Shown: positions 1 through 64,000 of the stretch, piece after piece
Layout of the letters: each line of letters begins with the position of its first letter
Position numbering within the stretch: the stretch's first letter is position 1
From: Betaproteobacteria bacterium
GTDB taxonomy: Bacteria; Bdellovibrionota_B; Oligoflexia; Silvanigrellales; Silvanigrellaceae
Direction: 5' to 3'
DNA: 64,000 nucleotides
Assembly: GCA_016868315.1 (NCBI GenBank)
Contig: VGHE01000006.1
Location: 62,001-126,000, forward strand
Notes under the pieces: model-generated
What the model was told of the DNA's origin: nothing
Seen by the model: the letters and a program-made list of their open reading frames with translations, nothing else
Databases searched by the model: none
Translations under genes and position numbers: made by a program

Positions 1-414
1 ACGTCCGAAGTACATGAACGTCGGACTTAGAAGTAAAAAGAGAGAAATAACCAGAGCTGTGCCGTTGCCGAGCGCTCGACGCCAAAACAAAGGCAACAAA
101 ACAAGTAACACGTTGCAGGCCGCTGAGGGAAAACGAGCTGTGAAGTCATCGGAGCCGAAAATCGCCATGAAAGCGCCAACCAGGTAGTACAACACCGGGC
201 CGTGCAAGAGCGCAGAATATTCGTGCGGATGCCCATCGGAGACGCGATGCGAATAATACGCATGCAAACTTTCATCATGGTGGTAGGGCTTGTCTGCAAG
301 GAACAGGAAACGAGTCAGAACTGCAGCCAGTGCAATTAGGCCACAAACCAGAAACCAACCTTTGCCCTCAAGCAGTTTGTTCGTGATAGTCTTTCGAGTA
401 TGTTCGCTGAACAT
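1..414 (-). CDS. Agl23-like (TIGR03663) polytopic membrane protein, 5' part only
   Basis: The gene starts with ATG at 414 and runs off the left edge, so about 138 N-terminal residues are visible. The N-terminus is MFSEHTRKTITNK, followed by a membrane segment at about residues 20-38. A loop carries HHDESLHAYY and then LLHGPVLYYLVG, and GSDDFTARFPSA precedes further hydrophobic segments. The acidic residues after HHDE and the HGPxLYYL loop match the family annotated as flippase-activity-associated Agl23, a GT-C glycosyltransferase-like fold that acts on lipid-linked sugars in the membrane. The substrate is unknown. It is divergent from the CCA-adding enzyme, with about 52 bp between starts. 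The family call is fairly good from the N-terminal signature; the rest of the protein is outside the window. Confidence 0.72.
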   Translation of the reverse strand, partial: MFSEHTRKTITNKLLEGKGWFLVCGLIALAAVLTRFLFLADKPYHHDESLHAYYSHRVSDGHPHEYSALLHGPVLYYLVGAFMAIFGSDDFTARFPSAACNVLLVLLPLFWRRALGNGTALVISLFLLLSPTFMYFGR

Positions 415-466
415 GAGCTAATTGTCCGTCCTATCAGTGCCCATCGGAGTAGCCAGATTGAGACAG

Positions 467-1894
467 ATGATACCACATAAGCTTCACCCGGCCGTCTCTC
501 AGCATCCACGGATTTTGGCGGCCCGTGAAATCTGCGAAACCCTGCGCACAGCAGGCCGGCAGGCCTGGTGGGTTGGCGGATGCGTCCGAGATTTCCTACT
601 GAATCCTGAAGAGCCGCCCAACGATATAGACATCTCAACCGACGCTTCCTTCGATGAAGTGCACAGACTTCTCCCCAAGACCATCGGCATCGGTAAAGCC
701 TTCGGCGTCGGACTTGTGAGCCGAGGAGAATACGCATTCGAGGTGTCGACCTTCAGAAAAGAATCCGAGTACACCGACCGCCGTCACCCAAGTCTAGTTT
801 CGCAAGGCACAATCGAAGAAGACAGCGCCCGGCGTGATTTCACTGTAAATGCACTTTACTTCGATCCAATCGACGAACTTATCGTCGACTTCCACAATGG
901 ACTTTCGGATCTGAAACAACGGCAAATCCGCTGTGTCGGCGATGCCAAAATGCGTCTGCACGAGGATCCACTTCGGATCCTCAGGCTGCACCGCTTCTCG
1001 GCGAATCTCAATTTCTCGATCGAACCCGAGACCAAAGCTGCCGCCCATGCACTTACTGGTGAACTCATTCACATCAGCCTCGAGCGGGTTCTGCTCGAAA
1101 TCTCGAAAGTCAAAGCCGCGGCATTCGCTCGGTTTGCGCAAAGCACCCGCAATGCGCAATGGATTCTCCTGCAGTACAATTCGCCTGCTAGATCCTCGGC
1201 GACACCTGTTCCTGTTGCACTGCAGGAGTCACCTCATTCTTTCAATTTGCCCGTCGCGGCATTTCGGCACCCGGGAACTCTCTTCCTGCTGATGTGTCAC
1301 AGCAATTTTGGGCAGAGCGCCTTTGATTGGGTGAACATATTGAAAACCTGGCCGCTGTCTGCATCGGAACGCGCCCATGTTGAACTTGCTGTTCGTTTTG
1401 GGAGCGGCAAGTTTCGCGTTCCTCAATGCTCAGATCCACAAGCACAACTCAGCGCCTGGCAAGATTTTCTCGAACAGTGCCGGTGGCTGGTGCGCCAATC
1501 GAGAACCGAATTGCTCGATGCCTCTTGGCTTGTTGAAAATATCGCAGCCGATACCTTCAATCCAACCGACCTCGTGCACAGTTTTTGCAGAACGTGCAGC
1601 GCAGAATACACGCATCTGAGCCTTGCGCAGGCCATTGAAAACACGGTTGGCGAGAACTGCAAACCCGTTCGGGCAGAACTGAACCAGTGGGCAAAGGACA
1701 AACCTCAGGAAGCACTTGGATGGGCACGACTCATGACCGACATCGCCGCACTGCTGCAATACACAGGCTGCAGCACAGCGCAGCTTCCTGAATTTATACG
1801 TCACACGCATCAACAGCTGAATACGGAGACATGCGCACAGGCATTGCTCTGGGCAGCAAACCGCGCAAAGAAAAAACCACCCCGGAGCAACTGA
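467..1894 (+). CDS. CCA-adding tRNA nucleotidyltransferase / poly(A) polymerase family
   Basis: This is a class II nucleotidyltransferase that adds CCA to tRNA 3' ends or adds poly(A) to RNA in the cytoplasm. The head domain shows GGCVRD at residues 37-42 and the metal-binding pair D53/D55 in NDIDIS. RRDFTVNAL follows and then the RNA-binding stretch DPLRILRLHRFSA. The protein is about 475 residues, and the C-terminal half is not recognisable. An upstream TTG at 422 is in frame, but ATG at 467 gives the normal family N-terminus and clears the divergent gene. Because the tRNA genes in this window already encode CCA, a repair or poly(A) role is as likely as de novo CCA synthesis. Sequence alone does not separate CCA from PcnB activity. 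The stop codon lies inside the hairpin that terminates the convergent pruA. Confidence 0.85.
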   Translation: MIPHKLHPAVSQHPRILAAREICETLRTAGRQAWWVGGCVRDFLLNPEEPPNDIDISTDASFDEVHRLLPKTIGIGKAFGVGLVSRGEYAFEVSTFRKESEYTDRRHPSLVSQGTIEEDSARRDFTVNALYFDPIDELIVDFHNGLSDLKQRQIRCVGDAKMRLHEDPLRILRLHRFSANLNFSIEPETKAAAHALTGELIHISLERVLLEISKVKAAAFARFAQSTRNAQWILLQYNSPARSSATPVPVALQESPHSFNLPVAAFRHPGTLFLLMCHSNFGQSAFDWVNILKTWPLSASERAHVELAVRFGSGKFRVPQCSDPQAQLSAWQDFLEQCRWLVRQSRTELLDASWLVENIAADTFNPTDLVHSFCRTCSAEYTHLSLAQAIENTVGENCKPVRAELNQWAKDKPQEALGWARLMTDIAALLQYTGCSTAQLPEFIRHTHQQLNTETCAQALLWAANRAKKKPPRSN

Positions 1895-1912
1895 ACAGTT
1901 GTCACGGGGTGG
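1868..1912 (-). terminator. Rho-independent terminator of pruA
   Basis: An outer 8-bp stem (CCACCCCG at 1877-1884 with CGGGGTGG at 1905-1912) encloses an inner CAACTG/CAGTTG stem. Read on the minus strand it follows the pruA stop and is followed by a T-rich tract (complement of 1868-1876). The stem overlaps the last codons and stop of the plus-strand CCA-adding gene, so it may also slow transcription coming from that side. Confidence 0.85.
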
Positions 1913-1939
1913 ATTCGAGTTTCAAGTCAGCACAGGTCG

Positions 1940-3559
1940 TCAGCGCCCAAGCGTATTCTTGAGTGCAGCGAAGGCTTGCGGAGTTGTGCTGCGTGTGTGA
2001 CGCCGGGTGATACTTCCCTGCGACACAAAGTTAAGCAGGTACCATTTTCCACCCGCTTTTGCATTCGTACCGCTGGCACCGTCGCCACCGAAAGGTTGCT
2101 GATTAACAACCGCACCCGTCGTTTTCCGGTTCACGTAGAAGTTGCCCGCAAGCTGCGAGAGAACAGGAACTGCTCGTTCAAGGAACGTTTCGTTGCGGCT
2201 TATGACTGAACCCGTCAGGCGATACTGGTGCTGCTCGATGATACGCGCAGCATCTTCGAGAGTCTTATACGTCCGCACAGCTGTGACCGGACCAAAAATC
2301 TCAACACTGAGCAACTCGTGGATGTCGGAATTCACTTCAATCAAAGTTGGTTCGATGTAATAGCCTTTGCTGTCATCACACTTCCCACCGGCAAGGAAAG
2401 TGCAGGCTTTGTCGGCTTTGGCTTTTTCCAGCGCAGCCTTGATTTTGTCGAACGCACGCTGATTGATGACAGGACCCAAATCAGCCTTACGTTCGGTTGG
2501 AAGAGTCATAAGCTGCGCTTGTGTTTGCTTCACAAGTTCACTTTTGAGCGTAGGCCAGATTTTTTCATCGACGAGAACGACACTGTTTGCAGAACATTTT
2601 TGTCCACTGCGCCCAAATGCACCCTGAACGATAGCTTGAGCTGTGTCGACAACATCGATGTCGTGGTCGGCGACAAGAAAATCCTTACCACCCGTTTCCG
2701 CCACAAAGCGTGGAAAGTTGTTGCGCGGAAAATCAGTATTGAAAAGATAGTTGCCAAAAATGCGCGCCGTGTTGAAGCTTCCGGTGAAGTTCAATGCGGT
2801 GAGTTCAGGATGTTTGAGAACGGGAGGAAGGCAGTTTGGTCCTTCACCTGTCAGGAAGTTAATCACACCCGGCGGGAAGCCCGCTTCATCAAGAGCAAGC
2901 ATCAGCAGATAACTGGTCAGAACAGCATCACTGCTGGGCTTCCAAACCACTGTGTTGCCGGTCAGAGCCATAGCGAGAGGGAGATTGTAACCAATCGCAA
3001 TTGGGAAATTGAAAGGCGTCACGGCACAGGTGAAGCCTTTCAATGGACGCAGCTGCAGCTGATTTGTTTCCATGGGACCATCTCCCATGCGCTCAGCAAT
3101 CAACTCGGAATAGAACCAATTATTAAAGCGCACGAAGTCCATGAGTTCGGCCCAACTGGCCGAGGTTTCATTGGCTGTGTAACCGCATTCGACTGCGGCT
3201 GTTGCGCATGTCTGGTACTTCCACTTTGCAAGAACTGCCTCAAGATCTCTGAATTTCTGCAAACGGGTTGCGGGTGAAAGCGCAGCCCATGCGGGCTTGG
3301 CTGCAAGTGCAGCATCGATGGCTTTCTGCGCATGACTTGCATCAGCTTCCTGAAAAGAACACACAAGCTGCTTTGTGGCAGGATTAAGGCTTTTACCCTT
3401 CTGATTCGCGTAAATCTTTTGGCCACCGATTATCATAGGCACTTCAAGTCCGAGCGGAATTTCACGGGTCGCCGCTTCAAACTGCGCCCAGGCAGCCTCA
3501 GTGTCACGGATGTTCTCAATAGGTTCGTTGGTCGGTTTGACCATGGACAGGACGTTCAT
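1940..3559 (-). CDS. pruA: L-glutamate gamma-semialdehyde (1-pyrroline-5-carboxylate) dehydrogenase
   Basis: The enzyme oxidises glutamate-5-semialdehyde to glutamate with NAD+, the second step of proline catabolism. It is a full-length aldehyde dehydrogenase of 539 residues. Visible features are the TPFNFP motif at 181-186, the catalytic base E288 in VAETGGK, the nucleophile C322 in SGQKCSAN, and EIFGP near the cofactor site. Length and motifs match the monofunctional, eukaryote-like P5C dehydrogenase group rather than a PutA fusion; no proline dehydrogenase lies next to it. The start is ATG at 3559 with GGGG eight bases upstream. It lies 27 bp downstream of capA and shares its strand, so it is probably cotranscribed and ends at the strong hairpin downstream. 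A biosynthetic proC is also in this window, about 16 kb away. Confidence 0.93.
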   Translation of the reverse strand: MNVLSMVKPTNEPIENIRDTEAAWAQFEAATREIPLGLEVPMIIGGQKIYANQKGKSLNPATKQLVCSFQEADASHAQKAIDAALAAKPAWAALSPATRLQKFRDLEAVLAKWKYQTCATAAVECGYTANETSASWAELMDFVRFNNWFYSELIAERMGDGPMETNQLQLRPLKGFTCAVTPFNFPIAIGYNLPLAMALTGNTVVWKPSSDAVLTSYLLMLALDEAGFPPGVINFLTGEGPNCLPPVLKHPELTALNFTGSFNTARIFGNYLFNTDFPRNNFPRFVAETGGKDFLVADHDIDVVDTAQAIVQGAFGRSGQKCSANSVVLVDEKIWPTLKSELVKQTQAQLMTLPTERKADLGPVINQRAFDKIKAALEKAKADKACTFLAGGKCDDSKGYYIEPTLIEVNSDIHELLSVEIFGPVTAVRTYKTLEDAARIIEQHQYRLTGSVISRNETFLERAVPVLSQLAGNFYVNRKTTGAVVNQQPFGGDGASGTNAKAGGKWYLLNFVSQGSITRRHTRSTTPQAFAALKNTLGR

Positions 3560-3586
3560 TTTTAGACCCCGGTTAGGACAATGGAC

Positions 3587-4918
3587 TTAGCGGATAGCTG
3601 TCCCTTCTTTAGAGGCTTGTGCCGTGGGCTGCAACCATTCGGAGATGGTTCTGACTTGGTTTTCACCGGGAATGAAAAACTCAAGCTCAGGAGAAAAATA
3701 GCCTTTCTTGACATATTCGCGCGCAAAAGGTGCGAATTCGGCCAGACTCATGGGTCGCGTACGATAGCCTGTCGCACGGTTGAAGGTCTGGAGAGGGGTC
3801 AGAACCATGCGATAGCGATGGGTTGAGCCATCTTGTCCTGGTTGCGCAGCGGAGCAGAACTCAAAGTGAGCACCCAGCCCAAACTTTGCTTCCCTGGAAA
3901 GCGAAGCAAACGAAAAATTACCAATGCCGTAAACAATAATTCCGTCCTCAGGCTCCACGTCTACGACCTGCGCAATATGAGCATGATGACCAACGACAAT
4001 ATCCGCTCCGGCAGCCAGAGCGATCTTGGCCTGCGCCGGTTGGTGATCACGTAGACCGGCTTTCAGCTCTTCACCCCAATGAAATGCGACCACCACGAAG
4101 TCGGCAGAGCTTCGGGCATCAGCAATCGCTTTTCTCAGTGCATCACCGCGCGGAAAAGCGACGCCGGGTTGCTTTTCCGTAGCCCACGCCTCGGCAGGGT
4201 ATGTTGTTGTCGCTGAAATAACCGCAATTCGGATCCCATTTTTTTCGAGCCACATCGGCTGCAGAGCTGCGCGCAGATTTTGGCCAACACCTGCAAATTT
4301 CATTCCCGCGGCCTTGAGTGCGGCCATGGTGTCCTGAGCACCCTTCCAACCAAAATCCATGCTGTGATTATTCGCCAACGTGAAGTGTTTGATTCCCGCA
4401 GCACCCAACCACTTTAAGCTGTCGGGAGCCTGCTTCAGAGCGAATGGGTATTTTTCAAATGCACGTTTTTCTTCTCGCGTCAGGGCTCCTTCAAAATTCA
4501 CAACATTAAAATCAGCCCACTGCAGAAGTGGTTTTAGATTGTCAAAAAGTGAAACTTTCAATTGAGCTGCTGGACTCTTAGGTCCAACCCAATAGTCTCC
4601 ATAAAAGCTCACCTTCACCGGCTCAGCACATTCGCTTGGCCACGATAATACGCTTTTGCTCTTTTGCGGTGGGGGCGGTGGAGGTTGCGGAACAACCGAG
4701 CTTTGGTTGCCTTGTGCCGGCACTCCGGCTGGGTCTTTTGAGCTCAGTTTTACACCGGGAATAAGGTGATGACGCACATTGAGTTGAGCTAAGCGCGGCG
4801 CGTCTTCACGCGGCACATCTGAATGTGCACGTGAACCCACGAGGCAAATGAACATCCAGCAGACCTGCCGGACTCTCAACACGCCCACGAGCGCCCCCTC
4901 ATTTCGCCGCATCAACAT
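3587..4918 (-). CDS. CapA-family metallophosphatase-fold protein, probably exported
   Basis: The protein has the PGA_cap/CapA calcineurin-like fold. The visible motif order is FYGDYW, then VVNFEG, ANNHSMDFGWKG, VVAFHWGEE and VVGHHAHIAQ, which supply the expected Asp, Asn and His metal ligands. Family members include PgsA/CapA of poly-gamma-glutamate export, but many are simply lipid- or cell-surface-linked phosphoesterases, so no capsule role is asserted. The reading frame is open to 5062, inside ribA. ATG at 4918 (or 4912) is preferred because it gives a basic start, a hydrophobic segment and a likely signal-peptide end near SRA-HSD. A Pro-rich linker (PQPPPPPPQK) separates the N-terminus from the catalytic domain. 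It lies between ribA and pruA on one strand. Confidence 0.8.
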   Translation of the reverse strand: MLMRRNEGALVGVLRVRQVCWMFICLVGSRAHSDVPREDAPRLAQLNVRHHLIPGVKLSSKDPAGVPAQGNQSSVVPQPPPPPPQKSKSVLSWPSECAEPVKVSFYGDYWVGPKSPAAQLKVSLFDNLKPLLQWADFNVVNFEGALTREEKRAFEKYPFALKQAPDSLKWLGAAGIKHFTLANNHSMDFGWKGAQDTMAALKAAGMKFAGVGQNLRAALQPMWLEKNGIRIAVISATTTYPAEAWATEKQPGVAFPRGDALRKAIADARSSADFVVVAFHWGEELKAGLRDHQPAQAKIALAAGADIVVGHHAHIAQVVDVEPEDGIIVYGIGNFSFASLSREAKFGLGAHFEFCSAAQPGQDGSTHRYRMVLTPLQTFNRATGYRTRPMSLAEFAPFAREYVKKGYFSPELEFFIPGENQVRTISEWLQPTAQASKEGTAIR

Positions 4919-5015
4919 TGGAATAACTGCCCTATCCGAGCTTAACAAAAACAACTGCGATGTCGGGCTGAAGCTTTTCTCGGTGCGGCGAGTTGTTGGC
5001 GGGAGTAGGCTAAAT

Positions 5016-5708
5016 TTATCCCTCTTCGCCGGGGAGTCTTTCGGAATCCGAGACAACATCAAGACTGATAAGGTGCCTCATCTTTTCCATTTTCGTACGG
5101 ATGTACTTGAGATTTTCTTTCTGCAAAACCGGAGCAATTGCGACACGCTCAACAACCTCAATACCAGCCTCAGCGAGTGCCTCGACCTTTGCCGGGTTGT
5201 TGGTGAGCAGGCGCACTTTCGATACCCCAGAGGCCTTGATGATTTCAGCAGCGACCACAAAACTACGTTCATCTGCCGAGAAACCAAGGGCAAGATTGGC
5301 CTCAACCGTATCCATGCCCGCATCCTGAAGAGAGTAGGCCTGCATTTTTGCTGCAAGACCGATACCGCGACCTTCTTGGCGGAGGTACAGAATCGCGCCA
5401 TATCCCTCTTTAGCAATTGAATTCATGGCATCTTGGAGCTGCTGGCCACAGTCACAGCGCAGTGAACCAAAAACATCACCGGTCAAACATTCTGAGTGAA
5501 TGCGCACGAGGGGAATTTTGTCGGGGCGATTCCATTCCCCCATCCACAAAAGCACATGTTCTTTGGCCGTTGCCGCTTCGAGGTAGAGCGACATTTGGAA
5601 TGGACCCCAAAGTGTCGGGAGGCGGGTTGTAGAGATGTGCTGCAGCGAAACCATATGAAAAAAGTCCATCCTCTTGGGAGTCAATCCTTCCCGCCGGATA
5701 TTGCACAT
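5016..5708 (-). CDS. ribA: GTP cyclohydrolase II
   Basis: The enzyme converts GTP to 2,5-diamino-6-ribosylamino-pyrimidinone phosphate, the first committed step of riboflavin synthesis. The zinc-binding set ECLTGD-FGSLRCDCG is present, as are the catalytic stretch RQEGRGIGL and the C-terminal LTNNPAK. It is a stand-alone RibA, not a RibBA fusion, with no DHBP synthase domain. ATG at 5708 opens the frame, but family members usually begin just before the STTRLPT segment. ATG at 5669 or 5654 is therefore possible, and none of the three has an ideal ribosome site. No other rib genes and no FMN-riboswitch-like leader are seen upstream. The 3' end abuts capA. Confidence 0.92.
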   Translation of the reverse strand: MCNIRREGLTPKRMDFFHMVSLQHISTTRLPTLWGPFQMSLYLEAATAKEHVLLWMGEWNRPDKIPLVRIHSECLTGDVFGSLRCDCGQQLQDAMNSIAKEGYGAILYLRQEGRGIGLAAKMQAYSLQDAGMDTVEANLALGFSADERSFVVAAEIIKASGVSKVRLLTNNPAKVEALAEAGIEVVERVAIAPVLQKENLKYIRTKMEKMRHLISLDVVSDSERLPGEEG

Positions 5709-5758
5709 TTAAATTCAGAACAAGTGAAAGTCGGGAGCGAAAAAAAGACTGGCGCGGC

Positions 5759-5777
5759 GGCTAGCTCTCTGCTAGCC
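5759..5777. other. Perfect 7-bp hairpin in the ribA / membrane-protein divergent region
   Basis: GGCTAGC (5759-5765) and GCTAGCC (5771-5777) form a perfect stem with a 5-base loop between divergent genes. There is no T-tract on either side, so a terminator is unlikely. An operator or a 5'-UTR structure are the alternatives. Confidence 0.4.
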
Positions 5778-5840
5778 CCGGAAGGAAGGCAAAAATCAAG
5801 AGTCTCGGTTCTCCGCGAGCCCTTTTTCCAGGAAAGAAAA

Positions 5841-6941
5841 GTGGACACGCCCATGGAACAACAAATCAGCCCCAGAGGCCAAATACATAGAATTTCTGCA
5901 CAAAGCAGCTCATTCGTGCTTGGTCTTGGGTTGCCCGCAGCCCTGACTCTCTCCGGATTCATCTGCCAATCGAACGCTCTGAGCGGATTCGGATGGGCGC
6001 TGCTCGCCGCACTTGCAGGCTGCCTCGCCAGCACACTCTTGGGCTGGTCTGCGCTTCTCAAAACACTGGTGCCCGAGCGTTCCACCTGGAAAAAATCACT
6101 GGTTGCAGGACTCTTTCTCGCTTTGGGGTTGGTTCTGCAAGGCGTAGCTTTAGGTTCGGAAGGATGGAGCCCCATTCACGCGGTTGCGTTGGCTTTTATC
6201 CCATGGAGCCGAAGCATGTGGCGTTTGGTCGCCCAAATCGAAGTTTTCCCCAATGTTCGCAGCCGCCTGTCCGCTCTTTTATTGATGGGCGCAGCAGTGG
6301 TCTACCTCTGGCCTGAATTTGCCCAACTCGCAGTCGCTGCAAAAATCAGCTCGAGTCAGTTACTGCTGGTACCGGCTCTCAGCCAGTTTTCCCTTCCGCT
6401 GCCCCGCAGCTTTTCTTTTTTGTCGGCGCTTTGCTTTGGTGCTGCTTCGAGTCTGCAATTGGCGCAGGAACGCAGTATTTCGAGCCTCACGTTCTGGAGC
6501 ATCCCGACAGCCATCGCCGCCATAACGCTGAGTTTTATCGGTTGGGTTGCCCTGCAGCAGTACGAGACACGCATCGCTGTGATGGGTGATCTCGAGCTTG
6601 CTCCAATGAGCCGTTTGATGGCCGTGACACCCGCATTCATTTTCGGAATCATGATGCTTGCACTCAGACCTCGAGTTCACATCAAGAACTCGCTCCTCAT
6701 CGGGCGAGACACCAACAACTGGTGGCAATCTCTCGGCCTCGGTGCGGGCTGCTCAGCCACTTTGCTTCTTTGGCACAGGGCTCAGATACCCAACTCCGAT
6801 CTCCTGCTTTTCGCTTTGGTTCTTGCGGGGCAATTTGTGGGATTGCGCCTGAGCAACAACCCGGTCACGTTCGCCCGCACGCTCAGCCTTGTAACCGACA
6901 CCAACACACCCGAAAAACAGCGGGCTTTCCAAAACTCCTAA
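5841..6941 (+). CDS. Polytopic inner-membrane protein of unknown function
   Basis: About 366 residues with around ten strongly hydrophobic segments separated by short loops, for example LGLGLPAALTLSGFI near the start and LLLFALVLAGQFVGL near the end. The overall size and spacing recall drug/metabolite-type (EamA-like) transporters, but no clear family motif is seen, so the substrate is unknown. The frame is open from 5496, overlapping ribA antisense. The chosen GTG at 5841 has AGGA seven bases upstream; ATG at 5853 is the alternative. It is followed 13 bp later by the LOG-family gene on the same strand. Confidence 0.62.
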   Translation: MDTPMEQQISPRGQIHRISAQSSSFVLGLGLPAALTLSGFICQSNALSGFGWALLAALAGCLASTLLGWSALLKTLVPERSTWKKSLVAGLFLALGLVLQGVALGSEGWSPIHAVALAFIPWSRSMWRLVAQIEVFPNVRSRLSALLLMGAAVVYLWPEFAQLAVAAKISSSQLLLVPALSQFSLPLPRSFSFLSALCFGAASSLQLAQERSISSLTFWSIPTAIAAITLSFIGWVALQQYETRIAVMGDLELAPMSRLMAVTPAFIFGIMMLALRPRVHIKNSLLIGRDTNNWWQSLGLGAGCSATLLLWHRAQIPNSDLLLFALVLAGQFVGLRLSNNPVTFARTLSLVTDTNTPEKQRAFQNS

Positions 6942-6954
6942 CAAGGGTTCAAAC

Positions 6955-7494
6955 ATGACCAAAATCTCTTCCATCTGCGTCTTCTGCGGTGCTCAGAATG
7001 GCCGTTCGCCTGAGTTTCGAGAACTCGCGTTCGAAGTCGGGCAGCTTCTGGGTTCTCGCAGACTGAAACTCGTCTATGGGGGAAGCAAAGATGGACTCAT
7101 GGGCGCAACCGCCGACGGCGTGTTGTCGCACGGCGGGGAAGTCCTTGGAGTCCTGCCCAAAAAGCTGGCCAACCGTGAGCTCGCGCACCAGCGCATCGAC
7201 AAACTCGTTACTGTCGAAACCATGGCTCAGAGAAAAGACGTGCTGATGACCGAATCTGACGCATTCCTGATTTTGCCTGGCGGGCTTGGAACTCTCGATG
7301 AGCTTTTTGAAGTCCTGACCGCGAATACACTCGGTTTCATGAACAAGCCCGTCATTGTCCTGAACAGCTTCGGCTTCTACACAGGTCTCATCACTTGGCT
7401 CGAGACGATCGCACAGTCAGGGCTAAGCCGATCTCCCGGAGAACTGTTCACGGTGGTGGAAGACGTCGACGCACTTGGTCGTCTTCTTTCGTAG
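6955..7494 (+). CDS. LOG-family nucleoside 5'-monophosphate phosphoribohydrolase (TIGR00730)
   Basis: A cytoplasmic Rossmann-fold protein of 179 residues. The LOG signature is complete: VYGGSKDGLMGATADG near residues 40-55 and LPGGLGTLDELFEVLT near 108-123, the PGGxGTxxE motif that binds the phosphate and ribose. Family members hydrolyse N6-modified adenosine monophosphates or AMP to base plus ribose 5-phosphate. Many bacterial copies were annotated as lysine decarboxylases in error. The start ATG at 6955 has AAGGG upstream. Its role next to lolA and the c-di-AMP genes is unclear. Confidence 0.9.
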   Translation: MTKISSICVFCGAQNGRSPEFRELAFEVGQLLGSRRLKLVYGGSKDGLMGATADGVLSHGGEVLGVLPKKLANRELAHQRIDKLVTVETMAQRKDVLMTESDAFLILPGGLGTLDELFEVLTANTLGFMNKPVIVLNSFGFYTGLITWLETIAQSGLSRSPGELFTVVEDVDALGRLLS

Positions 7495-7570
7495 AACTTT
7501 GAGCTCTGGGCTTGCAGCTTCGATACTTGTCGGGCAAGTTTGCCATAAGACTTGCTGAGCTGGAGCCCCC

Positions 7571-8299
7571 ATGACCACCCCAATCAACACATCTGTTTCA
7601 TTCCTGAAATTTGCTCTGGCAGTCATGGCGCTCACTCTACCGGGCGGGCTTCTTGCTGCTTCCGACGCGGCAGCTTCAACCACGGCCAACGGTGCGTCGA
7701 GCAAGATTGCCGAAGAACTCAGAACGCTTCAGTCAAAATCGAACCTGAATGCTTCGTTCAGGGTTAAATTCGATCAAAAGGTTTTCAGCGCACTGCGCAA
7801 AAAGACAACAGCAAGCACCGGTGAGCTCATTTTCTCGCAGCCACGCAAATTCCGGTGGGAGGTCTTCTCACCCGGAAAAGAGCTCTACGTGAATAATGGC
7901 GAATGGTTCTGGAAGTACATCGAAAACACGAAGCATGCCTTGCGTATGCCTGCAAACTCGAGCGATCTCGAATTTCTCGATGTGGTTTTTAATCTCGATC
8001 GTCTGCCAAATAAATTCAACCTGGAAAAAGTCTCAACTTTCCCGGCAGACGAAAACCTGACCAACACAAGTTGCCCAAAGAGCAACACTTGCGTTTCTCT
8101 TGAGCCTATTCAAAAATCTGCTCAAAAATCGATTACGCTCGCGGTCGACCAATCGACCGGATTCGTGAGTGTCATCAGAATTGAATTCAGAAATGGCAAC
8201 CGCACGCTCATCAATTTCAGTTCCATGAAACCAGAGAAAATCGCGGCGAGCGCGTTCGAGTTCATTCCTCCACCTGGCACTGCAGTTGATAAAAGGTAA
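7571..8299 (+). CDS. lolA: Outer-membrane lipoprotein carrier protein LolA
   Basis: A periplasmic chaperone that takes lipoproteins from the LolCDE transporter to the outer membrane. The protein is 242 residues with an N-terminal signal peptide (FALAVMALTLPGG core, cleavage likely near LLAASDA). The LolA-like core follows, including SASTGELIFSQPRKFRWEV-type strands and the conserved FRWE-F-P pattern. It starts 76 bp after the LOG gene and ends 8 bp before cdaA, so it is probably in the same transcript. No LolB or LolCDE is seen in this window. Confidence 0.88.
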   Translation: MTTPINTSVSFLKFALAVMALTLPGGLLAASDAAASTTANGASSKIAEELRTLQSKSNLNASFRVKFDQKVFSALRKKTTASTGELIFSQPRKFRWEVFSPGKELYVNNGEWFWKYIENTKHALRMPANSSDLEFLDVVFNLDRLPNKFNLEKVSTFPADENLTNTSCPKSNTCVSLEPIQKSAQKSITLAVDQSTGFVSVIRIEFRNGNRTLINFSSMKPEKIAASAFEFIPPPGTAVDKR

Positions 8300-8307
8300 A
8301 ACGTCGA

Positions 8308-9624
8308 ATGCTCTTCTCGGATCAGCTACAGCAGCTCAACTGGCGCATCATCCTTGACATTGGTCTGGTGGCTGCACTGTGCTACCAGACTATGAACATG
8401 CTCAAGGGAACCCGTGCCGTTCAGGTTCTCATCGGTATCATTATCATTTTCATTGCCTATGCAATGAGCGGATACCTTGAACTCAACACACTCAACTGGA
8501 TCATCTCCAAGTTCTATTCGTCCATCATCGTTGTCGTCATCGTTCTTTTCCAAGACGACCTGCGCCGGCTCCTGACTCGCGTGGGGCGTGGGCCCTTCGT
8601 TCAAGGGATGGATGAAGATGTCGGGGTGCGAGCCATCGATGAGGCCATCAACGCTGCTCGAACACTCAGCCACGAGCGCGCGGGAGCAATCATTGTTTTT
8701 GAGCGGGGCATTGGCCTCGACCGCCTCTACGACCACAGTGTCAAAATCGACGCTCTGGTGAGTGAGCAATTGCTTCTCTCGATATTCCAGTCATTCTCGC
8801 CGCTCCACGATGGCGCTGTCATCATTCAAAAAGGCCGGCTCAGCTGCGCTTCGGCACAACTTCCACTTTCGAAGAACCCGAGCTTCAGTAAAAAGATGGG
8901 CACTCGACACAGTGCAGCCGTTGGAATCTCCGAGGAAACCGATGCCGTTGTGCTGGTCGTTTCAGAAGAAACAGGAAATATCTCGATCGCCTGGGATGGC
9001 CAGATGCAGCGTCAGCCAAACGCAGACATTACCCGCCGCCTCTTAATGACACTCCTCGTCCCCCAGACTCGCGAGAAAGCAACAGGACTGCTGCGTTTAA
9101 CACAGCCCATCAAAAACTGGTGGTGGGACATGCTGAACGGTACTAGCTCTAAGAAGCAGAACAAAGAATTTGCAGGAAGCCAGCGCCGCAGCGCGTGGGG
9201 CGACAAAAAGAGTGCCTCTGACAACGATTCACGTGCAGCATCAGCATCTCGACAAATGACAACCACAGGCACTGTGACCGCCCCTGGCTCCGATTCACAA
9301 CGTTGGTCAATGACACTGCGGCTACCACGCCACCAGGCAGTGCGCGCACGAAAACCCGAAGTTCAATCCATTCCACCTGCTCATGTGTCGCTCGGCACGC
9401 CTGAGTTGGAGCTGGAAACACTGCATGCGGATTACGAAGAGGAAAGCAAAGAAAACCACCGCTTCGATCCGCCCATGCCACCTGAACCACCGCCGCGCGA
9501 TGTAACCGTAGGTGGAGTTCCACTTGACCCTCCCATGGACACAACTGAACCTGCTTCCTCGCAGTCTGAAGACCATGAGCCTAAGCACCCAAGTTCTGCC
9601 GCCGACAAAAAGGGAGATGTATAA
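8308..9624 (+). CDS. cdaA: Diadenylate cyclase CdaA with long C-terminal extension
   Basis: A membrane-bound enzyme that makes c-di-AMP from two ATP. Three N-terminal membrane segments (about residues 14-30, 38-54 and 66-82) are followed by the DAC domain. The DAC domain has the catalytic DGA at 168-170 (LHDGAV) and the nucleotide-binding GTRHS at 198-202. The expected catalytic core ends near residue 255. The protein continues to 438 with a hydrophilic, Ser/Pro/Glu-rich tail of about 180 residues, including a PPMPPEPPP stretch. CdaA proteins are usually about 270-280 residues, so this tail is unusual. The neighbours ybbR and glmM form the classical cdaA-cdaR-glmM set. Confidence 0.93.
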   Translation: MLFSDQLQQLNWRIILDIGLVAALCYQTMNMLKGTRAVQVLIGIIIIFIAYAMSGYLELNTLNWIISKFYSSIIVVVIVLFQDDLRRLLTRVGRGPFVQGMDEDVGVRAIDEAINAARTLSHERAGAIIVFERGIGLDRLYDHSVKIDALVSEQLLLSIFQSFSPLHDGAVIIQKGRLSCASAQLPLSKNPSFSKKMGTRHSAAVGISEETDAVVLVVSEETGNISIAWDGQMQRQPNADITRRLLMTLLVPQTREKATGLLRLTQPIKNWWWDMLNGTSSKKQNKEFAGSQRRSAWGDKKSASDNDSRAASASRQMTTTGTVTAPGSDSQRWSMTLRLPRHQAVRARKPEVQSIPPAHVSLGTPELELETLHADYEEESKENHRFDPPMPPEPPPRDVTVGGVPLDPPMDTTEPASSQSEDHEPKHPSSAADKKGDV

Positions 9625-10316
9625 TGAATGCTACAACTTCCTTACTCCAACGCATCGCCCGCATTTTTACTCAGAACCTTGGGCTTAAAATCCTTTCCCT
9701 AGGCTTCGCACTCGCGCTTTTCCTCATTGTCCGCAATCAACAGGTGCGCGAATTTAACCGCATCGTCCGAGTTCGTTTCCAAACTGAACAGGGTGTTATT
9801 GTGATGGGTCCGGCAGAGCGTATCGTCAACGTCACGCTGCGCATGCCCGACACGCTCTTTTCACGCGTCCCCAGCGATGAAGAACTCACTGGAGAAGTCG
9901 ACCTGCGGAAAGAACGTATGGGTAAAATCCGCGTTGGTCTCTCAAGTGAAAACTTCCCAAATCTCGACAAGCGCTATTCGCTCACTATGCAGGAACCATG
10001 GCTGGATGTGGAACTTGATCGCATTGAAACAAAAAAAGTTACCGTCAAAGCAGTTCTGCAGGGTGCACCCAAAGCTGGCTTTGAGATCAGCCGCGTGACC
10101 GTAAACCCTTCGGAAGTTGAACTCACAGGCGCTCGTACTGCTCTCACGCAAATTGACTCTATCTCAACCATTCCTGTGGATATCTCAAATCTGGGTAGCA
10201 AAGACTACACGGCACAGGCAGGGCTCGCTCTTGATCTGGGAAGCTCGTTCAAACCCTCGTTCGACAAAGTCACAGTCAAGGTCAACTTCATTGAAATCAA
10301 CAGCCCAATAAAATAA
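9624..10316 (+). CDS. YbbR/CdaR-domain protein, probable CdaA regulator
   Basis: A 230-residue membrane-anchored protein. Residues 15-35 (LGLKILSLGFALALFLIVRN) form a membrane segment, followed by two or more extracytoplasmic YbbR repeats (strands such as VRVRFQTEQGV and KKVTVKAVLQG). In other bacteria CdaR binds CdaA and modulates c-di-AMP synthesis. Its ATG overlaps the cdaA stop in a TAATG junction, implying translational coupling. The family is recognised from domain pattern and synteny; the regulatory direction cannot be read from sequence. Confidence 0.85.
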   Translation: MNATTSLLQRIARIFTQNLGLKILSLGFALALFLIVRNQQVREFNRIVRVRFQTEQGVIVMGPAERIVNVTLRMPDTLFSRVPSDEELTGEVDLRKERMGKIRVGLSSENFPNLDKRYSLTMQEPWLDVELDRIETKKVTVKAVLQGAPKAGFEISRVTVNPSEVELTGARTALTQIDSISTIPVDISNLGSKDYTAQAGLALDLGSSFKPSFDKVTVKVNFIEINSPIK

Positions 10317-10354
10317 CGCCGGATGTTCAACTTCTCGCGAGGTAATGGAAGAAC

Positions 10355-11716
10355 ATGGGAAAGTATTTTGGAACCGATGGAATCCGAGGTGAAGCTAACG
10401 TCGGCATGATGACCCCATCCATGGTTTTGCGGATTGGGCAGGCCTTCGGGCTCGCACTGCGCGAGAAAACAGAACGCCCTCGCGTGATCATCGGTAAAGA
10501 TACGCGCGTGAGTGGTTACATGCTCGAGGGTATCCTTTCCGCTGGGCTCTGCTCTGTGGGTGCTGATGTTCTCTTCGTTGGCCCACTTCCGACCCCAGGT
10601 GTTGCCTACCTCACGCGAGGGATGCGTGCTTCTGCGGGTATCATGATTTCTGCAAGTCATAACCCGTTCCATGACAATGGAATAAAATTCTTCGATAAGA
10701 ACGGCTTCAAGCTCCCGGATGCCGATGAAGATTTTATCGAACAACTCATAGACGATCCCAAACTTGAAAACCGAGTGGTCAACGCACAAAACATTGGACG
10801 TGCCAAACGTATCGACGATGCCATCGGCCAGTATGCAGTTTTTTTGAAAGAACGTTTTCCAAAATCACTCAAACTCGATGGTCTGCGCATCGTAATGGAT
10901 TGTGCGCACGGTGCGGGGTACAAGGTTGGCCCGAAGGTGTTGCGCGAGCTGGGTGCTGAGGTTTTCGAAATCAACAACGAACCTAACGGTTTCAACATCA
11001 ACCTTGAAGCCGGTGCTCTGCATCCGGAACGACTACGCGAAGAAGTTCTGCGCTACCGGGCAGACATTGGCCTGGCACTGGATGGAGATGCCGATCGGCT
11101 GGCTGTCGTTGATGAAAAAGGTAACTTCCTCGACGGCGACCAAATCATAACGATGTGTGCGCTTGAAATGCGAGCAACGAATCAACTTGCGCACAACAGC
11201 GTTGTTGTGACTGTTATGAGCAACAAAGGTCTTGATGTCGCATTAAATAAAGCGGGGATTGAGGTCTTCCGGACGCCTGTGGGCGACCGCTATGTGGTTG
11301 AGGAAATGCGCAAACGTAACATCACTCTTGGTGGAGAACAAAGCGGACATCTGCTTTTCCTCGACTCAAGCACGACCGGTGACGGCATTATCGCAAGCCT
11401 CAAGGTTTTGGAAATGATGTGTCGCCGCAATCGCCCCCTGTCGGATCTTGCCGAGGTCATGCAGAAGCTCCCCCAAATCACGCGCAATGTAAAAGTACAG
11501 CGCAAGGTACCGCTCGAGCGCCTGCCCGAATTCTCGGCTCGACTGTCAGAAATCGAAAAAGAACTTGGCAATGCAGGAAGAATTCTGTTCAGGTATAGTG
11601 GAACAGAATCTCTGGCTCGAATCACCATCGAGGGTCCTGACCAGGTGCAAATCAGAACCTATGCACAGGAACTCGAAAAGATTCTGCTCCAGGAGATTGT
11701 CCAATCGAACTCCTGA
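10355..11716 (+). CDS. glmM: Phosphoglucosamine mutase
   Basis: The enzyme converts glucosamine-6-phosphate to glucosamine-1-phosphate for UDP-GlcNAc and hence peptidoglycan and LPS synthesis. At 453 residues it is full length. The substrate loop at the start (FGTDGIRG) is present, with the phosphoserine S101 in MISASHNPFHDNG, the magnesium loop LDGDADR and the C-terminal phosphate-binding RYSGTE. It sits 38 bp after the ybbR gene, matching the conserved operon in which c-di-AMP synthesis is tied to cell-wall precursor supply. GAGG and GGAAG lie just upstream of the ATG. Confidence 0.97.
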   Translation: MGKYFGTDGIRGEANVGMMTPSMVLRIGQAFGLALREKTERPRVIIGKDTRVSGYMLEGILSAGLCSVGADVLFVGPLPTPGVAYLTRGMRASAGIMISASHNPFHDNGIKFFDKNGFKLPDADEDFIEQLIDDPKLENRVVNAQNIGRAKRIDDAIGQYAVFLKERFPKSLKLDGLRIVMDCAHGAGYKVGPKVLRELGAEVFEINNEPNGFNINLEAGALHPERLREEVLRYRADIGLALDGDADRLAVVDEKGNFLDGDQIITMCALEMRATNQLAHNSVVVTVMSNKGLDVALNKAGIEVFRTPVGDRYVVEEMRKRNITLGGEQSGHLLFLDSSTTGDGIIASLKVLEMMCRRNRPLSDLAEVMQKLPQITRNVKVQRKVPLERLPEFSARLSEIEKELGNAGRILFRYSGTESLARITIEGPDQVQIRTYAQELEKILLQEIVQSNS

Positions 11717-11726
11717 AAGAAGTGTC

Positions 11727-12857
11727 ATGATGCAAAGCAGCCGTCGTCCGAAACCCTCTCTGTTGGTCAATCTTAAAGATGCTTTGCTCAATGGAGCAGA
11801 GCCCACCGACACCTTGGGTGGCCAGATGAGCCGCACACTTCGCCTCACTGTGCTCAACCACATTATCCGGCCAGTGCGTCGGGTTGAAAATTCCGATATG
11901 GTGAGCTTCACCGAGCGCCAAGTCGATTTAACCCTGGCTCGGCTTGTCCGCGAAAGCCTTGGACCTCTCGGGTTGAAATCATGCACCAGCGACAACTCCT
12001 TCGGGCAACTGCATTACTACGACTCTCATCCTGGCTCAACGGAGCCACCGATTGTACTTATTCATGGGATTGGCAGCAGCGGTCAGTGCTTTGCCATGCT
12101 TGGCTTGATGCTTAAGAACAAGCGGCGCGTGGTCATGCCCGACCTCTTCCATTTCTCCGGATTCAGTAAGCCCAACAACCCAGTCATGACGCGCATGGAA
12201 CACACTCAGTGCTTGCGAGAGTTCTTGCAGAGTTTGTCCTCTGGTGCAGCAGACATTGTTGGCTTGAGCTTGGGCGGCTGGCTCGGCATGTCGCTCGCTC
12301 TCAATGCACCAGAGTGGGTAAAATCACTCACCCTGCTCAACCCCGGGGGTCTTGGATTCAGAACGCATGCTTTGCGCGACACGCTGCTCTATCTGAGCTG
12401 GAACAAGTTCCACAGCCTCTATCCCGGAATCATGACAGCTTCGCCATACAATGGTTGGCCGGTGCTCAGTCCGCTCCTCAAACGCGGCGTGTATCGTGTT
12501 CTGAAAGATGAAAGCGTGCGCGATTTCGTGAAAACGGTTTCTTCGGAGGATTTCCTCGACAAAGACCTCGAGAAAATCACCTGCCCCACCATGCTGATGT
12601 GGGGCATGGAGGACAGACTCCTGTCACCAGAAACCCCTCTTTCGATAGTCAAAGCAATTCCGCAGTGTCAGGGCTATTGGGTTCGCAACGCTGCACATAT
12701 CCTTTGCCTCGAAGCTCCGATCAATGTCTTTGAATGCCTGGTGAGGTTCCTTGACCTTGAGCGGATTGAGGACAACAATTTCGTGTTCCTGGTGCGCCAG
12801 ACTCATCGGGTCTACCCGATGCAGGCCATCTCCACTGAAGAATCCGACGACCTCTGA
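11727..12857 (+). CDS. Alpha/beta-fold hydrolase
   Basis: About 376 residues. The alpha/beta hydrolase core shows IVLIHGIGSSGQ (oxyanion HG motif), the nucleophile elbow GLSLGG, an acid in WGMEDRLLSPE and the catalytic His in NAAHILCLEAP. It is probably a cytoplasmic esterase or lipase-like enzyme with unknown substrate. The first 90 or so residues precede the core and are not recognised. The frame is open back to 11565 inside glmM. ATG at 11727 (or 11730) is preferred because AGAAG lies at 11718-11722 and glmM stops at 11716. It ends 9 bp before trpD, in the same gene train. Confidence 0.83.
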   Translation: MMQSSRRPKPSLLVNLKDALLNGAEPTDTLGGQMSRTLRLTVLNHIIRPVRRVENSDMVSFTERQVDLTLARLVRESLGPLGLKSCTSDNSFGQLHYYDSHPGSTEPPIVLIHGIGSSGQCFAMLGLMLKNKRRVVMPDLFHFSGFSKPNNPVMTRMEHTQCLREFLQSLSSGAADIVGLSLGGWLGMSLALNAPEWVKSLTLLNPGGLGFRTHALRDTLLYLSWNKFHSLYPGIMTASPYNGWPVLSPLLKRGVYRVLKDESVRDFVKTVSSEDFLDKDLEKITCPTMLMWGMEDRLLSPETPLSIVKAIPQCQGYWVRNAAHILCLEAPINVFECLVRFLDLERIEDNNFVFLVRQTHRVYPMQAISTEESDDL

Positions 12858-12866
12858 GGGGTTTCC

Positions 12867-13937
12867 ATGTCTGCACAAGATTCCATTTTCAGCCGTTTCA
12901 TGGAGCACCTCTTTGCAGGTGCGCGTCTGCAGCGCAACGAAGTGCGCCGCTTCATGGATGGCATTCTTCAATCTAGTTTGTCTGATGTGCGTGTTGCCTC
13001 AATTCTCACAGCCTTCCGCCTCACCCCTCTCACACAGGACGTCGTTCTGGGTGCACTGGAAAGCTTGACCAGAGCGGGCATCCAAAATCACTCAGGCCTG
13101 AATCTTGGCAACTCCCAGCCGAGCTGGGAAGGACTCGTAGACAACTCTGGAACCGGTGGTGATGGTTCTCAAACCTACAATATTTCAACAATGGCGGCAG
13201 TGGTTGCTGCCGCAGCTGGAGCGAAAGTTGCAAAGTTTGGGACACGTTCGATTTCAAGTCGCTGCGGCAGTGCAGATGTTCTCGAGTCGGTAGGTGTTCA
13301 TCTCACTCGCAGTCTGCCTGAGGCCAAAACACAGATCGAAAACACAGGGCTCTCGTATCTCTACGCTCCATCCATTTTCCCTGCGCTACAACACCTCGGA
13401 GTTGTGCGCAAAAGCCTCGGCTTCCACACCATCTTTGATCTGCTCGTGCCGCTGGCCAACCCGGCACCTCTTTCTGGGCAGCTGGTTGGAGTCTACTCAG
13501 AGGAAATTCAGGTGCTCACGGCACGCTGCCTCCAAGATCTGGGGCGCAAGCGTGCTCTGGTGGTTCACAGTGAAGATGGTCTCGACGAAATTTCTGTTTG
13601 CGGTCCATCGAAAATCATTCAGCTCATCGATGGACAGCAAAATGCAGCCATCTGGACACCAACCGACTTTTCCATGCCCATTTATAAAAAAGATGCACTG
13701 AAGGGTGCTGGCATCGAGGAAAATGCGAACTGCTTCAGGGCAACCCTTGAGGCGCGTAATCCAGGTGCTGTGGAAGATGCAGTCATAGTGAATGCCGCAG
13801 CCACGCTCTGGTGTGCATCGGTGGTCGACACAATGCCCGAAGGAATTGCCAAGGCACGCCAGGCTCTCAAGTCGGGCGAGGCTGCTCACAAACTCGCACA
13901 GTGGCGGTCACAGAGCATTGAATCACCCGGTCATTGA
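12867..13937 (+). CDS. trpD: Anthranilate phosphoribosyltransferase
   Basis: The enzyme transfers phosphoribose from PRPP to anthranilate in tryptophan synthesis. At 356 residues it has the PRPP loop GTGGDG at 95-100, then NISTMAAVVAAAAGAKVAKFG and SRCGSADVLE, which aligns to the KxGNRSxSSxxGSADxLE motif. The HSEDGLDEIS metal-binding stretch follows. KFGTRSISS differs from the common HGNRSVSS, with Thr and Ile at variable places. It is preceded by GAGGGG. No trpE, trpB or trpA is nearby; the next gene is a TrpC-like protein overlapping its end. Confidence 0.92.
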   Translation: MSAQDSIFSRFMEHLFAGARLQRNEVRRFMDGILQSSLSDVRVASILTAFRLTPLTQDVVLGALESLTRAGIQNHSGLNLGNSQPSWEGLVDNSGTGGDGSQTYNISTMAAVVAAAAGAKVAKFGTRSISSRCGSADVLESVGVHLTRSLPEAKTQIENTGLSYLYAPSIFPALQHLGVVRKSLGFHTIFDLLVPLANPAPLSGQLVGVYSEEIQVLTARCLQDLGRKRALVVHSEDGLDEISVCGPSKIIQLIDGQQNAAIWTPTDFSMPIYKKDALKGAGIEENANCFRATLEARNPGAVEDAVIVNAAATLWCASVVDTMPEGIAKARQALKSGEAAHKLAQWRSQSIESPGH

Positions 13938-14742
13938 AGCTCTTACCCAACTCGAATTCGCAGCTGCCGAGCAGTTCTGGAACAGCGAAGATCGCTCCGC
14001 CTGGAAGGAAGATCTGTTGCGCCAGAGCGAGACTCTCACCCTTGTCTCGCTCAAGAAATTTATCACTCCGCCCGCCGGCGAAGAGAAACCAACACGTACG
14101 CAGGTTCCTGTTTTTCCAGCCACCATCTGGGACTCGGATTTGCGGCAGTGCTTTTACTCAAAATCAGTGGATGCGCACGAGGCTTCAGAGCCAGATACAT
14201 TTCAAATCGCTCTCAGCAGACTTACGCAATCTGATGCTGGTACGTTGATGGGTGTGATGTTGCGGCCAGGATTCTGGATGAATGAAACCTGGGCCGACGA
14301 GGAGGATCTCCTCCGCAATGCGCTCAAGGCAGCGCGCGAGAAACAGACTCTGGTCTTTCGTACCGGCTTTTTCACCCACCCGGCCGATATCCTTCTGGCG
14401 GCGGATCTTGGTTTCACGGGAATTCAAATTCACGCCGGCCAGCTCGACCTGTACGAGCTCCAGATGGCAATTGAACTCGCGCGTGACTGTAAATTGTGTC
14501 CTGTGGTTTCGGTCAGCACGGAAGCTGAAATGGAACAGGTCGTTCAGACCGACGCACCGCACATTGCACTCTGCTCATTCCCCGGCGAGGGGCAAGATGC
14601 ATCGCTCCGCTTTGTACAAAATGCGCTGCCAAAAATTCCGAACAACTGCACACGCATACTTATGACCGCGAACCGCAGCGAGCAGGATCTGCAGCTGATA
14701 GGACGACTTGGATTCCATGCGATCATTCACTTTGGTGAATGA
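13918..14742 (+). CDS. TrpC-like TIM-barrel protein lacking the catalytic residues
   Basis: About 274 residues, immediately after trpD. The middle and C-terminal part follow the indole-3-glycerol-phosphate synthase pattern: a KTLVF-TGFFTHPADI strand/loop, IQIHAGQLDLYELQMAIELA, then PVVSVSTEAEME and a final LGFHAIIHFGE. The residues needed for catalysis are replaced. LRKDF appears as FRTGF, the VEVH glutamate as VSVS, GINNR as ALCSF and ESGI as TANR, and the N-terminal E-K pair is absent. It may be a regulatory or repurposed barrel, or a decaying gene, although the frame is intact. The start is uncertain: TTG at 13918 overlaps trpD by 20 bp, and the frame is open to 13792. Confidence 0.62.
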   Translation: MNHPVIEALTQLEFAAAEQFWNSEDRSAWKEDLLRQSETLTLVSLKKFITPPAGEEKPTRTQVPVFPATIWDSDLRQCFYSKSVDAHEASEPDTFQIALSRLTQSDAGTLMGVMLRPGFWMNETWADEEDLLRNALKAAREKQTLVFRTGFFTHPADILLAADLGFTGIQIHAGQLDLYELQMAIELARDCKLCPVVSVSTEAEMEQVVQTDAPHIALCSFPGEGQDASLRFVQNALPKIPNNCTRILMTANRSEQDLQLIGRLGFHAIIHFGE

Positions 14743-14768
14743 CACACCTGAAGCGCTTCAGACCTAAA

Positions 14769-15845
14769 TCACTCTTCTTCAATTTTGCGGCGGCGAGCGA
14801 TGAATTCATCGATTCTCTGCTGCCAGGCCTCGGTGTCTGTGACCAGCGTATTGCGCGTCGCCAGGAAGACTCCAACGCCAGCAAGCATTGTGAGTACACA
14901 GAGGATCTGCCCCATGGTCAGTGTGTTATTGAAATAATACATCAACTGCTTGTCGGCCTCACGGAAGAACTCCATAAAGAACCGATAAAGACCATAGAAA
15001 AACACAAATCCAGCGCCAATTGTGCCTTCACGGTGCTTAACACGATTGATAAGAAGCAAGGTGATATAAAGCAACCAGCCTTCGCCCAGGCTCTGATAAA
15101 TCTGACTGGGGTGCCGTGGAAGATCACCCCCCCCAGGGAAAATCATGGCCCAGGGAACGTGGTCGCTGATCACGCGGCCGTAGAGCTCACCATTCATGAA
15201 GTTACCGATACGCCCCAAACCGATGCCAACGGGGACAGTCAGAGCAAGCCGATCCGAGAGGTGCCAAAATGGAATAGCGTTCTGTCGACAAAACAGAACC
15301 ATAGCGATGATGACCCCAACAATACCACCGTGGAAAGATAATCCGCCTTCCCAAACCTTGAACATATCCATTGGATTATTCGAGTAGGAATCCCAGTTAT
15401 AGATAAACACGTAGGCCGTGCGGGCACCGAGAATCATACCAATCATGAGATAAGCAATGAGTGAATCGAGCAGGAGAGGGGCGAGCATGATGCGACGTTT
15501 GCCAATCCAGTAGCGGCAACACCCATAGGTGAATGCAAATGCAAGCAGGTACATGGTTGAGTACCAGCGCAGGCCCCAATCGATTCCAGCTTTGTGAAGA
15601 CCAAAAAGTGCACTGACGATGATCGATAACGTTATAAAAATAGGCCGCAGAAAATAAAAATGTTCCATCTGCGCTGGAGTGAATTGCCGTGCGCGAGGCA
15701 GCGCCCACAACGCTCCAAGACCGGCAACAAACAGAACGACCAGGGCTGCTGCACCTGCGGGGGAAGACATCCAATCAAGCTTGAGTCCACTCACTGTAAA
15801 AATGAAAGGACTCAAATCATGCACGTAATAACCGGACGTGTTCAT
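14769..15845 (-). CDS. lgt: Phosphatidylglycerol:prolipoprotein diacylglyceryl transferase
   Basis: An inner-membrane enzyme that attaches diacylglycerol to the lipobox Cys of prolipoproteins. The family signature GRIGNFMNGELYGR is at about 211-224, WEGGLSFHGG with the conserved His at about 166-175, and HPSQIYQ further on. At 358 residues it is longer than the usual roughly 270-290. The start of the normal protein (LRWYSTMY) lies at about residue 92, so there is an N-terminal extension with one or two extra membrane segments. ATG at 15845 has AGAGG eight bases upstream; a TTG sits one codon earlier. Several lipobox proteins in this window would be substrates. Confidence 0.94.
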   Translation of the reverse strand: MNTSGYYVHDLSPFIFTVSGLKLDWMSSPAGAAALVVLFVAGLGALWALPRARQFTPAQMEHFYFLRPIFITLSIIVSALFGLHKAGIDWGLRWYSTMYLLAFAFTYGCCRYWIGKRRIMLAPLLLDSLIAYLMIGMILGARTAYVFIYNWDSYSNNPMDMFKVWEGGLSFHGGIVGVIIAMVLFCRQNAIPFWHLSDRLALTVPVGIGLGRIGNFMNGELYGRVISDHVPWAMIFPGGGDLPRHPSQIYQSLGEGWLLYITLLLINRVKHREGTIGAGFVFFYGLYRFFMEFFREADKQLMYYFNNTLTMGQILCVLTMLAGVGVFLATRNTLVTDTEAWQQRIDEFIARRRKIEEE

Positions 15846-15930
15846 CAATAAACCTCTGAAGGAAGACCAAAGCTCGGCGCGTGATCAAGAACATAGTTCG
15901 CAGACACCCGGTGAGAATACACTCCGAAAC

Positions 15931-15959
15931 TTGATTTGCCAAAAAGCATCCGCTAATCT
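15931..15959 (+). promoter_or_regulatory. Sigma-70-type promoter of the HU gene
   Basis: TTGATT (15931-15936), a 17-bp spacer and TAATCT (15954-15959), about 38 bases before the HU start codon. The spacing is ideal and both boxes are near consensus. Confidence 0.7.
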
Positions 15960-15997
15960 AAAAACAGACATCAACATGTTCAATCAAAGGAGTCGCA

Positions 15998-16321
15998 ATG
16001 GCCAACACTACTGTTTCAACACAGCAACTGATCTCTGCCGTCGCCGAAAAGTTCACTGACAAGCTCCCTAAGAAAATGACCAAGGCTCTCCTCACGGAAT
16101 TCCTGGCCACAATCGAGACTGAAATTGCTGCTGGAAACAAGGCACGCATCGACAAGCTCGGCGTTCTTTTCGCTAAAGAGCGCGCTGCTCGTACCGGCCG
16201 CAATCCACAAACAGGCGAAGCGATCTCCATTCCTGCTTCGAAGAAAGTGAGCTTCCGCGCTGCTAAGTCCCTCAAGGACGCGGTCGGTGCAAGCCGCAAG
16301 GGAACTAAGGGCAAGCGTTAA
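15998..16321 (+). CDS. HU/IHF-family DNA-binding protein
   Basis: A 107-residue nucleoid protein that bends DNA. The HU fold shows an N-terminal helical half (QLISAVAEKFTD...), ARIDKLGVLFAKERAARTGRNPQTGE (the GxF-V-R-ARxGRNPxTGE DNA-binding arm) and a basic tail ending KGTKGKR. The arm ISIPASKKVSFRAAK matches the usual IxIPAxxVxxFxxGK. A good site (AAAGGAG) precedes the ATG. It has its own promoter and strong terminator and is therefore monocistronic. HU alpha/beta versus IHF cannot be assigned. Confidence 0.93.
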   Translation: MANTTVSTQQLISAVAEKFTDKLPKKMTKALLTEFLATIETEIAAGNKARIDKLGVLFAKERAARTGRNPQTGEAISIPASKKVSFRAAKSLKDAVGASRKGTKGKR

Positions 16322-16343
16322 TTCGCGCTGCCTCTTAGCCATG

Positions 16344-16376
16344 AAAAAGCCACCCCTCATCGGGTGGCTTTTTTTT
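16344..16376 (+). terminator. Rho-independent terminator of the HU gene
   Basis: AAGCCACCC (16347-16355) pairs with GGGTGGCTT (16362-16370) over a 6-base loop and is followed by eight T. An A-run precedes the stem, so it can work in both directions and may also close the minus-strand gene ending at 16415. Confidence 0.93.
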
Positions 16377-16414
16377 ACCTCAATTACAATTCCGACCCAG
16401 AAAACAACCAGAAC

Positions 16415-17062
16415 TCAGAAGCTCAGTCTCAGCTCTGAAGCGTAGGTCTGCTTCTCACTCTCAGACTCATCGGAGAAAATCCGATTGATTGATAACAACA
16501 AGTCAAATCTCTCTGCCCACAGCGGAACACCCGTCCAAACTCGTGCCGATGGCCAACGTTTTACTTCTCGGAACATGCTTGCACCTGATTTGTTGACAAC
16601 ACTTTCTCCCAAATCCAGGGCGTATTTGCGTTCAACCGAAGCCAAACCCATCGAAACGCCCGAGAGGAATAAAGCGCGACTCTCAAGACCCAGCTCCAGA
16701 CCAAGCTCCCTCTCAGTGCGATTCACAGCCGGGACAGCATTGTCTTCGGGCATCTGCAAAGAATGCTGATACCAGGCTCGAGCAAGCAATTCACACTCCT
16801 CAAGAACAGGACACTTCCAGTGCGCCGCAGAGGAAAAGCTCCAGTTTTCCTGGTAGAAACTCTCCTGCCCAAACAGAAGCCGAGGACGCAATCCAAAACC
16901 CAGTGCGACAGCCATGCGTTTCGGTAGCCATATATTTTCCAAAGCCACGACGCTCTCTTCGGGATCGTCGAACGAGTCATCGCCCAGGCTCTTTTGCACA
17001 CTTCCAAAAGTCACAACGAGAGCCAGAGCGCGAACGCTCCACAAGACTGATGAACATCTCAT
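16415..17062 (-). CDS. Secreted protein, probably a small outer-membrane beta-barrel; unknown function
   Basis: About 215 residues. The N-terminus looks like a signal peptide (SVLWSVRALALVVTFGSV core). Alternating polar/hydrophobic stretches follow (MAVALGFGLRPRLLFGQ, LELGLESRALFLSGVSMGLA, and a C-terminal YASELRLSF ending in Phe), the pattern of an outer-membrane barrel. No family is recognised. ATG at 17062 overlaps the stop of the upstream metallopeptidase gene in an ATGA junction, so translation is probably coupled. It is the last gene of a three-gene minus-strand unit. Confidence 0.6.
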   Translation of the reverse strand: MRCSSVLWSVRALALVVTFGSVQKSLGDDSFDDPEESVVALENIWLPKRMAVALGFGLRPRLLFGQESFYQENWSFSSAAHWKCPVLEECELLARAWYQHSLQMPEDNAVPAVNRTERELGLELGLESRALFLSGVSMGLASVERKYALDLGESVVNKSGASMFREVKRWPSARVWTGVPLWAERFDLLLSINRIFSDESESEKQTYASELRLSF

Positions 17063-18363
17063 GAACAACTACCCCGATATTGAGCTGGGAATCCCGATGC
17101 TCCAAAGCGGCTGATCAACTTTGAACAATAGAGCCCGCGCTCCGTGGCAGGAAGAGATTCCACAAACGCCTTGAGAAACACGCCCAGGACTTTCTCATCC
17201 GTGAAGGAATCTCGAAACTGCCGGATGCGACAGCGAACAATATCATCATCTGGCTCAGGCAGTGCAGCACCATCATTGGCTCTCAGGCGCGCACCAGTAT
17301 TCTTAATATTACCAGTCAAATTGCGAAGAAATAATTTTCTCTGTTCTGCATTACGCATATCAAAATTTTGCCCCTGATAAACATCGAGCAGCGCTTTAGC
17401 AAAAAGAGTGCCGACACAATAGAACTGACCCTTGCATTCAGCACTGTCACGTCCGATGGATTCGTAATCAAACGTGCTCAAATAAAAATTACGCTCGTCG
17501 GTTTCCTTATTTTGCCCGAGAGACGATTCAAGGATATTGCTTGAGCCTGTCCAGACAAAACTAACGAAGTCTGCAAAACCCTCGTTGATACCGCGAATAA
17601 TGTACTCCAACTCGAGCCGCCCTTTGAAGATATTTGATTCTGCATCAACCTCGGCAATGGAACAGTTCTGATATTTTCCATCAAAAAAGGAATACTCGAA
17701 AATCGAATGGCCAAACTCGTGAGAAATGATCTGGGGATTAAAGCTCAGAGGAATCTTCTCTGTGTCGGAGGTCTTAAAAAGCGCAAACTGGCGCGCCCCG
17801 GCAACATAGGCTGCATTTGTGGTTTCGTATTTTCTGACTTGTTCCCCATCAGCATTGAGAACAATTGAGGGCTGAAAAAGAACCTGAAAATCTCCATATT
17901 TCGTGCGGAATTCACTCGCCGATATTCCAGAGATCTTATCGAGTTCGTTCACGAGTGAGTCGAACTGGTACATCGACGAGAGCATAGCCAAAGACTTTGA
18001 AGACTTCGGTTTGACAACACCCTCTGTCAGCCGATACTCCAGCACTGGTGTCTTTCCACCAACGAAAAATGCGTTGCCAAAAATCGTCCCCAATTTCTCG
18101 AAGACTTCAAGATCTCCGCCTTGAAGCAAGGAAAGTCCAGCTCCTCGGAGCCTGTCGAGATCATCAATCAGCGCAAATGTCTTTGGCCCATACTCGAATG
18201 ATGGACTTTTACCCGGCGAGTCTGGCGCTGAGGAGCTTAATGAAACCACATCGGCGGTGATTTTTTCTCCGGCTTTCTTTCTCTCCTGAGGCGTGCTGCA
18301 AGAACCCATGAGAGCCGGACAGAGACCGAGGAGGAGAACCAAGGCAGTCGTATACTTTTTCAT
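17059..18363 (-). CDS. Lipoprotein with a HEFGH gluzincin-type metallopeptidase motif
   Basis: 434 residues. A signal peptide of type II ends in LMGSC (lipid Cys22), so it should be anchored in a membrane facing the periplasm or outside. HEFGH at 215-219 gives two zinc His and the catalytic Glu. NEGFADF at 260-266 supplies a likely third ligand (E261), as in gluzincin metallopeptidases. No further domain is recognised. GAGGGG precedes the ATG. The neighbours are two barrel-like secreted proteins, one 12 bp upstream and one overlapping downstream, which suggests a joint surface function; the substrate is unknown. Confidence 0.72.
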   Translation of the reverse strand: MKKYTTALVLLLGLCPALMGSCSTPQERKKAGEKITADVVSLSSSAPDSPGKSPSFEYGPKTFALIDDLDRLRGAGLSLLQGGDLEVFEKLGTIFGNAFFVGGKTPVLEYRLTEGVVKPKSSKSLAMLSSMYQFDSLVNELDKISGISASEFRTKYGDFQVLFQPSIVLNADGEQVRKYETTNAAYVAGARQFALFKTSDTEKIPLSFNPQIISHEFGHSIFEYSFFDGKYQNCSIAEVDAESNIFKGRLELEYIIRGINEGFADFVSFVWTGSSNILESSLGQNKETDERNFYLSTFDYESIGRDSAECKGQFYCVGTLFAKALLDVYQGQNFDMRNAEQRKLFLRNLTGNIKNTGARLRANDGAALPEPDDDIVRCRIRQFRDSFTDEKVLGVFLKAFVESLPATERGLYCSKLISRFGASGFPAQYRGSCS

Positions 18364-18375
18364 CTCGTAAACCCC

Positions 18376-19200
18376 TCAGATCCGCGGCAGAGACAAATAG
18401 TGAATTTCAAACAGAGGCCAGAGTGACCAATTCGATCCGACCGACAACAGAGCACCACCCGCGGTGAACTGCCAGTCTGAGAAAGAGTACTGCGTTCGTG
18501 CATGGAACAGCCGCCCAGCAGCAAAATCCAGCCGCCTGACTTTCAATTGATTGTTCTCATTTGTCTGCGATAAACCCCGCAGCGAACTGCTGAAGCCCGT
18601 GCCCACGGACCAGTCTTTAAAGAAGGTAAAGTCGTATGCGAGATTCATCCAGGAATTGAACTCGTCCGTATAGTTGCGCGCGTTCTTTTCAACATTGCGG
18701 CTTCCATAGACACTGCCACCCCATCCCAGAATGAATCGACCACTGTCTTCCAGATCAAGTGCAAAGCTTTGCTGTACCAGACCACCGAACAAGCGGCGCC
18801 TTTCACCAACCAAATCTGCTCCCCAGGCCGCTTCTATGAAAATCGAGCAACTCCAGAGAATGGTCTCACAGTAGCGGTGCTTTCCGCCAAAACTCACAGC
18901 TGGGGTGCCAATCAGAGCTAAAGAGTCAACGAACACATTGGTCACTAGATTTGTATTCTCACCAATTCCGTACCAGGCATGCCCGGTGGTGATGTCGAGC
19001 TGGTAGGTGCCTTGCGGTGCAACTTCGGTATTCAGTAGTCCGGCAATGTGACTGTCAGGCGCCGTGTAGATGCGCTCTTCTTGCTTTGCAGCAAGTGCTG
19101 CCTGCTGGGGAACGAGGGGAGAAAGGGTTGTGATGCAGGCTGCAAATAGAGAGAGCCAAACATTTTGAATGCGAATATTTTTTGCATAAGCAAAACACAT
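18376..19200 (-). CDS. Secreted beta-barrel-like protein, unknown function
   Basis: About 274 residues. With the start at 19200 (GGAG six bases upstream) the protein begins MCFAYAKNIRIQN and has a signal peptide with cleavage near ALAAKQ. The frame is open to 19290, and ATG at 19212 is another choice. The mature part has many aromatic, amphipathic strands (FILGWGGSVYGSR, LAYDFTFFKDWSVGTGF, LFEIHYLSLPRI), as in outer-membrane barrels. No family is recognised. It heads the unit with the HEFGH lipoprotein and the smaller barrel-like protein. Confidence 0.6.
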   Translation of the reverse strand: MCFAYAKNIRIQNVWLSLFAACITTLSPLVPQQAALAAKQEERIYTAPDSHIAGLLNTEVAPQGTYQLDITTGHAWYGIGENTNLVTNVFVDSLALIGTPAVSFGGKHRYCETILWSCSIFIEAAWGADLVGERRRLFGGLVQQSFALDLEDSGRFILGWGGSVYGSRNVEKNARNYTDEFNSWMNLAYDFTFFKDWSVGTGFSSSLRGLSQTNENNQLKVRRLDFAAGRLFHARTQYSFSDWQFTAGGALLSVGSNWSLWPLFEIHYLSLPRI

Positions 19201-19339
19201 TTGCAGCTCCATCTTTGAGATCTGGCCATGAAAGGGTACCATGTGGCCACAAGAGTGCTGATACCAGCGAGTGTCAATTTTCAATTTCACTCAATCTTTG
19301 AACCAGGCTCAAGGCCTCGTGAATGAAAAGGGTTTCCTG

Positions 19340-20218
19340 ATGACGACACAGACGTCTCCACTCGGACGCATTGTGGTGATTGGCTTTGGAAACATGGGGC
19401 GTGCATTGGTGCGCGGCCTGCTGGCAAGCACAACATGTGAGATTATTGTTTGCGACAGATACAAATCCTCTGAAGCAGAAGAATTCGTCAATTCCCACAC
19501 CAAGAGAATCACGTTCCTTCAGCTCAATCAGGTGCAGCGCGATGGAATTGAGATCCCCCTGACCTCGCATGACACCCTGATTCTGTGTACAAAACCTCAG
19601 AATCTTCAAGAGAGCGTGCAGTTTTGGAAGCCCATCTTCTGTTCCGGTGGCGGCACTCCACTTGTTGTCTCCATCCTTGCTGGCACACCCATCGAACAAA
19701 TTCAGAAGCTCTTCCAGGGAAGCGTCGTTGCGCGAGCGATGCCAAACATTGCCGCCACCGTCGATTCTGCAGCCACGGCGCTGTGCCTCTCGATTGATGC
19801 AAGTGAGTCTGAAACACAACGCGCAAAATCTATCTTCGAAGCCGTTGGAAAGGCTTGGATCGTGCCTGAAGAACTTATGAATGCGGTCACGGGCTTGAGC
19901 GGCAGCGGCCCCGCATACATTTACATGGTGATTGAGGCGCTCTCGGATGGGGGTGTCAAGATGGGCATGCCGCGCCAACTGGCTCTTGAATTGGCTGCGC
20001 AAACCGTTCTGGGCGCTGCCAAACTCGTCCAAGAAACCGGACTGCATCCAGCTGTTCTCCGCGACCAGGTCACGACTCCGGGTGGAACAACTATTTCAGC
20101 CATTCATGAACTCGAACGACACGGACTACGCCCCATGTTGATTTCTGCTGTCGTCACGGCAACAAAAAAGAGCCGCCTGCTTGCGCGTGCGGCCGAAAAA
20201 AAAGTCAATAAAAACTGA
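19340..20218 (+). CDS. proC: Pyrroline-5-carboxylate reductase
   Basis: The enzyme reduces P5C to proline with NAD(P)H. About 292 residues from ATG at 19340. The Rossmann loop VVIGFGNMGRALVRG is near the N-terminus, VARAMPNIAA mid-way, and the proC signature SGSGPAYIY...PGGTTISAIHELE in the C-terminal half. The frame is open from 19271, but AAAAGGG lies seven bases before 19340 and the shorter start matches the family. It is divergent from the secreted-protein unit. Together with pruA (about 16 kb away) the window encodes both proline formation and P5C oxidation. Confidence 0.95.
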   Translation: MTTQTSPLGRIVVIGFGNMGRALVRGLLASTTCEIIVCDRYKSSEAEEFVNSHTKRITFLQLNQVQRDGIEIPLTSHDTLILCTKPQNLQESVQFWKPIFCSGGGTPLVVSILAGTPIEQIQKLFQGSVVARAMPNIAATVDSAATALCLSIDASESETQRAKSIFEAVGKAWIVPEELMNAVTGLSGSGPAYIYMVIEALSDGGVKMGMPRQLALELAAQTVLGAAKLVQETGLHPAVLRDQVTTPGGTTISAIHELERHGLRPMLISAVVTATKKSRLLARAAEKKVNKN

Positions 20219-20271
20219 ATGCAGTAAATAGAACGGGGCTCTGAAGCGCAGATCCCGCCGCACCTATCAAT

Positions 20272-21243
20272 TCACTGGCGCGTGCAGCCCATAGGCTCAA
20301 GTCCATCAATGTAAAACGCGACGCCTTCACCACGAATGTCGAACACGTAGTCATTGAAGTCGATGCCACGCTCAACGCGCAAAGCTGTGTTACTTAGATT
20401 TGCCATGACTGCATCCAGGTTGGCTCTGGTTTGGTCTTCAAAATAAATACGCACCCAACGATTATTTGCGATATTTCTCGCAAAAGAGTCCATTTGTGCC
20501 TTTATTTCAGAGGTGGAGTCGCCAATGGCAATAAGAGGATCTCGGCTCATGATATTATTCCGATCATACGCCTTAAAGAAGGGTAATGAAGGAATGTCTG
20601 CGGCCAAGCGGTCGATGTCGACAACCTCATTGTATGGACCATTACAAGCGAAACCAGGACTGCATGCCCCTGCTTTGGGGAAATAGGTTTTCACGCGAAC
20701 ATCGAGCTTGTTGCACTTATTCTTATCAGCGAGAAAGTTTACGGTTGTATTGAGTGCCGTCGTTTTGTTGCAGCCCACTTCTTTGGTGTCGCCAGCAATT
20801 GAGATGGTCAAACAGTTCTTCCACCAAGCCTCATAATTCAGCTGCACCACGCGCAACTGGAGCAACACCTTATCTGCAGGAATGCTTGGAAGAGGTGCTG
20901 GCTCCCACTTGGGTGGAATGGTCTGCACAGGCTTTCCACCCAATCCCGGAACCTCAACAACCTTGGGAGGCAATTGGCCAACGGGCGGAAGTGGAGTTGC
21001 CGTTACGACCGGCTGGGGATTGTAAGGATTCGGTCCAGGATATGTTGGATTCACAGGATTTGCGGGCGCATCGCCGATCTGGCGGTTTGTGCCAGGCTCA
21101 TTCGGCGAGGTTCCGGGCTTTGAATTCGGCGTAGGAGTGGGATTTGTATCGCCGGAACCATACTTCGTCTTGGTGCAGGAACTCAATAACACTCCGGCCA
21201 AAGTCACGAACCCAATGTATTTTAATGTTTTCGACAGTTTCAT
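20272..21243 (-). CDS. Proline-rich lipoprotein, unknown function
   Basis: 323 residues. A type II signal peptide with LLSSC lipobox (Cys23) is followed by a low-complexity Pro/Asn/Gly linker to about residue 115 (for example TNPTPTPNSKPG). A globular C-terminal domain follows, with six or more Cys (NCLTI, VGCNK, NKCNK, GACSPGFACNG) that could form disulfides. No family is recognised. GGGGAG precedes the ATG. It lies just downstream of the pilus genes cpaF/tadB-like on the same strand but has its own ribosome site, so a link to the pilus is only positional. Confidence 0.65.
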   Translation of the reverse strand: MKLSKTLKYIGFVTLAGVLLSSCTKTKYGSGDTNPTPTPNSKPGTSPNEPGTNRQIGDAPANPVNPTYPGPNPYNPQPVVTATPLPPVGQLPPKVVEVPGLGGKPVQTIPPKWEPAPLPSIPADKVLLQLRVVQLNYEAWWKNCLTISIAGDTKEVGCNKTTALNTTVNFLADKNKCNKLDVRVKTYFPKAGACSPGFACNGPYNEVVDIDRLAADIPSLPFFKAYDRNNIMSRDPLIAIGDSTSEIKAQMDSFARNIANNRWVRIYFEDQTRANLDAVMANLSNTALRVERGIDFNDYVFDIRGEGVAFYIDGLEPMGCTRQ

Positions 21244-21282
21244 AATCAGCTCCCCGATAACCCAGCTGTGCTGGCGACCTGC

Positions 21283-22299
21283 TCACTCGAGTGTAACCGG
21301 TGCGAAGTTGATTCCACTCAGCGTGAGCATCAAAAACAAGGCGGGTAGGAAAAAAATGGCCATTACCCCGAAGAGGTAAAGGCTCAGCTTGGCAGCCTCA
21401 GCAGAGGCATGTGCTTTGAGGGCTTGGCTCAAAGCACGGTGGCGCTGCACCAACCATCGGTATCTTTCTGGCAACGCAGCCCTCAGGAAACCCTCCCCAA
21501 ACTGAAAAAGAAAGTCGTGCTCCTCTGGCTTGAAGCCGCAGCGCTGGCTCACGGGAGTAGAAGAGCTACTCGCAGCAAAAAGAATTTGTCGGCTGAGGGC
21601 ATTCCAAGGGGCACTGTTCTCCCCGCACAGAGCAAAGCTCAATGCCGCGAGGCTGGATCCTGGAACAGAGCTTACCCCCCACAGGGAGCGCAAAAGGGAT
21701 GCTTGCCCCGCAGGCTGAGAAAGTTTCCTACTGGCCAAAATGCGTTTCTGTCGGACGAAAGCGAGACGCAGGCAGGCACATCCCAAGCCATAGAGGAGTA
21801 TAGCGGACGCAAAAACAAAGAAACCTGAAGACGTGCCTAAATTTGTGAGCCATCTTTGTCCGCCAACGAGTGCAAAAAAAATGGATACGAGAGGCACAAA
21901 AAGAACAAGGAACAGACATTGAAATTTAGCCTGCATTAACTGCTGACTCACCCAGCGGGAGACCGAGCCAAATTCAGTGAGAGTCTCCTCCACTGAATTC
22001 AAACGACAACGCCCATCCTTCTGAATAACCAAAAGCGGAAACAATGACTCAGCCAAAGAGCGAATTTCTGGATTTTCGAGTTCATGCAAATTCGAACGCA
22101 GCGCAGAAACATAATCCTGCGATTGAAAGAGCAAAGCAGATGCAATTGCTGCAAAGGGCTTTATAGAACATCCCTCCAAGGCACGGACGACACTTGCAGT
22201 GCGGGTTTCGCCTCGCGCTGAATGCGCAGCAACCTTAGCCAACACTTTTTCAAGGCCACTCAAATCGAAACGCACACGAAGAAATCCTGGCTTCAACAT
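21283..22299 (-). CDS. TadB/TadC-like (T2SF-type) pilus inner-membrane protein
   Basis: 338 residues. An N-terminal helical domain (about 10-110) is followed by two membrane segments around 128-150 and 160-180. A second soluble part comes next, then a C-terminal hydrophobic segment near 315-333 (LFGVMAIFFLPALFLMLTL). This is the topology of type II secretion F-like platform proteins of Tad pili, and it directly follows cpaF with a 7-bp overlap. Sequence similarity by eye is weak; the call rests mostly on topology and position. Tad loci normally have two such proteins (TadB and TadC), and only one is seen here. Confidence 0.62.
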   Translation of the reverse strand: MLKPGFLRVRFDLSGLEKVLAKVAAHSARGETRTASVVRALEGCSIKPFAAIASALLFQSQDYVSALRSNLHELENPEIRSLAESLFPLLVIQKDGRCRLNSVEETLTEFGSVSRWVSQQLMQAKFQCLFLVLFVPLVSIFFALVGGQRWLTNLGTSSGFFVFASAILLYGLGCACLRLAFVRQKRILASRKLSQPAGQASLLRSLWGVSSVPGSSLAALSFALCGENSAPWNALSRQILFAASSSSTPVSQRCGFKPEEHDFLFQFGEGFLRAALPERYRWLVQRHRALSQALKAHASAEAAKLSLYLFGVMAIFFLPALFLMLTLSGINFAPVTLE

Positions 22300-23732
22300 A
22301 CGTGGCGCCCCGCGCAGAGTTCGCGCACTTCGGCTACTCTCCGCGAACCATCGGCATGACGCTCAAGGTTTACGACCAACTGTATAGAAGAAAGGATCAT
22401 CCGCTGAACAACTTCAGAACCAAGTGAGGGCTGCGCCTGGAGAACTAGGGTTTGGAATCTGTCGAGCGCATCGTTTACTGAGTTGGCATGCAAAGTGCAG
22501 AGTGTGCCGCGGTGCCCGGTATGCAGAGCCTGCAAAAGAGCAAATGCCTCGGCTCCGCGACACTCACCGACCACAATCCTATCAGGGCGCATGCGCAACG
22601 ACTCGCGCACAAGCTCACCAAGACCAACAGCAGGGGCATGCTCAGCGGCACGCTCACGTGTCTGCAAATAAACAACGTGCGGCCGAGCAATGCTGAGCTC
22701 AGGCGTATCTTCAAGCACAAGGATACGTTCAGGTGTCTCACACTGCTCGAGCAAATATCGAAGAAGCGTTGTTTTGCCTGAACCTGTCGGTCCACAAATT
22801 AAGATGTTTTTTCTTGTGTGAAGAGCGGATGTCAGAAGAATAGAATACTCATCCTTGCTGAAAACAAAATCATCTTGAGAGAGTCTCCGTGAGCAAGACG
22901 TGTGGCTTCGGATTGTCACATAGGCGCGGGAACGAGACACGGGTGGCAATGAAACGTGCACACGCGCTCCACAGCGAAGAACGAAATCGGAAAAATTCCG
23001 AACAGTATAAAGGTCAGAATGAGCGCGCGAACTCTGATACAGCAGCCAACGTTCGAGAGTATCCCAAGTGGGAAATGGACTGGGTTGTGATTGCCACTCC
23101 CCCTGTGTTTCGAGCCACAACAGGTCATCACCGTTTAGAACCAACTCAGAAATTGCAGGATCTTCCAAAAATCCTGACAGAACACCCTCAAGAAAAACGT
23201 CTGTAAATATGGCCAAGGTAAAGTGCGCCAGTTTTCCAACATCACCGAAGACAAGCGGAGCGACCCGAGCGGAGAGATCCGAAAGATGGCGAATATCGAG
23301 TGGACGACTGAGCCATTGAGAGTCGAAGTGTGACAAGACCCGTGCCTTCAACTCATGGTACTTGGGCTGTGAAAAAACATGCGAGAATCTGTAAAAATTC
23401 GACATCACATATTTTCTCAGGCAAGAAGGCTCATCGCCTCTGAGCTGCAGAGCGAGCACCACGTTTCGATGAGTAAATTCAACTTTCAGCAGTCCAACGA
23501 TAACTTTGTGCTGCAGCCGGATCCCTATAAAATCTGCATATCTTACAATCTGAAGATTTTCGTTGGGTGCAAAGGCGCGGCTATACAAATCGCAGAGCGA
23601 TGACTCTCCGACAGAGTACCACCTACCCTCTTCGAGCGTGTCTGCGGAGACACAGAGAACTTCCTCCTGACGTTGGGAAAGGACAATCTCACTTGCCCCC
23701 ACGCTTGCCCCCTGGTGAAACCTCGCGCTCAC
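22293..23732 (-). CDS. cpaF: CpaF/TadA-type pilus assembly ATPase
   Basis: A cytoplasmic hexameric secretion ATPase that powers Tad (Flp) pilus assembly. Walker A GPTGSGKTT lies around residue 315, the Asp box DTPEL follows, Walker B-like RPDRIVVGECRG is near 378, and the His box HTGHRGTLCTLHAN is near 395. The N-terminal half is the usual CpaF all-alpha/beta extension. GTG at 23732 overlaps the pilin gene by 44 bp; GTG at 23702 is an equally plausible start with less overlap. The gene order flp-cpaF-tadB/C-like is tight and overlapping, so these three are one operon. Confidence 0.9.
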   Translation of the reverse strand: MSARFHQGASVGASEIVLSQRQEEVLCVSADTLEEGRWYSVGESSLCDLYSRAFAPNENLQIVRYADFIGIRLQHKVIVGLLKVEFTHRNVVLALQLRGDEPSCLRKYVMSNFYRFSHVFSQPKYHELKARVLSHFDSQWLSRPLDIRHLSDLSARVAPLVFGDVGKLAHFTLAIFTDVFLEGVLSGFLEDPAISELVLNGDDLLWLETQGEWQSQPSPFPTWDTLERWLLYQSSRAHSDLYTVRNFSDFVLRCGARVHVSLPPVSRSRAYVTIRSHTSCSRRLSQDDFVFSKDEYSILLTSALHTRKNILICGPTGSGKTTLLRYLLEQCETPERILVLEDTPELSIARPHVVYLQTRERAAEHAPAVGLGELVRESLRMRPDRIVVGECRGAEAFALLQALHTGHRGTLCTLHANSVNDALDRFQTLVLQAQPSLGSEVVQRMILSSIQLVVNLERHADGSRRVAEVRELCAGRHVC

Positions 23733-23976
23733 TCACCTGCATCCCATCGACCTCGCCCGCTGCCTTGCCAGCATCTTCCGCATGCTTCTGAGACTGCTTT
23801 TCGAGACCTGAAATTTCATTTACCGACTTCCCGGAAATGGCCGCACCTAAGGAAGCAATTTTGGATTTCAAGGTCGCTCCAAAGAGCGCTGTTACCGCAA
23901 TAGATGCCACAGCAACCACACTCAAGAGAATTGCATACTCCGTAAGACTCTGACCTTTTTGACGTTCGAAATTCAT
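23689..23976 (-). CDS. Flp-type IVb pilin
   Basis: 95 residues. The N-terminus is MNFERQKGQSLTEYAILLSVV. A short basic leader ends in G, and cleavage before QSLTEY would leave the conserved Glu5 at the start of a hydrophobic helix of about 22 residues, the hallmark of Flp prepilins. The C-terminal part is longer than in typical Flp pilins (about 55-60 residues) and rich in Lys, Glu and Ala. GGAGG lies eight bases before the ATG. It is the first gene of the minus-strand pilus operon. No prepilin peptidase (TadV/CpaA) is seen in the window. Confidence 0.82.
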   Translation of the reverse strand: MNFERQKGQSLTEYAILLSVVAVASIAVTALFGATLKSKIASLGAAISGKSVNEISGLEKQSQKHAEDAGKAAGEVDGMQVSEREVSPGGKRGGK

Positions 23977-24060
23977 GAATCAAACCTCCAGCAGGCACAA
24001 ATACATGTGAACCATTCCTCCTGCTGAGGAAGGAGTTACTGGCTTATTATTTTCAGGCAC

Positions 24061-24081
24061 TTTGATCGAAATCGAATCAAA
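24061..24081. promoter_or_regulatory. Candidate operator: TTTGAT-N9-ATCAAA
   Basis: Six-base arms are separated by nine bases, and the spacer contains tandem ATCGAA units. It lies 85 bp upstream of the flp start codon, between the two divergent pilus operons. FNR/CRP-like sites would have a 4-6 base spacer, so the binding protein is unknown. Confidence 0.35.
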
Positions 24082-24295
24082 AGGTGTGGGTATCTTTTCC
24101 GACCAAAAACAGATGCATTATGGTTGCGCCTCAGTCGAGGCACAAAATGACATCGAAGTTCAGAAAAATTCTCAAAAACGACCACCGCATCTTCCATCTC
24201 CTCATTCCCTGTGGAATCCGTGAACGTCTTTTGGGCATAAAAAGGTTCGCGTGGACAAGCGATCATTTTGCGCTGTTATATCGCTCTCCCTGCCT

Positions 24296-24318
24296 TTTGC
24301 ATTCCTTTGGAATGCAAA
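24296..24318. repeat. Perfect 10-bp inverted repeat at a possible secretin start
   Basis: TTTGCATTCC and GGAATGCAAA flank a 3-base spacer. The right arm contains the ATG at 24312 that would start a longer secretin. As RNA it would form a tight hairpin hiding that start; as DNA it could be an operator. Confidence 0.5.
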
Positions 24319-24542
24319 CACATCTTCAGCTGATCGAGCTTTCTGAAAACTTTGAGGCTCGTCCTTATGTCCGCATCCTCGAACCCAACACTATTGCGCT
24401 CTGCTCTGCAAAATCAGGTTGGGTTGCCGAACTCCCTCTCTGTGCAGATTTGTCGTTGCTTGAAAACTCCTTGGAACACGAACAAGGTGGCTTAAAAAAG
24501 AGTTGCAATAAGAGCAAAATCAGCACATTTAGATTCAAAAAT

Positions 24543-25985
24543 ATGCGATGTCTAATCCTTTATCTTCTGATGATTTTTGCTTTCATTCTCGGTTCCACCT
24601 TGGCTCTTGCAGCCGAAAGGCCTACGCAGTTCAAAATTCAAGTCGGCGAGAGCAAAGAGGTCGACCTCAAGCACCCTCCAAAAAATATCGACATCAGCCA
24701 ATCTGACGTCATCGATGTCCAGCGTGTTGGAACATCGAATCGCATTCTGATAACCGCACTGCGCGCGGGGTCTTCATCCCTGATCGTGCATTTTCCCGAC
24801 GGCAGCTCGCGCGGTTGGACATTTCAAGTTGGGGCATCTGCACTCATGCCGTCGGCAGCAGCAAGTCTTTCATCCACATCTCTTCTGCGCACAGCAAGGG
24901 AATTGCAGCGTCGTACCGGACTCGAAGTGACAGTTGACAACGGTCGGATCGCCTTTTTTGGGACAGCCCAGAACGAAGCGCAAATGCGAGCCATTCTTGA
25001 AATCTGCCTCGAACGTGAAGAGTGCTTGCCACGCTATACATTCACGGAGCAGGCTGGGACTCTGCTCGCACAAACTCTTAAAGCCCATCTTGGCGGCCTG
25101 GGTATGAATGAGGTTTTGCTCGAACTGAATCTGAGTGGAGTCATTCTAACAGGCTTCGTGTCTTCGGAAGAACAATTGATGCAAGTCATGAAAATCGCAC
25201 AGTCGGTCTGCCCACGCGTCAGCTCGCGTATACACGTTGAGGCGGCCAGCCAAACCCTCGTTCAAAGTCAGCTGTCATTCTACCGTATCAGTCAAACCGG
25301 ATTAACTGCTCTCGGCCTTTCGACTGCGGCGCCTGAACAACCCCTCTCCGAAACAGCGCTCGCGAAAGTTTCGACTCCAGATCTCTCCGCTAAGCTTCGG
25401 GGTGGTCCAAACATCACCTTGTCCCTCCCCGAGATTCTTTTGAAGGCACACAGTCAGAAGGGTGTTATCCAGCAAGTCGCGCAACCAGCGATTGTCGTCG
25501 CCAGCGGCGGACGCGGAGAGATACTCTCAGGCGGTGAACTTTTGTTCCAAAGTGGCGGACAGAACCAAAAGTTTTTTTCGCAGAATTATGGAATTTCTGT
25601 CATCTTGCAGCCTCGTGTTGTTAGCCCGAACAAGATTGTTCAACGCGTGGAGCTGAAAATCACCCACCCCCAGTCAGATCCAACACGCAATGCCATATCT
25701 TCATTGAACTCAAGTCTTCTGAAAACTGAGGTCAGTAGTCGTGTCAATGAAGCTCTTCTTCTGACGCGCATCAGTCAGAAGGCAAATGGTAAATCAATCA
25801 ACAAAGTGCCCATCCTCGGACACCTTCCTATCTTGGGGGAACTTTTTAAATCGCGCGAGCTGTCGGGCGAAGATGCCGAATTGTGGATCACTCTCAAAAG
25901 CGATCTCATTCTGCCTCGAGCGCCACAGCTGGAAAGAGAACTCAACGCTTCTCAACAATCAACACAAGCAGATTGGCTCGACTAA
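24543..25985 (+). CDS. cpaC: CpaC/RcpA-type pilus secretin
   Basis: The outer-membrane secretin channel for the Tad pilus. From ATG at 24543 the protein is 480 residues, beginning with a good signal peptide (LILYLLMIFAFILG core, cleavage near LALAAE). Next comes the pilus-secretin N domain (VGESKEVDL...SDVIDVQ...AGSSSLIVHF), a BON-like region, and the secretin core with its C-terminal signature VPILGHLPILGELFKS. The reading frame continues upstream to 24084, and ATG at 24312 would add 77 residues in front of the signal peptide. Neither start has a clear ribosome site. The gene is followed after 2 bp by the next pilus gene. Confidence 0.85.
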   Translation: MRCLILYLLMIFAFILGSTLALAAERPTQFKIQVGESKEVDLKHPPKNIDISQSDVIDVQRVGTSNRILITALRAGSSSLIVHFPDGSSRGWTFQVGASALMPSAAASLSSTSLLRTARELQRRTGLEVTVDNGRIAFFGTAQNEAQMRAILEICLEREECLPRYTFTEQAGTLLAQTLKAHLGGLGMNEVLLELNLSGVILTGFVSSEEQLMQVMKIAQSVCPRVSSRIHVEAASQTLVQSQLSFYRISQTGLTALGLSTAAPEQPLSETALAKVSTPDLSAKLRGGPNITLSLPEILLKAHSQKGVIQQVAQPAIVVASGGRGEILSGGELLFQSGGQNQKFFSQNYGISVILQPRVVSPNKIVQRVELKITHPQSDPTRNAISSLNSSLLKTEVSSRVNEALLLTRISQKANGKSINKVPILGHLPILGELFKSRELSGEDAELWITLKSDLILPRAPQLERELNASQQSTQADWLD

Positions 25986-25987
25986 AA

Positions 25988-26659
25988 ATGATAGAAAATC
26001 TGACGCGCATCGGAGATGCAAGCAAAGAAAATAAGACCGGCGAAAAAATACAACTTGAGAACCGTCTCTTCATTTTAAAACCAGTTCCACAAGAGATCAC
26101 TCTACCCTGTGCGCTGGAGACAGGCGAATGTGTGTCCACGGATGGACGCTGGGTAAAGGTCATGCACAAAGACAAACAGACTTTTTACCGCTGCGCACGA
26201 AGATTTGAGCTGTCCGTAGGAGTGTGTTTTGTCGGGAGGCAGCTTCCCTTCTTCGAAAAGCATCGAAACTTAAACGGAGTCATTCTGCTTCTCGTGGGGA
26301 GCCTCAGCGTTGCACTTGGGGCGCACTTTTTGTGGGAAAGCGCCGGCTCAGCCTCATCCTTCCGCACCCAATCAAAGGATTCCATTCACAAAAACGTTGA
26401 ATCAAAAATATTGCAAGATTCAGATGTATTAAATGTGAATCATGCTGCGGCAGCCTTTCAAGAAAGTTCCTCACAGACTGACCCTCCTGTGGCATCGCAC
26501 ACGTCTTCAGGTGCCAACGCTAAACCAAGCTCAGCCGAAGAACCTGAGCTCGACCCATTGCGCTGCGCTCCACTGCGCAGCGAAGGCGCACAAAGACCTC
26601 CCAGCCAGCGCAAAGTCAATGTCCAAAGCAATGAAAGGACATGGTATGTCTGTCGCTGA
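25988..26659 (+). CDS. Bitopic membrane protein of the pilus locus, unknown function
   Basis: 223 residues. A cytoplasmic N-terminal part of about 95 residues (containing PCALETGEC and FYRCARRFE) is followed by one membrane segment (NGVILLLVGSLSVALGAHFL). A Ser/Pro-rich, probably disordered extracytoplasmic part follows, ending with TWYVCR. No family is recognised. It starts 2 bp after the secretin stop and its end overlaps the next gene, so it belongs to the plus-strand pilus operon. The frame is open to 25883, but the ATG at 25988 fits the operon spacing. Confidence 0.6.
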   Translation: MIENLTRIGDASKENKTGEKIQLENRLFILKPVPQEITLPCALETGECVSTDGRWVKVMHKDKQTFYRCARRFELSVGVCFVGRQLPFFEKHRNLNGVILLLVGSLSVALGAHFLWESAGSASSFRTQSKDSIHKNVESKILQDSDVLNVNHAAAAFQESSSQTDPPVASHTSSGANAKPSSAEEPELDPLRCAPLRSEGAQRPPSQRKVNVQSNERTWYVCR

Positions 26660-27230
26660 ATTTGCCCTTGCGTTGACTGCATCTGTGCCCATCTTCTTTG
26701 CAACACATGAGTGTGTGCGAATTTTTTCTATTCATCGATCTGCTGAAGTTTTATTGTTGCAGCATCTCTCAAAAACAACCCTTTCCTCACTCAGTCAAAT
26801 TCAGAGGGATACTTTTGCACAGCCTTCAGGACGAGAAAATGAGCACGAGATTCTTCTCAAGCAAGGCTTTGAAAACCTTGTTCGAGTCCCGGTGTTGCAA
26901 TGGCAGTGGTCATCTCTGCCCGCATCAGGCAACCACAGTCCACTCTTGGGCGTGCGCGTCTCGGTTTCAGGACCAACGCGCAACCAACCTCTCCAGCCGG
27001 TTCAGGCAAAGGCGACACTCTGCTTGCGGAGCTGGCTTGAGCCACTCATTCATGTTGTTGCGGATGGTCGCTCCTGTGTGGGTGAGTTTTTGTCCAAGCC
27101 GCAGAGAGGAGCATCCAACGGTCGTGGAGTCACCCTCAGGATTGAAGCAAAACGCATCATCCCCATGACCGTTCCCGTCTTTCATTTTGGAGTTTATCGC
27201 CATGCAGAGCTGGCTCCGCGCAAACCCTAG
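26646..27230 (+). CDS. TadE-like pseudopilin
   Basis: 194 residues. The N-terminus is MSVAEFALALTASVPIFF, a very short leader and a hydrophobic helix with Glu at the pseudopilin position, then a soluble domain. AAAGGA lies six bases before ATG 26646. ATG at 26631 would add a KGHG leader, giving a G|MSVAE processing site, and is also plausible. It overlaps the preceding bitopic protein by 14 bp. TadE-type minor pilins are normally found in pairs or triplets in Tad loci, as here. Confidence 0.62.
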   Translation: MSVAEFALALTASVPIFFATHECVRIFSIHRSAEVLLLQHLSKTTLSSLSQIQRDTFAQPSGRENEHEILLKQGFENLVRVPVLQWQWSSLPASGNHSPLLGVRVSVSGPTRNQPLQPVQAKATLCLRSWLEPLIHVVADGRSCVGEFLSKPQRGASNGRGVTLRIEAKRIIPMTVPVFHFGVYRHAELAPRKP

Positions 27231-28143
27231 GCAGCAGGGAGGAATCAAACAACTCAAAAATGCTCAACAAGGAGCAGTTTTGCCAATTCTAGTGCTCTTC
27301 ATGGCAATTTTCGCAGCACTTCTCTTGGGACTCACACAAATGATCCACTCTTCAGCTCAAGAGCTCAATTTGAGTGAAGCAACAGTTCACAAGCACATGC
27401 AAAGCTATTTTTCAGAGGCCATTCAGTTTAATGCAATCGCCAACAACAATCTTGAGATGGCAAACCAGTTGGAGAAAATGCTTTCAAGCCTCGAGCAATT
27501 GCTCGCCTGGGGATTCAACCTCGCAGCAACAACACCCCTCTGGGAGAGCAAGCTGCCAATTCCTGAAAAATATGACCTCATCAGCAGAATCGAACACGCA
27601 ATCACACCGATTTTGGAACGGATAAACGAGCTTTCGGAGCGTCAGCGCGAACACAAGGCCAGTTTGAAAATGATTCCAGCAAGCGCTGTTGTGCAACTCA
27701 ATCTTCTCGAAAGCCTCTGCGCCCTGTCTTGTTTCCGGAAGAACCCAAGCTTGGCTTCGTCCCCTCAATGTCATCAACTTTCAACGTATCCGAATGATTG
27801 CCACCTCAGAATCAAAGTTGTCGGACAGGGGTGGATTCGCCACACCAGCATCCCCCTCAAATCACTTTTAAACACAGCCCTCATACAAAAGGGCGGTTTC
27901 AGTTTGCTCAATCCTCACCAACTTCCCAAAGAACGATTGCATCAGCCTTCTGCGCGAGTGTCGCCCTCTGAAGTGGAACCGTGGGATGTGCATATCGGGG
28001 TTGTTCACCCACGCCTGTGCGCAGCAACACACACAGATTTCCGTATTCCGTGCTCAGCCGGATATGGTTCATTTAAAACGGCACAGGCGCGTCTTTTTGC
28101 ACTCAGCTTTGAACCTCATTGGAGTGTGGCCGTTGAATTTTAA
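27202..28143 (+). CDS. TadG-like pilus-associated protein
   Basis: 313 residues. The N-terminal part (QQGAVLPILVLFMAIFAALLLGL near 25-47) is a single hydrophobic helix after a short basic segment, as in TadG/TadE proteins and other putative minor pilins. A helical region (LEKMLSSLEQLL) and a Cys-containing C-terminal domain follow. GGAG lies nine bases before ATG 27202. It overlaps the end of the TadE-like gene. Family membership rests on the N-terminal architecture and gene order. Confidence 0.58.
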   Translation: MQSWLRANPRQQGGIKQLKNAQQGAVLPILVLFMAIFAALLLGLTQMIHSSAQELNLSEATVHKHMQSYFSEAIQFNAIANNNLEMANQLEKMLSSLEQLLAWGFNLAATTPLWESKLPIPEKYDLISRIEHAITPILERINELSERQREHKASLKMIPASAVVQLNLLESLCALSCFRKNPSLASSPQCHQLSTYPNDCHLRIKVVGQGWIRHTSIPLKSLLNTALIQKGGFSLLNPHQLPKERLHQPSARVSPSEVEPWDVHIGVVHPRLCAATHTDFRIPCSAGYGSFKTAQARLFALSFEPHWSVAVEF

Positions 28144-28804
28144 ACAACAGAGCCGCACATACCGCCCGCGCCAGGGCGGATTCGCTCTCGCGGAAATGGC
28201 TCTTGCGCTACCACTGTTCCTGCTCATTGCTTGGGGCGCTTTGAACCTCTCAGCCCAATTGCATTCCAAACTTTTGCTGGATACACAAAATCACAATGCA
28301 GCCCTCTCGCCAGAGCAATTGCCGCCCACGATTCGGCGGGCGTCGCACTGGCCCGAGAAAACCCAAACGGCTTTGACCGCTGACAAACAATCAAACACCA
28401 CACCGGCTGGGCTGTTTCGTCCGGCTCTGGAACAGTGGCTCTGCCAAAGGCACCAACCCGTGCGCGGTTTCACGCTCGGCCACCCCTCGAGCATCAACAC
28501 GGACTGGCTTTTGGAGCAGCTTGAACAGGTCAGAAACCATGCCTTGGGAGCACAACGCGCTGCCTGTCTGCTCGAGGCCAGTGCACGCTGGGGGCCACAC
28601 AGCTCTCTCGGGCTCCTGCTGGCCATGAGCACCCTGCCGGCTGAAACCGCGCGCAAACAAAGCATTTCGAGTTTCTGCCCTGCAACCGCCGGTGTGGGTG
28701 AGTTCGCCCGGCGGGGCGTGGCTCTGCAGGGGTTAAAATCTCAGCTTTCAGCCGTGATCCCTGAGAGAAAGAAAGCGATGGCCAGCGCGCAGGCATGCGA
28801 ATGA
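28133..28804 (+). CDS. TadE/TadG-like pseudopilin
   Basis: About 223 residues. After a basic leader the sequence GGFALAEMALALPLFLLIAWGALNL gives a prepilin-type cleavage site with Glu at position 5 of the mature protein. The soluble domain has paired Cys (WLCQRH, AACLLE, SFCPAT). The likely start is TTG at 28133, overlapping the previous gene by 11 bp, with GGAG eight bases upstream; GTG at 28124 is the alternative. It is the last gene of the plus-strand pilus operon; tRNA genes follow. Confidence 0.58.
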   Translation: MNFKQQSRTYRPRQGGFALAEMALALPLFLLIAWGALNLSAQLHSKLLLDTQNHNAALSPEQLPPTIRRASHWPEKTQTALTADKQSNTTPAGLFRPALEQWLCQRHQPVRGFTLGHPSSINTDWLLEQLEQVRNHALGAQRAACLLEASARWGPHSSLGLLLAMSTLPAETARKQSISSFCPATAGVGEFARRGVALQGLKSQLSAVIPERKKAMASAQACE

Positions 28805-28825
28805 GGACAAATCACCCAGGCTGGC

Positions 28826-28852
28826 TTGACATGCCATTCCTGGCTATATTAG
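28826..28852 (+). promoter_or_regulatory. Probable promoter of the tRNA pair
   Basis: TTGACA (28826-28831) is followed after 15 bp by TATTAG (28847-28852), sixteen bases before the first tRNA. TATATT at 28845 is an alternative -10 but with too short a spacer. Confidence 0.5.
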
Positions 28853-28867
28853 ACCCCTCTCCACGTT

Positions 28868-28943
28868 GGCGCTTTAGCTCAGTCGGTAGAGCAGTAGATT
28901 GAAAATCTACGTGTCCCCAGTTCGATTCTGGGAGGCGCCACCA
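28868..28943 (+). tRNA. tRNA-Phe (anticodon GAA)
   Basis: A 76-nt cloverleaf. Acceptor GGCGCTT pairs with AGGCGCC (one G-T pair). The D-arm is GCTC/GAGC. The anticodon stem GTAGA/TCTAC encloses the loop TTGAAAA, and the T-arm is CCCAG-TTCGATT-CTGGG. The 3' CCA is encoded after the discriminator A. Confidence 0.97.
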
Positions 28944-28963
28944 CTTCCTATGCCTCACTCCTC

Positions 28964-29039
28964 GCCTCTGTAGCTCAGCTGGTAGAGCATCGCATTCGTA
29001 ATGCGAGGGTCGCAGGTTCAAATCCTGTCGGAGGCTCCA
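28964..29039 (+). tRNA. tRNA-Thr (anticodon CGT)
   Basis: A 76-nt cloverleaf. Acceptor GCCTCTG pairs with CGGAGGC. The anticodon stem TCGCA/TGCGA encloses the loop TTCGTAA, and the T-loop is TTCAAAT. The CCA end is encoded. It lies 20 bp after tRNA-Phe and is probably cotranscribed with it. Confidence 0.97.
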
Positions 29040-29182
29040 TAGCCGATTGAAGCCCAAGTCCCCTGATGTTTTCAAAATTCGAACTGGGAAGCAATTTACC
29101 TGCTGAGTTGGCTAGGTTGCGCTAAAATCAACTGAATGGTTCTCTTGGAGAGTGCGGAGCGCGCACTGTCGAGGCGTTTGCA

Positions 29183-31197
29183 ATGTTCAGGTCGATTGTG
29201 CAGTAGCGATGGTTGCTCTTGTTTGTGCTGGCACTGTTCGTGCAGCCCACACATGGCGATACATTAGCTTCGCTCACTCTGGACAATATGTCTTCCGACC
29301 GGGGTGTCCGTGATTTTGCTTTCAGCCACGTCCCGTATGGCAACCGCTTAGAGCACTTGACACAGGAAAAGCTGAACGCATTGGAGTTTGTCTCTGCACG
29401 AGAAAAACTACCCAATTTTGGCTACAATCGCGGGCAGATTGTAGCTCGCTTTGAAATCAATAATCTCAGCTCGCAAACGGATTGGATTCTTCGGCTTGGT
29501 AATCCGCATCTCAAGAATTTACGCCTTTACCGCCAGCATCATGAAAAGCTCGAAGAGATTGTTCGCACAGGAATTGATGAACCATTTGTATCGCGGCCCA
29601 TTGGCTTTCGCGATTTCTGGATACCATTCAAACTCGACTTTCAGGAGAGGCAGGTCTTTTATCTCCTGACAGAATCATCACAGTGGCTCGGACTCGTTCC
29701 GCATCTGAGCACTTCTGCTGTTGCACGAGATATAAAAATCGAGAATGGGCACTCCAGCTTCTCGGCTTTGGTGGCATCGTCTTTATTTTGCTCTACAACT
29801 TTTTTATCTTTTTTGTGACTCGTGAGCGTGTTTACCTCTATTACGTGCTTGCCAGTATCGCGATTAATATTGTCGTCATTCCTGGATGTGCTGGTCTTCT
29901 TTCGTACATTTTTCCTTACACGCCTCTCCTGGCACAAGATCTTTGGTATGCAGCCGCTGCGGGCTGGATTGGCCTGACTGCCTTGTTCGCTCGCGGATTT
30001 TTACTGAAGAACACCGACGCAGATGTTGAAAAAAAGATTCTCACCTACTCAGCATATATTTCCGCAGTTCTTGCTTTTCTTCCATTTTTTGTGGGTTCAA
30101 ATTTTTACATTGCCCTCGTCTTTAATGTTCTCTCAGGGCTGTTTCAATTCGTGATATTCACACTCGCTTGGCGTTCAGCGGTGCTCCGCCGATATGCATC
30201 TGCTTATATTTTTCTCGCAGCGTGGGGCGTGCCGATTATCATCGCCATGATTTTTGTGGGCGCCACTCAGGGGTTTTATCCGGTCTCAGACAAAATCCTT
30301 TATGCGATGATCTTTTCATCGGTTTGGGAGGTCGTCTGCATGGCGACTGCATTAGGCTATCGCATCGTGATTTTGCAAAAAGAGAAAGAGAGAACTCAGG
30401 TACAGCTGATGGAAAAGGCAAAGCTTGAAGGTGAGCTCGAAGCTGCGCGTGTCGTTCAGGAACAGCTGCTGCCTTTGCTTCAAGCCATTCCAGGGATTGA
30501 GTATCGCGCATTTTTTCAACCCGCAGACACCGCGGGTGGCGACTGGTAAGGATATGTCTATCAAGAGGAACAAAAGAGAATCACCTTCTACATCGGCGAC
30601 ATCACCGGTCATGGAATTACCTCAGCTGTTTTAACAGACGTTGTGTGCGGTGCTGTTTATTCGTCGGAAACAAGATCGCGGCAGTTGGCACATCTCTCGA
30701 CTCCGGTTGAGCAACTTCAATTGGCCGCAGAAACTCTCGACTCCATTCTATTATCCACCGCAGGGCGGACAGGGCGTCTCATGACGATGTGCTTTCTCAC
30801 GATAGACCTGCAGACAGGCCAGGCTTGTGCGCTCAATGCAGGACACACATGGCCGATTTTGGCGCGGCGCGAAAGAGATCGTGTTGTGTGTGAAAAGATT
30901 CCGGGCGGCGGTTCTCTGTTGGGTTCGGGGAAACACAGTTTTGGAGTTCACGAGTTTAAGCTGGGTGAAGGCGATACTTTGTTGCTCTACACCGATGGCC
31001 TCACAGAAAATGAAAGTCTCAAAGGCGAGGTTATCAATTTCCGGAGGCTCAGAAGTATTCTCGGGGTGCACCGTCCGCTGCAGGTTCAGATGAACGAATT
31101 GGAGTCGGCGCTCTGAACGCTCTGGAATGGATGTAAACTAGCCGACGATGTGACCTTCCTTGGAATCCGATTCAACGGAGTCAATGAGTCGCTTTAG
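29183..31197 (+). pseudogene. 7TM-DISM receptor with PP2C/SpoIIE-type phosphatase domain, four lesions
   Basis: The ancestral gene would encode about 670 residues: a signal peptide, a 7TMR-DISM extracellular domain, seven membrane helices, a coiled coil (VQLMEKAKLEGELEAARVVQEQLLP) and a PP2C phosphatase domain. It is broken four times. An in-frame TAG at 29204-29206 cuts the signal peptide after MFRSIVQ; the ATG at 29183 has GAGG eight bases upstream. A one-base loss in the A-run at 29734-29738 shifts the frame before the first membrane helix. A TAA at 30547-30549 replaces the Tyr of GGDWYGY. A TGA at 31114-31116 precedes ADDVTFLGI, the last metal-binding motif. Homology resumes in frame after each stop. 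All three stop codons occur, which argues against recoding. The order GGDW, IGDITGHG, LNAGH, LLLYTDGLTE identifies the phosphatase. Confidence 0.88.
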
Positions 31198-31199
31198 TC

Positions 31200-32774
31200 T
31201 TAGTCGTCTGCCAGAAGGACACCCTGAGGAGCCTCGAGCTCATGTACAATGGGTTTAAGCTTCACGAGCATCAACAAACCTGGAACCGCCATGACCGTAG
31301 AAATGATAAAAAATGTAGGCCAGCCAATACTGGTTGCCGCAGCGCCTGCGAGCGGTCCCACCCAAACCCGGCCGACAGCCGAAAATGCCGAGAGTAGAGC
31401 GTACTGAGTTGCTGTGAATTTTTGATTGCACAGAGACATGAGCAGCGCCACAAAAGCAGCCGTTCCCATTCCAGATGTGATATTTTCCACACCCACCGCA
31501 AAAACCAAAAGACCATCGACCTGTGTTGCCTCTTTCAATGAAACGAGAATGAGGTCGAAAGCGGGCAATTGGAATTCACCCCATGCGCCTTTGCCTAAGG
31601 TTGCGACGAGCCAAAAACCCAGATTTGAAAGCAGCTGCAGAACACCAAAGAGAAGAAGCGAGCGATAGAGTCCAAGTTTGATCATCAATCCGCCGCCAAC
31701 CAACGCCCCGAGAATGGTCAACCAGATTCCAATAATCTTGTTGACCACGCCAATCTCTGCCTGCGCAAATCCAACACCTTTAAGCAAAAAGGGAGTGAGC
31801 AATGAACCCGCAAAAGCATCGCCCAACTTATAAAGCACAATAAAAACGAGAATGCTGACAGCACTCTTAATTGAAAAGTAATTCTTCAGCGCGATATTAA
31901 GCGTCTCATACTTAGCCTTCACCGAAGTGAACCAAGCCAATGGCAACGTAAAAAACAACCCCATAAAAAGGCCTAGCAAATCCGACCACGCCTTTAAGTG
32001 TGTGTTGGGTGCCTCAGGAGTGGCAGGGAAGAGATTCCCCAAAAGCTGCGCGCTCCATGGATTCGCAAGGCGGGTCGTAAATTGATAACCCACCACGACA
32101 GCCGCGACCACGGCCGTAAATCCAATGAGATCCGATTTTGCATCGGACTTTTTTCCGGTGGGTTGATATTTAACAGGGGGCAGCAACAAGAAAGAGAGCA
32201 CAGCAATGGTGGTCATGATCCCGGCCATGACAAGATAGATATTCGACCAAGTCAAGCCGTTGCCTTTCACAGGATCGGCCCAGATTAAGGCAATTCCGCC
32301 AGAAAGAATCATCGCCACCCGATAACCAAAGACATAAATTGCAGATGCAAAGCCCCGCTCATGGTGTTCAAGAACATCGGTACGGTAGGCATCAACCACA
32401 ATATCCTGAGACGCCGAAAGCACTGCGATGGAGAGTGCCACCAAAGAAAACACATGCGTACTTTCCGAAGGCTTTAGAGTTGAAAGCAAAGCTAACGCGG
32501 CTGCTGTGCCGAGTTGGGTCAGAACCAACCAACCTTGCCTCCTTTTAAAAAAGGGAGGCTCAAAGCGATCCATGAGGGGAGCCCAGAGAAACTTGAACGT
32601 GTAGGGGAGCCCGACGAGCGAAAAGAACCCGATGGTGGCGATGTCCACATTGTCGGTCGCGAGCCATGCCTGAAGCGATGCACCTGTGAGTGCCAGCGGC
32701 AAACCACTGGCAAATCCAAGAATGAGCACGATGGTAAAACGCCAATAAGAGTGTTCAAGCCATGCCTTGACCAT
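31200..32774 (-). CDS. ampG: AmpG-family muropeptide permease (MFS)
   Basis: An inner-membrane transporter for import of anhydro-muropeptides during peptidoglycan recycling. About 524 residues with 12-14 membrane segments. The N-terminal signature GFASGLPLALTGASLQAWL then VGLPYTFKFLWAPLMDR is typical of AmpG, and SASQDIVVDAYRTDVL lies further on. ATG at 32774 has GAGGGAG six bases upstream; the in-frame ATG at 32789 would overlap that site. It converges with the disrupted signalling gene, with two bases between ends. No beta-lactamase or ampR is near. Confidence 0.88.
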   Translation of the reverse strand: MVKAWLEHSYWRFTIVLILGFASGLPLALTGASLQAWLATDNVDIATIGFFSLVGLPYTFKFLWAPLMDRFEPPFFKRRQGWLVLTQLGTAAALALLSTLKPSESTHVFSLVALSIAVLSASQDIVVDAYRTDVLEHHERGFASAIYVFGYRVAMILSGGIALIWADPVKGNGLTWSNIYLVMAGIMTTIAVLSFLLLPPVKYQPTGKKSDAKSDLIGFTAVVAAVVVGYQFTTRLANPWSAQLLGNLFPATPEAPNTHLKAWSDLLGLFMGLFFTLPLAWFTSVKAKYETLNIALKNYFSIKSAVSILVFIVLYKLGDAFAGSLLTPFLLKGVGFAQAEIGVVNKIIGIWLTILGALVGGGLMIKLGLYRSLLLFGVLQLLSNLGFWLVATLGKGAWGEFQLPAFDLILVSLKEATQVDGLLVFAVGVENITSGMGTAAFVALLMSLCNQKFTATQYALLSAFSAVGRVWVGPLAGAAATSIGWPTFFIISTVMAVPGLLMLVKLKPIVHELEAPQGVLLADD

Positions 32775-32990
32775 CGGAATCTCCCTCAAGATTGCTCAGC
32801 ACATCAAACTGAGAAAATCTTACGCGAACGCAAGGGAGACCACAATCAACGTTCGTCTCAGAGCTGGAAATGACTCTGCAGTCCACCAATTGACAGCCGC
32901 AGGCGACCGATGTGAGTATCGAAAGCGCTGCGCTTCGGGTGAACCTGCGCATGGATATCACCAGCTCAATGCAACGAGGAATCCAACCGA

Positions 32991-33719
32991 ATGAATCAGC
33001 CTGCGCCCGCCATGCCCACTCAAAAGCCGCAAAACTCAAACCCGAACATGCTTGTCAACATTGCGTTGAACGTTCTTGTTCCGTCGGTCATTCTCACCAA
33101 GTTTAGCACACCCGAACGCCTTGGCCCCGCGCTTGCCTTCTGGGTTGCGTTGGCTTTTCCTCTCGCATTTGGCCTTTGGGAATTCATTCGCAGCCGCAAA
33201 GCAAATTTCTTCTCGGGCTTTGGGTTATTGAACGTTGCCCTCACTGGGGGTCTCGGATTTCTTTCGCTGGATGTCTTCTGGTTTGCAGTTAAAGAGGCAG
33301 CCTTTCCATTGGCACTTGGGCTAGCCGTTCTGGTCTCCACAAAAACCAAAATCCCCCTCATTCAAAATCTGCTGCTCAATGAAAGCGTCATCAATATGGG
33401 GCGCATCAAAGAGAAATTGGATCAAACAGGAAAACAACAAGAATTCGATACTCTCTTGCAGCGATCTACGCTTCTCTTTGCTGTTTCATTTTTCCTGAGT
33501 GCAATTCTTAATTTTGGGCTCGCGCGTTACCTTTTGAAAAGTCCTACAGGTACGCCAGAGTTCAATGCTGAACTGGGTCAAATGACTGCAATGAGCTTTC
33601 CTGTCATCGCCTTGCCTGTTTTGGTCTTCACCGGATTTGTGTTCTGGTACCTTTTTTCGGGAATCACCAGAATCACCGCTCTTTCAAAAGAAGAAATCCT
33701 GGTCAATCAGGGTAAATAA
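32991..33719 (+). CDS. VC0807-family inner-membrane protein
   Basis: 242 residues with about six membrane segments. The pattern LVNIALNVLVPSVILTKFS near residues 22-40, then AFPLAFGLWEFIRSRKANFFSGFGLLNVALTGGLG and FAVKEAAFPLALGLAVL matches the uncharacterised VC0807 group, whose members resemble septation protein A. Function unknown. It is divergent from ampG across a 216-bp gap in which I see no convincing promoter. Confidence 0.62.
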   Translation: MNQPAPAMPTQKPQNSNPNMLVNIALNVLVPSVILTKFSTPERLGPALAFWVALAFPLAFGLWEFIRSRKANFFSGFGLLNVALTGGLGFLSLDVFWFAVKEAAFPLALGLAVLVSTKTKIPLIQNLLLNESVINMGRIKEKLDQTGKQQEFDTLLQRSTLLFAVSFFLSAILNFGLARYLLKSPTGTPEFNAELGQMTAMSFPVIALPVLVFTGFVFWYLFSGITRITALSKEEILVNQGK

Positions 33720-33821
33720 AAACACTCTGAGTTATTGGGCTTTACAGGCAGCTTCGTACTTTTGCCTCAAGCCCATAGCACGCCCCTCCGAACCACGAAC
33801 AAAGTAGTTTGGGAGGTGACC

Positions 33822-34361
33822 GTGAGATATACCTGCATGGCCGTATCTTGTTTGGTCGCAGTCGGATGTGCCGAGACGAAAGTTTCAGACGGAACTGGAA
33901 ACCCGCTCAGCGGCTCCAGCCGATCCCCGAGCAATGCAAGCGGCAAGCCCTACTTAAGCGAAATTTTGCGCAGGTACAGCACCCCGGGGGATGCCGCGCA
34001 ACCCTTCGGGCTCTGGACTCTCACCCAGACAACTACAAGCGGCAATGGAAAACTCACCGTTGATGGATTTCTGCGCATCAACAAAGAGAGTGTCTCGAAT
34101 ATCGTTGCCTGCTTAGACAATGAATCAAAAAAATACGTGATAGCGCCGGCAATGGCTACCGTTGCGTTGGTGAAAAACAGTGATGGTAGCTACAGCTTTA
34201 ATATTCCCCGCCCGATCGAAACTGAAGCTGAAAGCAATGGACTGACGTGCCGCTCTTCTCTGGAAGAAGGCGAGTACATCTTGAAAGTAGACGAACGCGG
34301 GATGTTGCTCATTAAGGAAGCGGGTGACGTGCAGTTCGCGGAGTTCCAGCGGGTCAAATAG
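33822..34361 (+). CDS. Small lipoprotein, unknown function
   Basis: About 179 residues. GTG at 33822 with GGAGG five bases upstream gives a short type II signal peptide ending LVAVGC (lipid Cys). The frame is open to an ATG at 33735, but that start would put the signal peptide internally. The mature part starts with a Ser/Asn/Gly linker and continues with a small strand-rich domain (GLWTLTQTT, LTVDGFLRINKE). No family is recognised. Confidence 0.6.
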   Translation: MRYTCMAVSCLVAVGCAETKVSDGTGNPLSGSSRSPSNASGKPYLSEILRRYSTPGDAAQPFGLWTLTQTTTSGNGKLTVDGFLRINKESVSNIVACLDNESKKYVIAPAMATVALVKNSDGSYSFNIPRPIETEAESNGLTCRSSLEEGEYILKVDERGMLLIKEAGDVQFAEFQRVK

Positions 34362-34370
34362 TCAACAGAA

Positions 34371-34760
34371 TCAATACGGCTTGTAGCTTTTCTCTTCCGC
34401 GTAGGCAGAACCCATAGCCTTATTTATTTGTGACTTAATTTGAAAGCGCTTGTCGTTGGTCACATAAACTGCGCGCGCGAGCTCAATGAACTTTTGATCG
34501 AAGGTTTTTGCGCGCTCCTTTTCGCGGATGTCATCTTCAATGACCCACAGCTCTTCATTCACACTCTTAAGTTCGCGCACCAACACATGCGTCACATCGA
34601 TTGAGTTATTGCGGCAGGTTTCCAGAAGCGCCGAGAGCTCTTTGCGGATATTGACCTGCTTGTTTTGGTCTTCGATACGCTCGCTCTTGATTTGAAGGAT
34701 AGTGATTTTGTCGAGCAATTCACCAACCGAAACAGGCACCAACACTTCACTCGCACTCAC
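34371..34760 (-). CDS. DUF6165 family protein
   Basis: About 129 residues, helical. LVPVSVGELLDKITILQIKSERIED near the N-terminus followed by NIRKELSALLETC is the pattern of the DUF6165 group, which often accompanies sugar-processing genes and has no known activity. GTG at 34760 has GAGG six bases upstream; GTG at 34772 would overlap that site. It lies 49 bp downstream of the ABC permease genes on the same strand and may be in their transcript. Confidence 0.6.
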   Translation of the reverse strand: MSASEVLVPVSVGELLDKITILQIKSERIEDQNKQVNIRKELSALLETCRNNSIDVTHVLVRELKSVNEELWVIEDDIREKERAKTFDQKFIELARAVYVTNDKRFQIKSQINKAMGSAYAEEKSYKPY

Positions 34761-34809
34761 CGTAGACCTCACCTTCGTATTTAAAATTCTGGGGCAAAAG
34801 ACTTAAGCT

Positions 34810-35667
34810 TCAGGCCGACCCAGCTTTTGGATCGAGGCTTGCACGCAGCGATTCAGCCAGGAAGTTTAAAGCCAAGACCAGACTCAAAAGAGCCAACGAC
34901 GGGAAAATAGCGAGATGCGGAGATTCAAGCAAGTAGGCACGCGCCTCACTCAGTGAAGCCCCCCAGGAGGGGTGTTCATCGCCGAGCCCCAGCCCCAAAA
35001 AGCTGAGGCCGGCCTCTGCAAGAATCACTCCGGCAAGGCTGAAAGAGGCATGCACGAGCAACGAGGAAGCCGCGTGAGGGAGCATATGAACGAACATCAC
35101 CCGGCGGGGGGTTGCCCCCAATGCCCGCGCAGCCTCTACGAACTCGCGCTTATCCAACGCTCGAAACTCTGCACGCACCAACTTGGCGGAGCCAATCCAA
35201 CCACTCACCGTAAGAGCCACAACGACATTCAAAAAGCCACCACCCAACAGAGCGGTCAGGGCAATTGGCAAAACAAGCGGAGGAAAGGAGAGAAGGATAT
35301 CCATGAGGCGCGTGATTAAAACATCAAAATATCGCCGCCCACTGCCAGCAAGGGCTCCCAGGGGTATACCTATCGCAAAGCTCAACAGCACAGTGCACAA
35401 TCCCACAGACAATGAGACACCTGCACCACTGAGCACCTGATAGAACACACTTGTTCCAACAGAATCGTAACCGAACCATCCGGAGGGCTCGGAGAGATTC
35501 CATTGCGGTGCCATGCGGGTCTTAGGCAAATCTATATCGAGTGGCAAAAGCTCGGGAAGAGCATGGGGCAGCAGCGCCACACAAAGCCAAAGAACAACAA
35601 CCAACATGCTGAGCTTTGTTACGGTATCGCGGAGCAAGGCATGTCTCATATTTTTAAAGAGAGTCAT
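34810..35667 (-). CDS. Oligopeptide/dipeptide-type ABC transporter permease, C subunit
   Basis: 285 residues with a first membrane helix near 18-36 and five more. The EAA loop EAARALGATPRRVMFVHMLP at about 185-205 would contact the ATPase. It is the DppC/OppC-type partner of the upstream permease, and its ATG overlaps that gene's stop (ATGA). Substrate unknown (peptides, nickel and others are possible in the family). No ATPase genes follow. Confidence 0.9.
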   Translation of the reverse strand: MTLFKNMRHALLRDTVTKLSMLVVVLWLCVALLPHALPELLPLDIDLPKTRMAPQWNLSEPSGWFGYDSVGTSVFYQVLSGAGVSLSVGLCTVLLSFAIGIPLGALAGSGRRYFDVLITRLMDILLSFPPLVLPIALTALLGGGFLNVVVALTVSGWIGSAKLVRAEFRALDKREFVEAARALGATPRRVMFVHMLPHAASSLLVHASFSLAGVILAEAGLSFLGLGLGDEHPSWGASLSEARAYLLESPHLAIFPSLALLSLVLALNFLAESLRASLDPKAGSA

Positions 35668-36584
35668 GTGCGCGCCATTCTCGGATCAATCTGCCTGTGA
35701 AGCACATCGACCAACGCGGCTGCGCACACCTGAACCACCGAAAGAACCACCACACAACCTGACAGAAGATTGTAGTCCCGCTGCGACACAGCCTCCATCA
35801 TGAGCGAACCCAAGCCCGGCCATGTAAAAACCTGCTCGGTGATAATTGCTCCACTCAACAGACTTCCGATCTGCAGCCCAAGCAAGGTCGTGGTGGGCAA
35901 AAGAGCGTTGCGCAACGCATGCACACCGACCACGCGCAAACGCGATACTCCCTTGCTGTAGGCAGTGCGAATATAATCCTGCGAAAGTGTTTCTATCAGA
36001 GAACTACGCAGCATCCGGCCAGTGATCGCTGCGAGAGTGATTCCCAAGACAAAGGCAGGCAGAATAAGTGAATTCCAACCTTGGCTCCCCGTCAGTGGCA
36101 ACCAATCCAGCCATACGGAAAAAATCCAAAGCATGATTGTGCCTGTTATGAAGGTCGGAGCCGAAATAAAAAAAAGTGAGACAACTGCAAGCAGCCTGTC
36201 GCTCCGTGTTCCTGCCCTGAGCGCACCAACGACACCAAAAAAAAGTGCGCAACTTATGGACACCATCAGAGCACAGACGGCCAAGCGAACTGTTTCAAGG
36301 AACCTTTGCGCAATAAGGGGTGCAACAGGCCTTCCATCTATCCAACGCACCCCAAAATCACCTTGCACCAGAGCCTGCACATAGCTTGAATATTGATGAT
36401 GCAGTGGCCTGTCGAGCCCATGTGCTGCAAGCCAACGCTGCTTGTCTGACCAAAGCGCATCAGCACCCAAAACAGCATCGGCAGGACTTCCAGGAAGCAG
36501 CCGCTGGAGCAAAAAAACAACCGTCACGACAGCAAAAGAAACGAACACAAGCCGCGCCAAAAAAGCTAGAATTCCGCGCGACAT
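35664..36584 (-). CDS. Oligopeptide/dipeptide-type ABC transporter permease, B subunit
   Basis: 306 residues, DppB/OppB-type. The N-terminal helix FLARLVFVSFAVVTVVFLL is followed by the LPGSPADAVLGADA periplasmic region, then the EAA-type loop DYIRTAYSKGVSRLRVVGVHALRNALLP at about 205-232. It starts 4 bp after the binding-protein gene. It forms the heterodimeric channel with the downstream C subunit in the inner membrane. Confidence 0.9.
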   Translation of the reverse strand: MSRGILAFLARLVFVSFAVVTVVFLLQRLLPGSPADAVLGADALWSDKQRWLAAHGLDRPLHHQYSSYVQALVQGDFGVRWIDGRPVAPLIAQRFLETVRLAVCALMVSISCALFFGVVGALRAGTRSDRLLAVVSLFFISAPTFITGTIMLWIFSVWLDWLPLTGSQGWNSLILPAFVLGITLAAITGRMLRSSLIETLSQDYIRTAYSKGVSRLRVVGVHALRNALLPTTTLLGLQIGSLLSGAIITEQVFTWPGLGSLMMEAVSQRDYNLLSGCVVVLSVVQVCAAALVDVLHRQIDPRMART

Positions 36585-36588
36585 GTTT

Positions 36589-38196
36589 TTACCTCACCTG
36601 CACCTGCGTCAAAGAAGTATAGCGGCCGTCGGCAAAGATTCTGAAACCAGAGACCCTGCGTGAATGCACAACGTGACCAACCCGATGCCACAGAAAAATA
36701 TAAGGAAGTTCTTGGGACACGATGGCCTGTGCTTCCTGGTAAAGACGCCTGCGCTGCTCAAGTGAAGCCTCAGACTTCGCCTTGTCCAATAGCTCGTCGA
36801 GCATAGCATTGCTGTAAAACCCTCGATTGGCACCGGAAGGGGGAGTGCGCTTGGAGTGAAATACAAAGTGCAAGTGATCACCATCCTTGTACCCTGTCCA
36901 AGGTGCAATCCAAGCCTGAACATTGCCGTTGTTGAGATGTTTCATGAAGGTGTTGAATTCGAGAACCTCGACCTTGACCTTCAGCCCCACCTTCTTCAAT
37001 TGCCCGGCAATAGCCTTCGCAACAGCAATTCTTTCCCGATTGAGAGGAACCTTGATGTTGAACGTTGCACGCGGTTGAGGGCCAGCAGAACCATCGGAAT
37101 CCTTCAAGCCGGCTAAATCGAGAAGAAGTTCAGCCTCTCGCAGGTTGTGCTCTGCACTGTTCTTGTTCTCGAAATGAAAAGCATGGCCAGGTGGAAACAT
37201 CGAATTGGCCTCTTGCCCGAGTCCTTGGAGCGTGAACTTCAAAATCTCGGCACGATTCATGGCCAGTGCAATAGCACGGCGCACACGCACATCCTGGAAG
37301 AGTTTGTGTCTAAAGTTAAACGCAAGGAATGCAGTCGAATCTGAGGTCTTGAGTTGAACCTCAAACTCTCCCGCGCGCCGGTTCTGAAACTCGACGACTT
37401 TGTCAGAATCAACGCTATTTTGTAGCAGATCAATCTCGCCTTTAAGCAATGCAGCATAGCGAGTATTGTTGTCAGTCAGAATTTTAAAAACGACGTTCTC
37501 AACTCGAGGAAGCATGCCGCCAAAAGGTGCACCCGTGTACTTTCCATTGCGCTGAATGATCCATTCATCATCAGCAGCTTTCTTGAGAAGAAATGGTCCC
37601 GATTCAAATCCAAGTCCCACGAGGTCGTCTGGCTTTCTGCTCAGCGCCTCTTTGGGAAGTATACCGACGGTCAAATTAGAAATGAGGGATGCATCAGGCT
37701 CTGAAAGAACCAGTCGCATTTCGCTCGGGCTGACCTTCTCAATATTTTTAACGCGCTCAAAAGCCCCTCGCCGTGGGCTGGGGGGAAGTCCGAGTGCGCC
37801 GAAGCAAACGAATTTGTACGTCGCAACCACATCATCAACATCGATACTGCGCCCTTGAGCAAAGCGAATGCCGTCGCGAATCTTCACAACCACGGTCAGG
37901 GGGTCTGTGAATTGAATCTTTTCAGCAACAATCTCCTGAGGCTCGCCTGACTCCGAAAAACCAACCAAGGGAAGGTGCAGCAAAGGCTCCAGATACTGGC
38001 TATTGGCATCGGTGGCCACAAAGCGAGGGTCAACGGAGCGCGGACGCGTCTCGAAGCCGACTCGCAAAGTTTCAGCAAGGGAGGCTTGAATCGATGGCGC
38101 AGCAAGAGCTCTAAAATGAGGCAAAAGCAGAACTGCGAGCAGAAAAGACAGACAAAGCCGCCCGACAAAGGCTCTCAACCAACTGAAATGAAACAT
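36589..38196 (-). CDS. ABC transporter substrate-binding protein (SBP_bac_5 type)
   Basis: 535 residues with a signal peptide (LCLSFLLAVLLLPHF core, cleavage near ALA-AP), so periplasmic. The family pattern RVGFETRPRSVDPRF...DANSQYLEPLL near the start, DGIRFAQGRSIDVDDVVATY mid-way, and AIALAMNRAEIL match peptide-type binding proteins. GGGAGG precedes the ATG. It is the first gene of a three-gene unit with two permeases. No ATPase subunit lies in the window, so a shared ATPase elsewhere is required. Confidence 0.9.
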   Translation of the reverse strand: MFHFSWLRAFVGRLCLSFLLAVLLLPHFRALAAPSIQASLAETLRVGFETRPRSVDPRFVATDANSQYLEPLLHLPLVGFSESGEPQEIVAEKIQFTDPLTVVVKIRDGIRFAQGRSIDVDDVVATYKFVCFGALGLPPSPRRGAFERVKNIEKVSPSEMRLVLSEPDASLISNLTVGILPKEALSRKPDDLVGLGFESGPFLLKKAADDEWIIQRNGKYTGAPFGGMLPRVENVVFKILTDNNTRYAALLKGEIDLLQNSVDSDKVVEFQNRRAGEFEVQLKTSDSTAFLAFNFRHKLFQDVRVRRAIALAMNRAEILKFTLQGLGQEANSMFPPGHAFHFENKNSAEHNLREAELLLDLAGLKDSDGSAGPQPRATFNIKVPLNRERIAVAKAIAGQLKKVGLKVKVEVLEFNTFMKHLNNGNVQAWIAPWTGYKDGDHLHFVFHSKRTPPSGANRGFYSNAMLDELLDKAKSEASLEQRRRLYQEAQAIVSQELPYIFLWHRVGHVVHSRRVSGFRIFADGRYTSLTQVQVR

Positions 38197-38321
38197 ACTC
38201 CCTCCCGCAGACGACCTTGAGGAGTGTAGCGCTTCCTGGCGGGCGAATGAATGGAGCGAGCGTCACAAGCCCTGCGAAAAAAGGCTAACCTCTCGGGCAT
38301 CTTCAAATTGGCAGAGCCCGG

Positions 38322-38350
38322 TTGACGTGGCTCACATGCTTGGTTAGAAG
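38322..38350 (+). promoter_or_regulatory. Sigma-70-type promoter upstream of rpoZ
   Basis: TTGACG (38322-38327), 17-bp spacer, TAGAAG (38345-38350), 38 bases before the rpoZ start. The -35 box is near consensus and the -10 box weaker. Confidence 0.55.
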
Positions 38351-38388
38351 GCTCTTCTTGGTGCAATTTTCTAAGAGGTACTTGAGAC

Positions 38389-38634
38389 ATGGCACGAATT
38401 TCCATCCAGGACTGTCTCGACAGAATTCCAAACCGCTTCGCAGTGGTCATGCTCGCAGCGCGCCGTATGCGTCAGCTCCAGAAGGGCAGCGATCCACTTG
38501 TGGAATGCAAGAACAAAGAGGCGGTCACTGCGCTTCGCGAAATCGCTGCTGGTGTGGTTGGAATCAATGAAATGGAACAAATTCCAGGCCTCTCTGAGAA
38601 CATCGAACGTCAGGCGAAGCGCTATAAAGACTGA
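38389..38634 (+). CDS. rpoZ: RNA polymerase omega subunit
   Basis: 81 residues. [20 protein letters not shown], then AARRMRQLQ and [14 protein letters not shown] follow the omega pattern (the N-terminal helix with NRFELVxxAAxRARQL and the KexvxAlrEIaxG motif). Omega supports RNA polymerase assembly and, in proteobacteria, forms part of a ppGpp site. Unusually, no gmk or spoT is next to it. It has its own promoter. Confidence 0.93.
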
Positions 38635-38682
38635 GAGGCTGAGTTCCTCTCCGACTTTCACATCTTCCGAGAAGCTCCGCCT

Positions 38683-40491
38683 ATGTATCTCCGAAGTCTG
38701 GCTCTGAATCTTCTTCTGCTCCCGGTCTGCCTCGTCGCTACAGCATTCGCCGAGAACACTCCTGCTGAATCAGAAAAGGTTAAAGTCGCTCCGGAATTCG
38801 CTCCGGCACTGCGCTGGGGCAAGCCCTCGCCCGATACCGATGCCATCCGAATAGCCGCTGCACTCGAGAAAGTACTCAAGAAGCGTCGCAATGATTTGAA
38901 CCCATCCAAGCGCGAACTCACAAGTCTTCTCGAAGAGGGTCTTCCACGGCAACTCGGGCGACTCTTTCCTTTTCGCAAGCCGCACAGTGTCCCGCCAAAC
39001 CTTTTTTTCGAGAACTTCGCGCCACTGGCTTTCTTGGTCGGAGAGCTCAACCCACGCGTTCCTCCAATTCTCGCTGAAACCAACACAGCCGAGTGGCTTG
39101 AGCTCAAAAGCTTGAATCCCATTCCCCCCGCACGCGAACTCAATAAACCACTCGCAACGCGGCAAGGGCTGCGCGCACTCGCAACACAAAATCCCTGGTC
39201 GAGCGACATCTTCTCGGCGACTTGGAATAAATTCTTCGACTCTGCGAATGCGCTGGTGGAACACGGTGGCCTGAACTGCCTGAAAAAGGCCAGCATAAAA
39301 AATCCCACGCAAACACCATCGACTCCGGGACATTTTCGCTGCAGCGCACCTCTGCAAACACTGTTGCAAGAGAACACAATTCCAAAACAACTGCCACGCA
39401 AGTTGAATGCTGGCGCTGCGATTTCAGCCCCCGTGCCAGGTGTTGCTGCGAGTTCTCCGACCTGCATTCCCATGGGCCGCCTGAACATGCAGGCGCTCGA
39501 ATTGTTGGGCGATGAAAAAGCAGGGCACTGTTTGCTCTGGCGTGCATCCCGCGACGAACGTTTTCAACAACGCGCATTTTCATCAAAATTGGTTTGCTTG
39601 AACTCCCGACACAAGAGCTTTCAGCGCACACGCTTTAATTCCGTGGTGGCGGTTCTGCCTTCCAGCCGCGCCGATGCTCTCCATCTGGTTGAATCTGACG
39701 ATGGTTTGCTGAGCTCACATCGTTTGAGCCTGGCCACCCTAACGGTCAGCAAAAATGAGGTCACCACAAATTCGGGTCAAAACCTGCGCAACACCATGTT
39801 CCCCGAAAGCCGCAGCGGACTTTATCTCTGCCAAGCTCCTTCGACTCCCAATACACAACCTTTCCCTCCTGAAGACGTCGCGGCTGCAAACGTAGAGTGG
39901 GTCTATTTGGATGACGCAGTGTATGCAGGCTTGCGCCTAGTGCGCCCTGAAACCGATGTCGCCTGGCGAATTAAGGAAACGTCTGAAGCATCGTTGCAGG
40001 TGGAACGACTCAATTGGTCACAGCTTCAGTACGACCATCCTTCCATCGTTGCCGAGCGTCCGTTCGCATGCGCCGTAGCGCGCGATATCGACGCAAAGTG
40101 CGGGAGCCGCATTCTACAAACTTCTATGCAGATCTCTGAAGAGTGGCTGGCTGCTGATTACGAACGCGATGGCGTGCCGGTTCAGGTTCAGCTCACCGCA
40201 GCACTTCTGCTCGCACAGTCACTCGAGAAGACCCTGCTTGCATTGCCTGACTGGGCTCTTCGCGAGGAAACAGAAACCTTATTGAACTTCTACCGTGAGA
40301 AGATTCGCTCCCTAGCAGAAAACAAAGTCTTTGCCGGAATGCCTCCGCGCATTGAATTGACGGCGCGGCCTGTTCCAGCATCTCGACGCTATCTCGACCT
40401 TTCGACCAACACGCCCGATTATCTCGCTGTTAAAAATTCCATTTCTTCCGCAGGCGGCTTCTGGGCAACAGTTAAGCAGAAGCCTCTTTGA
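38683..40491 (+). CDS. Large secreted protein, unknown function
   Basis: 602 residues with a signal peptide (LALNLLLLPVCLVATAFA, cleavage before ENTPAE). The rest is hydrophilic with many Arg and Pro and scattered Cys (about eight after residue 200). No membrane segment, repeat or known motif is visible. It lies 48 bp after rpoZ and 8 bp before metG on the same strand, so it is probably cotranscribed with both. The start codon ATG at 38683 lacks a clear ribosome site. Confidence 0.6.
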   Translation: MYLRSLALNLLLLPVCLVATAFAENTPAESEKVKVAPEFAPALRWGKPSPDTDAIRIAAALEKVLKKRRNDLNPSKRELTSLLEEGLPRQLGRLFPFRKPHSVPPNLFFENFAPLAFLVGELNPRVPPILAETNTAEWLELKSLNPIPPARELNKPLATRQGLRALATQNPWSSDIFSATWNKFFDSANALVEHGGLNCLKKASIKNPTQTPSTPGHFRCSAPLQTLLQENTIPKQLPRKLNAGAAISAPVPGVAASSPTCIPMGRLNMQALELLGDEKAGHCLLWRASRDERFQQRAFSSKLVCLNSRHKSFQRTRFNSVVAVLPSSRADALHLVESDDGLLSSHRLSLATLTVSKNEVTTNSGQNLRNTMFPESRSGLYLCQAPSTPNTQPFPPEDVAAANVEWVYLDDAVYAGLRLVRPETDVAWRIKETSEASLQVERLNWSQLQYDHPSIVAERPFACAVARDIDAKCGSRILQTSMQISEEWLAADYERDGVPVQVQLTAALLLAQSLEKTLLALPDWALREETETLLNFYREKIRSLAENKVFAGMPPRIELTARPVPASRRYLDLSTNTPDYLAVKNSISSAGGFWATVKQKPL

Positions 40492-40499
40492 GGTGAGCC

Positions 40500-42500
40500 A
40501 TGAACAACACACATCGCTATTTTACCACTCCCATTTATTACGCATCGGGTGAGCCCCACGCTGGCCATCTGTATTCCACAGCACTCATGAATATTCTAGA
40601 GCGTCACTATCAGCATCGTGGCATGGCAACACGCACGCTTACGGGAATGGATGAACACGGCGAAAAAATTGAAGAGAAGGCGAAGTCCGTATCAAAGGCT
40701 CCACAACAGCTGGTCGACGAACTCGCCCTAAAGTGGAAAGAAATCTTCGGACAATTCGCATTTTCATATGACATCTTTATGCGCACAACGAGTGCTGAAC
40801 ACAAAAAGAACGTCACTCAAATTCTGCAGAGATGTTTCGACAAGGGTGACATTTACTTTGGTGAACACGAGGGACACTACTGCGTCGACTGCGAGGCATT
40901 CCTCACCGGCAAAGAGATGGACGAAAAAAATCACTGTCTCGTGCACAAGCGTCCCACGGAATTAAGGCGTGAAGGAAATTACTACTTCAGAGTGCAAAAG
41001 TACCTCCCACAAATCATCGATCTTATCCGCAAGGGCGAAATCGTTAGCCAGCGCCGTTACATCAATGAACTGGCAGCTCTAGCCGAGTCCTTCGAAGGTG
41101 ACTTGAGTATTTCGCGTCCGAAGACACGCACCCAATGGGGCATCGAGCTACCCTTCGATAAAAATCATGTCGCTTACGTATGGTTCGATGCACTTCCTAA
41201 TTACGTAACAGGCATCGGTGGCATTGATGCAGCGCAGACGAGCCCGTTGTGGAATTCAGCTACACACGTTATTGGGCGAGACATTCTCAAATTTCACGGC
41301 CTTTTCTGGCCAGCAATTCTGTTGTCGCTTGGTTTGAAGATTCCGCGCTTGTGTGTCACGGGCTGGCTTCTTTCGGGCGGACACAAGATGTCCAAGAGCC
41401 TCGGCAATGTCATTGCGCCGGCGGATCTCCTTCCGCTAGGTCGAGACGCCTTTGTGAACACAGCGTTCCGCCTTGCCAATCCTGGTGAGGATGTTGACCT
41501 CACAATCAAAACCATCACCGAACGCTTCAATGCAGATTTGGCGAACGGCATAGGCAATTTGGCTTCACGCACACTCACCATGATCGAAAAATACTTTGAA
41601 GGTGTGATTCCGGCGTTCCACATCGAACAGCAAATCGAAGACGAGCGTCTTCTCGCTGACCAAGCTAGTGCACTGCCTGCTCTGGTCGAGACTGCATTCG
41701 ATGAGTTTCGACTTGCGGATGCACTGCAGCAAACCTGGGAACTCATTGCCCGCACCGACAAATATATCGCGAACCAAAAGCCCTGGGAGCTTGGCAAGCA
41801 CGGCGACGACGCCTCGCGTGCACGCCTGGCAAATGTTCTTGCTCACAGCACAGCTGTATTGCGGAATGTTGGTTATCTTGTAGCTGCCTTTTTCCCCGAG
41901 CGAATGACAGAGCTGCTTTTGGCATTGGGTGAAGATACAAACCAAATGCATAACGCATACAATAAGGCGCGCGATTTTTACGATATCCGCAAGGGCTACA
42001 AGCTTTCCGTAATTCCGCGCCTCTTCCAGCGTATTGAAGTGACTTCAACCTCTGCGGCAGCCGCATTGTCTAGCCCCGTACCATCATCCAAGGCATCAGG
42101 AAAAACGACAAACGCCATGAACACTAAAGCCCCCGAAGCCACACCAACAAGTTCAGCGCCAACAACAACCACTGAAATCTCGATCGACGACTTCAGTAAA
42201 GTTCAAATTCGCATTGGCACTGTTATCAATGCTGAACTTGTGGAAGGTTCCACCAAACTTCTCAGGCTGCGCGTCTCGCTCGGTGAACTGGGTTTGCGTC
42301 AGATCTTCTCCGGAATCCGCGAGTGGATTACACCCGAGGAACTTGTGAACCGTAAGGTTCTCATTGCGTCGAATCTGGCACCGCGCAAAATGAAGTTTGG
42401 AGTTTCTGAGGGAATGTTGCTTTCAGCCGAAGGGCAAAATGGAAAAGTTCTACCCGTCTTTGTAAATGAGGAAATGAAAGAGGGTTCGCTGCTCGCTTAA
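40500..42500 (+). CDS. metG: Methionyl-tRNA synthetase with C-terminal tRNA-binding domain
   Basis: The enzyme charges tRNA-Met in the cytoplasm. 666 residues. The class I HIGH motif appears as HAGH near residue 20, with one CxxC zinc pair plus Cys-Leu-Val-His in the connective insert (CVDCEAFLTGKEMDEKNHC), and KMSKS in SGGHKMSKSLGNV around residue 300. A low-complexity linker at about 520-560 leads into an EMAP/Arc1p-like tRNA-binding domain (FSKVQIRIGTV...LVNRKVLIASNL...GMLLSAE), which is typical of dimeric bacterial MetRS. GAGGTGAG precedes the ATG. A bidirectional terminator follows. Confidence 0.96.
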   Translation: MNNTHRYFTTPIYYASGEPHAGHLYSTALMNILERHYQHRGMATRTLTGMDEHGEKIEEKAKSVSKAPQQLVDELALKWKEIFGQFAFSYDIFMRTTSAEHKKNVTQILQRCFDKGDIYFGEHEGHYCVDCEAFLTGKEMDEKNHCLVHKRPTELRREGNYYFRVQKYLPQIIDLIRKGEIVSQRRYINELAALAESFEGDLSISRPKTRTQWGIELPFDKNHVAYVWFDALPNYVTGIGGIDAAQTSPLWNSATHVIGRDILKFHGLFWPAILLSLGLKIPRLCVTGWLLSGGHKMSKSLGNVIAPADLLPLGRDAFVNTAFRLANPGEDVDLTIKTITERFNADLANGIGNLASRTLTMIEKYFEGVIPAFHIEQQIEDERLLADQASALPALVETAFDEFRLADALQQTWELIARTDKYIANQKPWELGKHGDDASRARLANVLAHSTAVLRNVGYLVAAFFPERMTELLLALGEDTNQMHNAYNKARDFYDIRKGYKLSVIPRLFQRIEVTSTSAAAALSSPVPSSKASGKTTNAMNTKAPEATPTSSAPTTTTEISIDDFSKVQIRIGTVINAELVEGSTKLLRLRVSLGELGLRQIFSGIREWITPEELVNRKVLIASNLAPRKMKFGVSEGMLLSAEGQNGKVLPVFVNEEMKEGSLLA

Positions 42501-42542
42501 GACTCATCCTCCAGCCTCACGAATCTCAATCGAAATCGAAAC

Positions 42543-42573
42543 AAAAAAGCCCGCCTGACGGCGGGCTTTCTTT
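42543..42573. terminator. Bidirectional terminator between metG and the pentapeptide gene
   Basis: AAAGCCCGCC (42546-42555) pairs with GGCGGGCTTT (42560-42569) over a TGAC tetraloop, with A-rich flank on the left and T-rich on the right. It serves both convergent genes. Confidence 0.92.
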
Positions 42574-42590
42574 ACTCCATAGAATCCAAG

Positions 42591-43172
42591 TCAACGACTG
42601 ATCTTGGTTCCTTCATTGACCGAGCGCAAGATTTCATCGCGCGGGATCAAGTCGGTGGGGAGCTGTGCACGGCGGATGTTCGCACGATAGAGAACCGCAC
42701 CACGCAATTTGGTGTAGTCGAGATCGGCATCTTCAAGGTTAGCGCGGGTGAGATTGGCACCTTCGAGATTGGCGTTCCAAAGGCTAGATTCTGAAAAATC
42801 ACAACCTTCTAAATTCGAGTCCTTGAAGTTCACATACGAGAGATTGGCACCTGAAAAGGTACAATTCGAGAAATCGAGCTTGGTCAGGTTGGCCTTACGC
42901 AAATCGACGCCCGAGAAATCGCGGGTCGACTGAAGAATTTCAATCGCTTCTTTGCGTGTCAGGGTTTTGGGCTTTGCACTTTCAGGGTCAATTGCAATAC
43001 CCGCGCTTGCGGCGCCTCCGCCCTCTTCGTCTTCTTCTTCTTCATCGTCAGAGAAGTCGTCGTCGTCGAAATCAGAATCATCATCATCGTCCGACCCACG
43101 ACGTGGAGAACAGCTTGCATGTTGATTGTTGCGCAGTGCGTGAATGACACTGAAGGATGTTCTGATGTGCAC
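42591..43172 (-). CDS. Pentapeptide-repeat protein with acidic N-terminal tract
   Basis: 193 residues. Residues about 27-52 are almost entirely Asp, Glu and Ser (GSDDDDDSDFDDDDFSDDEE start). The C-terminal half has about twelve pentapeptide repeats of the A(D/N)LxX type (LRKANLTKLDFSNCTFSGAN and so on, to GAVLYRANI), which fold as a right-handed quadrilateral beta-helix. Such proteins can mimic DNA and bind gyrase, or act as scaffolds; the acidic tract would add charge. No signal peptide is seen. GTG at 43172 has AGAGGA seven bases upstream. A separate terminator isolates it from the next gene upstream on the strand. Confidence 0.8.
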   Translation of the reverse strand: MHIRTSFSVIHALRNNQHASCSPRRGSDDDDDSDFDDDDFSDDEEEEDEEGGGAASAGIAIDPESAKPKTLTRKEAIEILQSTRDFSGVDLRKANLTKLDFSNCTFSGANLSYVNFKDSNLEGCDFSESSLWNANLEGANLTRANLEDADLDYTKLRGAVLYRANIRRAQLPTDLIPRDEILRSVNEGTKISR

Positions 43173-43253
43173 CTTCGGTTCCTCTCTTTTTCAGCAAAGG
43201 GCTGTATTGCGGAAATCGAGTAGTGTTTATCCCCTTTTAGGGCAAAAAGGCAA

Positions 43254-43279
43254 CAAAAAAGCCGACTCATAGAGTCGAC
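43254..43279 (-). terminator. Terminator of the HTH/IrrE-like gene
   Basis: An imperfect stem (CGACTC with GAGTCG, extended by an A/T flank with one C-A mismatch) is followed on the minus strand by six T (complement of 43255-43260). It lies downstream of the gene ending at 43310. Confidence 0.65.
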
Positions 43280-43309
43280 TTTTTCAGAATCAAAAGGTCA
43301 ACAAGCCCT

Positions 43310-44287
43310 TCAGACGAGGGAGTCATCACTTCCAGACTGGCCGCGGCCTCCGGCAGGGTAATCGTCCTCAGAGAGAAGCGCTGCATTGGTCAGCCCCGGA
43401 GTGGGGCGCTTGGGAGGCAAGGTCACTGCAGGCGCATTAAAGACACCTTCAGATGCATCACGCATCAGCAGAGTGACGAGCCGACTGCGAACCACCACCT
43501 TGGGCACCCAGAACAAGTTCGCAAGGTACTGAACCATATTTGCCCGCGCAGGAACTTTGGTGAGTTCTGCCTTCAAAAGGTCAGAGGGAACCAACAGTGC
43601 ATTGGCAAGGTCGATGATTTCGGTTGGCAATGAATCTTCGCTGCGTGGCGGGAGCATGAACTGCTCGCGCTCAGAAAGCAGAATGATTCTTGCAACTTCA
43701 CGTGAAATCGCGCAGCGAATATGAGAGGTCAAATCACCCTTACGGTAGCGAATGACGTACTGACCTGGCTTGATGCGATTCGACCGCGCGAGGCGATCGG
43801 TCACATCAGCCTGCACGAGCTGAATGAAGGGCAGCGAAGTCATAAGCTCGGGCAAAAAGACGGGCACAGAGTTTACACCTGCACGGCTGTTCAAGGTGTT
43901 GGCGATTTCCTCCATGACCAACTGACGGTCACGACGGCTCTTGGAGAATGAAACCCCTCCTTGAACCTTGCTTTGCCGCGACTCTTCTTCTGATTCTGTG
44001 AAATCGAACCAGGCCTCATCGAAGTCAATCGCACCGCTTGCAATGTCTTCAATCAATTCAATATCAACATCGAGTTCGCGCGAGAGAGCTTCAAGCGCAA
44101 AGATGCTCCGAACGGCTTTCTTCCCACGTTTCCAGTGACTCGTGTCACTTGGATTATAGTCAAGGATGTTGCCTACATCCTGGTCGTGGACTTTGGCGTC
44201 CGGCTTGCGCACTTCAAGCACACGCAAGCAAAACTTAAACAAAACCGCAGATTGCGGAAATCGCTGACTCTCGCTGGCTTTACGCAT
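43310..44287 (-). CDS. HTH protein with IrrE/ImmA-like domain lacking the zinc motif
   Basis: 325 residues. The N-terminal part (about 30-80; KVHDQDVGNILDYNPSDTSHWKRG, then LEALSRELDVDIELIEDI) looks like an XRE-type helix-turn-helix. Residues 185-275 follow the ImmA/IrrE peptidase layout: a RCAISREVARIILL helix where HExxH should be, then LANALLVPSDLLKAEL and a C-terminal LANLFWVPKVVVRSRL, the usual A..LLMP and second helix. The zinc residues are lost (SREVAR at 195-200 has no His), so it is unlikely to be a protease. It may be a regulator that senses through this fold. It sits between dnaK and the pentapeptide gene, with terminators on both sides. Confidence 0.6.
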   Translation of the reverse strand: MRKASESQRFPQSAVLFKFCLRVLEVRKPDAKVHDQDVGNILDYNPSDTSHWKRGKKAVRSIFALEALSRELDVDIELIEDIASGAIDFDEAWFDFTESEEESRQSKVQGGVSFSKSRRDRQLVMEEIANTLNSRAGVNSVPVFLPELMTSLPFIQLVQADVTDRLARSNRIKPGQYVIRYRKGDLTSHIRCAISREVARIILLSEREQFMLPPRSEDSLPTEIIDLANALLVPSDLLKAELTKVPARANMVQYLANLFWVPKVVVRSRLVTLLMRDASEGVFNAPAVTLPPKRPTPGLTNAALLSEDDYPAGGRGQSGSDDSLV

Positions 44288-44384
44288 ATCGCGTCCCCTG
44301 AGCGCACTGTGACTGATGTTTTTGAGCTGCTGGCCAAAACATTACTCGCAGGTTCTTGAGGGTGTCAACCGCAAAATTCACCGT

Positions 44385-44412
44385 AAAAAAAAAGTCGCGC
44401 CTCTTGCGCGAC
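44385..44412 (-). terminator. Terminator of dnaK
   Basis: GTCGCGC (44394-44400) pairs with GCGCGAC (44406-44412) over CTCTT, followed on the minus strand by nine T. It is 75 bp downstream of the dnaK stop. Confidence 0.9.
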
Positions 44413-44486
44413 CTTCCAAAACAGGTTCCACACCGCGCCTGACCGGATACGAACTCCGAATCAGGACAAGCGGCTGTCTGAACCTT

Positions 44487-46388
44487 TTAATTTGATTCAA
44501 ATTCAGCGTCGACCACACCATCTTTCTTGGGGGTCGAACCCTGTGAACCCGCGCCACCGGCACCCGCATCAGCACCTGGGGCGGCTGATGTTTTATACAT
44601 TTCCTCGGCCAACTTGTAGGCCTTCTGCTCCAGAGCCTGAGCTGCTGATTCAAGTGCAGCTTTGTCTTCAGACTGTGTTTCAAGAACCTTGCGCGCCGCC
44701 TCGAGTTCAGACTGAACTCCGGACTTCATGTCAGCTGGAATCTTGGCCTCGTTGTCCTTAAGAGTCTTCTCGACTTGGAAACAAAGACCATCGAGTTTGT
44801 TGCGTGCATCAACAGTTTCGCGACGATCTTTATCTTGTGAAGCGTGCACCTGAGCATCGTCCACCATGCGCTTGATCTCGGACTCGGAGAGACCCGAAGA
44901 GCTCGTTACAATGATCTTCTGTTCCTTGCCTGTGCCGAGGTCTTTGGCCGACACATTCAAGATACCGTTTGCGTCGATATCAAAGGTGACCTCAACCTGT
45001 GGCACACCACGCGGAGCAGGAGGAATTTCGCTCAGGCTGAACCGACCCAGGAGTCGATTGTCGCGCGCCATTTCACGCTCACCCTGGCAAACCGCGATTT
45101 CAACGCTGGTTTGGTTGTCTGCTGCCGTGGAGAAGATTTGGCTTGCACGCTTTGGAATTGTGCTGTTGCGCTCAACCAACTTGGTGAACACACCACCAAG
45201 AGTTTCGATGCCAAGGCTCAGTGGTGTGACATCAAGAAGAAGAACATCTTTAACTTCGCCACCAAGAACACCTGCCTGAACAGCAGCACCCACAGCAACA
45301 ACTTCATCAGGGTTCACAGAACGGTTTGGTTCCTTGCGGAAGAAAGCTTTCACTTTCTCGCCCACCAGTGGAATGCGCGTTGAACCACCGACCATCACAA
45401 CTTCGTCGATTTGCTCAACCGACAGACCAGCATCACGCAATGCAGCGCGGCACGGCTCAATAGTTTTCTCGATGATGCGGTCTACCATTTGTTCAAACTG
45501 CGGACGGCTCAGCGACAAAGCCAGGTGCTTTGGACCAGTGGCATCGGCGGTGAGGTATGGCAAGTTGATGTCTGCCTTGGTTGTGGAAGACAATTCGATT
45601 TTAGCTTTTTCAGCGGCTTCACGCAGGCGCTGCATGGCCATTGGATCCTTGGAAACGTCCATGCTTGTTTGTTTCTTGAACTCAGCGACCAGGAATTCAA
45701 TCAAGCACTCGTCGATGTTGTCACCACCAAGGTGTGTGTCACCATTTGTAGCCAACACTTCAACGACGTTGTCGCCCACTTCAAGAATGGAAACGTCGAA
45801 AGTACCACCACCGAAGTCATACACAGCGATCTTCTGGTTGTGTGTTTTATCCATACCGTAAGCCAAAGCTGCAGCTGTCGGCTCATTGATAATGCGCAGC
45901 ACTTCAAGACCCGCAATGCGTCCAGCATCTTTGGTTGCCTGGCGCTGTGAGTCGTTGAAATATGCAGGTACGGTGATAACAGCTTGAGTCACAGGCTGAC
46001 CAAGATACGCCTCAGCGGATTCCTTCAGCTTGGTGAGAACCTTCGCCGAAATTTCGGGAGGAGCCATGTCCTTGCCACCAATTTCGATAAGCACTTTGTC
46101 ACCGCTGCCTTGCTTTACGCTGTAGGGCATGCGCGAAGCTTCGTCTTTGCGCTCACTAAAATGCATACCAATAAAGCGCTTTGCTGAGTAAACTGTGTTT
46201 TTGGGATTGGTGACAGCCTGGTTGCGTGCTGCACGGCCGACGATAAATTCACCGTCACGGGTATAGCCCACAACGGATGGGGTTGTCCGGTCACCCTCGT
46301 GATTCGGAATCACCTTTGGTGTTCCATTTTCCATCACTGCGACAACCGAGTTGGTCGTACCTAGGTCAATCCCGATGATCTTTCCCAT
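44487..46388 (-). CDS. dnaK: Chaperone DnaK (Hsp70)
   Basis: A cytosolic ATP-dependent chaperone of 633 residues, full length. [18 protein letters not shown] opens the ATPase domain, [16 protein letters not shown] and [14 protein letters not shown] follow, then [14 protein letters not shown] and the substrate domain, and a Gly/Ala-rich tail ending [14 protein letters not shown] lies 9 bases before the ATG. Neither grpE nor dnaJ is adjacent, and no CIRCE element is visible upstream. It is monocistronic with a strong terminator. The neighbour upstream, read divergently, is a DedA protein. Confidence 0.98.
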
Positions 46389-46617
46389 TACTTTTGTCCT
46401 CCGCTACGGGTCGTTCCGACGTCTTAGAAACAATGAAATCAATAGCTTTTCTCGACCTTCATACACCAAGGCCGGGCTTGCGCAGGAACATAATCGGGGT
46501 TCCATACGTGTCAACATCCATGAGGCGATTTGCCTTGGGTGGGTGGCGGGAGTAAGACCCCCCTGACGAATTTCATGCAGTTCGCAGTCTGCTCGACTGC
46601 AAGACTCCGGGTAAACT

Positions 46618-47244
46618 ATGGAACCGCTGAGCCAGCTCATCCCTTTTTTTATTGATTACGGCTATCTGGCCGTATTCGGTGTATTGCTCGCGTGCGGCTT
46701 CGGATTACCCATCCCGGAGGACATCACCCTCGTGGCCGGTGGCATTATCGCCGGCCTCCACTACACAAATGTTCATGTGATGTTTGCCGTTGGTATGGCG
46801 GGTGTTCTCGTGGGCGATTCTGTCGTTTTCACTGCCGGTTGGTACTTGGGTCAAAAAGTCTTCGAGCGGCCAATGATCAAGAAGTTCCTGACTCCCGAGC
46901 GATTCCAACGGGTGCAGGAAAAATTCTCACGTTATGGAAAAGGGGTGGTCTTCGCTGCCCGTTTCATGCCCGGACTGAGAACCCCAATATTTCTGACTGC
47001 AGGCGCGACCCGCAAAGTGAGCTTTTCACAGTTCATTGCGCTCGACGGTCTTGCTGCGCTCATCAGCGTGCCGATCTGGGTGTATCTTGGATACTTGGGG
47101 GCGGAGAACCGGGACTGGCTCATGCAGTGGGTCAAGCGCGGCCAGGTTGCCACGCTCTCGCTGCTTGCGGTCTTGGTCGTCGCAGCACTCAGCGTTTTCC
47201 TCATTCGCAAACGGAACAAAAAACAATGTCAAGCACGAACATGA
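46618..47244 (+). CDS. DedA-family membrane protein
   Basis: 208 residues with about five membrane segments. The family pattern FGLPIPEDITLVAGGIIAG near 27-45, GDSVVFTAGWYLGQKV, and the amphipathic FSRYGKGVVFAARFMPGLRTPIFLTAGATR motif with the functional Arg residues are present. DedA proteins act as lipid scramblases or proton-linked transporters needed for envelope integrity. The ATG at 46618 has no clear ribosome site. The next gene, a site-2-protease-like protein, overlaps its 3' end. Confidence 0.87.
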   Translation: MEPLSQLIPFFIDYGYLAVFGVLLACGFGLPIPEDITLVAGGIIAGLHYTNVHVMFAVGMAGVLVGDSVVFTAGWYLGQKVFERPMIKKFLTPERFQRVQEKFSRYGKGVVFAARFMPGLRTPIFLTAGATRKVSFSQFIALDGLAALISVPIWVYLGYLGAENRDWLMQWVKRGQVATLSLLAVLVVAALSVFLIRKRNKKQCQART

Positions 47245-47879
47245 GAATCGAAGACGCTATCCTCACCTATTGTGGCTTCCTTGTTGCTATCACGATGCGC
47301 GAGGCAGCGTATGCAGTTACAGCTCGACAACTCGGCGACCGCTCGTCGGAAACGGAATCACGCGCAACAGTCAATCCGATTCCTCACGTCGACCTCCTCG
47401 GAACGATTATTTTACCCGCAGTATTTTTATTTTCCGGAGTTCCTTTTCTTCTCGGGTGGGCCAAACAACTCACCATCGACACACGCTATTTTAAGAAAAT
47501 TCGCCGCGACATTAACATCGCGGAGTTGGCAGGCCCGCTCACCAACTTTGGACTTGCTCTCCTCTGCGGTGTGCTTGCAGTGAGCCTCGGTTACCGTGTC
47601 GAGACAATGATGTTTGGTGAAGATCCAATCCCACGCCTGCTGCTTGCCATCGCAAAGTCGAACATCGTCATCGGTCTGCTCAATCTCCTGCCCTTTCCTG
47701 GCTCGAGCGGGTGGAGACTTCTGCTCAACAACATACGCTACCAATGGGGCCAATCCCTCATCCAACACGCCAATATTATAAGCATTGTCATGATTGTCCT
47801 TCTTTTGACGAATATCCTGAGCCCTTTGTTCATGGGTGCGCTAGGGTTGTACATGTTCGTTCTGCAGAGCATCGCCTGA
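47226..47879 (+). CDS. Site-2-protease (M50)-like membrane protein without zinc ligands
   Basis: About 217 residues. The layout is that of small M50 proteases: an N-terminal helix, then SRATVNPIPHVDLLGTIILP and a downstream FGWAK-like FLLGWAKQL, AELAGPLTNFGLALL, and NLLPFPGSSGWRLL. The zinc motif HExxH is REAAY at residues 25-29, and the third ligand Asp of LDG is replaced (GSSG). All three ligands are therefore gone although the fold signature is intact. It may act as a non-catalytic membrane scaffold. The start is ATG 47226, or 47241, which overlaps the dedA stop as ATGA. Confidence 0.68.
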   Translation: MSSTNMRIEDAILTYCGFLVAITMREAAYAVTARQLGDRSSETESRATVNPIPHVDLLGTIILPAVFLFSGVPFLLGWAKQLTIDTRYFKKIRRDINIAELAGPLTNFGLALLCGVLAVSLGYRVETMMFGEDPIPRLLLAIAKSNIVIGLLNLLPFPGSSGWRLLLNNIRYQWGQSLIQHANIISIVMIVLLLTNILSPLFMGALGLYMFVLQSIA

Positions 47880-47917
47880 CCGCACGCTCGAGGGGCGAAC
47901 CCCGTAACGGAGCCCAC

Positions 47918-48976
47918 ATGCACACGCAACACTACAACATCTATTCGCATGCCGATGCCGATGGAGGCATCGCTTCTGCAATTTTCACACGGTACTTGAG
48001 AATTACATCGGGCAATCAAAATCTCCCCGTGAATGTTTTTCCGGTCAACCATGGTCCTGACCAACAGGATTGGACTCTCACGGAAATCAAATATCCATGC
48101 GCAATTCTCGACTTCTCATTGCATCCATCGTTCCTTACGGAAAAATTTTTCTCTCTCGCCGGTGCCTTCGCAAAACCACTTGAAAATCCGCTTGGGTGTT
48201 ACTGGATTGACCATCATCCGACGGGAGCGGGCGTGCCATTTCTCACCCCAGAAAATTGCCAGCAGTTTCTGACTCACGTGCGCAGTCTGTGGGATGTGAC
48301 CGCGACCAGCACACCAGGGCTAATGAGAAAACACCACAAGACTCTTGGAATTCCACAGGAGCTCATTGAAGAATACGAAGAACTCATCGACCAAGCAGAG
48401 ATCATCGATGCAGCGCTCTTCGCCGATGCGCAATCGGCACATGATTTCAGCACCAAGGCAGTCAAGCTACAAACCCTGTTCAGCTGCTCGCATCCATCGG
48501 TGGATCGCACTGCTCTTTACCGCAATTTAGTTCAACAATTGATTTCCTCTCCGCGCATCGAAGACCTGATGAACTCCGATCCCCTCTATCAGGCGCTCAT
48601 TCACTACGAGCAGGATTTGGTGTTGAAGCAAAAACAGGTTTACGCGACGAAAACGAAAGTCTCTGAGAGAATCGCCCTGAGTAATTTTATGAACTGGTCG
48701 GAAAGCGAGACTTTCCCCGGAATGGGAAGATTCGTTCCCTACCTTCTTTACCCTGAAATCCTCTATGCAATTCATGTTCAGCCCCACAAATCCGGGGTCT
48801 CCTCTATTTCTTGTGGCATCAATCCTTGGAACAAGCCCAAGGTTGGCGAGAAGCATCTCGGCAATTACTTTGCAACCCATTTTGGCGGTGGTGGCCACGC
48901 ATTTGTTGCCGGCGGAAGGATAACTACAAGAGAAAGCCACAAAATCGACGAACTTGTAAATTTTCTTAAAAACTAA
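47918..48976 (+). CDS. DHH-family phosphoesterase
   Basis: 352 residues. An N-terminal SHADADGG supplies the His and two Asp (H11, D13, D15) of DHH motif I. WIDHHPTGAG near residue 95 is the DHH motif proper. A C-terminal FGGGGHAFVAGG is the DHHA1 glycine motif. Members cleave phosphodiesters of nanoRNA, pAp or c-di-AMP, or inorganic polyphosphates; this one resembles none closely enough to choose. GGAG lies just upstream of ATG 47918. A c-di-AMP phosphodiesterase role is possible in principle given cdaA elsewhere in the window, but is not shown. Confidence 0.82.
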   Translation: MHTQHYNIYSHADADGGIASAIFTRYLRITSGNQNLPVNVFPVNHGPDQQDWTLTEIKYPCAILDFSLHPSFLTEKFFSLAGAFAKPLENPLGCYWIDHHPTGAGVPFLTPENCQQFLTHVRSLWDVTATSTPGLMRKHHKTLGIPQELIEEYEELIDQAEIIDAALFADAQSAHDFSTKAVKLQTLFSCSHPSVDRTALYRNLVQQLISSPRIEDLMNSDPLYQALIHYEQDLVLKQKQVYATKTKVSERIALSNFMNWSESETFPGMGRFVPYLLYPEILYAIHVQPHKSGVSSISCGINPWNKPKVGEKHLGNYFATHFGGGGHAFVAGGRITTRESHKIDELVNFLKN

Positions 48977-49044
48977 CTGCATTGTTACCTTGAGGAAGTC
49001 CCGTTAGACTCTTGTGGTTCAACCACCAGAATGTGAGGGCTTCG

Positions 49045-51417
49045 ATGGAACAGCCATTTCTTTTCAGAAAAGTTGCAGTGTTGGGTGCGGGCGTGATGGG
49101 TGCGCAGATTGCAGCCCATCTTGCGAATGCCAACGTCGAGGTGATTCTGTTCGACCTCCCCGCAAAGGAAGGCGACAAAAACGGCATTGCGTTGAAAGCC
49201 ATTGCGGGTCTGCAGAAGCTCGAGCCCACTCCGTTTTCTGTGAAGTCAAAAGCAACCGATATTGCGGTTGCAAACTACGAAACTGACCTTGCAAAACTCA
49301 AGGACTGCGACCTCATCATTGAAGCCATCTCTGAAAGGATTGATTGGAAAGCAGATCTCTACAAAAAAGTGGGACCGCATATTTCATCACAAGCCATCTT
49401 TGCAACAAACACCTCTGGCTTGAGTTTGAAATCGCTGAGCGAGCATCTTCCCGCGCATCTCAAGAGTAAATTCTGCGGCGTGCACTTCTTCAACCCGCCG
49501 CGCTACATGGCTCTGGTCGAAATCATTCCCGGACCAAACACAGAAGCTGGGGCGATGAATCACCTGGAATCATTCCTAACCACAACACTTGGTAAAAGCG
49601 TTGTGCGTGCAAAAGATACACCCAACTTTATCGCCAACCGCATCGGTGTGTTCTCAATGCTGGCAACATTGCACCACGCCGAGAAGTTCAAACTTGGCTG
49701 CGATGAGGTCGATGCCCTGACAGGTCCTGGAATTGGTCGGGCGAAAAGTGCAACCTACAGAACAGCAGATGTTGTAGGGCTCGATACATTCGCGCATGTG
49801 GTGAAAACCATGTCTGACACCCTTCCTGACGACCCTTGGCGTGCGATTTTCACGCTTCCTGACTGGCTCAAGACGCTCATAGAAAAAGGAGCACATGGTC
49901 AGAAGACCGGAGCTGGCGTTTACAAAAAAGTCGGCAAAGACATCATGGTTTTTGATCCGCAAAAGGGTGATTACCGTGCTTCCGGCGGTGTCGTTGCCGC
50001 TGAAGTTGAAGCTGTGCTCAAGCTCAAGAACCCAGCCGAGCGCATTGCAAAGCTGCGCGAATGCAAGCATCCACAAGCACAATTCTTGTGGTCAATTTTC
50101 CGCGACCTGTTCCACTATTGTGCTGTGCAGGCAGAGAGCATCTGCCACAATCTCCGCGACCTCGACTTTGCGGTACGCTGGGGCTTCGGATGGGCTGCAG
50201 GCCCTTTCGAAACCTGGCAGGTTTCCGGTTGGCAACAGGTCGGCAAGTGCATTCAAGAGGACATTGCGGCAGGGCTGACGATTGCCAAAGCACCATTGCC
50301 CGCATGGTGTACTGAAACATCTCGCACGGGCGTGCACAGCAATGAAGGCTCTTGGTCACCTGCTCAAAAAGCAATGGCACCTCGTCCTAAAACTGCATTA
50401 CACGCGCGTCAGCTCTTTCCTGAAAGACTGATTGGAGAAAGCGTCGAGTACGGAAAAACCCTCTGGGAAAATGATGGCGTTCGGGTCTGGAGCACTGGAG
50501 ATGATATCGGCATCATGTCATTTAAGAGCAAGATGCACGCTATTGGGCAAGAAGTTCTCGAAGGTGTGATTCAAGGCGTTGCTTATGCTGAAACTCATTT
50601 GCGTGGGTTGGTCGTTTGGCAGACCGAGCCACCTTTTAGTGCTGGCGCAAACCTCGCTCAAGTGAGCGAAATGCTCTCTAAGAAGGATTTCTCTTCGGCA
50701 GAGGCAATGGTCAAGCGCTTCCAGGATGCCTCACAGGCTTTGAAGTATTCTATGGTTCCAACGGTGGCAGCCGTCAGTGGCCTTGCCCTCGGTGGTGGCT
50801 GTGAGTTTGTCATGCACTCCTCTCGTGCAGTTGTTGCTCTCGAAACATACATGGGTCTCGTTGAAGCAGGCGTCGGACTTATTCCTGCGGGCGGAGGCTG
50901 CAAAGAACTTGCAATTCGTGCAGCGCAATCTGCACGCGGCGGAAATATCTTCCACTTCGTAAAGCAGGCGTTTGAAACGATTGCCATGGCACAGGTTTCA
51001 CGCAGTGGCGAACACGCACGTGAGCTCGGTTTGTTGCGCCCGACCGACATGGTTGTTTTCAACCCCAATGAACTTCTCTACATAGCAAAGCAGCAGGCTC
51101 GTGCGTTGTCCGAGTCCGGTTACCGTCCGCCTCTGCGTCCGCGTGAAATCCAAGTTGTTGGTAAGGGTGGTATTGCAACGCTCAAGATGATTATTGCGAA
51201 CATGCTCGCCGGTGGATTCATCAGCGAACACGATGCAGCGATTGCAGAGCGCACGGCTACAGTTCTGTGTGGAGGCTACGTAGACGGCGGCACAACGGTG
51301 AATGAAGACTGGCTGCTTGAGCTTGAGCGGAGTCTTTTCGTTGAGCTTCTGAAGACTGAAAAGACGCTTGCTCGCATCGATTATATGCTTAAAAACGGTA
51401 AACCTCTGCGCAACTGA
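49045..51417 (+). CDS. 3-hydroxyacyl-CoA dehydrogenase/enoyl-CoA hydratase, fatty-acid oxidation
   Basis: About 790 residues. The NAD-binding 3HCDH domain comes first (VAVLGAGVMGAQIAAHLA, then ATNTSGLSLKSL and CGVHFFNPPRYM). An enoyl-CoA hydratase/isomerase-like domain is at the C-terminal half (VAAVSGLALGGGCEFVMHSSRAV and VGLIPAGGGCKEL). This FadN-like order is the reverse of E. coli FadB. The enzyme performs steps of beta-oxidation. ATG at 49045 has GAGGG five bases upstream; the frame is open from 49012. The thiolase follows 29 bp later, so the two form a beta-oxidation operon. Confidence 0.92.
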   Translation: MEQPFLFRKVAVLGAGVMGAQIAAHLANANVEVILFDLPAKEGDKNGIALKAIAGLQKLEPTPFSVKSKATDIAVANYETDLAKLKDCDLIIEAISERIDWKADLYKKVGPHISSQAIFATNTSGLSLKSLSEHLPAHLKSKFCGVHFFNPPRYMALVEIIPGPNTEAGAMNHLESFLTTTLGKSVVRAKDTPNFIANRIGVFSMLATLHHAEKFKLGCDEVDALTGPGIGRAKSATYRTADVVGLDTFAHVVKTMSDTLPDDPWRAIFTLPDWLKTLIEKGAHGQKTGAGVYKKVGKDIMVFDPQKGDYRASGGVVAAEVEAVLKLKNPAERIAKLRECKHPQAQFLWSIFRDLFHYCAVQAESICHNLRDLDFAVRWGFGWAAGPFETWQVSGWQQVGKCIQEDIAAGLTIAKAPLPAWCTETSRTGVHSNEGSWSPAQKAMAPRPKTALHARQLFPERLIGESVEYGKTLWENDGVRVWSTGDDIGIMSFKSKMHAIGQEVLEGVIQGVAYAETHLRGLVVWQTEPPFSAGANLAQVSEMLSKKDFSSAEAMVKRFQDASQALKYSMVPTVAAVSGLALGGGCEFVMHSSRAVVALETYMGLVEAGVGLIPAGGGCKELAIRAAQSARGGNIFHFVKQAFETIAMAQVSRSGEHARELGLLRPTDMVVFNPNELLYIAKQQARALSESGYRPPLRPREIQVVGKGGIATLKMIIANMLAGGFISEHDAAIAERTATVLCGGYVDGGTTVNEDWLLELERSLFVELLKTEKTLARIDYMLKNGKPLRN

Positions 51418-51446
51418 TTTCGCACATCTATGGAAGGATGAATGTC

Positions 51447-52646
51447 ATGACAATCAAAACACGCGACGCTTATATTGTCTCAGCAGTGCGCACTCCTGTT
51501 GGTAAAGCTCCACGCGGATCACTGCGCAACGCACGTCCAGACGACCTGTTGGCTCATGTTCTGAAGTCCGTCGTCGGCTCAGTTCCAAACTTCAACCCGA
51601 GCGAGATTGGAGATGTTGTTGTTGGCTGCGCCATGCCTGAAGCTGAACAAGGCATGAACATCGCCCGCATCGGTTTGCTGCTTGCTGGATTGCCACAAGC
51701 CGTTCCTGGTATCACTGTCAACCGTTTCTGCTCCTCGGGTCTGCAGGCTATTGCCTACGCTGCCGACAGAATCCGCTTGGGCGAAGCCGACGTCATGATT
51801 GCTGCCGGAACGGAGAGCATGAGCCTCATTCCGATGATGGGTCACAAAGTTGTGATGAACCCAAAAGTCTTTGAGAGCGATGAAAATCTCGGCATTGCCT
51901 ACGGTATGGGAATCACCGCAGAGCGCGTCGCGCAGCAGTGGAAAATCACGCGCGAGGCACAAGATGCTTTTGCACTCGAGAGTCACCGCCGCGCGGTCGC
52001 AGCCTGGCAGAACGGCGAATTTAATCACGAGATCTCGCCTGTCGATGTCCTCGACAGCACCTTCGACGCAGCGACCATGCATATCAAGAATAGCCAGACC
52101 AAGTTCATCCGCGATGAAGGTCCACGCGCAGACTCAACACTCGAGTCGCTTGCGAAGCTCAAGCCCGTCTTCTCAGCAAAGGGAAGCGTGACTGCCGGAA
52201 ACAGTTCTCAGATGTCCGATGGTGCGGCAGCCGTTTTGCTCATGAATGAAGAAGCTCTGAAACGCTACAACGCCACGCCCATGGCTCGGTTTGTTTCCTA
52301 CGCCATCGCTGGCGTTCCGCCCGATATCATGGGAATCGGCCCAAAGGAGGCCATTCCACGCGCGCTGAAAATGGCTGGTATGAGCCAGAATCAGCTCGAC
52401 TGGATTGAACTCAACGAAGCGTTCGCGGCACAGAGCCTTGCTGTCATGAACGACTTGAATCTCGACCCGTCGAAAGTGAATCCACTGGGTGGAGCCATTG
52501 CCCTGGGGCACCCGCTCGGAGCAACAGGCGCGATCCGCATGGCAACACTGGCGCACGGGTTGAAGCGCCGGAAGCTCAAGTATGGCATGATCACCATGTG
52601 CATTGGCACAGGAATGGGTGCTGCCGGCATCTTCGAAGCGCTTTGA
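51447..52646 (+). CDS. fadA: Acetyl-CoA acyltransferase (thiolase)
   Basis: 399 residues from ATG at 51447 (GGAAGG at 51432-51437 upstream; the ATG at 51438 is too close to it). The active nucleophile Cys is in NRFCSSGLQAIAYAADRI, the base His in GGAIALGHPLGATGA and the second Cys in MCIGTGMGAAG. It completes beta-oxidation by cleaving 3-ketoacyl-CoA. It is cotranscribed with the upstream 3HCDH/ECH gene. Confidence 0.94.
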   Translation: MTIKTRDAYIVSAVRTPVGKAPRGSLRNARPDDLLAHVLKSVVGSVPNFNPSEIGDVVVGCAMPEAEQGMNIARIGLLLAGLPQAVPGITVNRFCSSGLQAIAYAADRIRLGEADVMIAAGTESMSLIPMMGHKVVMNPKVFESDENLGIAYGMGITAERVAQQWKITREAQDAFALESHRRAVAAWQNGEFNHEISPVDVLDSTFDAATMHIKNSQTKFIRDEGPRADSTLESLAKLKPVFSAKGSVTAGNSSQMSDGAAAVLLMNEEALKRYNATPMARFVSYAIAGVPPDIMGIGPKEAIPRALKMAGMSQNQLDWIELNEAFAAQSLAVMNDLNLDPSKVNPLGGAIALGHPLGATGAIRMATLAHGLKRRKLKYGMITMCIGTGMGAAGIFEAL

Positions 52647-52654
52647 TTCTGAAC

Positions 52655-52676
52655 CCTCAGGCAGGCAAGCCTGAGG
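52655..52676 (+). terminator. Hairpin after fadA, possibly a terminator
   Basis: CCTCAGGC (52655-52662) pairs with GCCTGAGG (52669-52676) over AGGCAA. There is no T-tract downstream, so it may be an RNA-stability hairpin rather than an intrinsic terminator. Confidence 0.5.
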
Positions 52677-52679
52677 CAC

Positions 52680-52707
52680 TTGGCAAGCGCGAGCTCCCGT
52701 CTATATT
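52680..52707 (+). promoter_or_regulatory. Sigma-70-type promoter upstream of the htrA-like gene
   Basis: TTGGCA (52680-52685), 16-bp spacer, TATATT (52702-52707), about 95 bp before the start codon. Both boxes are near consensus. Confidence 0.6.
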
Positions 52708-52801
52708 GTGATTTCGGCACCCATCGACTTCATCCAGATCGCTGGCTAAGGCAGATGGGTCTGCGCAACAAGTGAAACATTTCGTTCACACAGGTGCATT
52801 T

Positions 52802-54394
52802 ATGAAATCCAATCTTATCGGTTTTATTAAATCAGGTACGAAGCGTATTTTTCTTGCTGTTCTGGCGTTGAGTGCAATCTTTGGAGTCATTTCGGGCGGA
52901 GTCCTGATGTTTGCTCCTGAGCGGCTCGACACAGTGAAGAACTCACTCGTCGCGCTTGGTTCGAAGGGTTATAAATTCCCCGACTCACCCCCGGTCGCAC
53001 ACAGCTCGGAGACTGAAATTCGCGCTCTGAAGACTTTCTCCAAAGTCTTCGTTAACCTTGCGCGCCAAAGTCGCCCGGCTCTGGTCTTCATCAAAACCAA
53101 ACGTGATGCGCCCGCGCGTGGACGCGGCGGCTTTCCCTTTCCGGACGATTTCTTTTTCCCGTTCTTTCCACCAGGAGGAGGGGGAGGTGGACGTGATCGC
53201 GGAATCCAAGAAGGAGCAGGGTCGGGTTTCATCGTTGACCTCAAAACAGGCTATGTGTTGACCAACAATCACGTGGTTCAAGACGCATCCGACATTACAG
53301 TTCAAACCTTCGATGACCGAAAATTCAGAGCGAAGCTTATTGGGAGCGAGCCATCGGTCGATGTTGCTGTATTGAAGCTCGAAAATTTCAGCGCTGGTTC
53401 ACTCCGACAGCTCAGCCTGGCTGACTCTGATATTGTTGAAGTCGGTGAATGGGTTGTGGCTCTCGGTGCTCCGTTCTCTCTGCCGCAAACCCTCACGGTC
53501 GGTGTGGTGAGTGCGCTGGGTCGCGATGGAGTTTTGGGTGGTGCAGCCATTGAGGCCTTCATCCAAACAGACGCAGCTATCAACCCCGGAAACTCTGGCG
53601 GCCCACTGCTGAACATCGATGGAAAAGTCATTGGCATCAACACTGCCATCAGTTCACCCACGGGAAGCTCTGCGGGAATTGGATTTGCAGTTCCCTCTAA
53701 CATGGCACGCCTCGCAGCCGAAATGCTTATCAACGAAGGTCGTGTTACGCGCGGATTTCTTGGCATCGATGGACGTGACTTCGCCGAGCTCAGCCCCGAT
53801 GTTCTAAAAGAGCTCAAGCTCAACCAAGAGAGCCAGGGAACTATGATTGTCGGAGTTGTCAAAGGCAGTCCTGCGGAAAAAGCCGAACTGAAACCCTACG
53901 ACGTCATTCAATCACTCAACGGCACTGCCATTACGAGCTTTGCGCAACTGCGCACACGACTTGCTTTCACGAAACCAGGTACCGAGGTCAAGCTGGGAAT
54001 CCTGCGCGACGGAAAGAAACTCGATATCAGAGTAAAAGTTGGCCAGTTTAGCCCTGAGGTCACACGCATGGACACTCAGGATGACTCCGACTCAAGCACA
54101 GGTGTTGCGGGTGAGTTCGGTCTCGCACTGAAAAACCTGACAGGCGAGCTCCGCAAGCAATTGGGCGTGCGCACCCAACGGGGTGTTCTTGTATCCGCCG
54201 TGGCTGACGACAGCTATGCAGCGTTTGCTGGCCTCCGGCGCGGAGATGTGATCACCGAAATCAACCGTAAGCAAGTCAAGAGCATTAAAGACGTCGAAGC
54301 CGCGTTGAAAGTCTCCAAAGACAACCCGCGCGATCTTCTTTTCCTTATTGAACGCAATGGACGCAATCAGCTCATTGTATTGCGCCAGCGCTGA
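52802..54394 (+). CDS. DegP/HtrA-type periplasmic serine protease
   Basis: About 530 residues. An N-terminal hydrophobic segment (FLAVLALSAIFGVISGGVLMF) exports it and may anchor it. The trypsin-like domain has the triad His in LTNNHVVQDASD, Asp in SVDVAVLKLE and Ser in NPGNSGGPLL. Two PDZ domains follow (around GVVKGSPAEKAELKPYD and LVSAVADDSYAAF). Between anchor and catalytic domain is a Phe/Pro/Gly-rich loop (FFFPFFPPGGGGGGRD). ATG at 52802 has AGG upstream; a GTG at 52772 would add 10 residues. It belongs to the envelope protein quality control group. Confidence 0.93.
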   Translation: MKSNLIGFIKSGTKRIFLAVLALSAIFGVISGGVLMFAPERLDTVKNSLVALGSKGYKFPDSPPVAHSSETEIRALKTFSKVFVNLARQSRPALVFIKTKRDAPARGRGGFPFPDDFFFPFFPPGGGGGGRDRGIQEGAGSGFIVDLKTGYVLTNNHVVQDASDITVQTFDDRKFRAKLIGSEPSVDVAVLKLENFSAGSLRQLSLADSDIVEVGEWVVALGAPFSLPQTLTVGVVSALGRDGVLGGAAIEAFIQTDAAINPGNSGGPLLNIDGKVIGINTAISSPTGSSAGIGFAVPSNMARLAAEMLINEGRVTRGFLGIDGRDFAELSPDVLKELKLNQESQGTMIVGVVKGSPAEKAELKPYDVIQSLNGTAITSFAQLRTRLAFTKPGTEVKLGILRDGKKLDIRVKVGQFSPEVTRMDTQDDSDSSTGVAGEFGLALKNLTGELRKQLGVRTQRGVLVSAVADDSYAAFAGLRRGDVITEINRKQVKSIKDVEAALKVSKDNPRDLLFLIERNGRNQLIVLRQR

Positions 54395-54412
54395 CATCAC
54401 ACAGGGGTACCC

Positions 54413-55453
54413 ATGAGCGAGGCCTCCCGCAAAAGAGCCACTGCATCGCTGCAGATCATGGGTATCCATGTGGGAGGTGTCTCGAGCCACAAGACGAGCC
54501 TCGTTCGTGGACGCTGTGTTCTGAAAGAAATTCAATCTGGACTTTCCGATGCTCTGCTGCATCGAAACTTTTGTGAAAGAATAAGACACTCGCTTGGGGA
54601 CATCGCTTCAGGGGCGGTTGGTGTTCACTTCGAGAATGACTCCTCCACCAAATCCAACTCGCCGCTTTTCTGGGAAACGTTTTCAACAGAACTCGGTCCA
54701 GCGCCACATGCCGATGCCGATACTCACCTGTTACAGGCTATTTCGGATCACGGGGGTGCGGATGTGTTCTGCCTCGATGCCCCCATCACGTTTCCCACGT
54801 GTACGAATTGCTCCCGGGTCTGTCCGGGAGTGCTGCTGTGTCCCGAACCCGCAGTACAAGGCATGATGAGACTTTGGAACGAAGACAAACAGTCAGAGGA
54901 AAAGCGCCCGCGCATGCCGTTTCCGCACACCGAGCGTTTTTTTGAGACCTATGCCCGCAGACGCTATGAAAACTCGAGCTTCGCCGGAGCGGTTGATCTG
55001 GAAAATGCTCTGTCGAGCAACCGGGCTCCTTTGTCAGCCCGTGCCCACCACCTCGCGCGGCGTCTGCTGCACAACTTTCCAAACGCTATTGTTGTCGAAA
55101 CACACCCGTGGCTTGCTGCCACAGGTTGGGCACTCCATTCGGGCTACCGCCTGAATCATGTGGCCGAACTCAGACAACCCGATTCAGGCCGCGTTTCTCG
55201 CGCAGGACTGCTGAAAAGACTGGAGATGCAAAGGGTGGCCATGCGCTCTCCCACCTTCATCGAAGATCTTTTTGTTGAACTCAGTGAACACGTCGAGCTA
55301 TTCGCTGCCTGTATGGCCGCATTGAGTGCATGGGGACTTCTCAACGGCCTGTGCGATATCCAGCCCTCATTTCTCGAGCAGGAACATGATGATCTGCTCA
55401 AAGGCTGGGCTCTCGTTCCCCGCGAATTGGCAACATATGGATGGGGTCATTAA
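54413..55453 (+). CDS. DUF429-like (RNase H-fold) protein
   Basis: 346 residues. IMGIHVGGVSSHKTSLV near the N-terminus, VFCLDAPITFP in the middle and IVVETHPWLAATG later follow the D-x-G-G...D-P-I-x-x-P...E-x-H/Y-P order seen in DUF429, a predicted RNase H-like nuclease group. The first acidic residue is replaced by His, so catalytic activity is doubtful. Four Cys cluster near CTNCSRVCPGVLLC. GGGG lies six bases before the ATG. The role is unknown. Confidence 0.55.
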   Translation: MSEASRKRATASLQIMGIHVGGVSSHKTSLVRGRCVLKEIQSGLSDALLHRNFCERIRHSLGDIASGAVGVHFENDSSTKSNSPLFWETFSTELGPAPHADADTHLLQAISDHGGADVFCLDAPITFPTCTNCSRVCPGVLLCPEPAVQGMMRLWNEDKQSEEKRPRMPFPHTERFFETYARRRYENSSFAGAVDLENALSSNRAPLSARAHHLARRLLHNFPNAIVVETHPWLAATGWALHSGYRLNHVAELRQPDSGRVSRAGLLKRLEMQRVAMRSPTFIEDLFVELSEHVELFAACMAALSAWGLLNGLCDIQPSFLEQEHDDLLKGWALVPRELATYGWGH

Positions 55454-55832
55454 ACTTAAAGAACTCAGCGGCTGGATTCTTCCTGATGGCCATTGGCTAC
55501 CTGCAGAAGAGTGGTGGCACGTTTCGGCACTCTACGACCTGAAGGAAAACTTTCCACAGCACTTTACTGAGAATTTGTGTGAAGCCATGCACGGTGGCGA
55601 TGAAGCAAAAATCCGCCGCAGTGCTTCAGAGGCTGGTTTTGTGAAGATTTCGCGCGAGCAGATGGATCTCATTTCACTGAGTTCAGCTCAACTCCGCACT
55701 CTCCAACGACTCATCGAACTCATCGACCCCGAGGCCGAGTTCATCGTCCTGCTCGAGCACGGCAACCGCCAGAAAAACATGTCGGTTGAGAGAATACTGA
55801 AATTGCGCTCAGCCAATCCGATACTCGCCTGA
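55437..55832 (+). CDS. Small conserved-looking protein, unknown function
   Basis: 131 residues from ATG 55437, overlapping the DUF429-like gene by 17 bp. It begins MDGVIKLKELSGWILPDGHWLP and continues with EWWHVSALYDLKE, then a helical C-terminal half. Members of this kind (GxWI-P-G-x-x, HxxxA) occur as stand-alone small proteins with no known role. The frame is open from 55326, but the ATG at 55437 gives the normal size. It is probably cotranslated with the upstream gene. Confidence 0.6.
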   Translation: MDGVIKLKELSGWILPDGHWLPAEEWWHVSALYDLKENFPQHFTENLCEAMHGGDEAKIRRSASEAGFVKISREQMDLISLSSAQLRTLQRLIELIDPEAEFIVLLEHGNRQKNMSVERILKLRSANPILA

Positions 55833-55863
55833 AAATACAAGAACAGCGTGTGCAACCTGGGGC

Positions 55864-55895
55864 AAAAGCGCCAGCGCAGAGTTATGGCGCTGGCG
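55864..55895 (-). terminator. Terminator of secG
   Basis: CGCCAGCGC (55869-55877) pairs with GCGCTGGCG (55887-55895) over nine bases that contain the secG stop codon; four T follow on the minus strand. The stem overlaps the coding end. Confidence 0.65.
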
Positions 55896-56352
55896 AGGCT
55901 GCTGGTGCAGGAGGCTGAGTTGATGCGGGCAGGGGAACTGCGGCATCGGCCGCTGGTGAGGCCTGTGCCTCTGGGGAGGCAGCAGCAGGGGAAGCAACTG
56001 GAGAAGCAGCAGCAGCAGGCGAGACAACTGCACCAGCTGGGGTGGCCGACGCAGCAGCGCCCGGAGTCGGGGTGGCCGACAGAGCGCCATCGAGCTCACG
56101 GGTCACGCCGAATTTCTCGTGTGTTTTGACCCAAGCCAAAGCGGTTGAAAGACCAAAAAAGGCAGCTCCAAAAATCCAGGTTGCACGCACAATAAGTGCG
56201 ACACCACCCGAAGCGCCGAAGAATCCTGCCGAATTTCCACCACCGAAGGCCGAACCGATTCCACCTTCATTTCCATGCTGCAACGCAACAATCAACACGA
56301 TGAGAACGATGCCCACAAAAACAAGCAGCGCGGTAAGAAGACCGACGAGCAT
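55882..56352 (-). CDS. secG: Preprotein translocase subunit SecG with Ala/Pro/Ser tail
   Basis: About 156 residues from ATG at 56352 (GGGGG about 10 bases upstream; the frame is open to 56385). It begins MLVGLLTALLVFVGIVLIVLI, then ALQHGNEGGIGSAFGGGNS, the conserved SecG loop, and a second membrane segment (ATWIFGAAFFGLSTALA). The last 65 residues are almost only Ala, Pro and Ser with short repeats (PAAASPVASP). SecG is normally about 75-110 residues, so this tail is an addition. SecG assists protein export with SecYE. Confidence 0.85.
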   Translation of the reverse strand: MLVGLLTALLVFVGIVLIVLIVALQHGNEGGIGSAFGGGNSAGFFGASGGVALIVRATWIFGAAFFGLSTALAWVKTHEKFGVTRELDGALSATPTPGAAASATPAGAVVSPAAAASPVASPAAASPEAQASPAADAAVPLPASTQPPAPAASPAP

Positions 56353-56558
56353 ACGATGTAACCCCCGAAACTTCGGTAAAAACACTCGAACGACGAGCTA
56401 TGACACAAAGCCCCGAGCGACTCAAGCTTACCGCCCTCTTATGCTCCAGATCGAGAGATTTTTCCCTTTACCTTTGTGGCGTTTCGCCTTATGCCTTTTC
56501 GAACCGGCACGGGCGGTTTGTCCTATCAATCCCCTGATTCACAAGCGAGATTAGCAGA

Positions 56559-58973
56559 ATGGTTCGCTCCACCAGTTCCAAACCTTCTAAGGCAAAGAAA
56601 ACCGAAGCTCCACGCGGAACCAGAGCCACCGCTTCCAAATCAGCCTCCGGAGCATCGGCAACCCGCGCCAAACCGGCCGGGGACGCCAGAGAAAAGAAAG
56701 CCACAGTGAAAAAAGCAAAAACGACCAAATCTGCAGCCGCCATAGCCGAGAAAACGACAGCAACACAAAAAGCCGCGCCAAAGAAAACCAAAGAGACTGA
56801 AACCAAAAAAACGACGCAGCAAGAGCCCACCAGGAAAGAGAAAACCTCACGCCTGAGGCCAAAAACTCCTGAACTCTTCGAGAATATGCCAGTTGAACAA
56901 GACACCCCCGAGGTCAGCATTCTTCCCGCACTCGACCAAGAGCCTGTGGATATTGCTCAAGAGGAGTACGCGGCGAACCTTCCTCCGGAATTCAGCAACT
57001 CAGAAGTCATTGTTGCTGGACATGAAGCTGAAACATCTGCAGCCGCTCCAACTAAAAAGTCAGCAGACGTTGAACTGCAGGACATCACATTCAGCTATCT
57101 TGGCTTCAGCGATCAAATCCTCGAAGCCATCCGTAAGCAAAAGTTCGAGAAGCCAACTCGGGTTCAGGCACTGTGCTTGCCCCACACGCTGGACGGCAAA
57201 GATGTTGCTGGCTTTGCGCAAACAGGAACCGGGAAAACTGCAGTCTACCTGCTGACCGCAGCACATAGACTCTTGAGCCAGCCAGATCGTCAGGTGCAAC
57301 CGCATCGTCCACACGCACTCGTGATTGTGCCGACACGCGAACTCGCAGACCAGGTTTCACAAGACGCAAAACGACTTTTCACACACCTGAATCTTAAGAG
57401 CATTGCTGTCTTCGGCGGCGTCGACGTTGAACGCAATGTGAGCGAACTCAATCAAGAAGTCGACCTCGTTGTTGCGACACCCGGACGACTACTCGACCTA
57501 CACCGCAGCAAAAAACTCCAACTCGATTCACTTCAGGTGCTTATTATTGATGAGTGCGACCGCATGTTCGACATGGGGTTCATCGACGATGTCGAGTATG
57601 TTCTGCGCCATTTGCCCGCCGAGCGCGTGCAAAAACTTCTCTTCAGCGCCACGGGCAGCGAGAAGGTTAAAGAGCTGGCATTCGAGTATCTCGAAAATCC
57701 GGAATACATCGAAACCGATCCAGTGCGGATCACTCCCGAGAAAATCACCCAAGTAGCCTATGCGGTCACCGCTGAGGAGAAATTCCGCACACTGATGGGT
57801 CATATCAAAACAGCACAGCCCGAATGCGGCATCATCTTCACCAACACCAAGGTGGTTGCTGAATGGATTGGCTACAAGCTTGCATGCAATGGACTCGCCG
57901 TTGAGGTGCTCACAGGCGATATTCCGCAGCGCAAGCGCATGTCCTTGATCAAAAAAATCAAGGAAGGAAAATGCGATTTGCTTGTTGCAACAGACGTTCT
58001 CTCGCGCGGTTTGCATGTGGCTAACCTGTCGCACGTCTACAACTTTGACATTCCGGATGACGCCGAAAGCTTTATTCATCGTATTGGTCGAACGGCGCGT
58101 GCGGGAGCAACCGGAAATGCCATTACCCTCATCTGTGATGATTACGGCTACAACATGGGTGCCGTGGAAAAACTTCTTGGCTTTTCCATCCCATTGCAGC
58201 CTGTTCCTGCGGCTTACCTGAACGTTGAAGACAAATCCGATTATCCATTCGACAACACGGGACGCGTAAAAGTGTTCGGGCAAACCCCTGCTACTGGCGA
58301 AGCTGTTGAAAGTGCACCAACGCCTGTCGCGGCTAGTGCGCCCACGCATGCCGAACAACCACAACACCGGCGCCACGAAAAGCGGGAAGAACTTCCGCAA
58401 CCTCAGACATCGGAGCGTAAACCGCACGGGGAACGTCCCGAGCCCACGCTGCCACATCCGCGCCGTGATGCCAGCCGCACAACACCGCAGGCAGCGCGAC
58501 CACTCCACACAACTGATCGTCCAACAGCTCCTGTGCCACCATCGGCGCCGCAGCCTCAGGCAAATGGTCACCGGCATGCTCATACGCAACACGGACAAGC
58601 ACAGGTACACGCGAGCTCGAGGACGCCTCAGCCGTCGCAAAACTCGAACGCGCAAACTGGAATGCCAAGACGCGACGACAAGGCCAAAGAGACTATCGAA
58701 ATGGCCATTCAAGCTGCCAAGAAGGCTGCAGCGCGCCGTCAGGAACAAACCCCTGGCGTTGCAACCAGCAAAAAACATCCCAAATCCAAGGCGACCGAAC
58801 AAATTGATGAAATCGCAGCAGCTGTCATTACGGGCGCACAAGAAAAGCTCGGTGGTGTCATCGGCAACCTTCAAGACCGCTTCGTGACCCGCTTTGAAGA
58901 GAATTTCCCGCGCCTGTCGGAAACCCTTGTACGCCTCGGATTCTTCTCGAAACGATTCACCGAAGACAGGTGA
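56559..58973 (+). CDS. DECD-box (DEAD-family) RNA helicase with long disordered ends
   Basis: 804 residues. Residues 1-170 are Lys/Ala/Thr-rich and probably disordered. The helicase core (about 170-560) has the Q motif, AQTGTGKT, PTRELADQV, TPGRLLD, DECDRMFDMGF (DECD rather than DEAD), SATGSEK, IIFTNTK, VATDVLSRGLH and HRIGRTARAG. Residues about 590-760 are Pro/His/Arg-rich linkers, and the last 60 residues form a small helical end. Core motifs are complete, so it is probably an active RNA-unwinding or RNP-remodelling helicase. No cold-shock element is visible upstream. Confidence 0.9.
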   Translation: MVRSTSSKPSKAKKTEAPRGTRATASKSASGASATRAKPAGDAREKKATVKKAKTTKSAAAIAEKTTATQKAAPKKTKETETKKTTQQEPTRKEKTSRLRPKTPELFENMPVEQDTPEVSILPALDQEPVDIAQEEYAANLPPEFSNSEVIVAGHEAETSAAAPTKKSADVELQDITFSYLGFSDQILEAIRKQKFEKPTRVQALCLPHTLDGKDVAGFAQTGTGKTAVYLLTAAHRLLSQPDRQVQPHRPHALVIVPTRELADQVSQDAKRLFTHLNLKSIAVFGGVDVERNVSELNQEVDLVVATPGRLLDLHRSKKLQLDSLQVLIIDECDRMFDMGFIDDVEYVLRHLPAERVQKLLFSATGSEKVKELAFEYLENPEYIETDPVRITPEKITQVAYAVTAEEKFRTLMGHIKTAQPECGIIFTNTKVVAEWIGYKLACNGLAVEVLTGDIPQRKRMSLIKKIKEGKCDLLVATDVLSRGLHVANLSHVYNFDIPDDAESFIHRIGRTARAGATGNAITLICDDYGYNMGAVEKLLGFSIPLQPVPAAYLNVEDKSDYPFDNTGRVKVFGQTPATGEAVESAPTPVAASAPTHAEQPQHRRHEKREELPQPQTSERKPHGERPEPTLPHPRRDASRTTPQAARPLHTTDRPTAPVPPSAPQPQANGHRHAHTQHGQAQVHASSRTPQPSQNSNAQTGMPRRDDKAKETIEMAIQAAKKAAARRQEQTPGVATSKKHPKSKATEQIDEIAAAVITGAQEKLGGVIGNLQDRFVTRFEENFPRLSETLVRLGFFSKRFTEDR

Positions 58974-58976
58974 GGT

Positions 58977-60200
58977 ATGGCAACTCGGCAGGGTCGAACT
59001 CTCCTGAAAGTTGCTTCACTCAACACGTGGCATGGTCTCAACGGCCAGGGTACGTTTTTGTTTGGTCAGCTTGAGACAAGAGCCGAACGCATAGCTCGCC
59101 TTGAGCGCCAGGTCGAATGTCTAAAGAGCATCAATGCCGATCTGCTCCTTCTCCAAGAGCTCAATCCACTTCCATTTCGAGCCCACTGGTATGCGCAGAA
59201 GCTGGGCATGCGTGCAGAGTATGTTTCCTGTAACACAGGCATCAAACTTGGATGGGGTCCACCCGGCAACCTCAACGAAGGGCTTGGGATACTTTTTCCC
59301 GCAGACTGGGAACACGAGTACCTTGGACGCAAGCGCCTATCCGGTGAACTGAGATTTAATCCGTTCCGCATATCAGCCATCAACGGACCTTTTTTAAGCT
59401 TTCAGCTACATGAGTCTCGCGTTGCATTTGCAATGCGCTTTACCCTTCCCACAGAACGCTGTGTGCCAGGCTATGAAGGCCGTCGCACCCTACTTGTTGC
59501 GGTCGCGCACCTCCATGTTTCGCACGCACAGACCTCGCGTAATGAAACTCTTGTAAAACAAGCCGCCCAAGAGGGACATTTGTCTGCAGATGACGTTGCT
59601 CTGCTGAGGAAACGGTTCAGGTACGCAAACACGCGCCGCCTTAACGAAGTCGATGAACTTGCAAGCTGGCTTGAAACTCTGCGATTGCCCGATGAGCCAG
59701 CTCTCCTCGCTGGAGACTTCAACTGTGAACCCGAAAGCCCACCTTACAACGTTCTGAGCCGACGTGGTTGGAATGACTTGTGGCGCGAGGCGGGCAACAG
59801 TGAAGAACTTCTTGAGAGTGCGACGTGGGATGCTCCGCGCAATTCCTTGACCGAGCGCGTTAAGGAATTTCAGCACGCCGGAGCGCGCAATCACCCACAG
59901 ATTGCTGAGGTTCTGCGCCAAGCTGATGCTTTACCCCGTCGGATTGATTTTATTTTTGGGCAATCTGCCAAAATTAATCCAGCACAAAAATCATTTCAGC
60001 TCGGCGCATCGGGCTATCTCTTGAACACAGGACGCTTCGGATATCTTTCGGGAAATCAATTTTCGAGCGCATCTCTGGTGACCGATGATTTTTCTGAATA
60101 CAAATTGCGGCGCGAATTTTCGGGCAGCTCGGGAGATGACTCAAAATTCATCTCCGATCACTTTGGTGTCTGTGCCGAATTCGGCCTTCCATCTCTCTGA
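58977..60200 (+). CDS. Endonuclease/exonuclease/phosphatase (EEP) family protein
   Basis: 407 residues. EEP motifs in order: VASLNTWHG near the N-terminus, LLLLQELNPL with catalytic Glu, LLAGDFNCEPES with Asp-Asn, PRRIDFIFGQ and SDHFGVCAEF at the end. No signal peptide is seen. It could act on nucleic acids, lipids or sugar phosphates; the family does not tell. It starts 3 bp after the helicase stop, so it is cotranscribed. Its end overlaps the 3' end of rsmE by 43 bp on the opposite strand. Confidence 0.82.
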   Translation: MATRQGRTLLKVASLNTWHGLNGQGTFLFGQLETRAERIARLERQVECLKSINADLLLLQELNPLPFRAHWYAQKLGMRAEYVSCNTGIKLGWGPPGNLNEGLGILFPADWEHEYLGRKRLSGELRFNPFRISAINGPFLSFQLHESRVAFAMRFTLPTERCVPGYEGRRTLLVAVAHLHVSHAQTSRNETLVKQAAQEGHLSADDVALLRKRFRYANTRRLNEVDELASWLETLRLPDEPALLAGDFNCEPESPPYNVLSRRGWNDLWREAGNSEELLESATWDAPRNSLTERVKEFQHAGARNHPQIAEVLRQADALPRRIDFIFGQSAKINPAQKSFQLGASGYLLNTGRFGYLSGNQFSSASLVTDDFSEYKLRREFSGSSGDDSKFISDHFGVCAEFGLPSL

Positions 60201-60994
60201 CCGCTGCTTTCTCGACACCCAGCCATAAGCCAGGCTGCGGCTGCAACAGCTGCAGGTGTGCGCAGAATACGTTGCCCCAAACCAACAAAATTGAGGTTGC
60301 CGTTCTCGCTCTGTTTGTCGAGCAATTCATACTCTCGCGCGCTGAAACTCGCCTCAGGTCCAACAACACAAGCCCAACTACAAGAGGGTGAATGCAGCAG
60401 AAGATCCAGCAAATGAGAATTCGATGCGGTCGAATGAGCGTGAACTGGCCTCTCATCGCAGACAAAAAAACAAAGACGGGAGCCCTGTGTCAAGCTCCCT
60501 GCTTTTTCGAGAGCAGCGGCAAGCCCATCGCTAAAGTGAACTGCGAGATTCCAAGGAGATTTCGTTATGCGTGAAAGCTCAAAGACCTGTCGATGAATCT
60601 TTTCCGTTTTGAACTCTTGCCTAGATGTGCTGCGCTCACCGCGAAAAAAAATAAGATGCTCGAGACCGGAATCAACCGCCGCCTGCACGACTTCGTCAAG
60701 CGCCCCGGGCTTAGGTAAGCCGACAATCGCAACACGCGAGAATACCGGCTTATCCCAATGAGTTTCGCTCTGGACTTCAACCTCAACAGATTTCTTTTGA
60801 AGAACGGAAATCACGCCACGCGCAGTCCAGCCTAGCCCATCTGCAAGCTCCACATCTTCGCCCACATCTAAGCGCAAAACCTGAGATGCGAGACGACTTT
60901 CGTCATCATCGAGAAAAATCTTTTTGCCTGCGAGTGTCGCTGCCCCATTTCGGTTAATATAGAAACGCCAAAGTTGTTTATATTCTTGAATCAA
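60158..60994 (-). CDS. rsmE: 16S rRNA (uracil-1498-N3)-methyltransferase
   Basis: 278 residues, SPOUT-class methyltransferase. The N-terminal PUA-like part begins RFYINRNG, and the C-terminal knot has VVGPEASFSAREYELL and VGLGQRILRTPAAVAAAAW, the RsmE signature (GPEGGFS / LGxRILRxETA). Two Gly in GPEGG are replaced by Ala and Ser. TTG at 60994 has GAGGG upstream and gives the correct size. It lies 5 bp from the hypothetical gene to its right on the same strand, so it is at the end of that unit. Confidence 0.88.
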   Translation of the reverse strand: MIQEYKQLWRFYINRNGAATLAGKKIFLDDDESRLASQVLRLDVGEDVELADGLGWTARGVISVLQKKSVEVEVQSETHWDKPVFSRVAIVGLPKPGALDEVVQAAVDSGLEHLIFFRGERSTSRQEFKTEKIHRQVFELSRITKSPWNLAVHFSDGLAAALEKAGSLTQGSRLCFFVCDERPVHAHSTASNSHLLDLLLHSPSCSWACVVGPEASFSAREYELLDKQSENGNLNFVGLGQRILRTPAAVAAAAWLMAGCRESSGQRDGRPNSAQTPK

Positions 60995-60999
60995 ATCAA

Positions 61000-61527
61000 T
61001 TAACCCTCTCGCTGCGCAAAAGGAAATTCTCGCAGATATTCTTTCCTTTGCTCGGGTAAAGCTCGAAAAAAATCAACATCACTCAGCCATTCAATGAACG
61101 TTAGAAGATTAAAATCCGCACGTTCCAATACCGAACCGAGCTGCTCTTCATTTTGGTGCATAAAAAACGAAGGGTACAGTGAGCGAATTTGGTTCCAACT
61201 CTCTCTATTTTCTCGCTTCAGTGTCTCATACTCTTCTCGGCTCTCATCAGGGAGAAAGGGCAGAGCCCTGAGGGAAAAAAGTCGTTTCGCGATCTGAATA
61301 TGTTGCAAAACCAGAGATGCAAGAGAGCTTTTATCTACAAACGCTGACGCAGTTTCCAACGCAGCATCAGAGAAATTGAGCTCTAAATTTGGAATCTTTT
61401 CGATACCAAGAAGCCGTTCAAAAGAGGTTGAATTTGAATTTATTTCGCGCTCAATGACACACGTAAAAACGACTTCAAGAATTGATGAAAAGAGGAGAGA
61501 TTTACTTGTATCATTGTGCATGCGCAT
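61000..61527 (-). CDS. Hypothetical protein, mostly helical
   Basis: 175 residues, no recognised family. It is Leu/Glu/Ser-rich and strongly helical (SRALPFLPDES region, then EYETLKRENRESWNQI). No signal peptide or membrane segment is clear, apart from a moderately hydrophobic LLFSSILEVVFTCVI near the start. GAGGAG lies five bases before ATG 61527. It is the third-to-last gene of the minus-strand group reading towards rsmE; spacing to its neighbours is 5-10 bp. Confidence 0.55.
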   Translation of the reverse strand: MRMHNDTSKSLLFSSILEVVFTCVIEREINSNSTSFERLLGIEKIPNLELNFSDAALETASAFVDKSSLASLVLQHIQIAKRLFSLRALPFLPDESREEYETLKRENRESWNQIRSLYPSFFMHQNEEQLGSVLERADFNLLTFIEWLSDVDFFRALPEQRKEYLREFPFAQREG

Positions 61528-61536
61528 TTCGGCTCC

Positions 61537-62400
61537 TCACTTCGGAGCTGCGACCATCAGGCTGATATCAACCGCACCCTCGCCCAGGCTTTGAGCCTTA
61601 AGAGCCGGAAGGTCTTTACCAAACCGTGCAATTACGTCTTGAACTTTGGGTTTGGGAACCTGGGTTTGGTATAGAATTCCATCTTTTCGGACATCGATGG
61701 GAATCAGTTGCGTGTCGGCAGCACCCTTGCTCAAGCTCTTTACCACAGATTCAAGCGTAGCCAATTCTCTCTCCGAAATACGCTTGTCGACCAGAATCCT
61801 CAAGGCATCCTGTTTCAGTGCGGGACTTGTCGGCGCGCGCCAGGCACGCTGAAAACTTGTGCCAATGCGCTGCAGTGCCTTGCTGATGGGAGCATAGTAG
61901 GCGGGATCATGAATGGAGCGGCTCCAGTAGGATCGCAAAAAACGGCCATCGACCTGAGCCCAGGCGTCCACGCGCTCCAACTGAACTGGCCGCTTCTCCA
62001 ATGCCTTCACCCCGAAAACAACGGAGACTCCTGTGGGTTGGTTTAATCCCACGACACTAAAGGGCACCTCGGGTGGCCAGACCTGCGCCTCATTGCGCAG
62101 ATGTCCAAATCCACTCAACCCCTGAATCATTCCACCCACTTTTGCTGCGTGCTCGGAAGACCAGGTGGTTTTCACCACGCCATTGACGCGCGAGAGCATT
62201 CCTTGCGCCAGCAGGACACACATTTGGTCCAGGGTCGCAGGCGTGAACTCGGTGGCCACCACGTTGATCCGGATGGACGCGCAAGGCTTCGCACCTTCAA
62301 TTCGGGCGGCGGCCTCACCGGGCATCACGAACACATCACGCGTGGATTCGTTGATGAGGAACATCGCCAAAGGCACGAGGGCAGAAGCAGCTGCAGACAT
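61537..62400 (-). CDS. Hypothetical protein of the right-edge cluster
   Basis: 287 residues, no recognised family. The N-terminus MSAAASALVPLAMFLIN could be a membrane anchor or a weak signal, followed by a mixed alpha/beta body. It contains two Cys (KPCASIRIN, QMCVLLAQG) and ends VDISLMVAAPK. It is 12 bp downstream of the secreted protein ending at 62413 and 9 bp upstream of the next gene, so it belongs to the same unit. Confidence 0.55.
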   Translation of the reverse strand: MSAAASALVPLAMFLINESTRDVFVMPGEAAARIEGAKPCASIRINVVATEFTPATLDQMCVLLAQGMLSRVNGVVKTTWSSEHAAKVGGMIQGLSGFGHLRNEAQVWPPEVPFSVVGLNQPTGVSVVFGVKALEKRPVQLERVDAWAQVDGRFLRSYWSRSIHDPAYYAPISKALQRIGTSFQRAWRAPTSPALKQDALRILVDKRISERELATLESVVKSLSKGAADTQLIPIDVRKDGILYQTQVPKPKVQDVIARFGKDLPALKAQSLGEGAVDISLMVAAPK

Positions 62401-62412
62401 CGTTTCACCAGG

Positions 62413-63129
62413 TCAGTTGGCTGTTGCAGGAGCGGAATTCGAGGGCGCGGCAGGAACCTCGGTTGCATCGGAGTTACTTTCCGGTGCTCCGAATAGATTT
62501 GAGTTTTCGAGCAACGCAACATCTGCGGCTGAAGTCGGACGGAGTGCAGAGCCATCCAATTCAAGATTCACAACCTTAGCTCCGGATTCCGACGAACTCG
62601 AGAGCGGATTAAGATTCACCGTTTTTCCTGCAACATTTACACTCAACAAACCACACTTGAAGCTTGCAAGCGTCAAACGAGGAAAGCGCAATGCAATCGG
62701 ATTCCCCTCTTTGGTCCTCAGGGTTGCTGGTTTGCGGGCAATATCTTTGAAAACCTCACGCAACGGAGCAACGAGGGAAATCTTGAGAACTCCATTCGAG
62801 TATATTTCACTCCCTTGTGATTTTACGCTGCCTTGCCATCCGGGATTTGAGGTCTGTGCTGATTCAGCAGATCCGCACGAGCCCTTGAGACGCGTGCTGA
62901 GGTTCATTATGCCGTTGCGTCGTGCAAGGATCTCTGCGTCGAGGCCACCCTTCTTACCACCTTGGTAAGGTGCGTAGATTCCAAAAAACTGAACCTGCCG
63001 TAAGGAAAAGTCGACAGTAATTTTGCTGTCGTTCTTGGGTTCGGCAGCCACTGCGCGACCTCCAAAGGTTATTCCCACAACCAAAACACCGAGAGCATAA
63101 AAGAATGTATTTCCCCAGAAAGATCTCAT
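62413..63129 (-). CDS. Secreted hypothetical protein
   Basis: 238 residues with a signal peptide (FFYALGVLVVGITFGG, cleavage near AVAAEP). Strand-rich mature part (KITVDFSLRQVQFFGIYAPYQGG, KCGLLSVNVAGKTVNL) ending in an Ala/Ser/Pro tail. No family is recognised. GGAG precedes the ATG. It lies 16 bp downstream of the coiled-coil membrane protein and is probably its periplasmic partner. Confidence 0.58.
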   Translation of the reverse strand: MRSFWGNTFFYALGVLVVGITFGGRAVAAEPKNDSKITVDFSLRQVQFFGIYAPYQGGKKGGLDAEILARRNGIMNLSTRLKGSCGSAESAQTSNPGWQGSVKSQGSEIYSNGVLKISLVAPLREVFKDIARKPATLRTKEGNPIALRFPRLTLASFKCGLLSVNVAGKTVNLNPLSSSSESGAKVVNLELDGSALRPTSAADVALLENSNLFGAPESNSDATEVPAAPSNSAPATAN

Positions 63130-63145
63130 GCTATCTACTCCGAAT

Positions 63146-63976
63146 TCAGGTTGCGACGGACTCTAGCTCGTCCTGATTGTTCTCGTGTTGCACGTGTGTC
63201 AGTTGCATTTCCAACGACATCGCCTGGAAGTTCGACTCCAAGGTCAGCATCCAGCGGTGTATCTCGCGCCAGAGACCCAGGTCGACAATCTGTCCGTAGC
63301 TTATCTGGCTCAACATCACGCGCATATCCCTGAGAAGATCAGGAAGCTTCACGATGTTTTTAGCCAAGTCGACTTTGTAATCGTAATCAATATCAATTGA
63401 GAAATTCTCATCTATAATTGCCTTCACGCGTGCGAAGCTGTCGCGCAGAATAACCTCATTGTGTCCCTTCATCAGGCGCGACAATTTGTCGTTGGACTCC
63501 TGAAGGCGCGCAACCAAAGCCGCTCTCTCAGCCTCAACATTCAGGAGCCTGTCCACTTCTTGTTTGAACCAGCTAAATGTGCTGGCCATGTCGTCTGGAA
63601 GTGATCCAAAAAGCTCCTTGAGTCTTGGTTTGTAAAGGTCTACAAACGAAACAAGCCCGGCTGTCACGGATGGGTTCTTCTCAGCACGCTGGAACTCGGA
63701 GCGTAATTCGCGCAATTCTTCGAGCGTTCTGCGCACGGTCTCAAGTGGTGCTTCGCCGAGAATATCTTTGATTTCCTCAGCTGCAATCACTCCTTCATCG
63801 GCAATCTGTAAGCGACGCTCCTCGCGTCGGCGCAACTCCGCCATGTTGGCAAGCTGGTTCTCGATTTCACGCTTTCGATTCCACAAACTAAATGCCACAG
63901 GAGCGCACAGCGGTATACTAACAATCAAGAGACAAAGGAACAGGGCAAGATTGAAGCCACGCTTGACGCTTGCCAT
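63146..63976 (-). CDS. Membrane-anchored coiled-coil protein; 5' end may lie beyond the window
   Basis: 276 residues from ATG 63976. One N-terminal membrane segment (NLALFLCLLIVSIPLCAPVAFSLW) is followed by long helices rich in Glu, Arg and Leu (REIENQLANMAELRRREERRL, EELRELRSEFQRAEK), as in periplasmic coiled coils. No family is recognised. The reading frame is open to the right edge (RRENALER before this ATG), so a longer protein starting outside the window is possible. It begins the four-gene unknown cluster read leftwards. Confidence 0.55.
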   Translation of the reverse strand: MASVKRGFNLALFLCLLIVSIPLCAPVAFSLWNRKREIENQLANMAELRRREERRLQIADEGVIAAEEIKDILGEAPLETVRRTLEELRELRSEFQRAEKNPSVTAGLVSFVDLYKPRLKELFGSLPDDMASTFSWFKQEVDRLLNVEAERAALVARLQESNDKLSRLMKGHNEVILRDSFARVKAIIDENFSIDIDYDYKVDLAKNIVKLPDLLRDMRVMLSQISYGQIVDLGLWREIHRWMLTLESNFQAMSLEMQLTHVQHENNQDELESVAT

Positions 63977-64000
63977 ACGCTCGAGAGCATTCTCACGACG

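Follow-up and report, generated by a model that had tools for sequence, protein, structure and literature searches.

A very probable young pseudogene of a 7TMR-DISM receptor-phosphatase with several inactivating lesions in a Silvanigrellaceae bacterium

7TMR-DISM receptors with a SpoIIE-type PP2C output form a known family of one-gene membrane receptor-phosphatases, in which the 7TMR-DISMED2 (PF07696), 7TMR-DISM_7TM (PF07695), and SpoIIE (PF07228) domains follow one another. In such families, the phosphatase dephosphorylates a regulator, in many cases an anti-sigma-factor antagonist. Helical linkers joining sensory and PP2C domains have been described (PMC1592074). As to how bacterial genes decay, a single inactivating mutation is present in 346 of 378 pseudogenes in Salmonella, the other 32 have more than one, and the young ones are removed fast (PMC2916853, Kuo and Ochman, 2010). 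Here we describe a gene with the same three domains in the same order as the known receptors, located in a 64,000-nucleotide stretch of DNA (the window; contig VGHE01000006.1 of assembly GCA_016868315.1, positions 62,001 to 126,000). Unlike these receptors, the window copy has lost its continuous reading frame through a frame change and two or more in-frame stops, and it is very probably a young, multi-lesion pseudogene of the family.

Architecture of the broken gene and its intact orthologue

The broken gene spans window positions 29213–31197 on the + strand and is split over two reading frames (Table 1). A first-pass annotation of this DNA had claimed DISM, membrane, and PP2C parts, and hmmscan of the three pieces against Pfam matched all three families in that order: 7TMR-DISMED2 (1.9e-15, 57.4 bits, cut-off 22), 7TMR-DISM_7TM (3.6e-23, 83 bits, cut-off 29), and SpoIIE-type PP2C (1.4e-29, 103.8 bits, cut-off 25), the last with its catalytic motifs aligned. 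Translation in two frames gives the reconstructed protein described there, and the residual ORFs at 29213–29818, 29683–30549, and 30643–31116 (+ strand) have exactly the coordinates it gave. One continuous reading frame for a 7TMR-DISM/PP2C protein is absent, as a frame change, a TAA, and a TGA interrupt it.

Table 1. Features of the broken receptor-phosphatase gene (window coordinates)
Feature	Position	Strand	Remark
GAGG, Shine-Dalgarno-like core	29171–29174	+	8 nt upstream of ATG 29183
ATG, likely original start codon	29183–29185	+	Suggested by the Shine-Dalgarno core and a charged signal-peptide n-region
In-frame TAG, probable lesion	29204–29206	+	At or upstream of the aligned orthologue start
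Signal peptide and 7TMR-DISMED2 extracellular domain	29213–29737	+	Pfam; 49% identity to the G002 orthologue
A-run with reading-frame change (lesion)	29734–29738	+	Frame 2 homology ends at 29737; frame 1 begins at 29734
7TMR-DISM_7TM, coiled-coil linker, and PP2C start up to GGDW	29734–30546	+	Pfam; 70% identity
In-frame TAA after GGDW (lesion)	30547–30549	+	Sense codon in the intact orthologue
SpoIIE-type PP2C core (IGDITGHG, NAGHT, YTDGLTEN)	30550–31113	+	Pfam, 1.4e-29
In-frame TGA before C-terminal ADDVTFLGI (lesion)	31114–31116	+	Sense codon in the intact orthologue
C-terminal segment with DD metal motif, then original stop TAG (31195–31197)	31117–31197	+	

The closest relative among 7TMR-DISM/PP2C receptors is an intact orthologue in a genome of the same genus (G002; public record RFOM01000006.1, Proteobacteria bacterium isolate WB4_1_1462), a single open frame of 672 codons that encodes all three Pfam domains. 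Among 115 related genomes, G002 alone carries the orthologue (65% identity over 19–658); ranked by E-value, the runner-up from any other genome reaches 32% identity. Querying 58 genomes of the class with the intact protein added no further orthologues. Over the 7TM and PP2C part, the window copy and the G002 orthologue share 70% identity across 483 residues without gaps. The DISMED2 sensor domain (29213–29737) is about 50% identical to the orthologue, versus about 70% for the 7TM and phosphatase parts. With an intact orthologue in a sister genome, the annotated reading, recent inactivation of a 7TMR-DISM/PP2C receptor gene that was once intact, is the best one.

The ancestral protein would have consisted of a signal peptide, a periplasmic 7TMR-DISMED2 sensor, the seven 7TMR-DISM helices, a coiled-coil linker, and a cytoplasmic SpoIIE-type PP2C phosphatase. 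By analogy with the known receptors, its most likely role was to switch the phosphatase in response to a ligand outside the membrane. Several other SpoIIE-type phosphatases are retained in the same genome, along with a further 7TMR-DISM protein that terminates in a kinase-like region instead; therefore, other such pathways remain.

Lesions, sequencing error, and residual function

The G002 orthologue aligns with the window in frame 2 to 29737 and then in frame 1 from 29734, which keeps homology in register both before and after the A-run and bears out the frame change annotated there. From this point, the frame 1 alignment runs ungapped to 31182, crossing both the TAA and the TGA, and the match continues past the TGA into the final residues, the DDVT metal motif among them. 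Since the orthologue aligns in register across the frame change, the TAA, and the TGA, these are very probably real interruptions of a once-continuous gene. The first-pass annotation had counted four lesions, with homology resuming in frame after each stop; three lesions are firm and the fourth, the TAG, is only probable, and in-frame resumption is shown for two of the three stops. All three stop codon types do occur in the broken gene, as it had noted.

The status of the TAG depends on the position of the gene start. This codon falls at or just upstream of the aligned start of the orthologue, whose ATG (L039:4944) corresponds to about window 29198–29204, in a stretch where homology cannot be shown and signal peptides are too variable for alignment. 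If the gene starts at ATG 29183, the TAG is a lesion; if it starts downstream, e.g., at TTG 29213, the TAG is none. ATG 29183 has GAGG 8 nt upstream and a basic n-region usual for a signal peptide, and TTG 29213 has neither. Of all ATGs in the window, 7% have a Shine-Dalgarno core 4–11 nt upstream; because several intact window genes likewise have no such core at the starts placed in our analysis, this evidence for ATG 29183 is only moderate. Judged from these start signals, the upstream ATG, and hence the TAG as a lesion, is probably the better choice.

Could the lesions be sequencing or assembly errors in a gene that is whole in the organism? One lesion does sit in a short homopolymer, and the assembly is a draft of 27 contigs; however, base-change stops are not typical assembly errors, and the neighboring genes from 31200 to 40491 are intact with open frames. 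The background of interrupted genes in the same genome, estimated from one large family, ABC_tran, and agreeing with a second, small family, is also low (one stop in about 27 kb, made up of 60 domains that pass the cut-off). At this rate, the probability of three stops in 2 kb is about 6e-5, and that of two is about 0.003. We thus regard noise as an unlikely source of the lesions, and a gene that is whole in the organism as very unlikely, although a single site might still reflect an error or variation between strains. The sole ABC_tran stop, an in-frame TAA, falls in an ABC-transporter ATPase gene with a truncated end (L084, G000:C3:45300-47800; G000 is the genome of the window), which is probably another pseudogene. 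Stop-codon reassignment was rejected, since this gene contains each of the three stop codons, whereas other genes have open frames.

A full-length product would be blocked by the frame change together with at least two, probably three, nonsense changes, and catalysis is presumably lost because no remaining piece holds the whole phosphatase domain. Alternatively, each of the three fragments might now work as a gene in its own right, e.g., one for a secreted sensor domain and one for a membrane domain lacking the phosphatase, and every fragment does contain an ORF that could start at a non-ATG codon. Against this, the second and third ORFs split the PP2C domain so that each part misses needed motifs, the starts are TTG or GTG (TTG 29213, the sole start tested, has no Shine-Dalgarno core), and no fragment was seen to have a conservation pattern of its own; this makes separate genes extremely unlikely. 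Beyond the directly observed architecture, lesions, intact orthologue, and unaccelerated evolution, we infer that the gene lost its function and has decayed neutrally since then.

Selection and age of the inactivation

Between the window copy and the orthologue, third codon positions differ by 0.62–0.65 and second positions by 0.16–0.29 (in the 7TM and PP2C parts, about 0.62 versus 0.16–0.17), and dN is about 0.29 with dS saturated. Divergence mostly at third positions, with this dN and saturated dS, indicates that most of the history passed under purifying selection. At columns conserved in outgroups, the window copy departs in 4 of 96 and the orthologue in 7 of 99, and relative-rate counts against 14 outgroups gave no consistent excess on the window side. 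This lack of accelerated protein evolution fits a young pseudogene, as the window copy may be too young to show relaxed selection; it would also fit an unknown recoding.

Expression by recoding would mean programmed frameshifting at the A-run together with stop read-through. The unaccelerated evolution and the location of the frame change in an A-run speak for it, but a single message would have to undergo a frameshift and also be read through at two or more stops of different types, and the A-run is only 5 long, with the phasing ATA AAA ATC and no standard slippery heptamer. The G002 orthologue, a single open frame, has no such features. A frame transition conserved among homologues is the usual sign of recoding (PMC3711429), and here the transition is not conserved. 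We consider the chance of recoding close to negligible, and a functional product of any kind, whether from separate sensor and membrane fragments or by unusual recoding, highly unlikely; if there were one, it would explain why the copy is not evolving faster than its intact orthologue.

For the young pseudogene that we favor, the stops give a rough age. A random substitution in these codons creates a stop in about 3.8% of cases, so that two to three stops correspond to about 0.026–0.040 neutral substitutions per site since inactivation (3–4%), with 95% ranges of 0.003–0.095 for two stops and 0.008–0.116 for three, under the assumptions of neutrality and a transition/transversion weight of 2. 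This suggests an inactivation that is young compared with the divergence between the two species, whose synonymous divergence is saturated. The gene resembles ordinary bacterial pseudogenes in its nonsense changes and short frame change, its patchy distribution, and its youth, but differs in having three or four lesions where most in Salmonella have one (PMC2916853). Because most Salmonella pseudogenes carry a single mutation, it does not count as young by the standard of typical bacterial pseudogenes. The loss annotated as recent is accordingly recent relative to species divergence, with more lesions than most bacterial pseudogenes have.

Genomic neighborhood and significance

Upstream of the broken gene lies a tRNA-Phe/tRNA-Thr pair and beyond it a pilus cluster, which we take to be of the Tad type from its gene families, with a weak TadE match. 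The pilus-type cluster (21283–28804) is 25–54% identical between same-genus genomes for most genes; genes downstream of 31200 are mostly 60–86% identical to those of a second same-genus genome, G001, and thus diverge far more slowly. An 87-codon ORF lies antisense to both tRNA genes (28812–29075, – strand); such ORFs are often misannotated as proteins. Downstream of the broken gene and convergent to it is an MFS transporter gene, 83–86% identical in the sister genomes.

G001 (98% complete) shares the tRNA pair and the MFS gene, but these are adjoined by an FG-GAP-like repeat ORF and others, and no phosphatase was found at this matching locus, where contigs break inside the repeat ORF and a gap could hide a copy. 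In G002, the tRNA pair is followed by a protease-like ORF and a different 7TMR-DISM/PP2C gene on the opposite strand (861 codons, L056:10861-13443, about 29% identical in the phosphatase). The intact orthologue that the first-pass annotation had proposed to seek in sister genomes thus exists in G002 but sits at another locus, on another contig, where it adjoins an ammonium transporter and a Kelch-like gene; G000 has the counterparts of these two neighbors on two other contigs. The G000 ammonium transporter was rejected as a further broken gene: two TGA codons precede the conserved protein in a poorly aligned part, and the rest is open.

From the tRNA-Phe/tRNA-Thr pair to the DUF6165 gene (window 29040–34370), the three same-genus genomes each carry different genes (G001 L057/L060; G002 L056). 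Given this difference in gene content, the stretch between the tRNA pair and the MFS gene is a variable spot, and loss there fits a dispensable, patchily distributed receptor. Integration at tRNA-Thr was considered and rejected, as the tRNA 3' end does not recur in the window and there are no noteworthy flanking repeats. A search of viral contigs revealed no relatives.

The broken receptor-phosphatase reveals no new mechanism; it is a case of real but ordinary gene decay that is useful for annotation, since gene callers would report three short unrelated genes at the locus. It documents one receptor-phosphatase lost in one species, in a genus whose members differ in their receptor sets.
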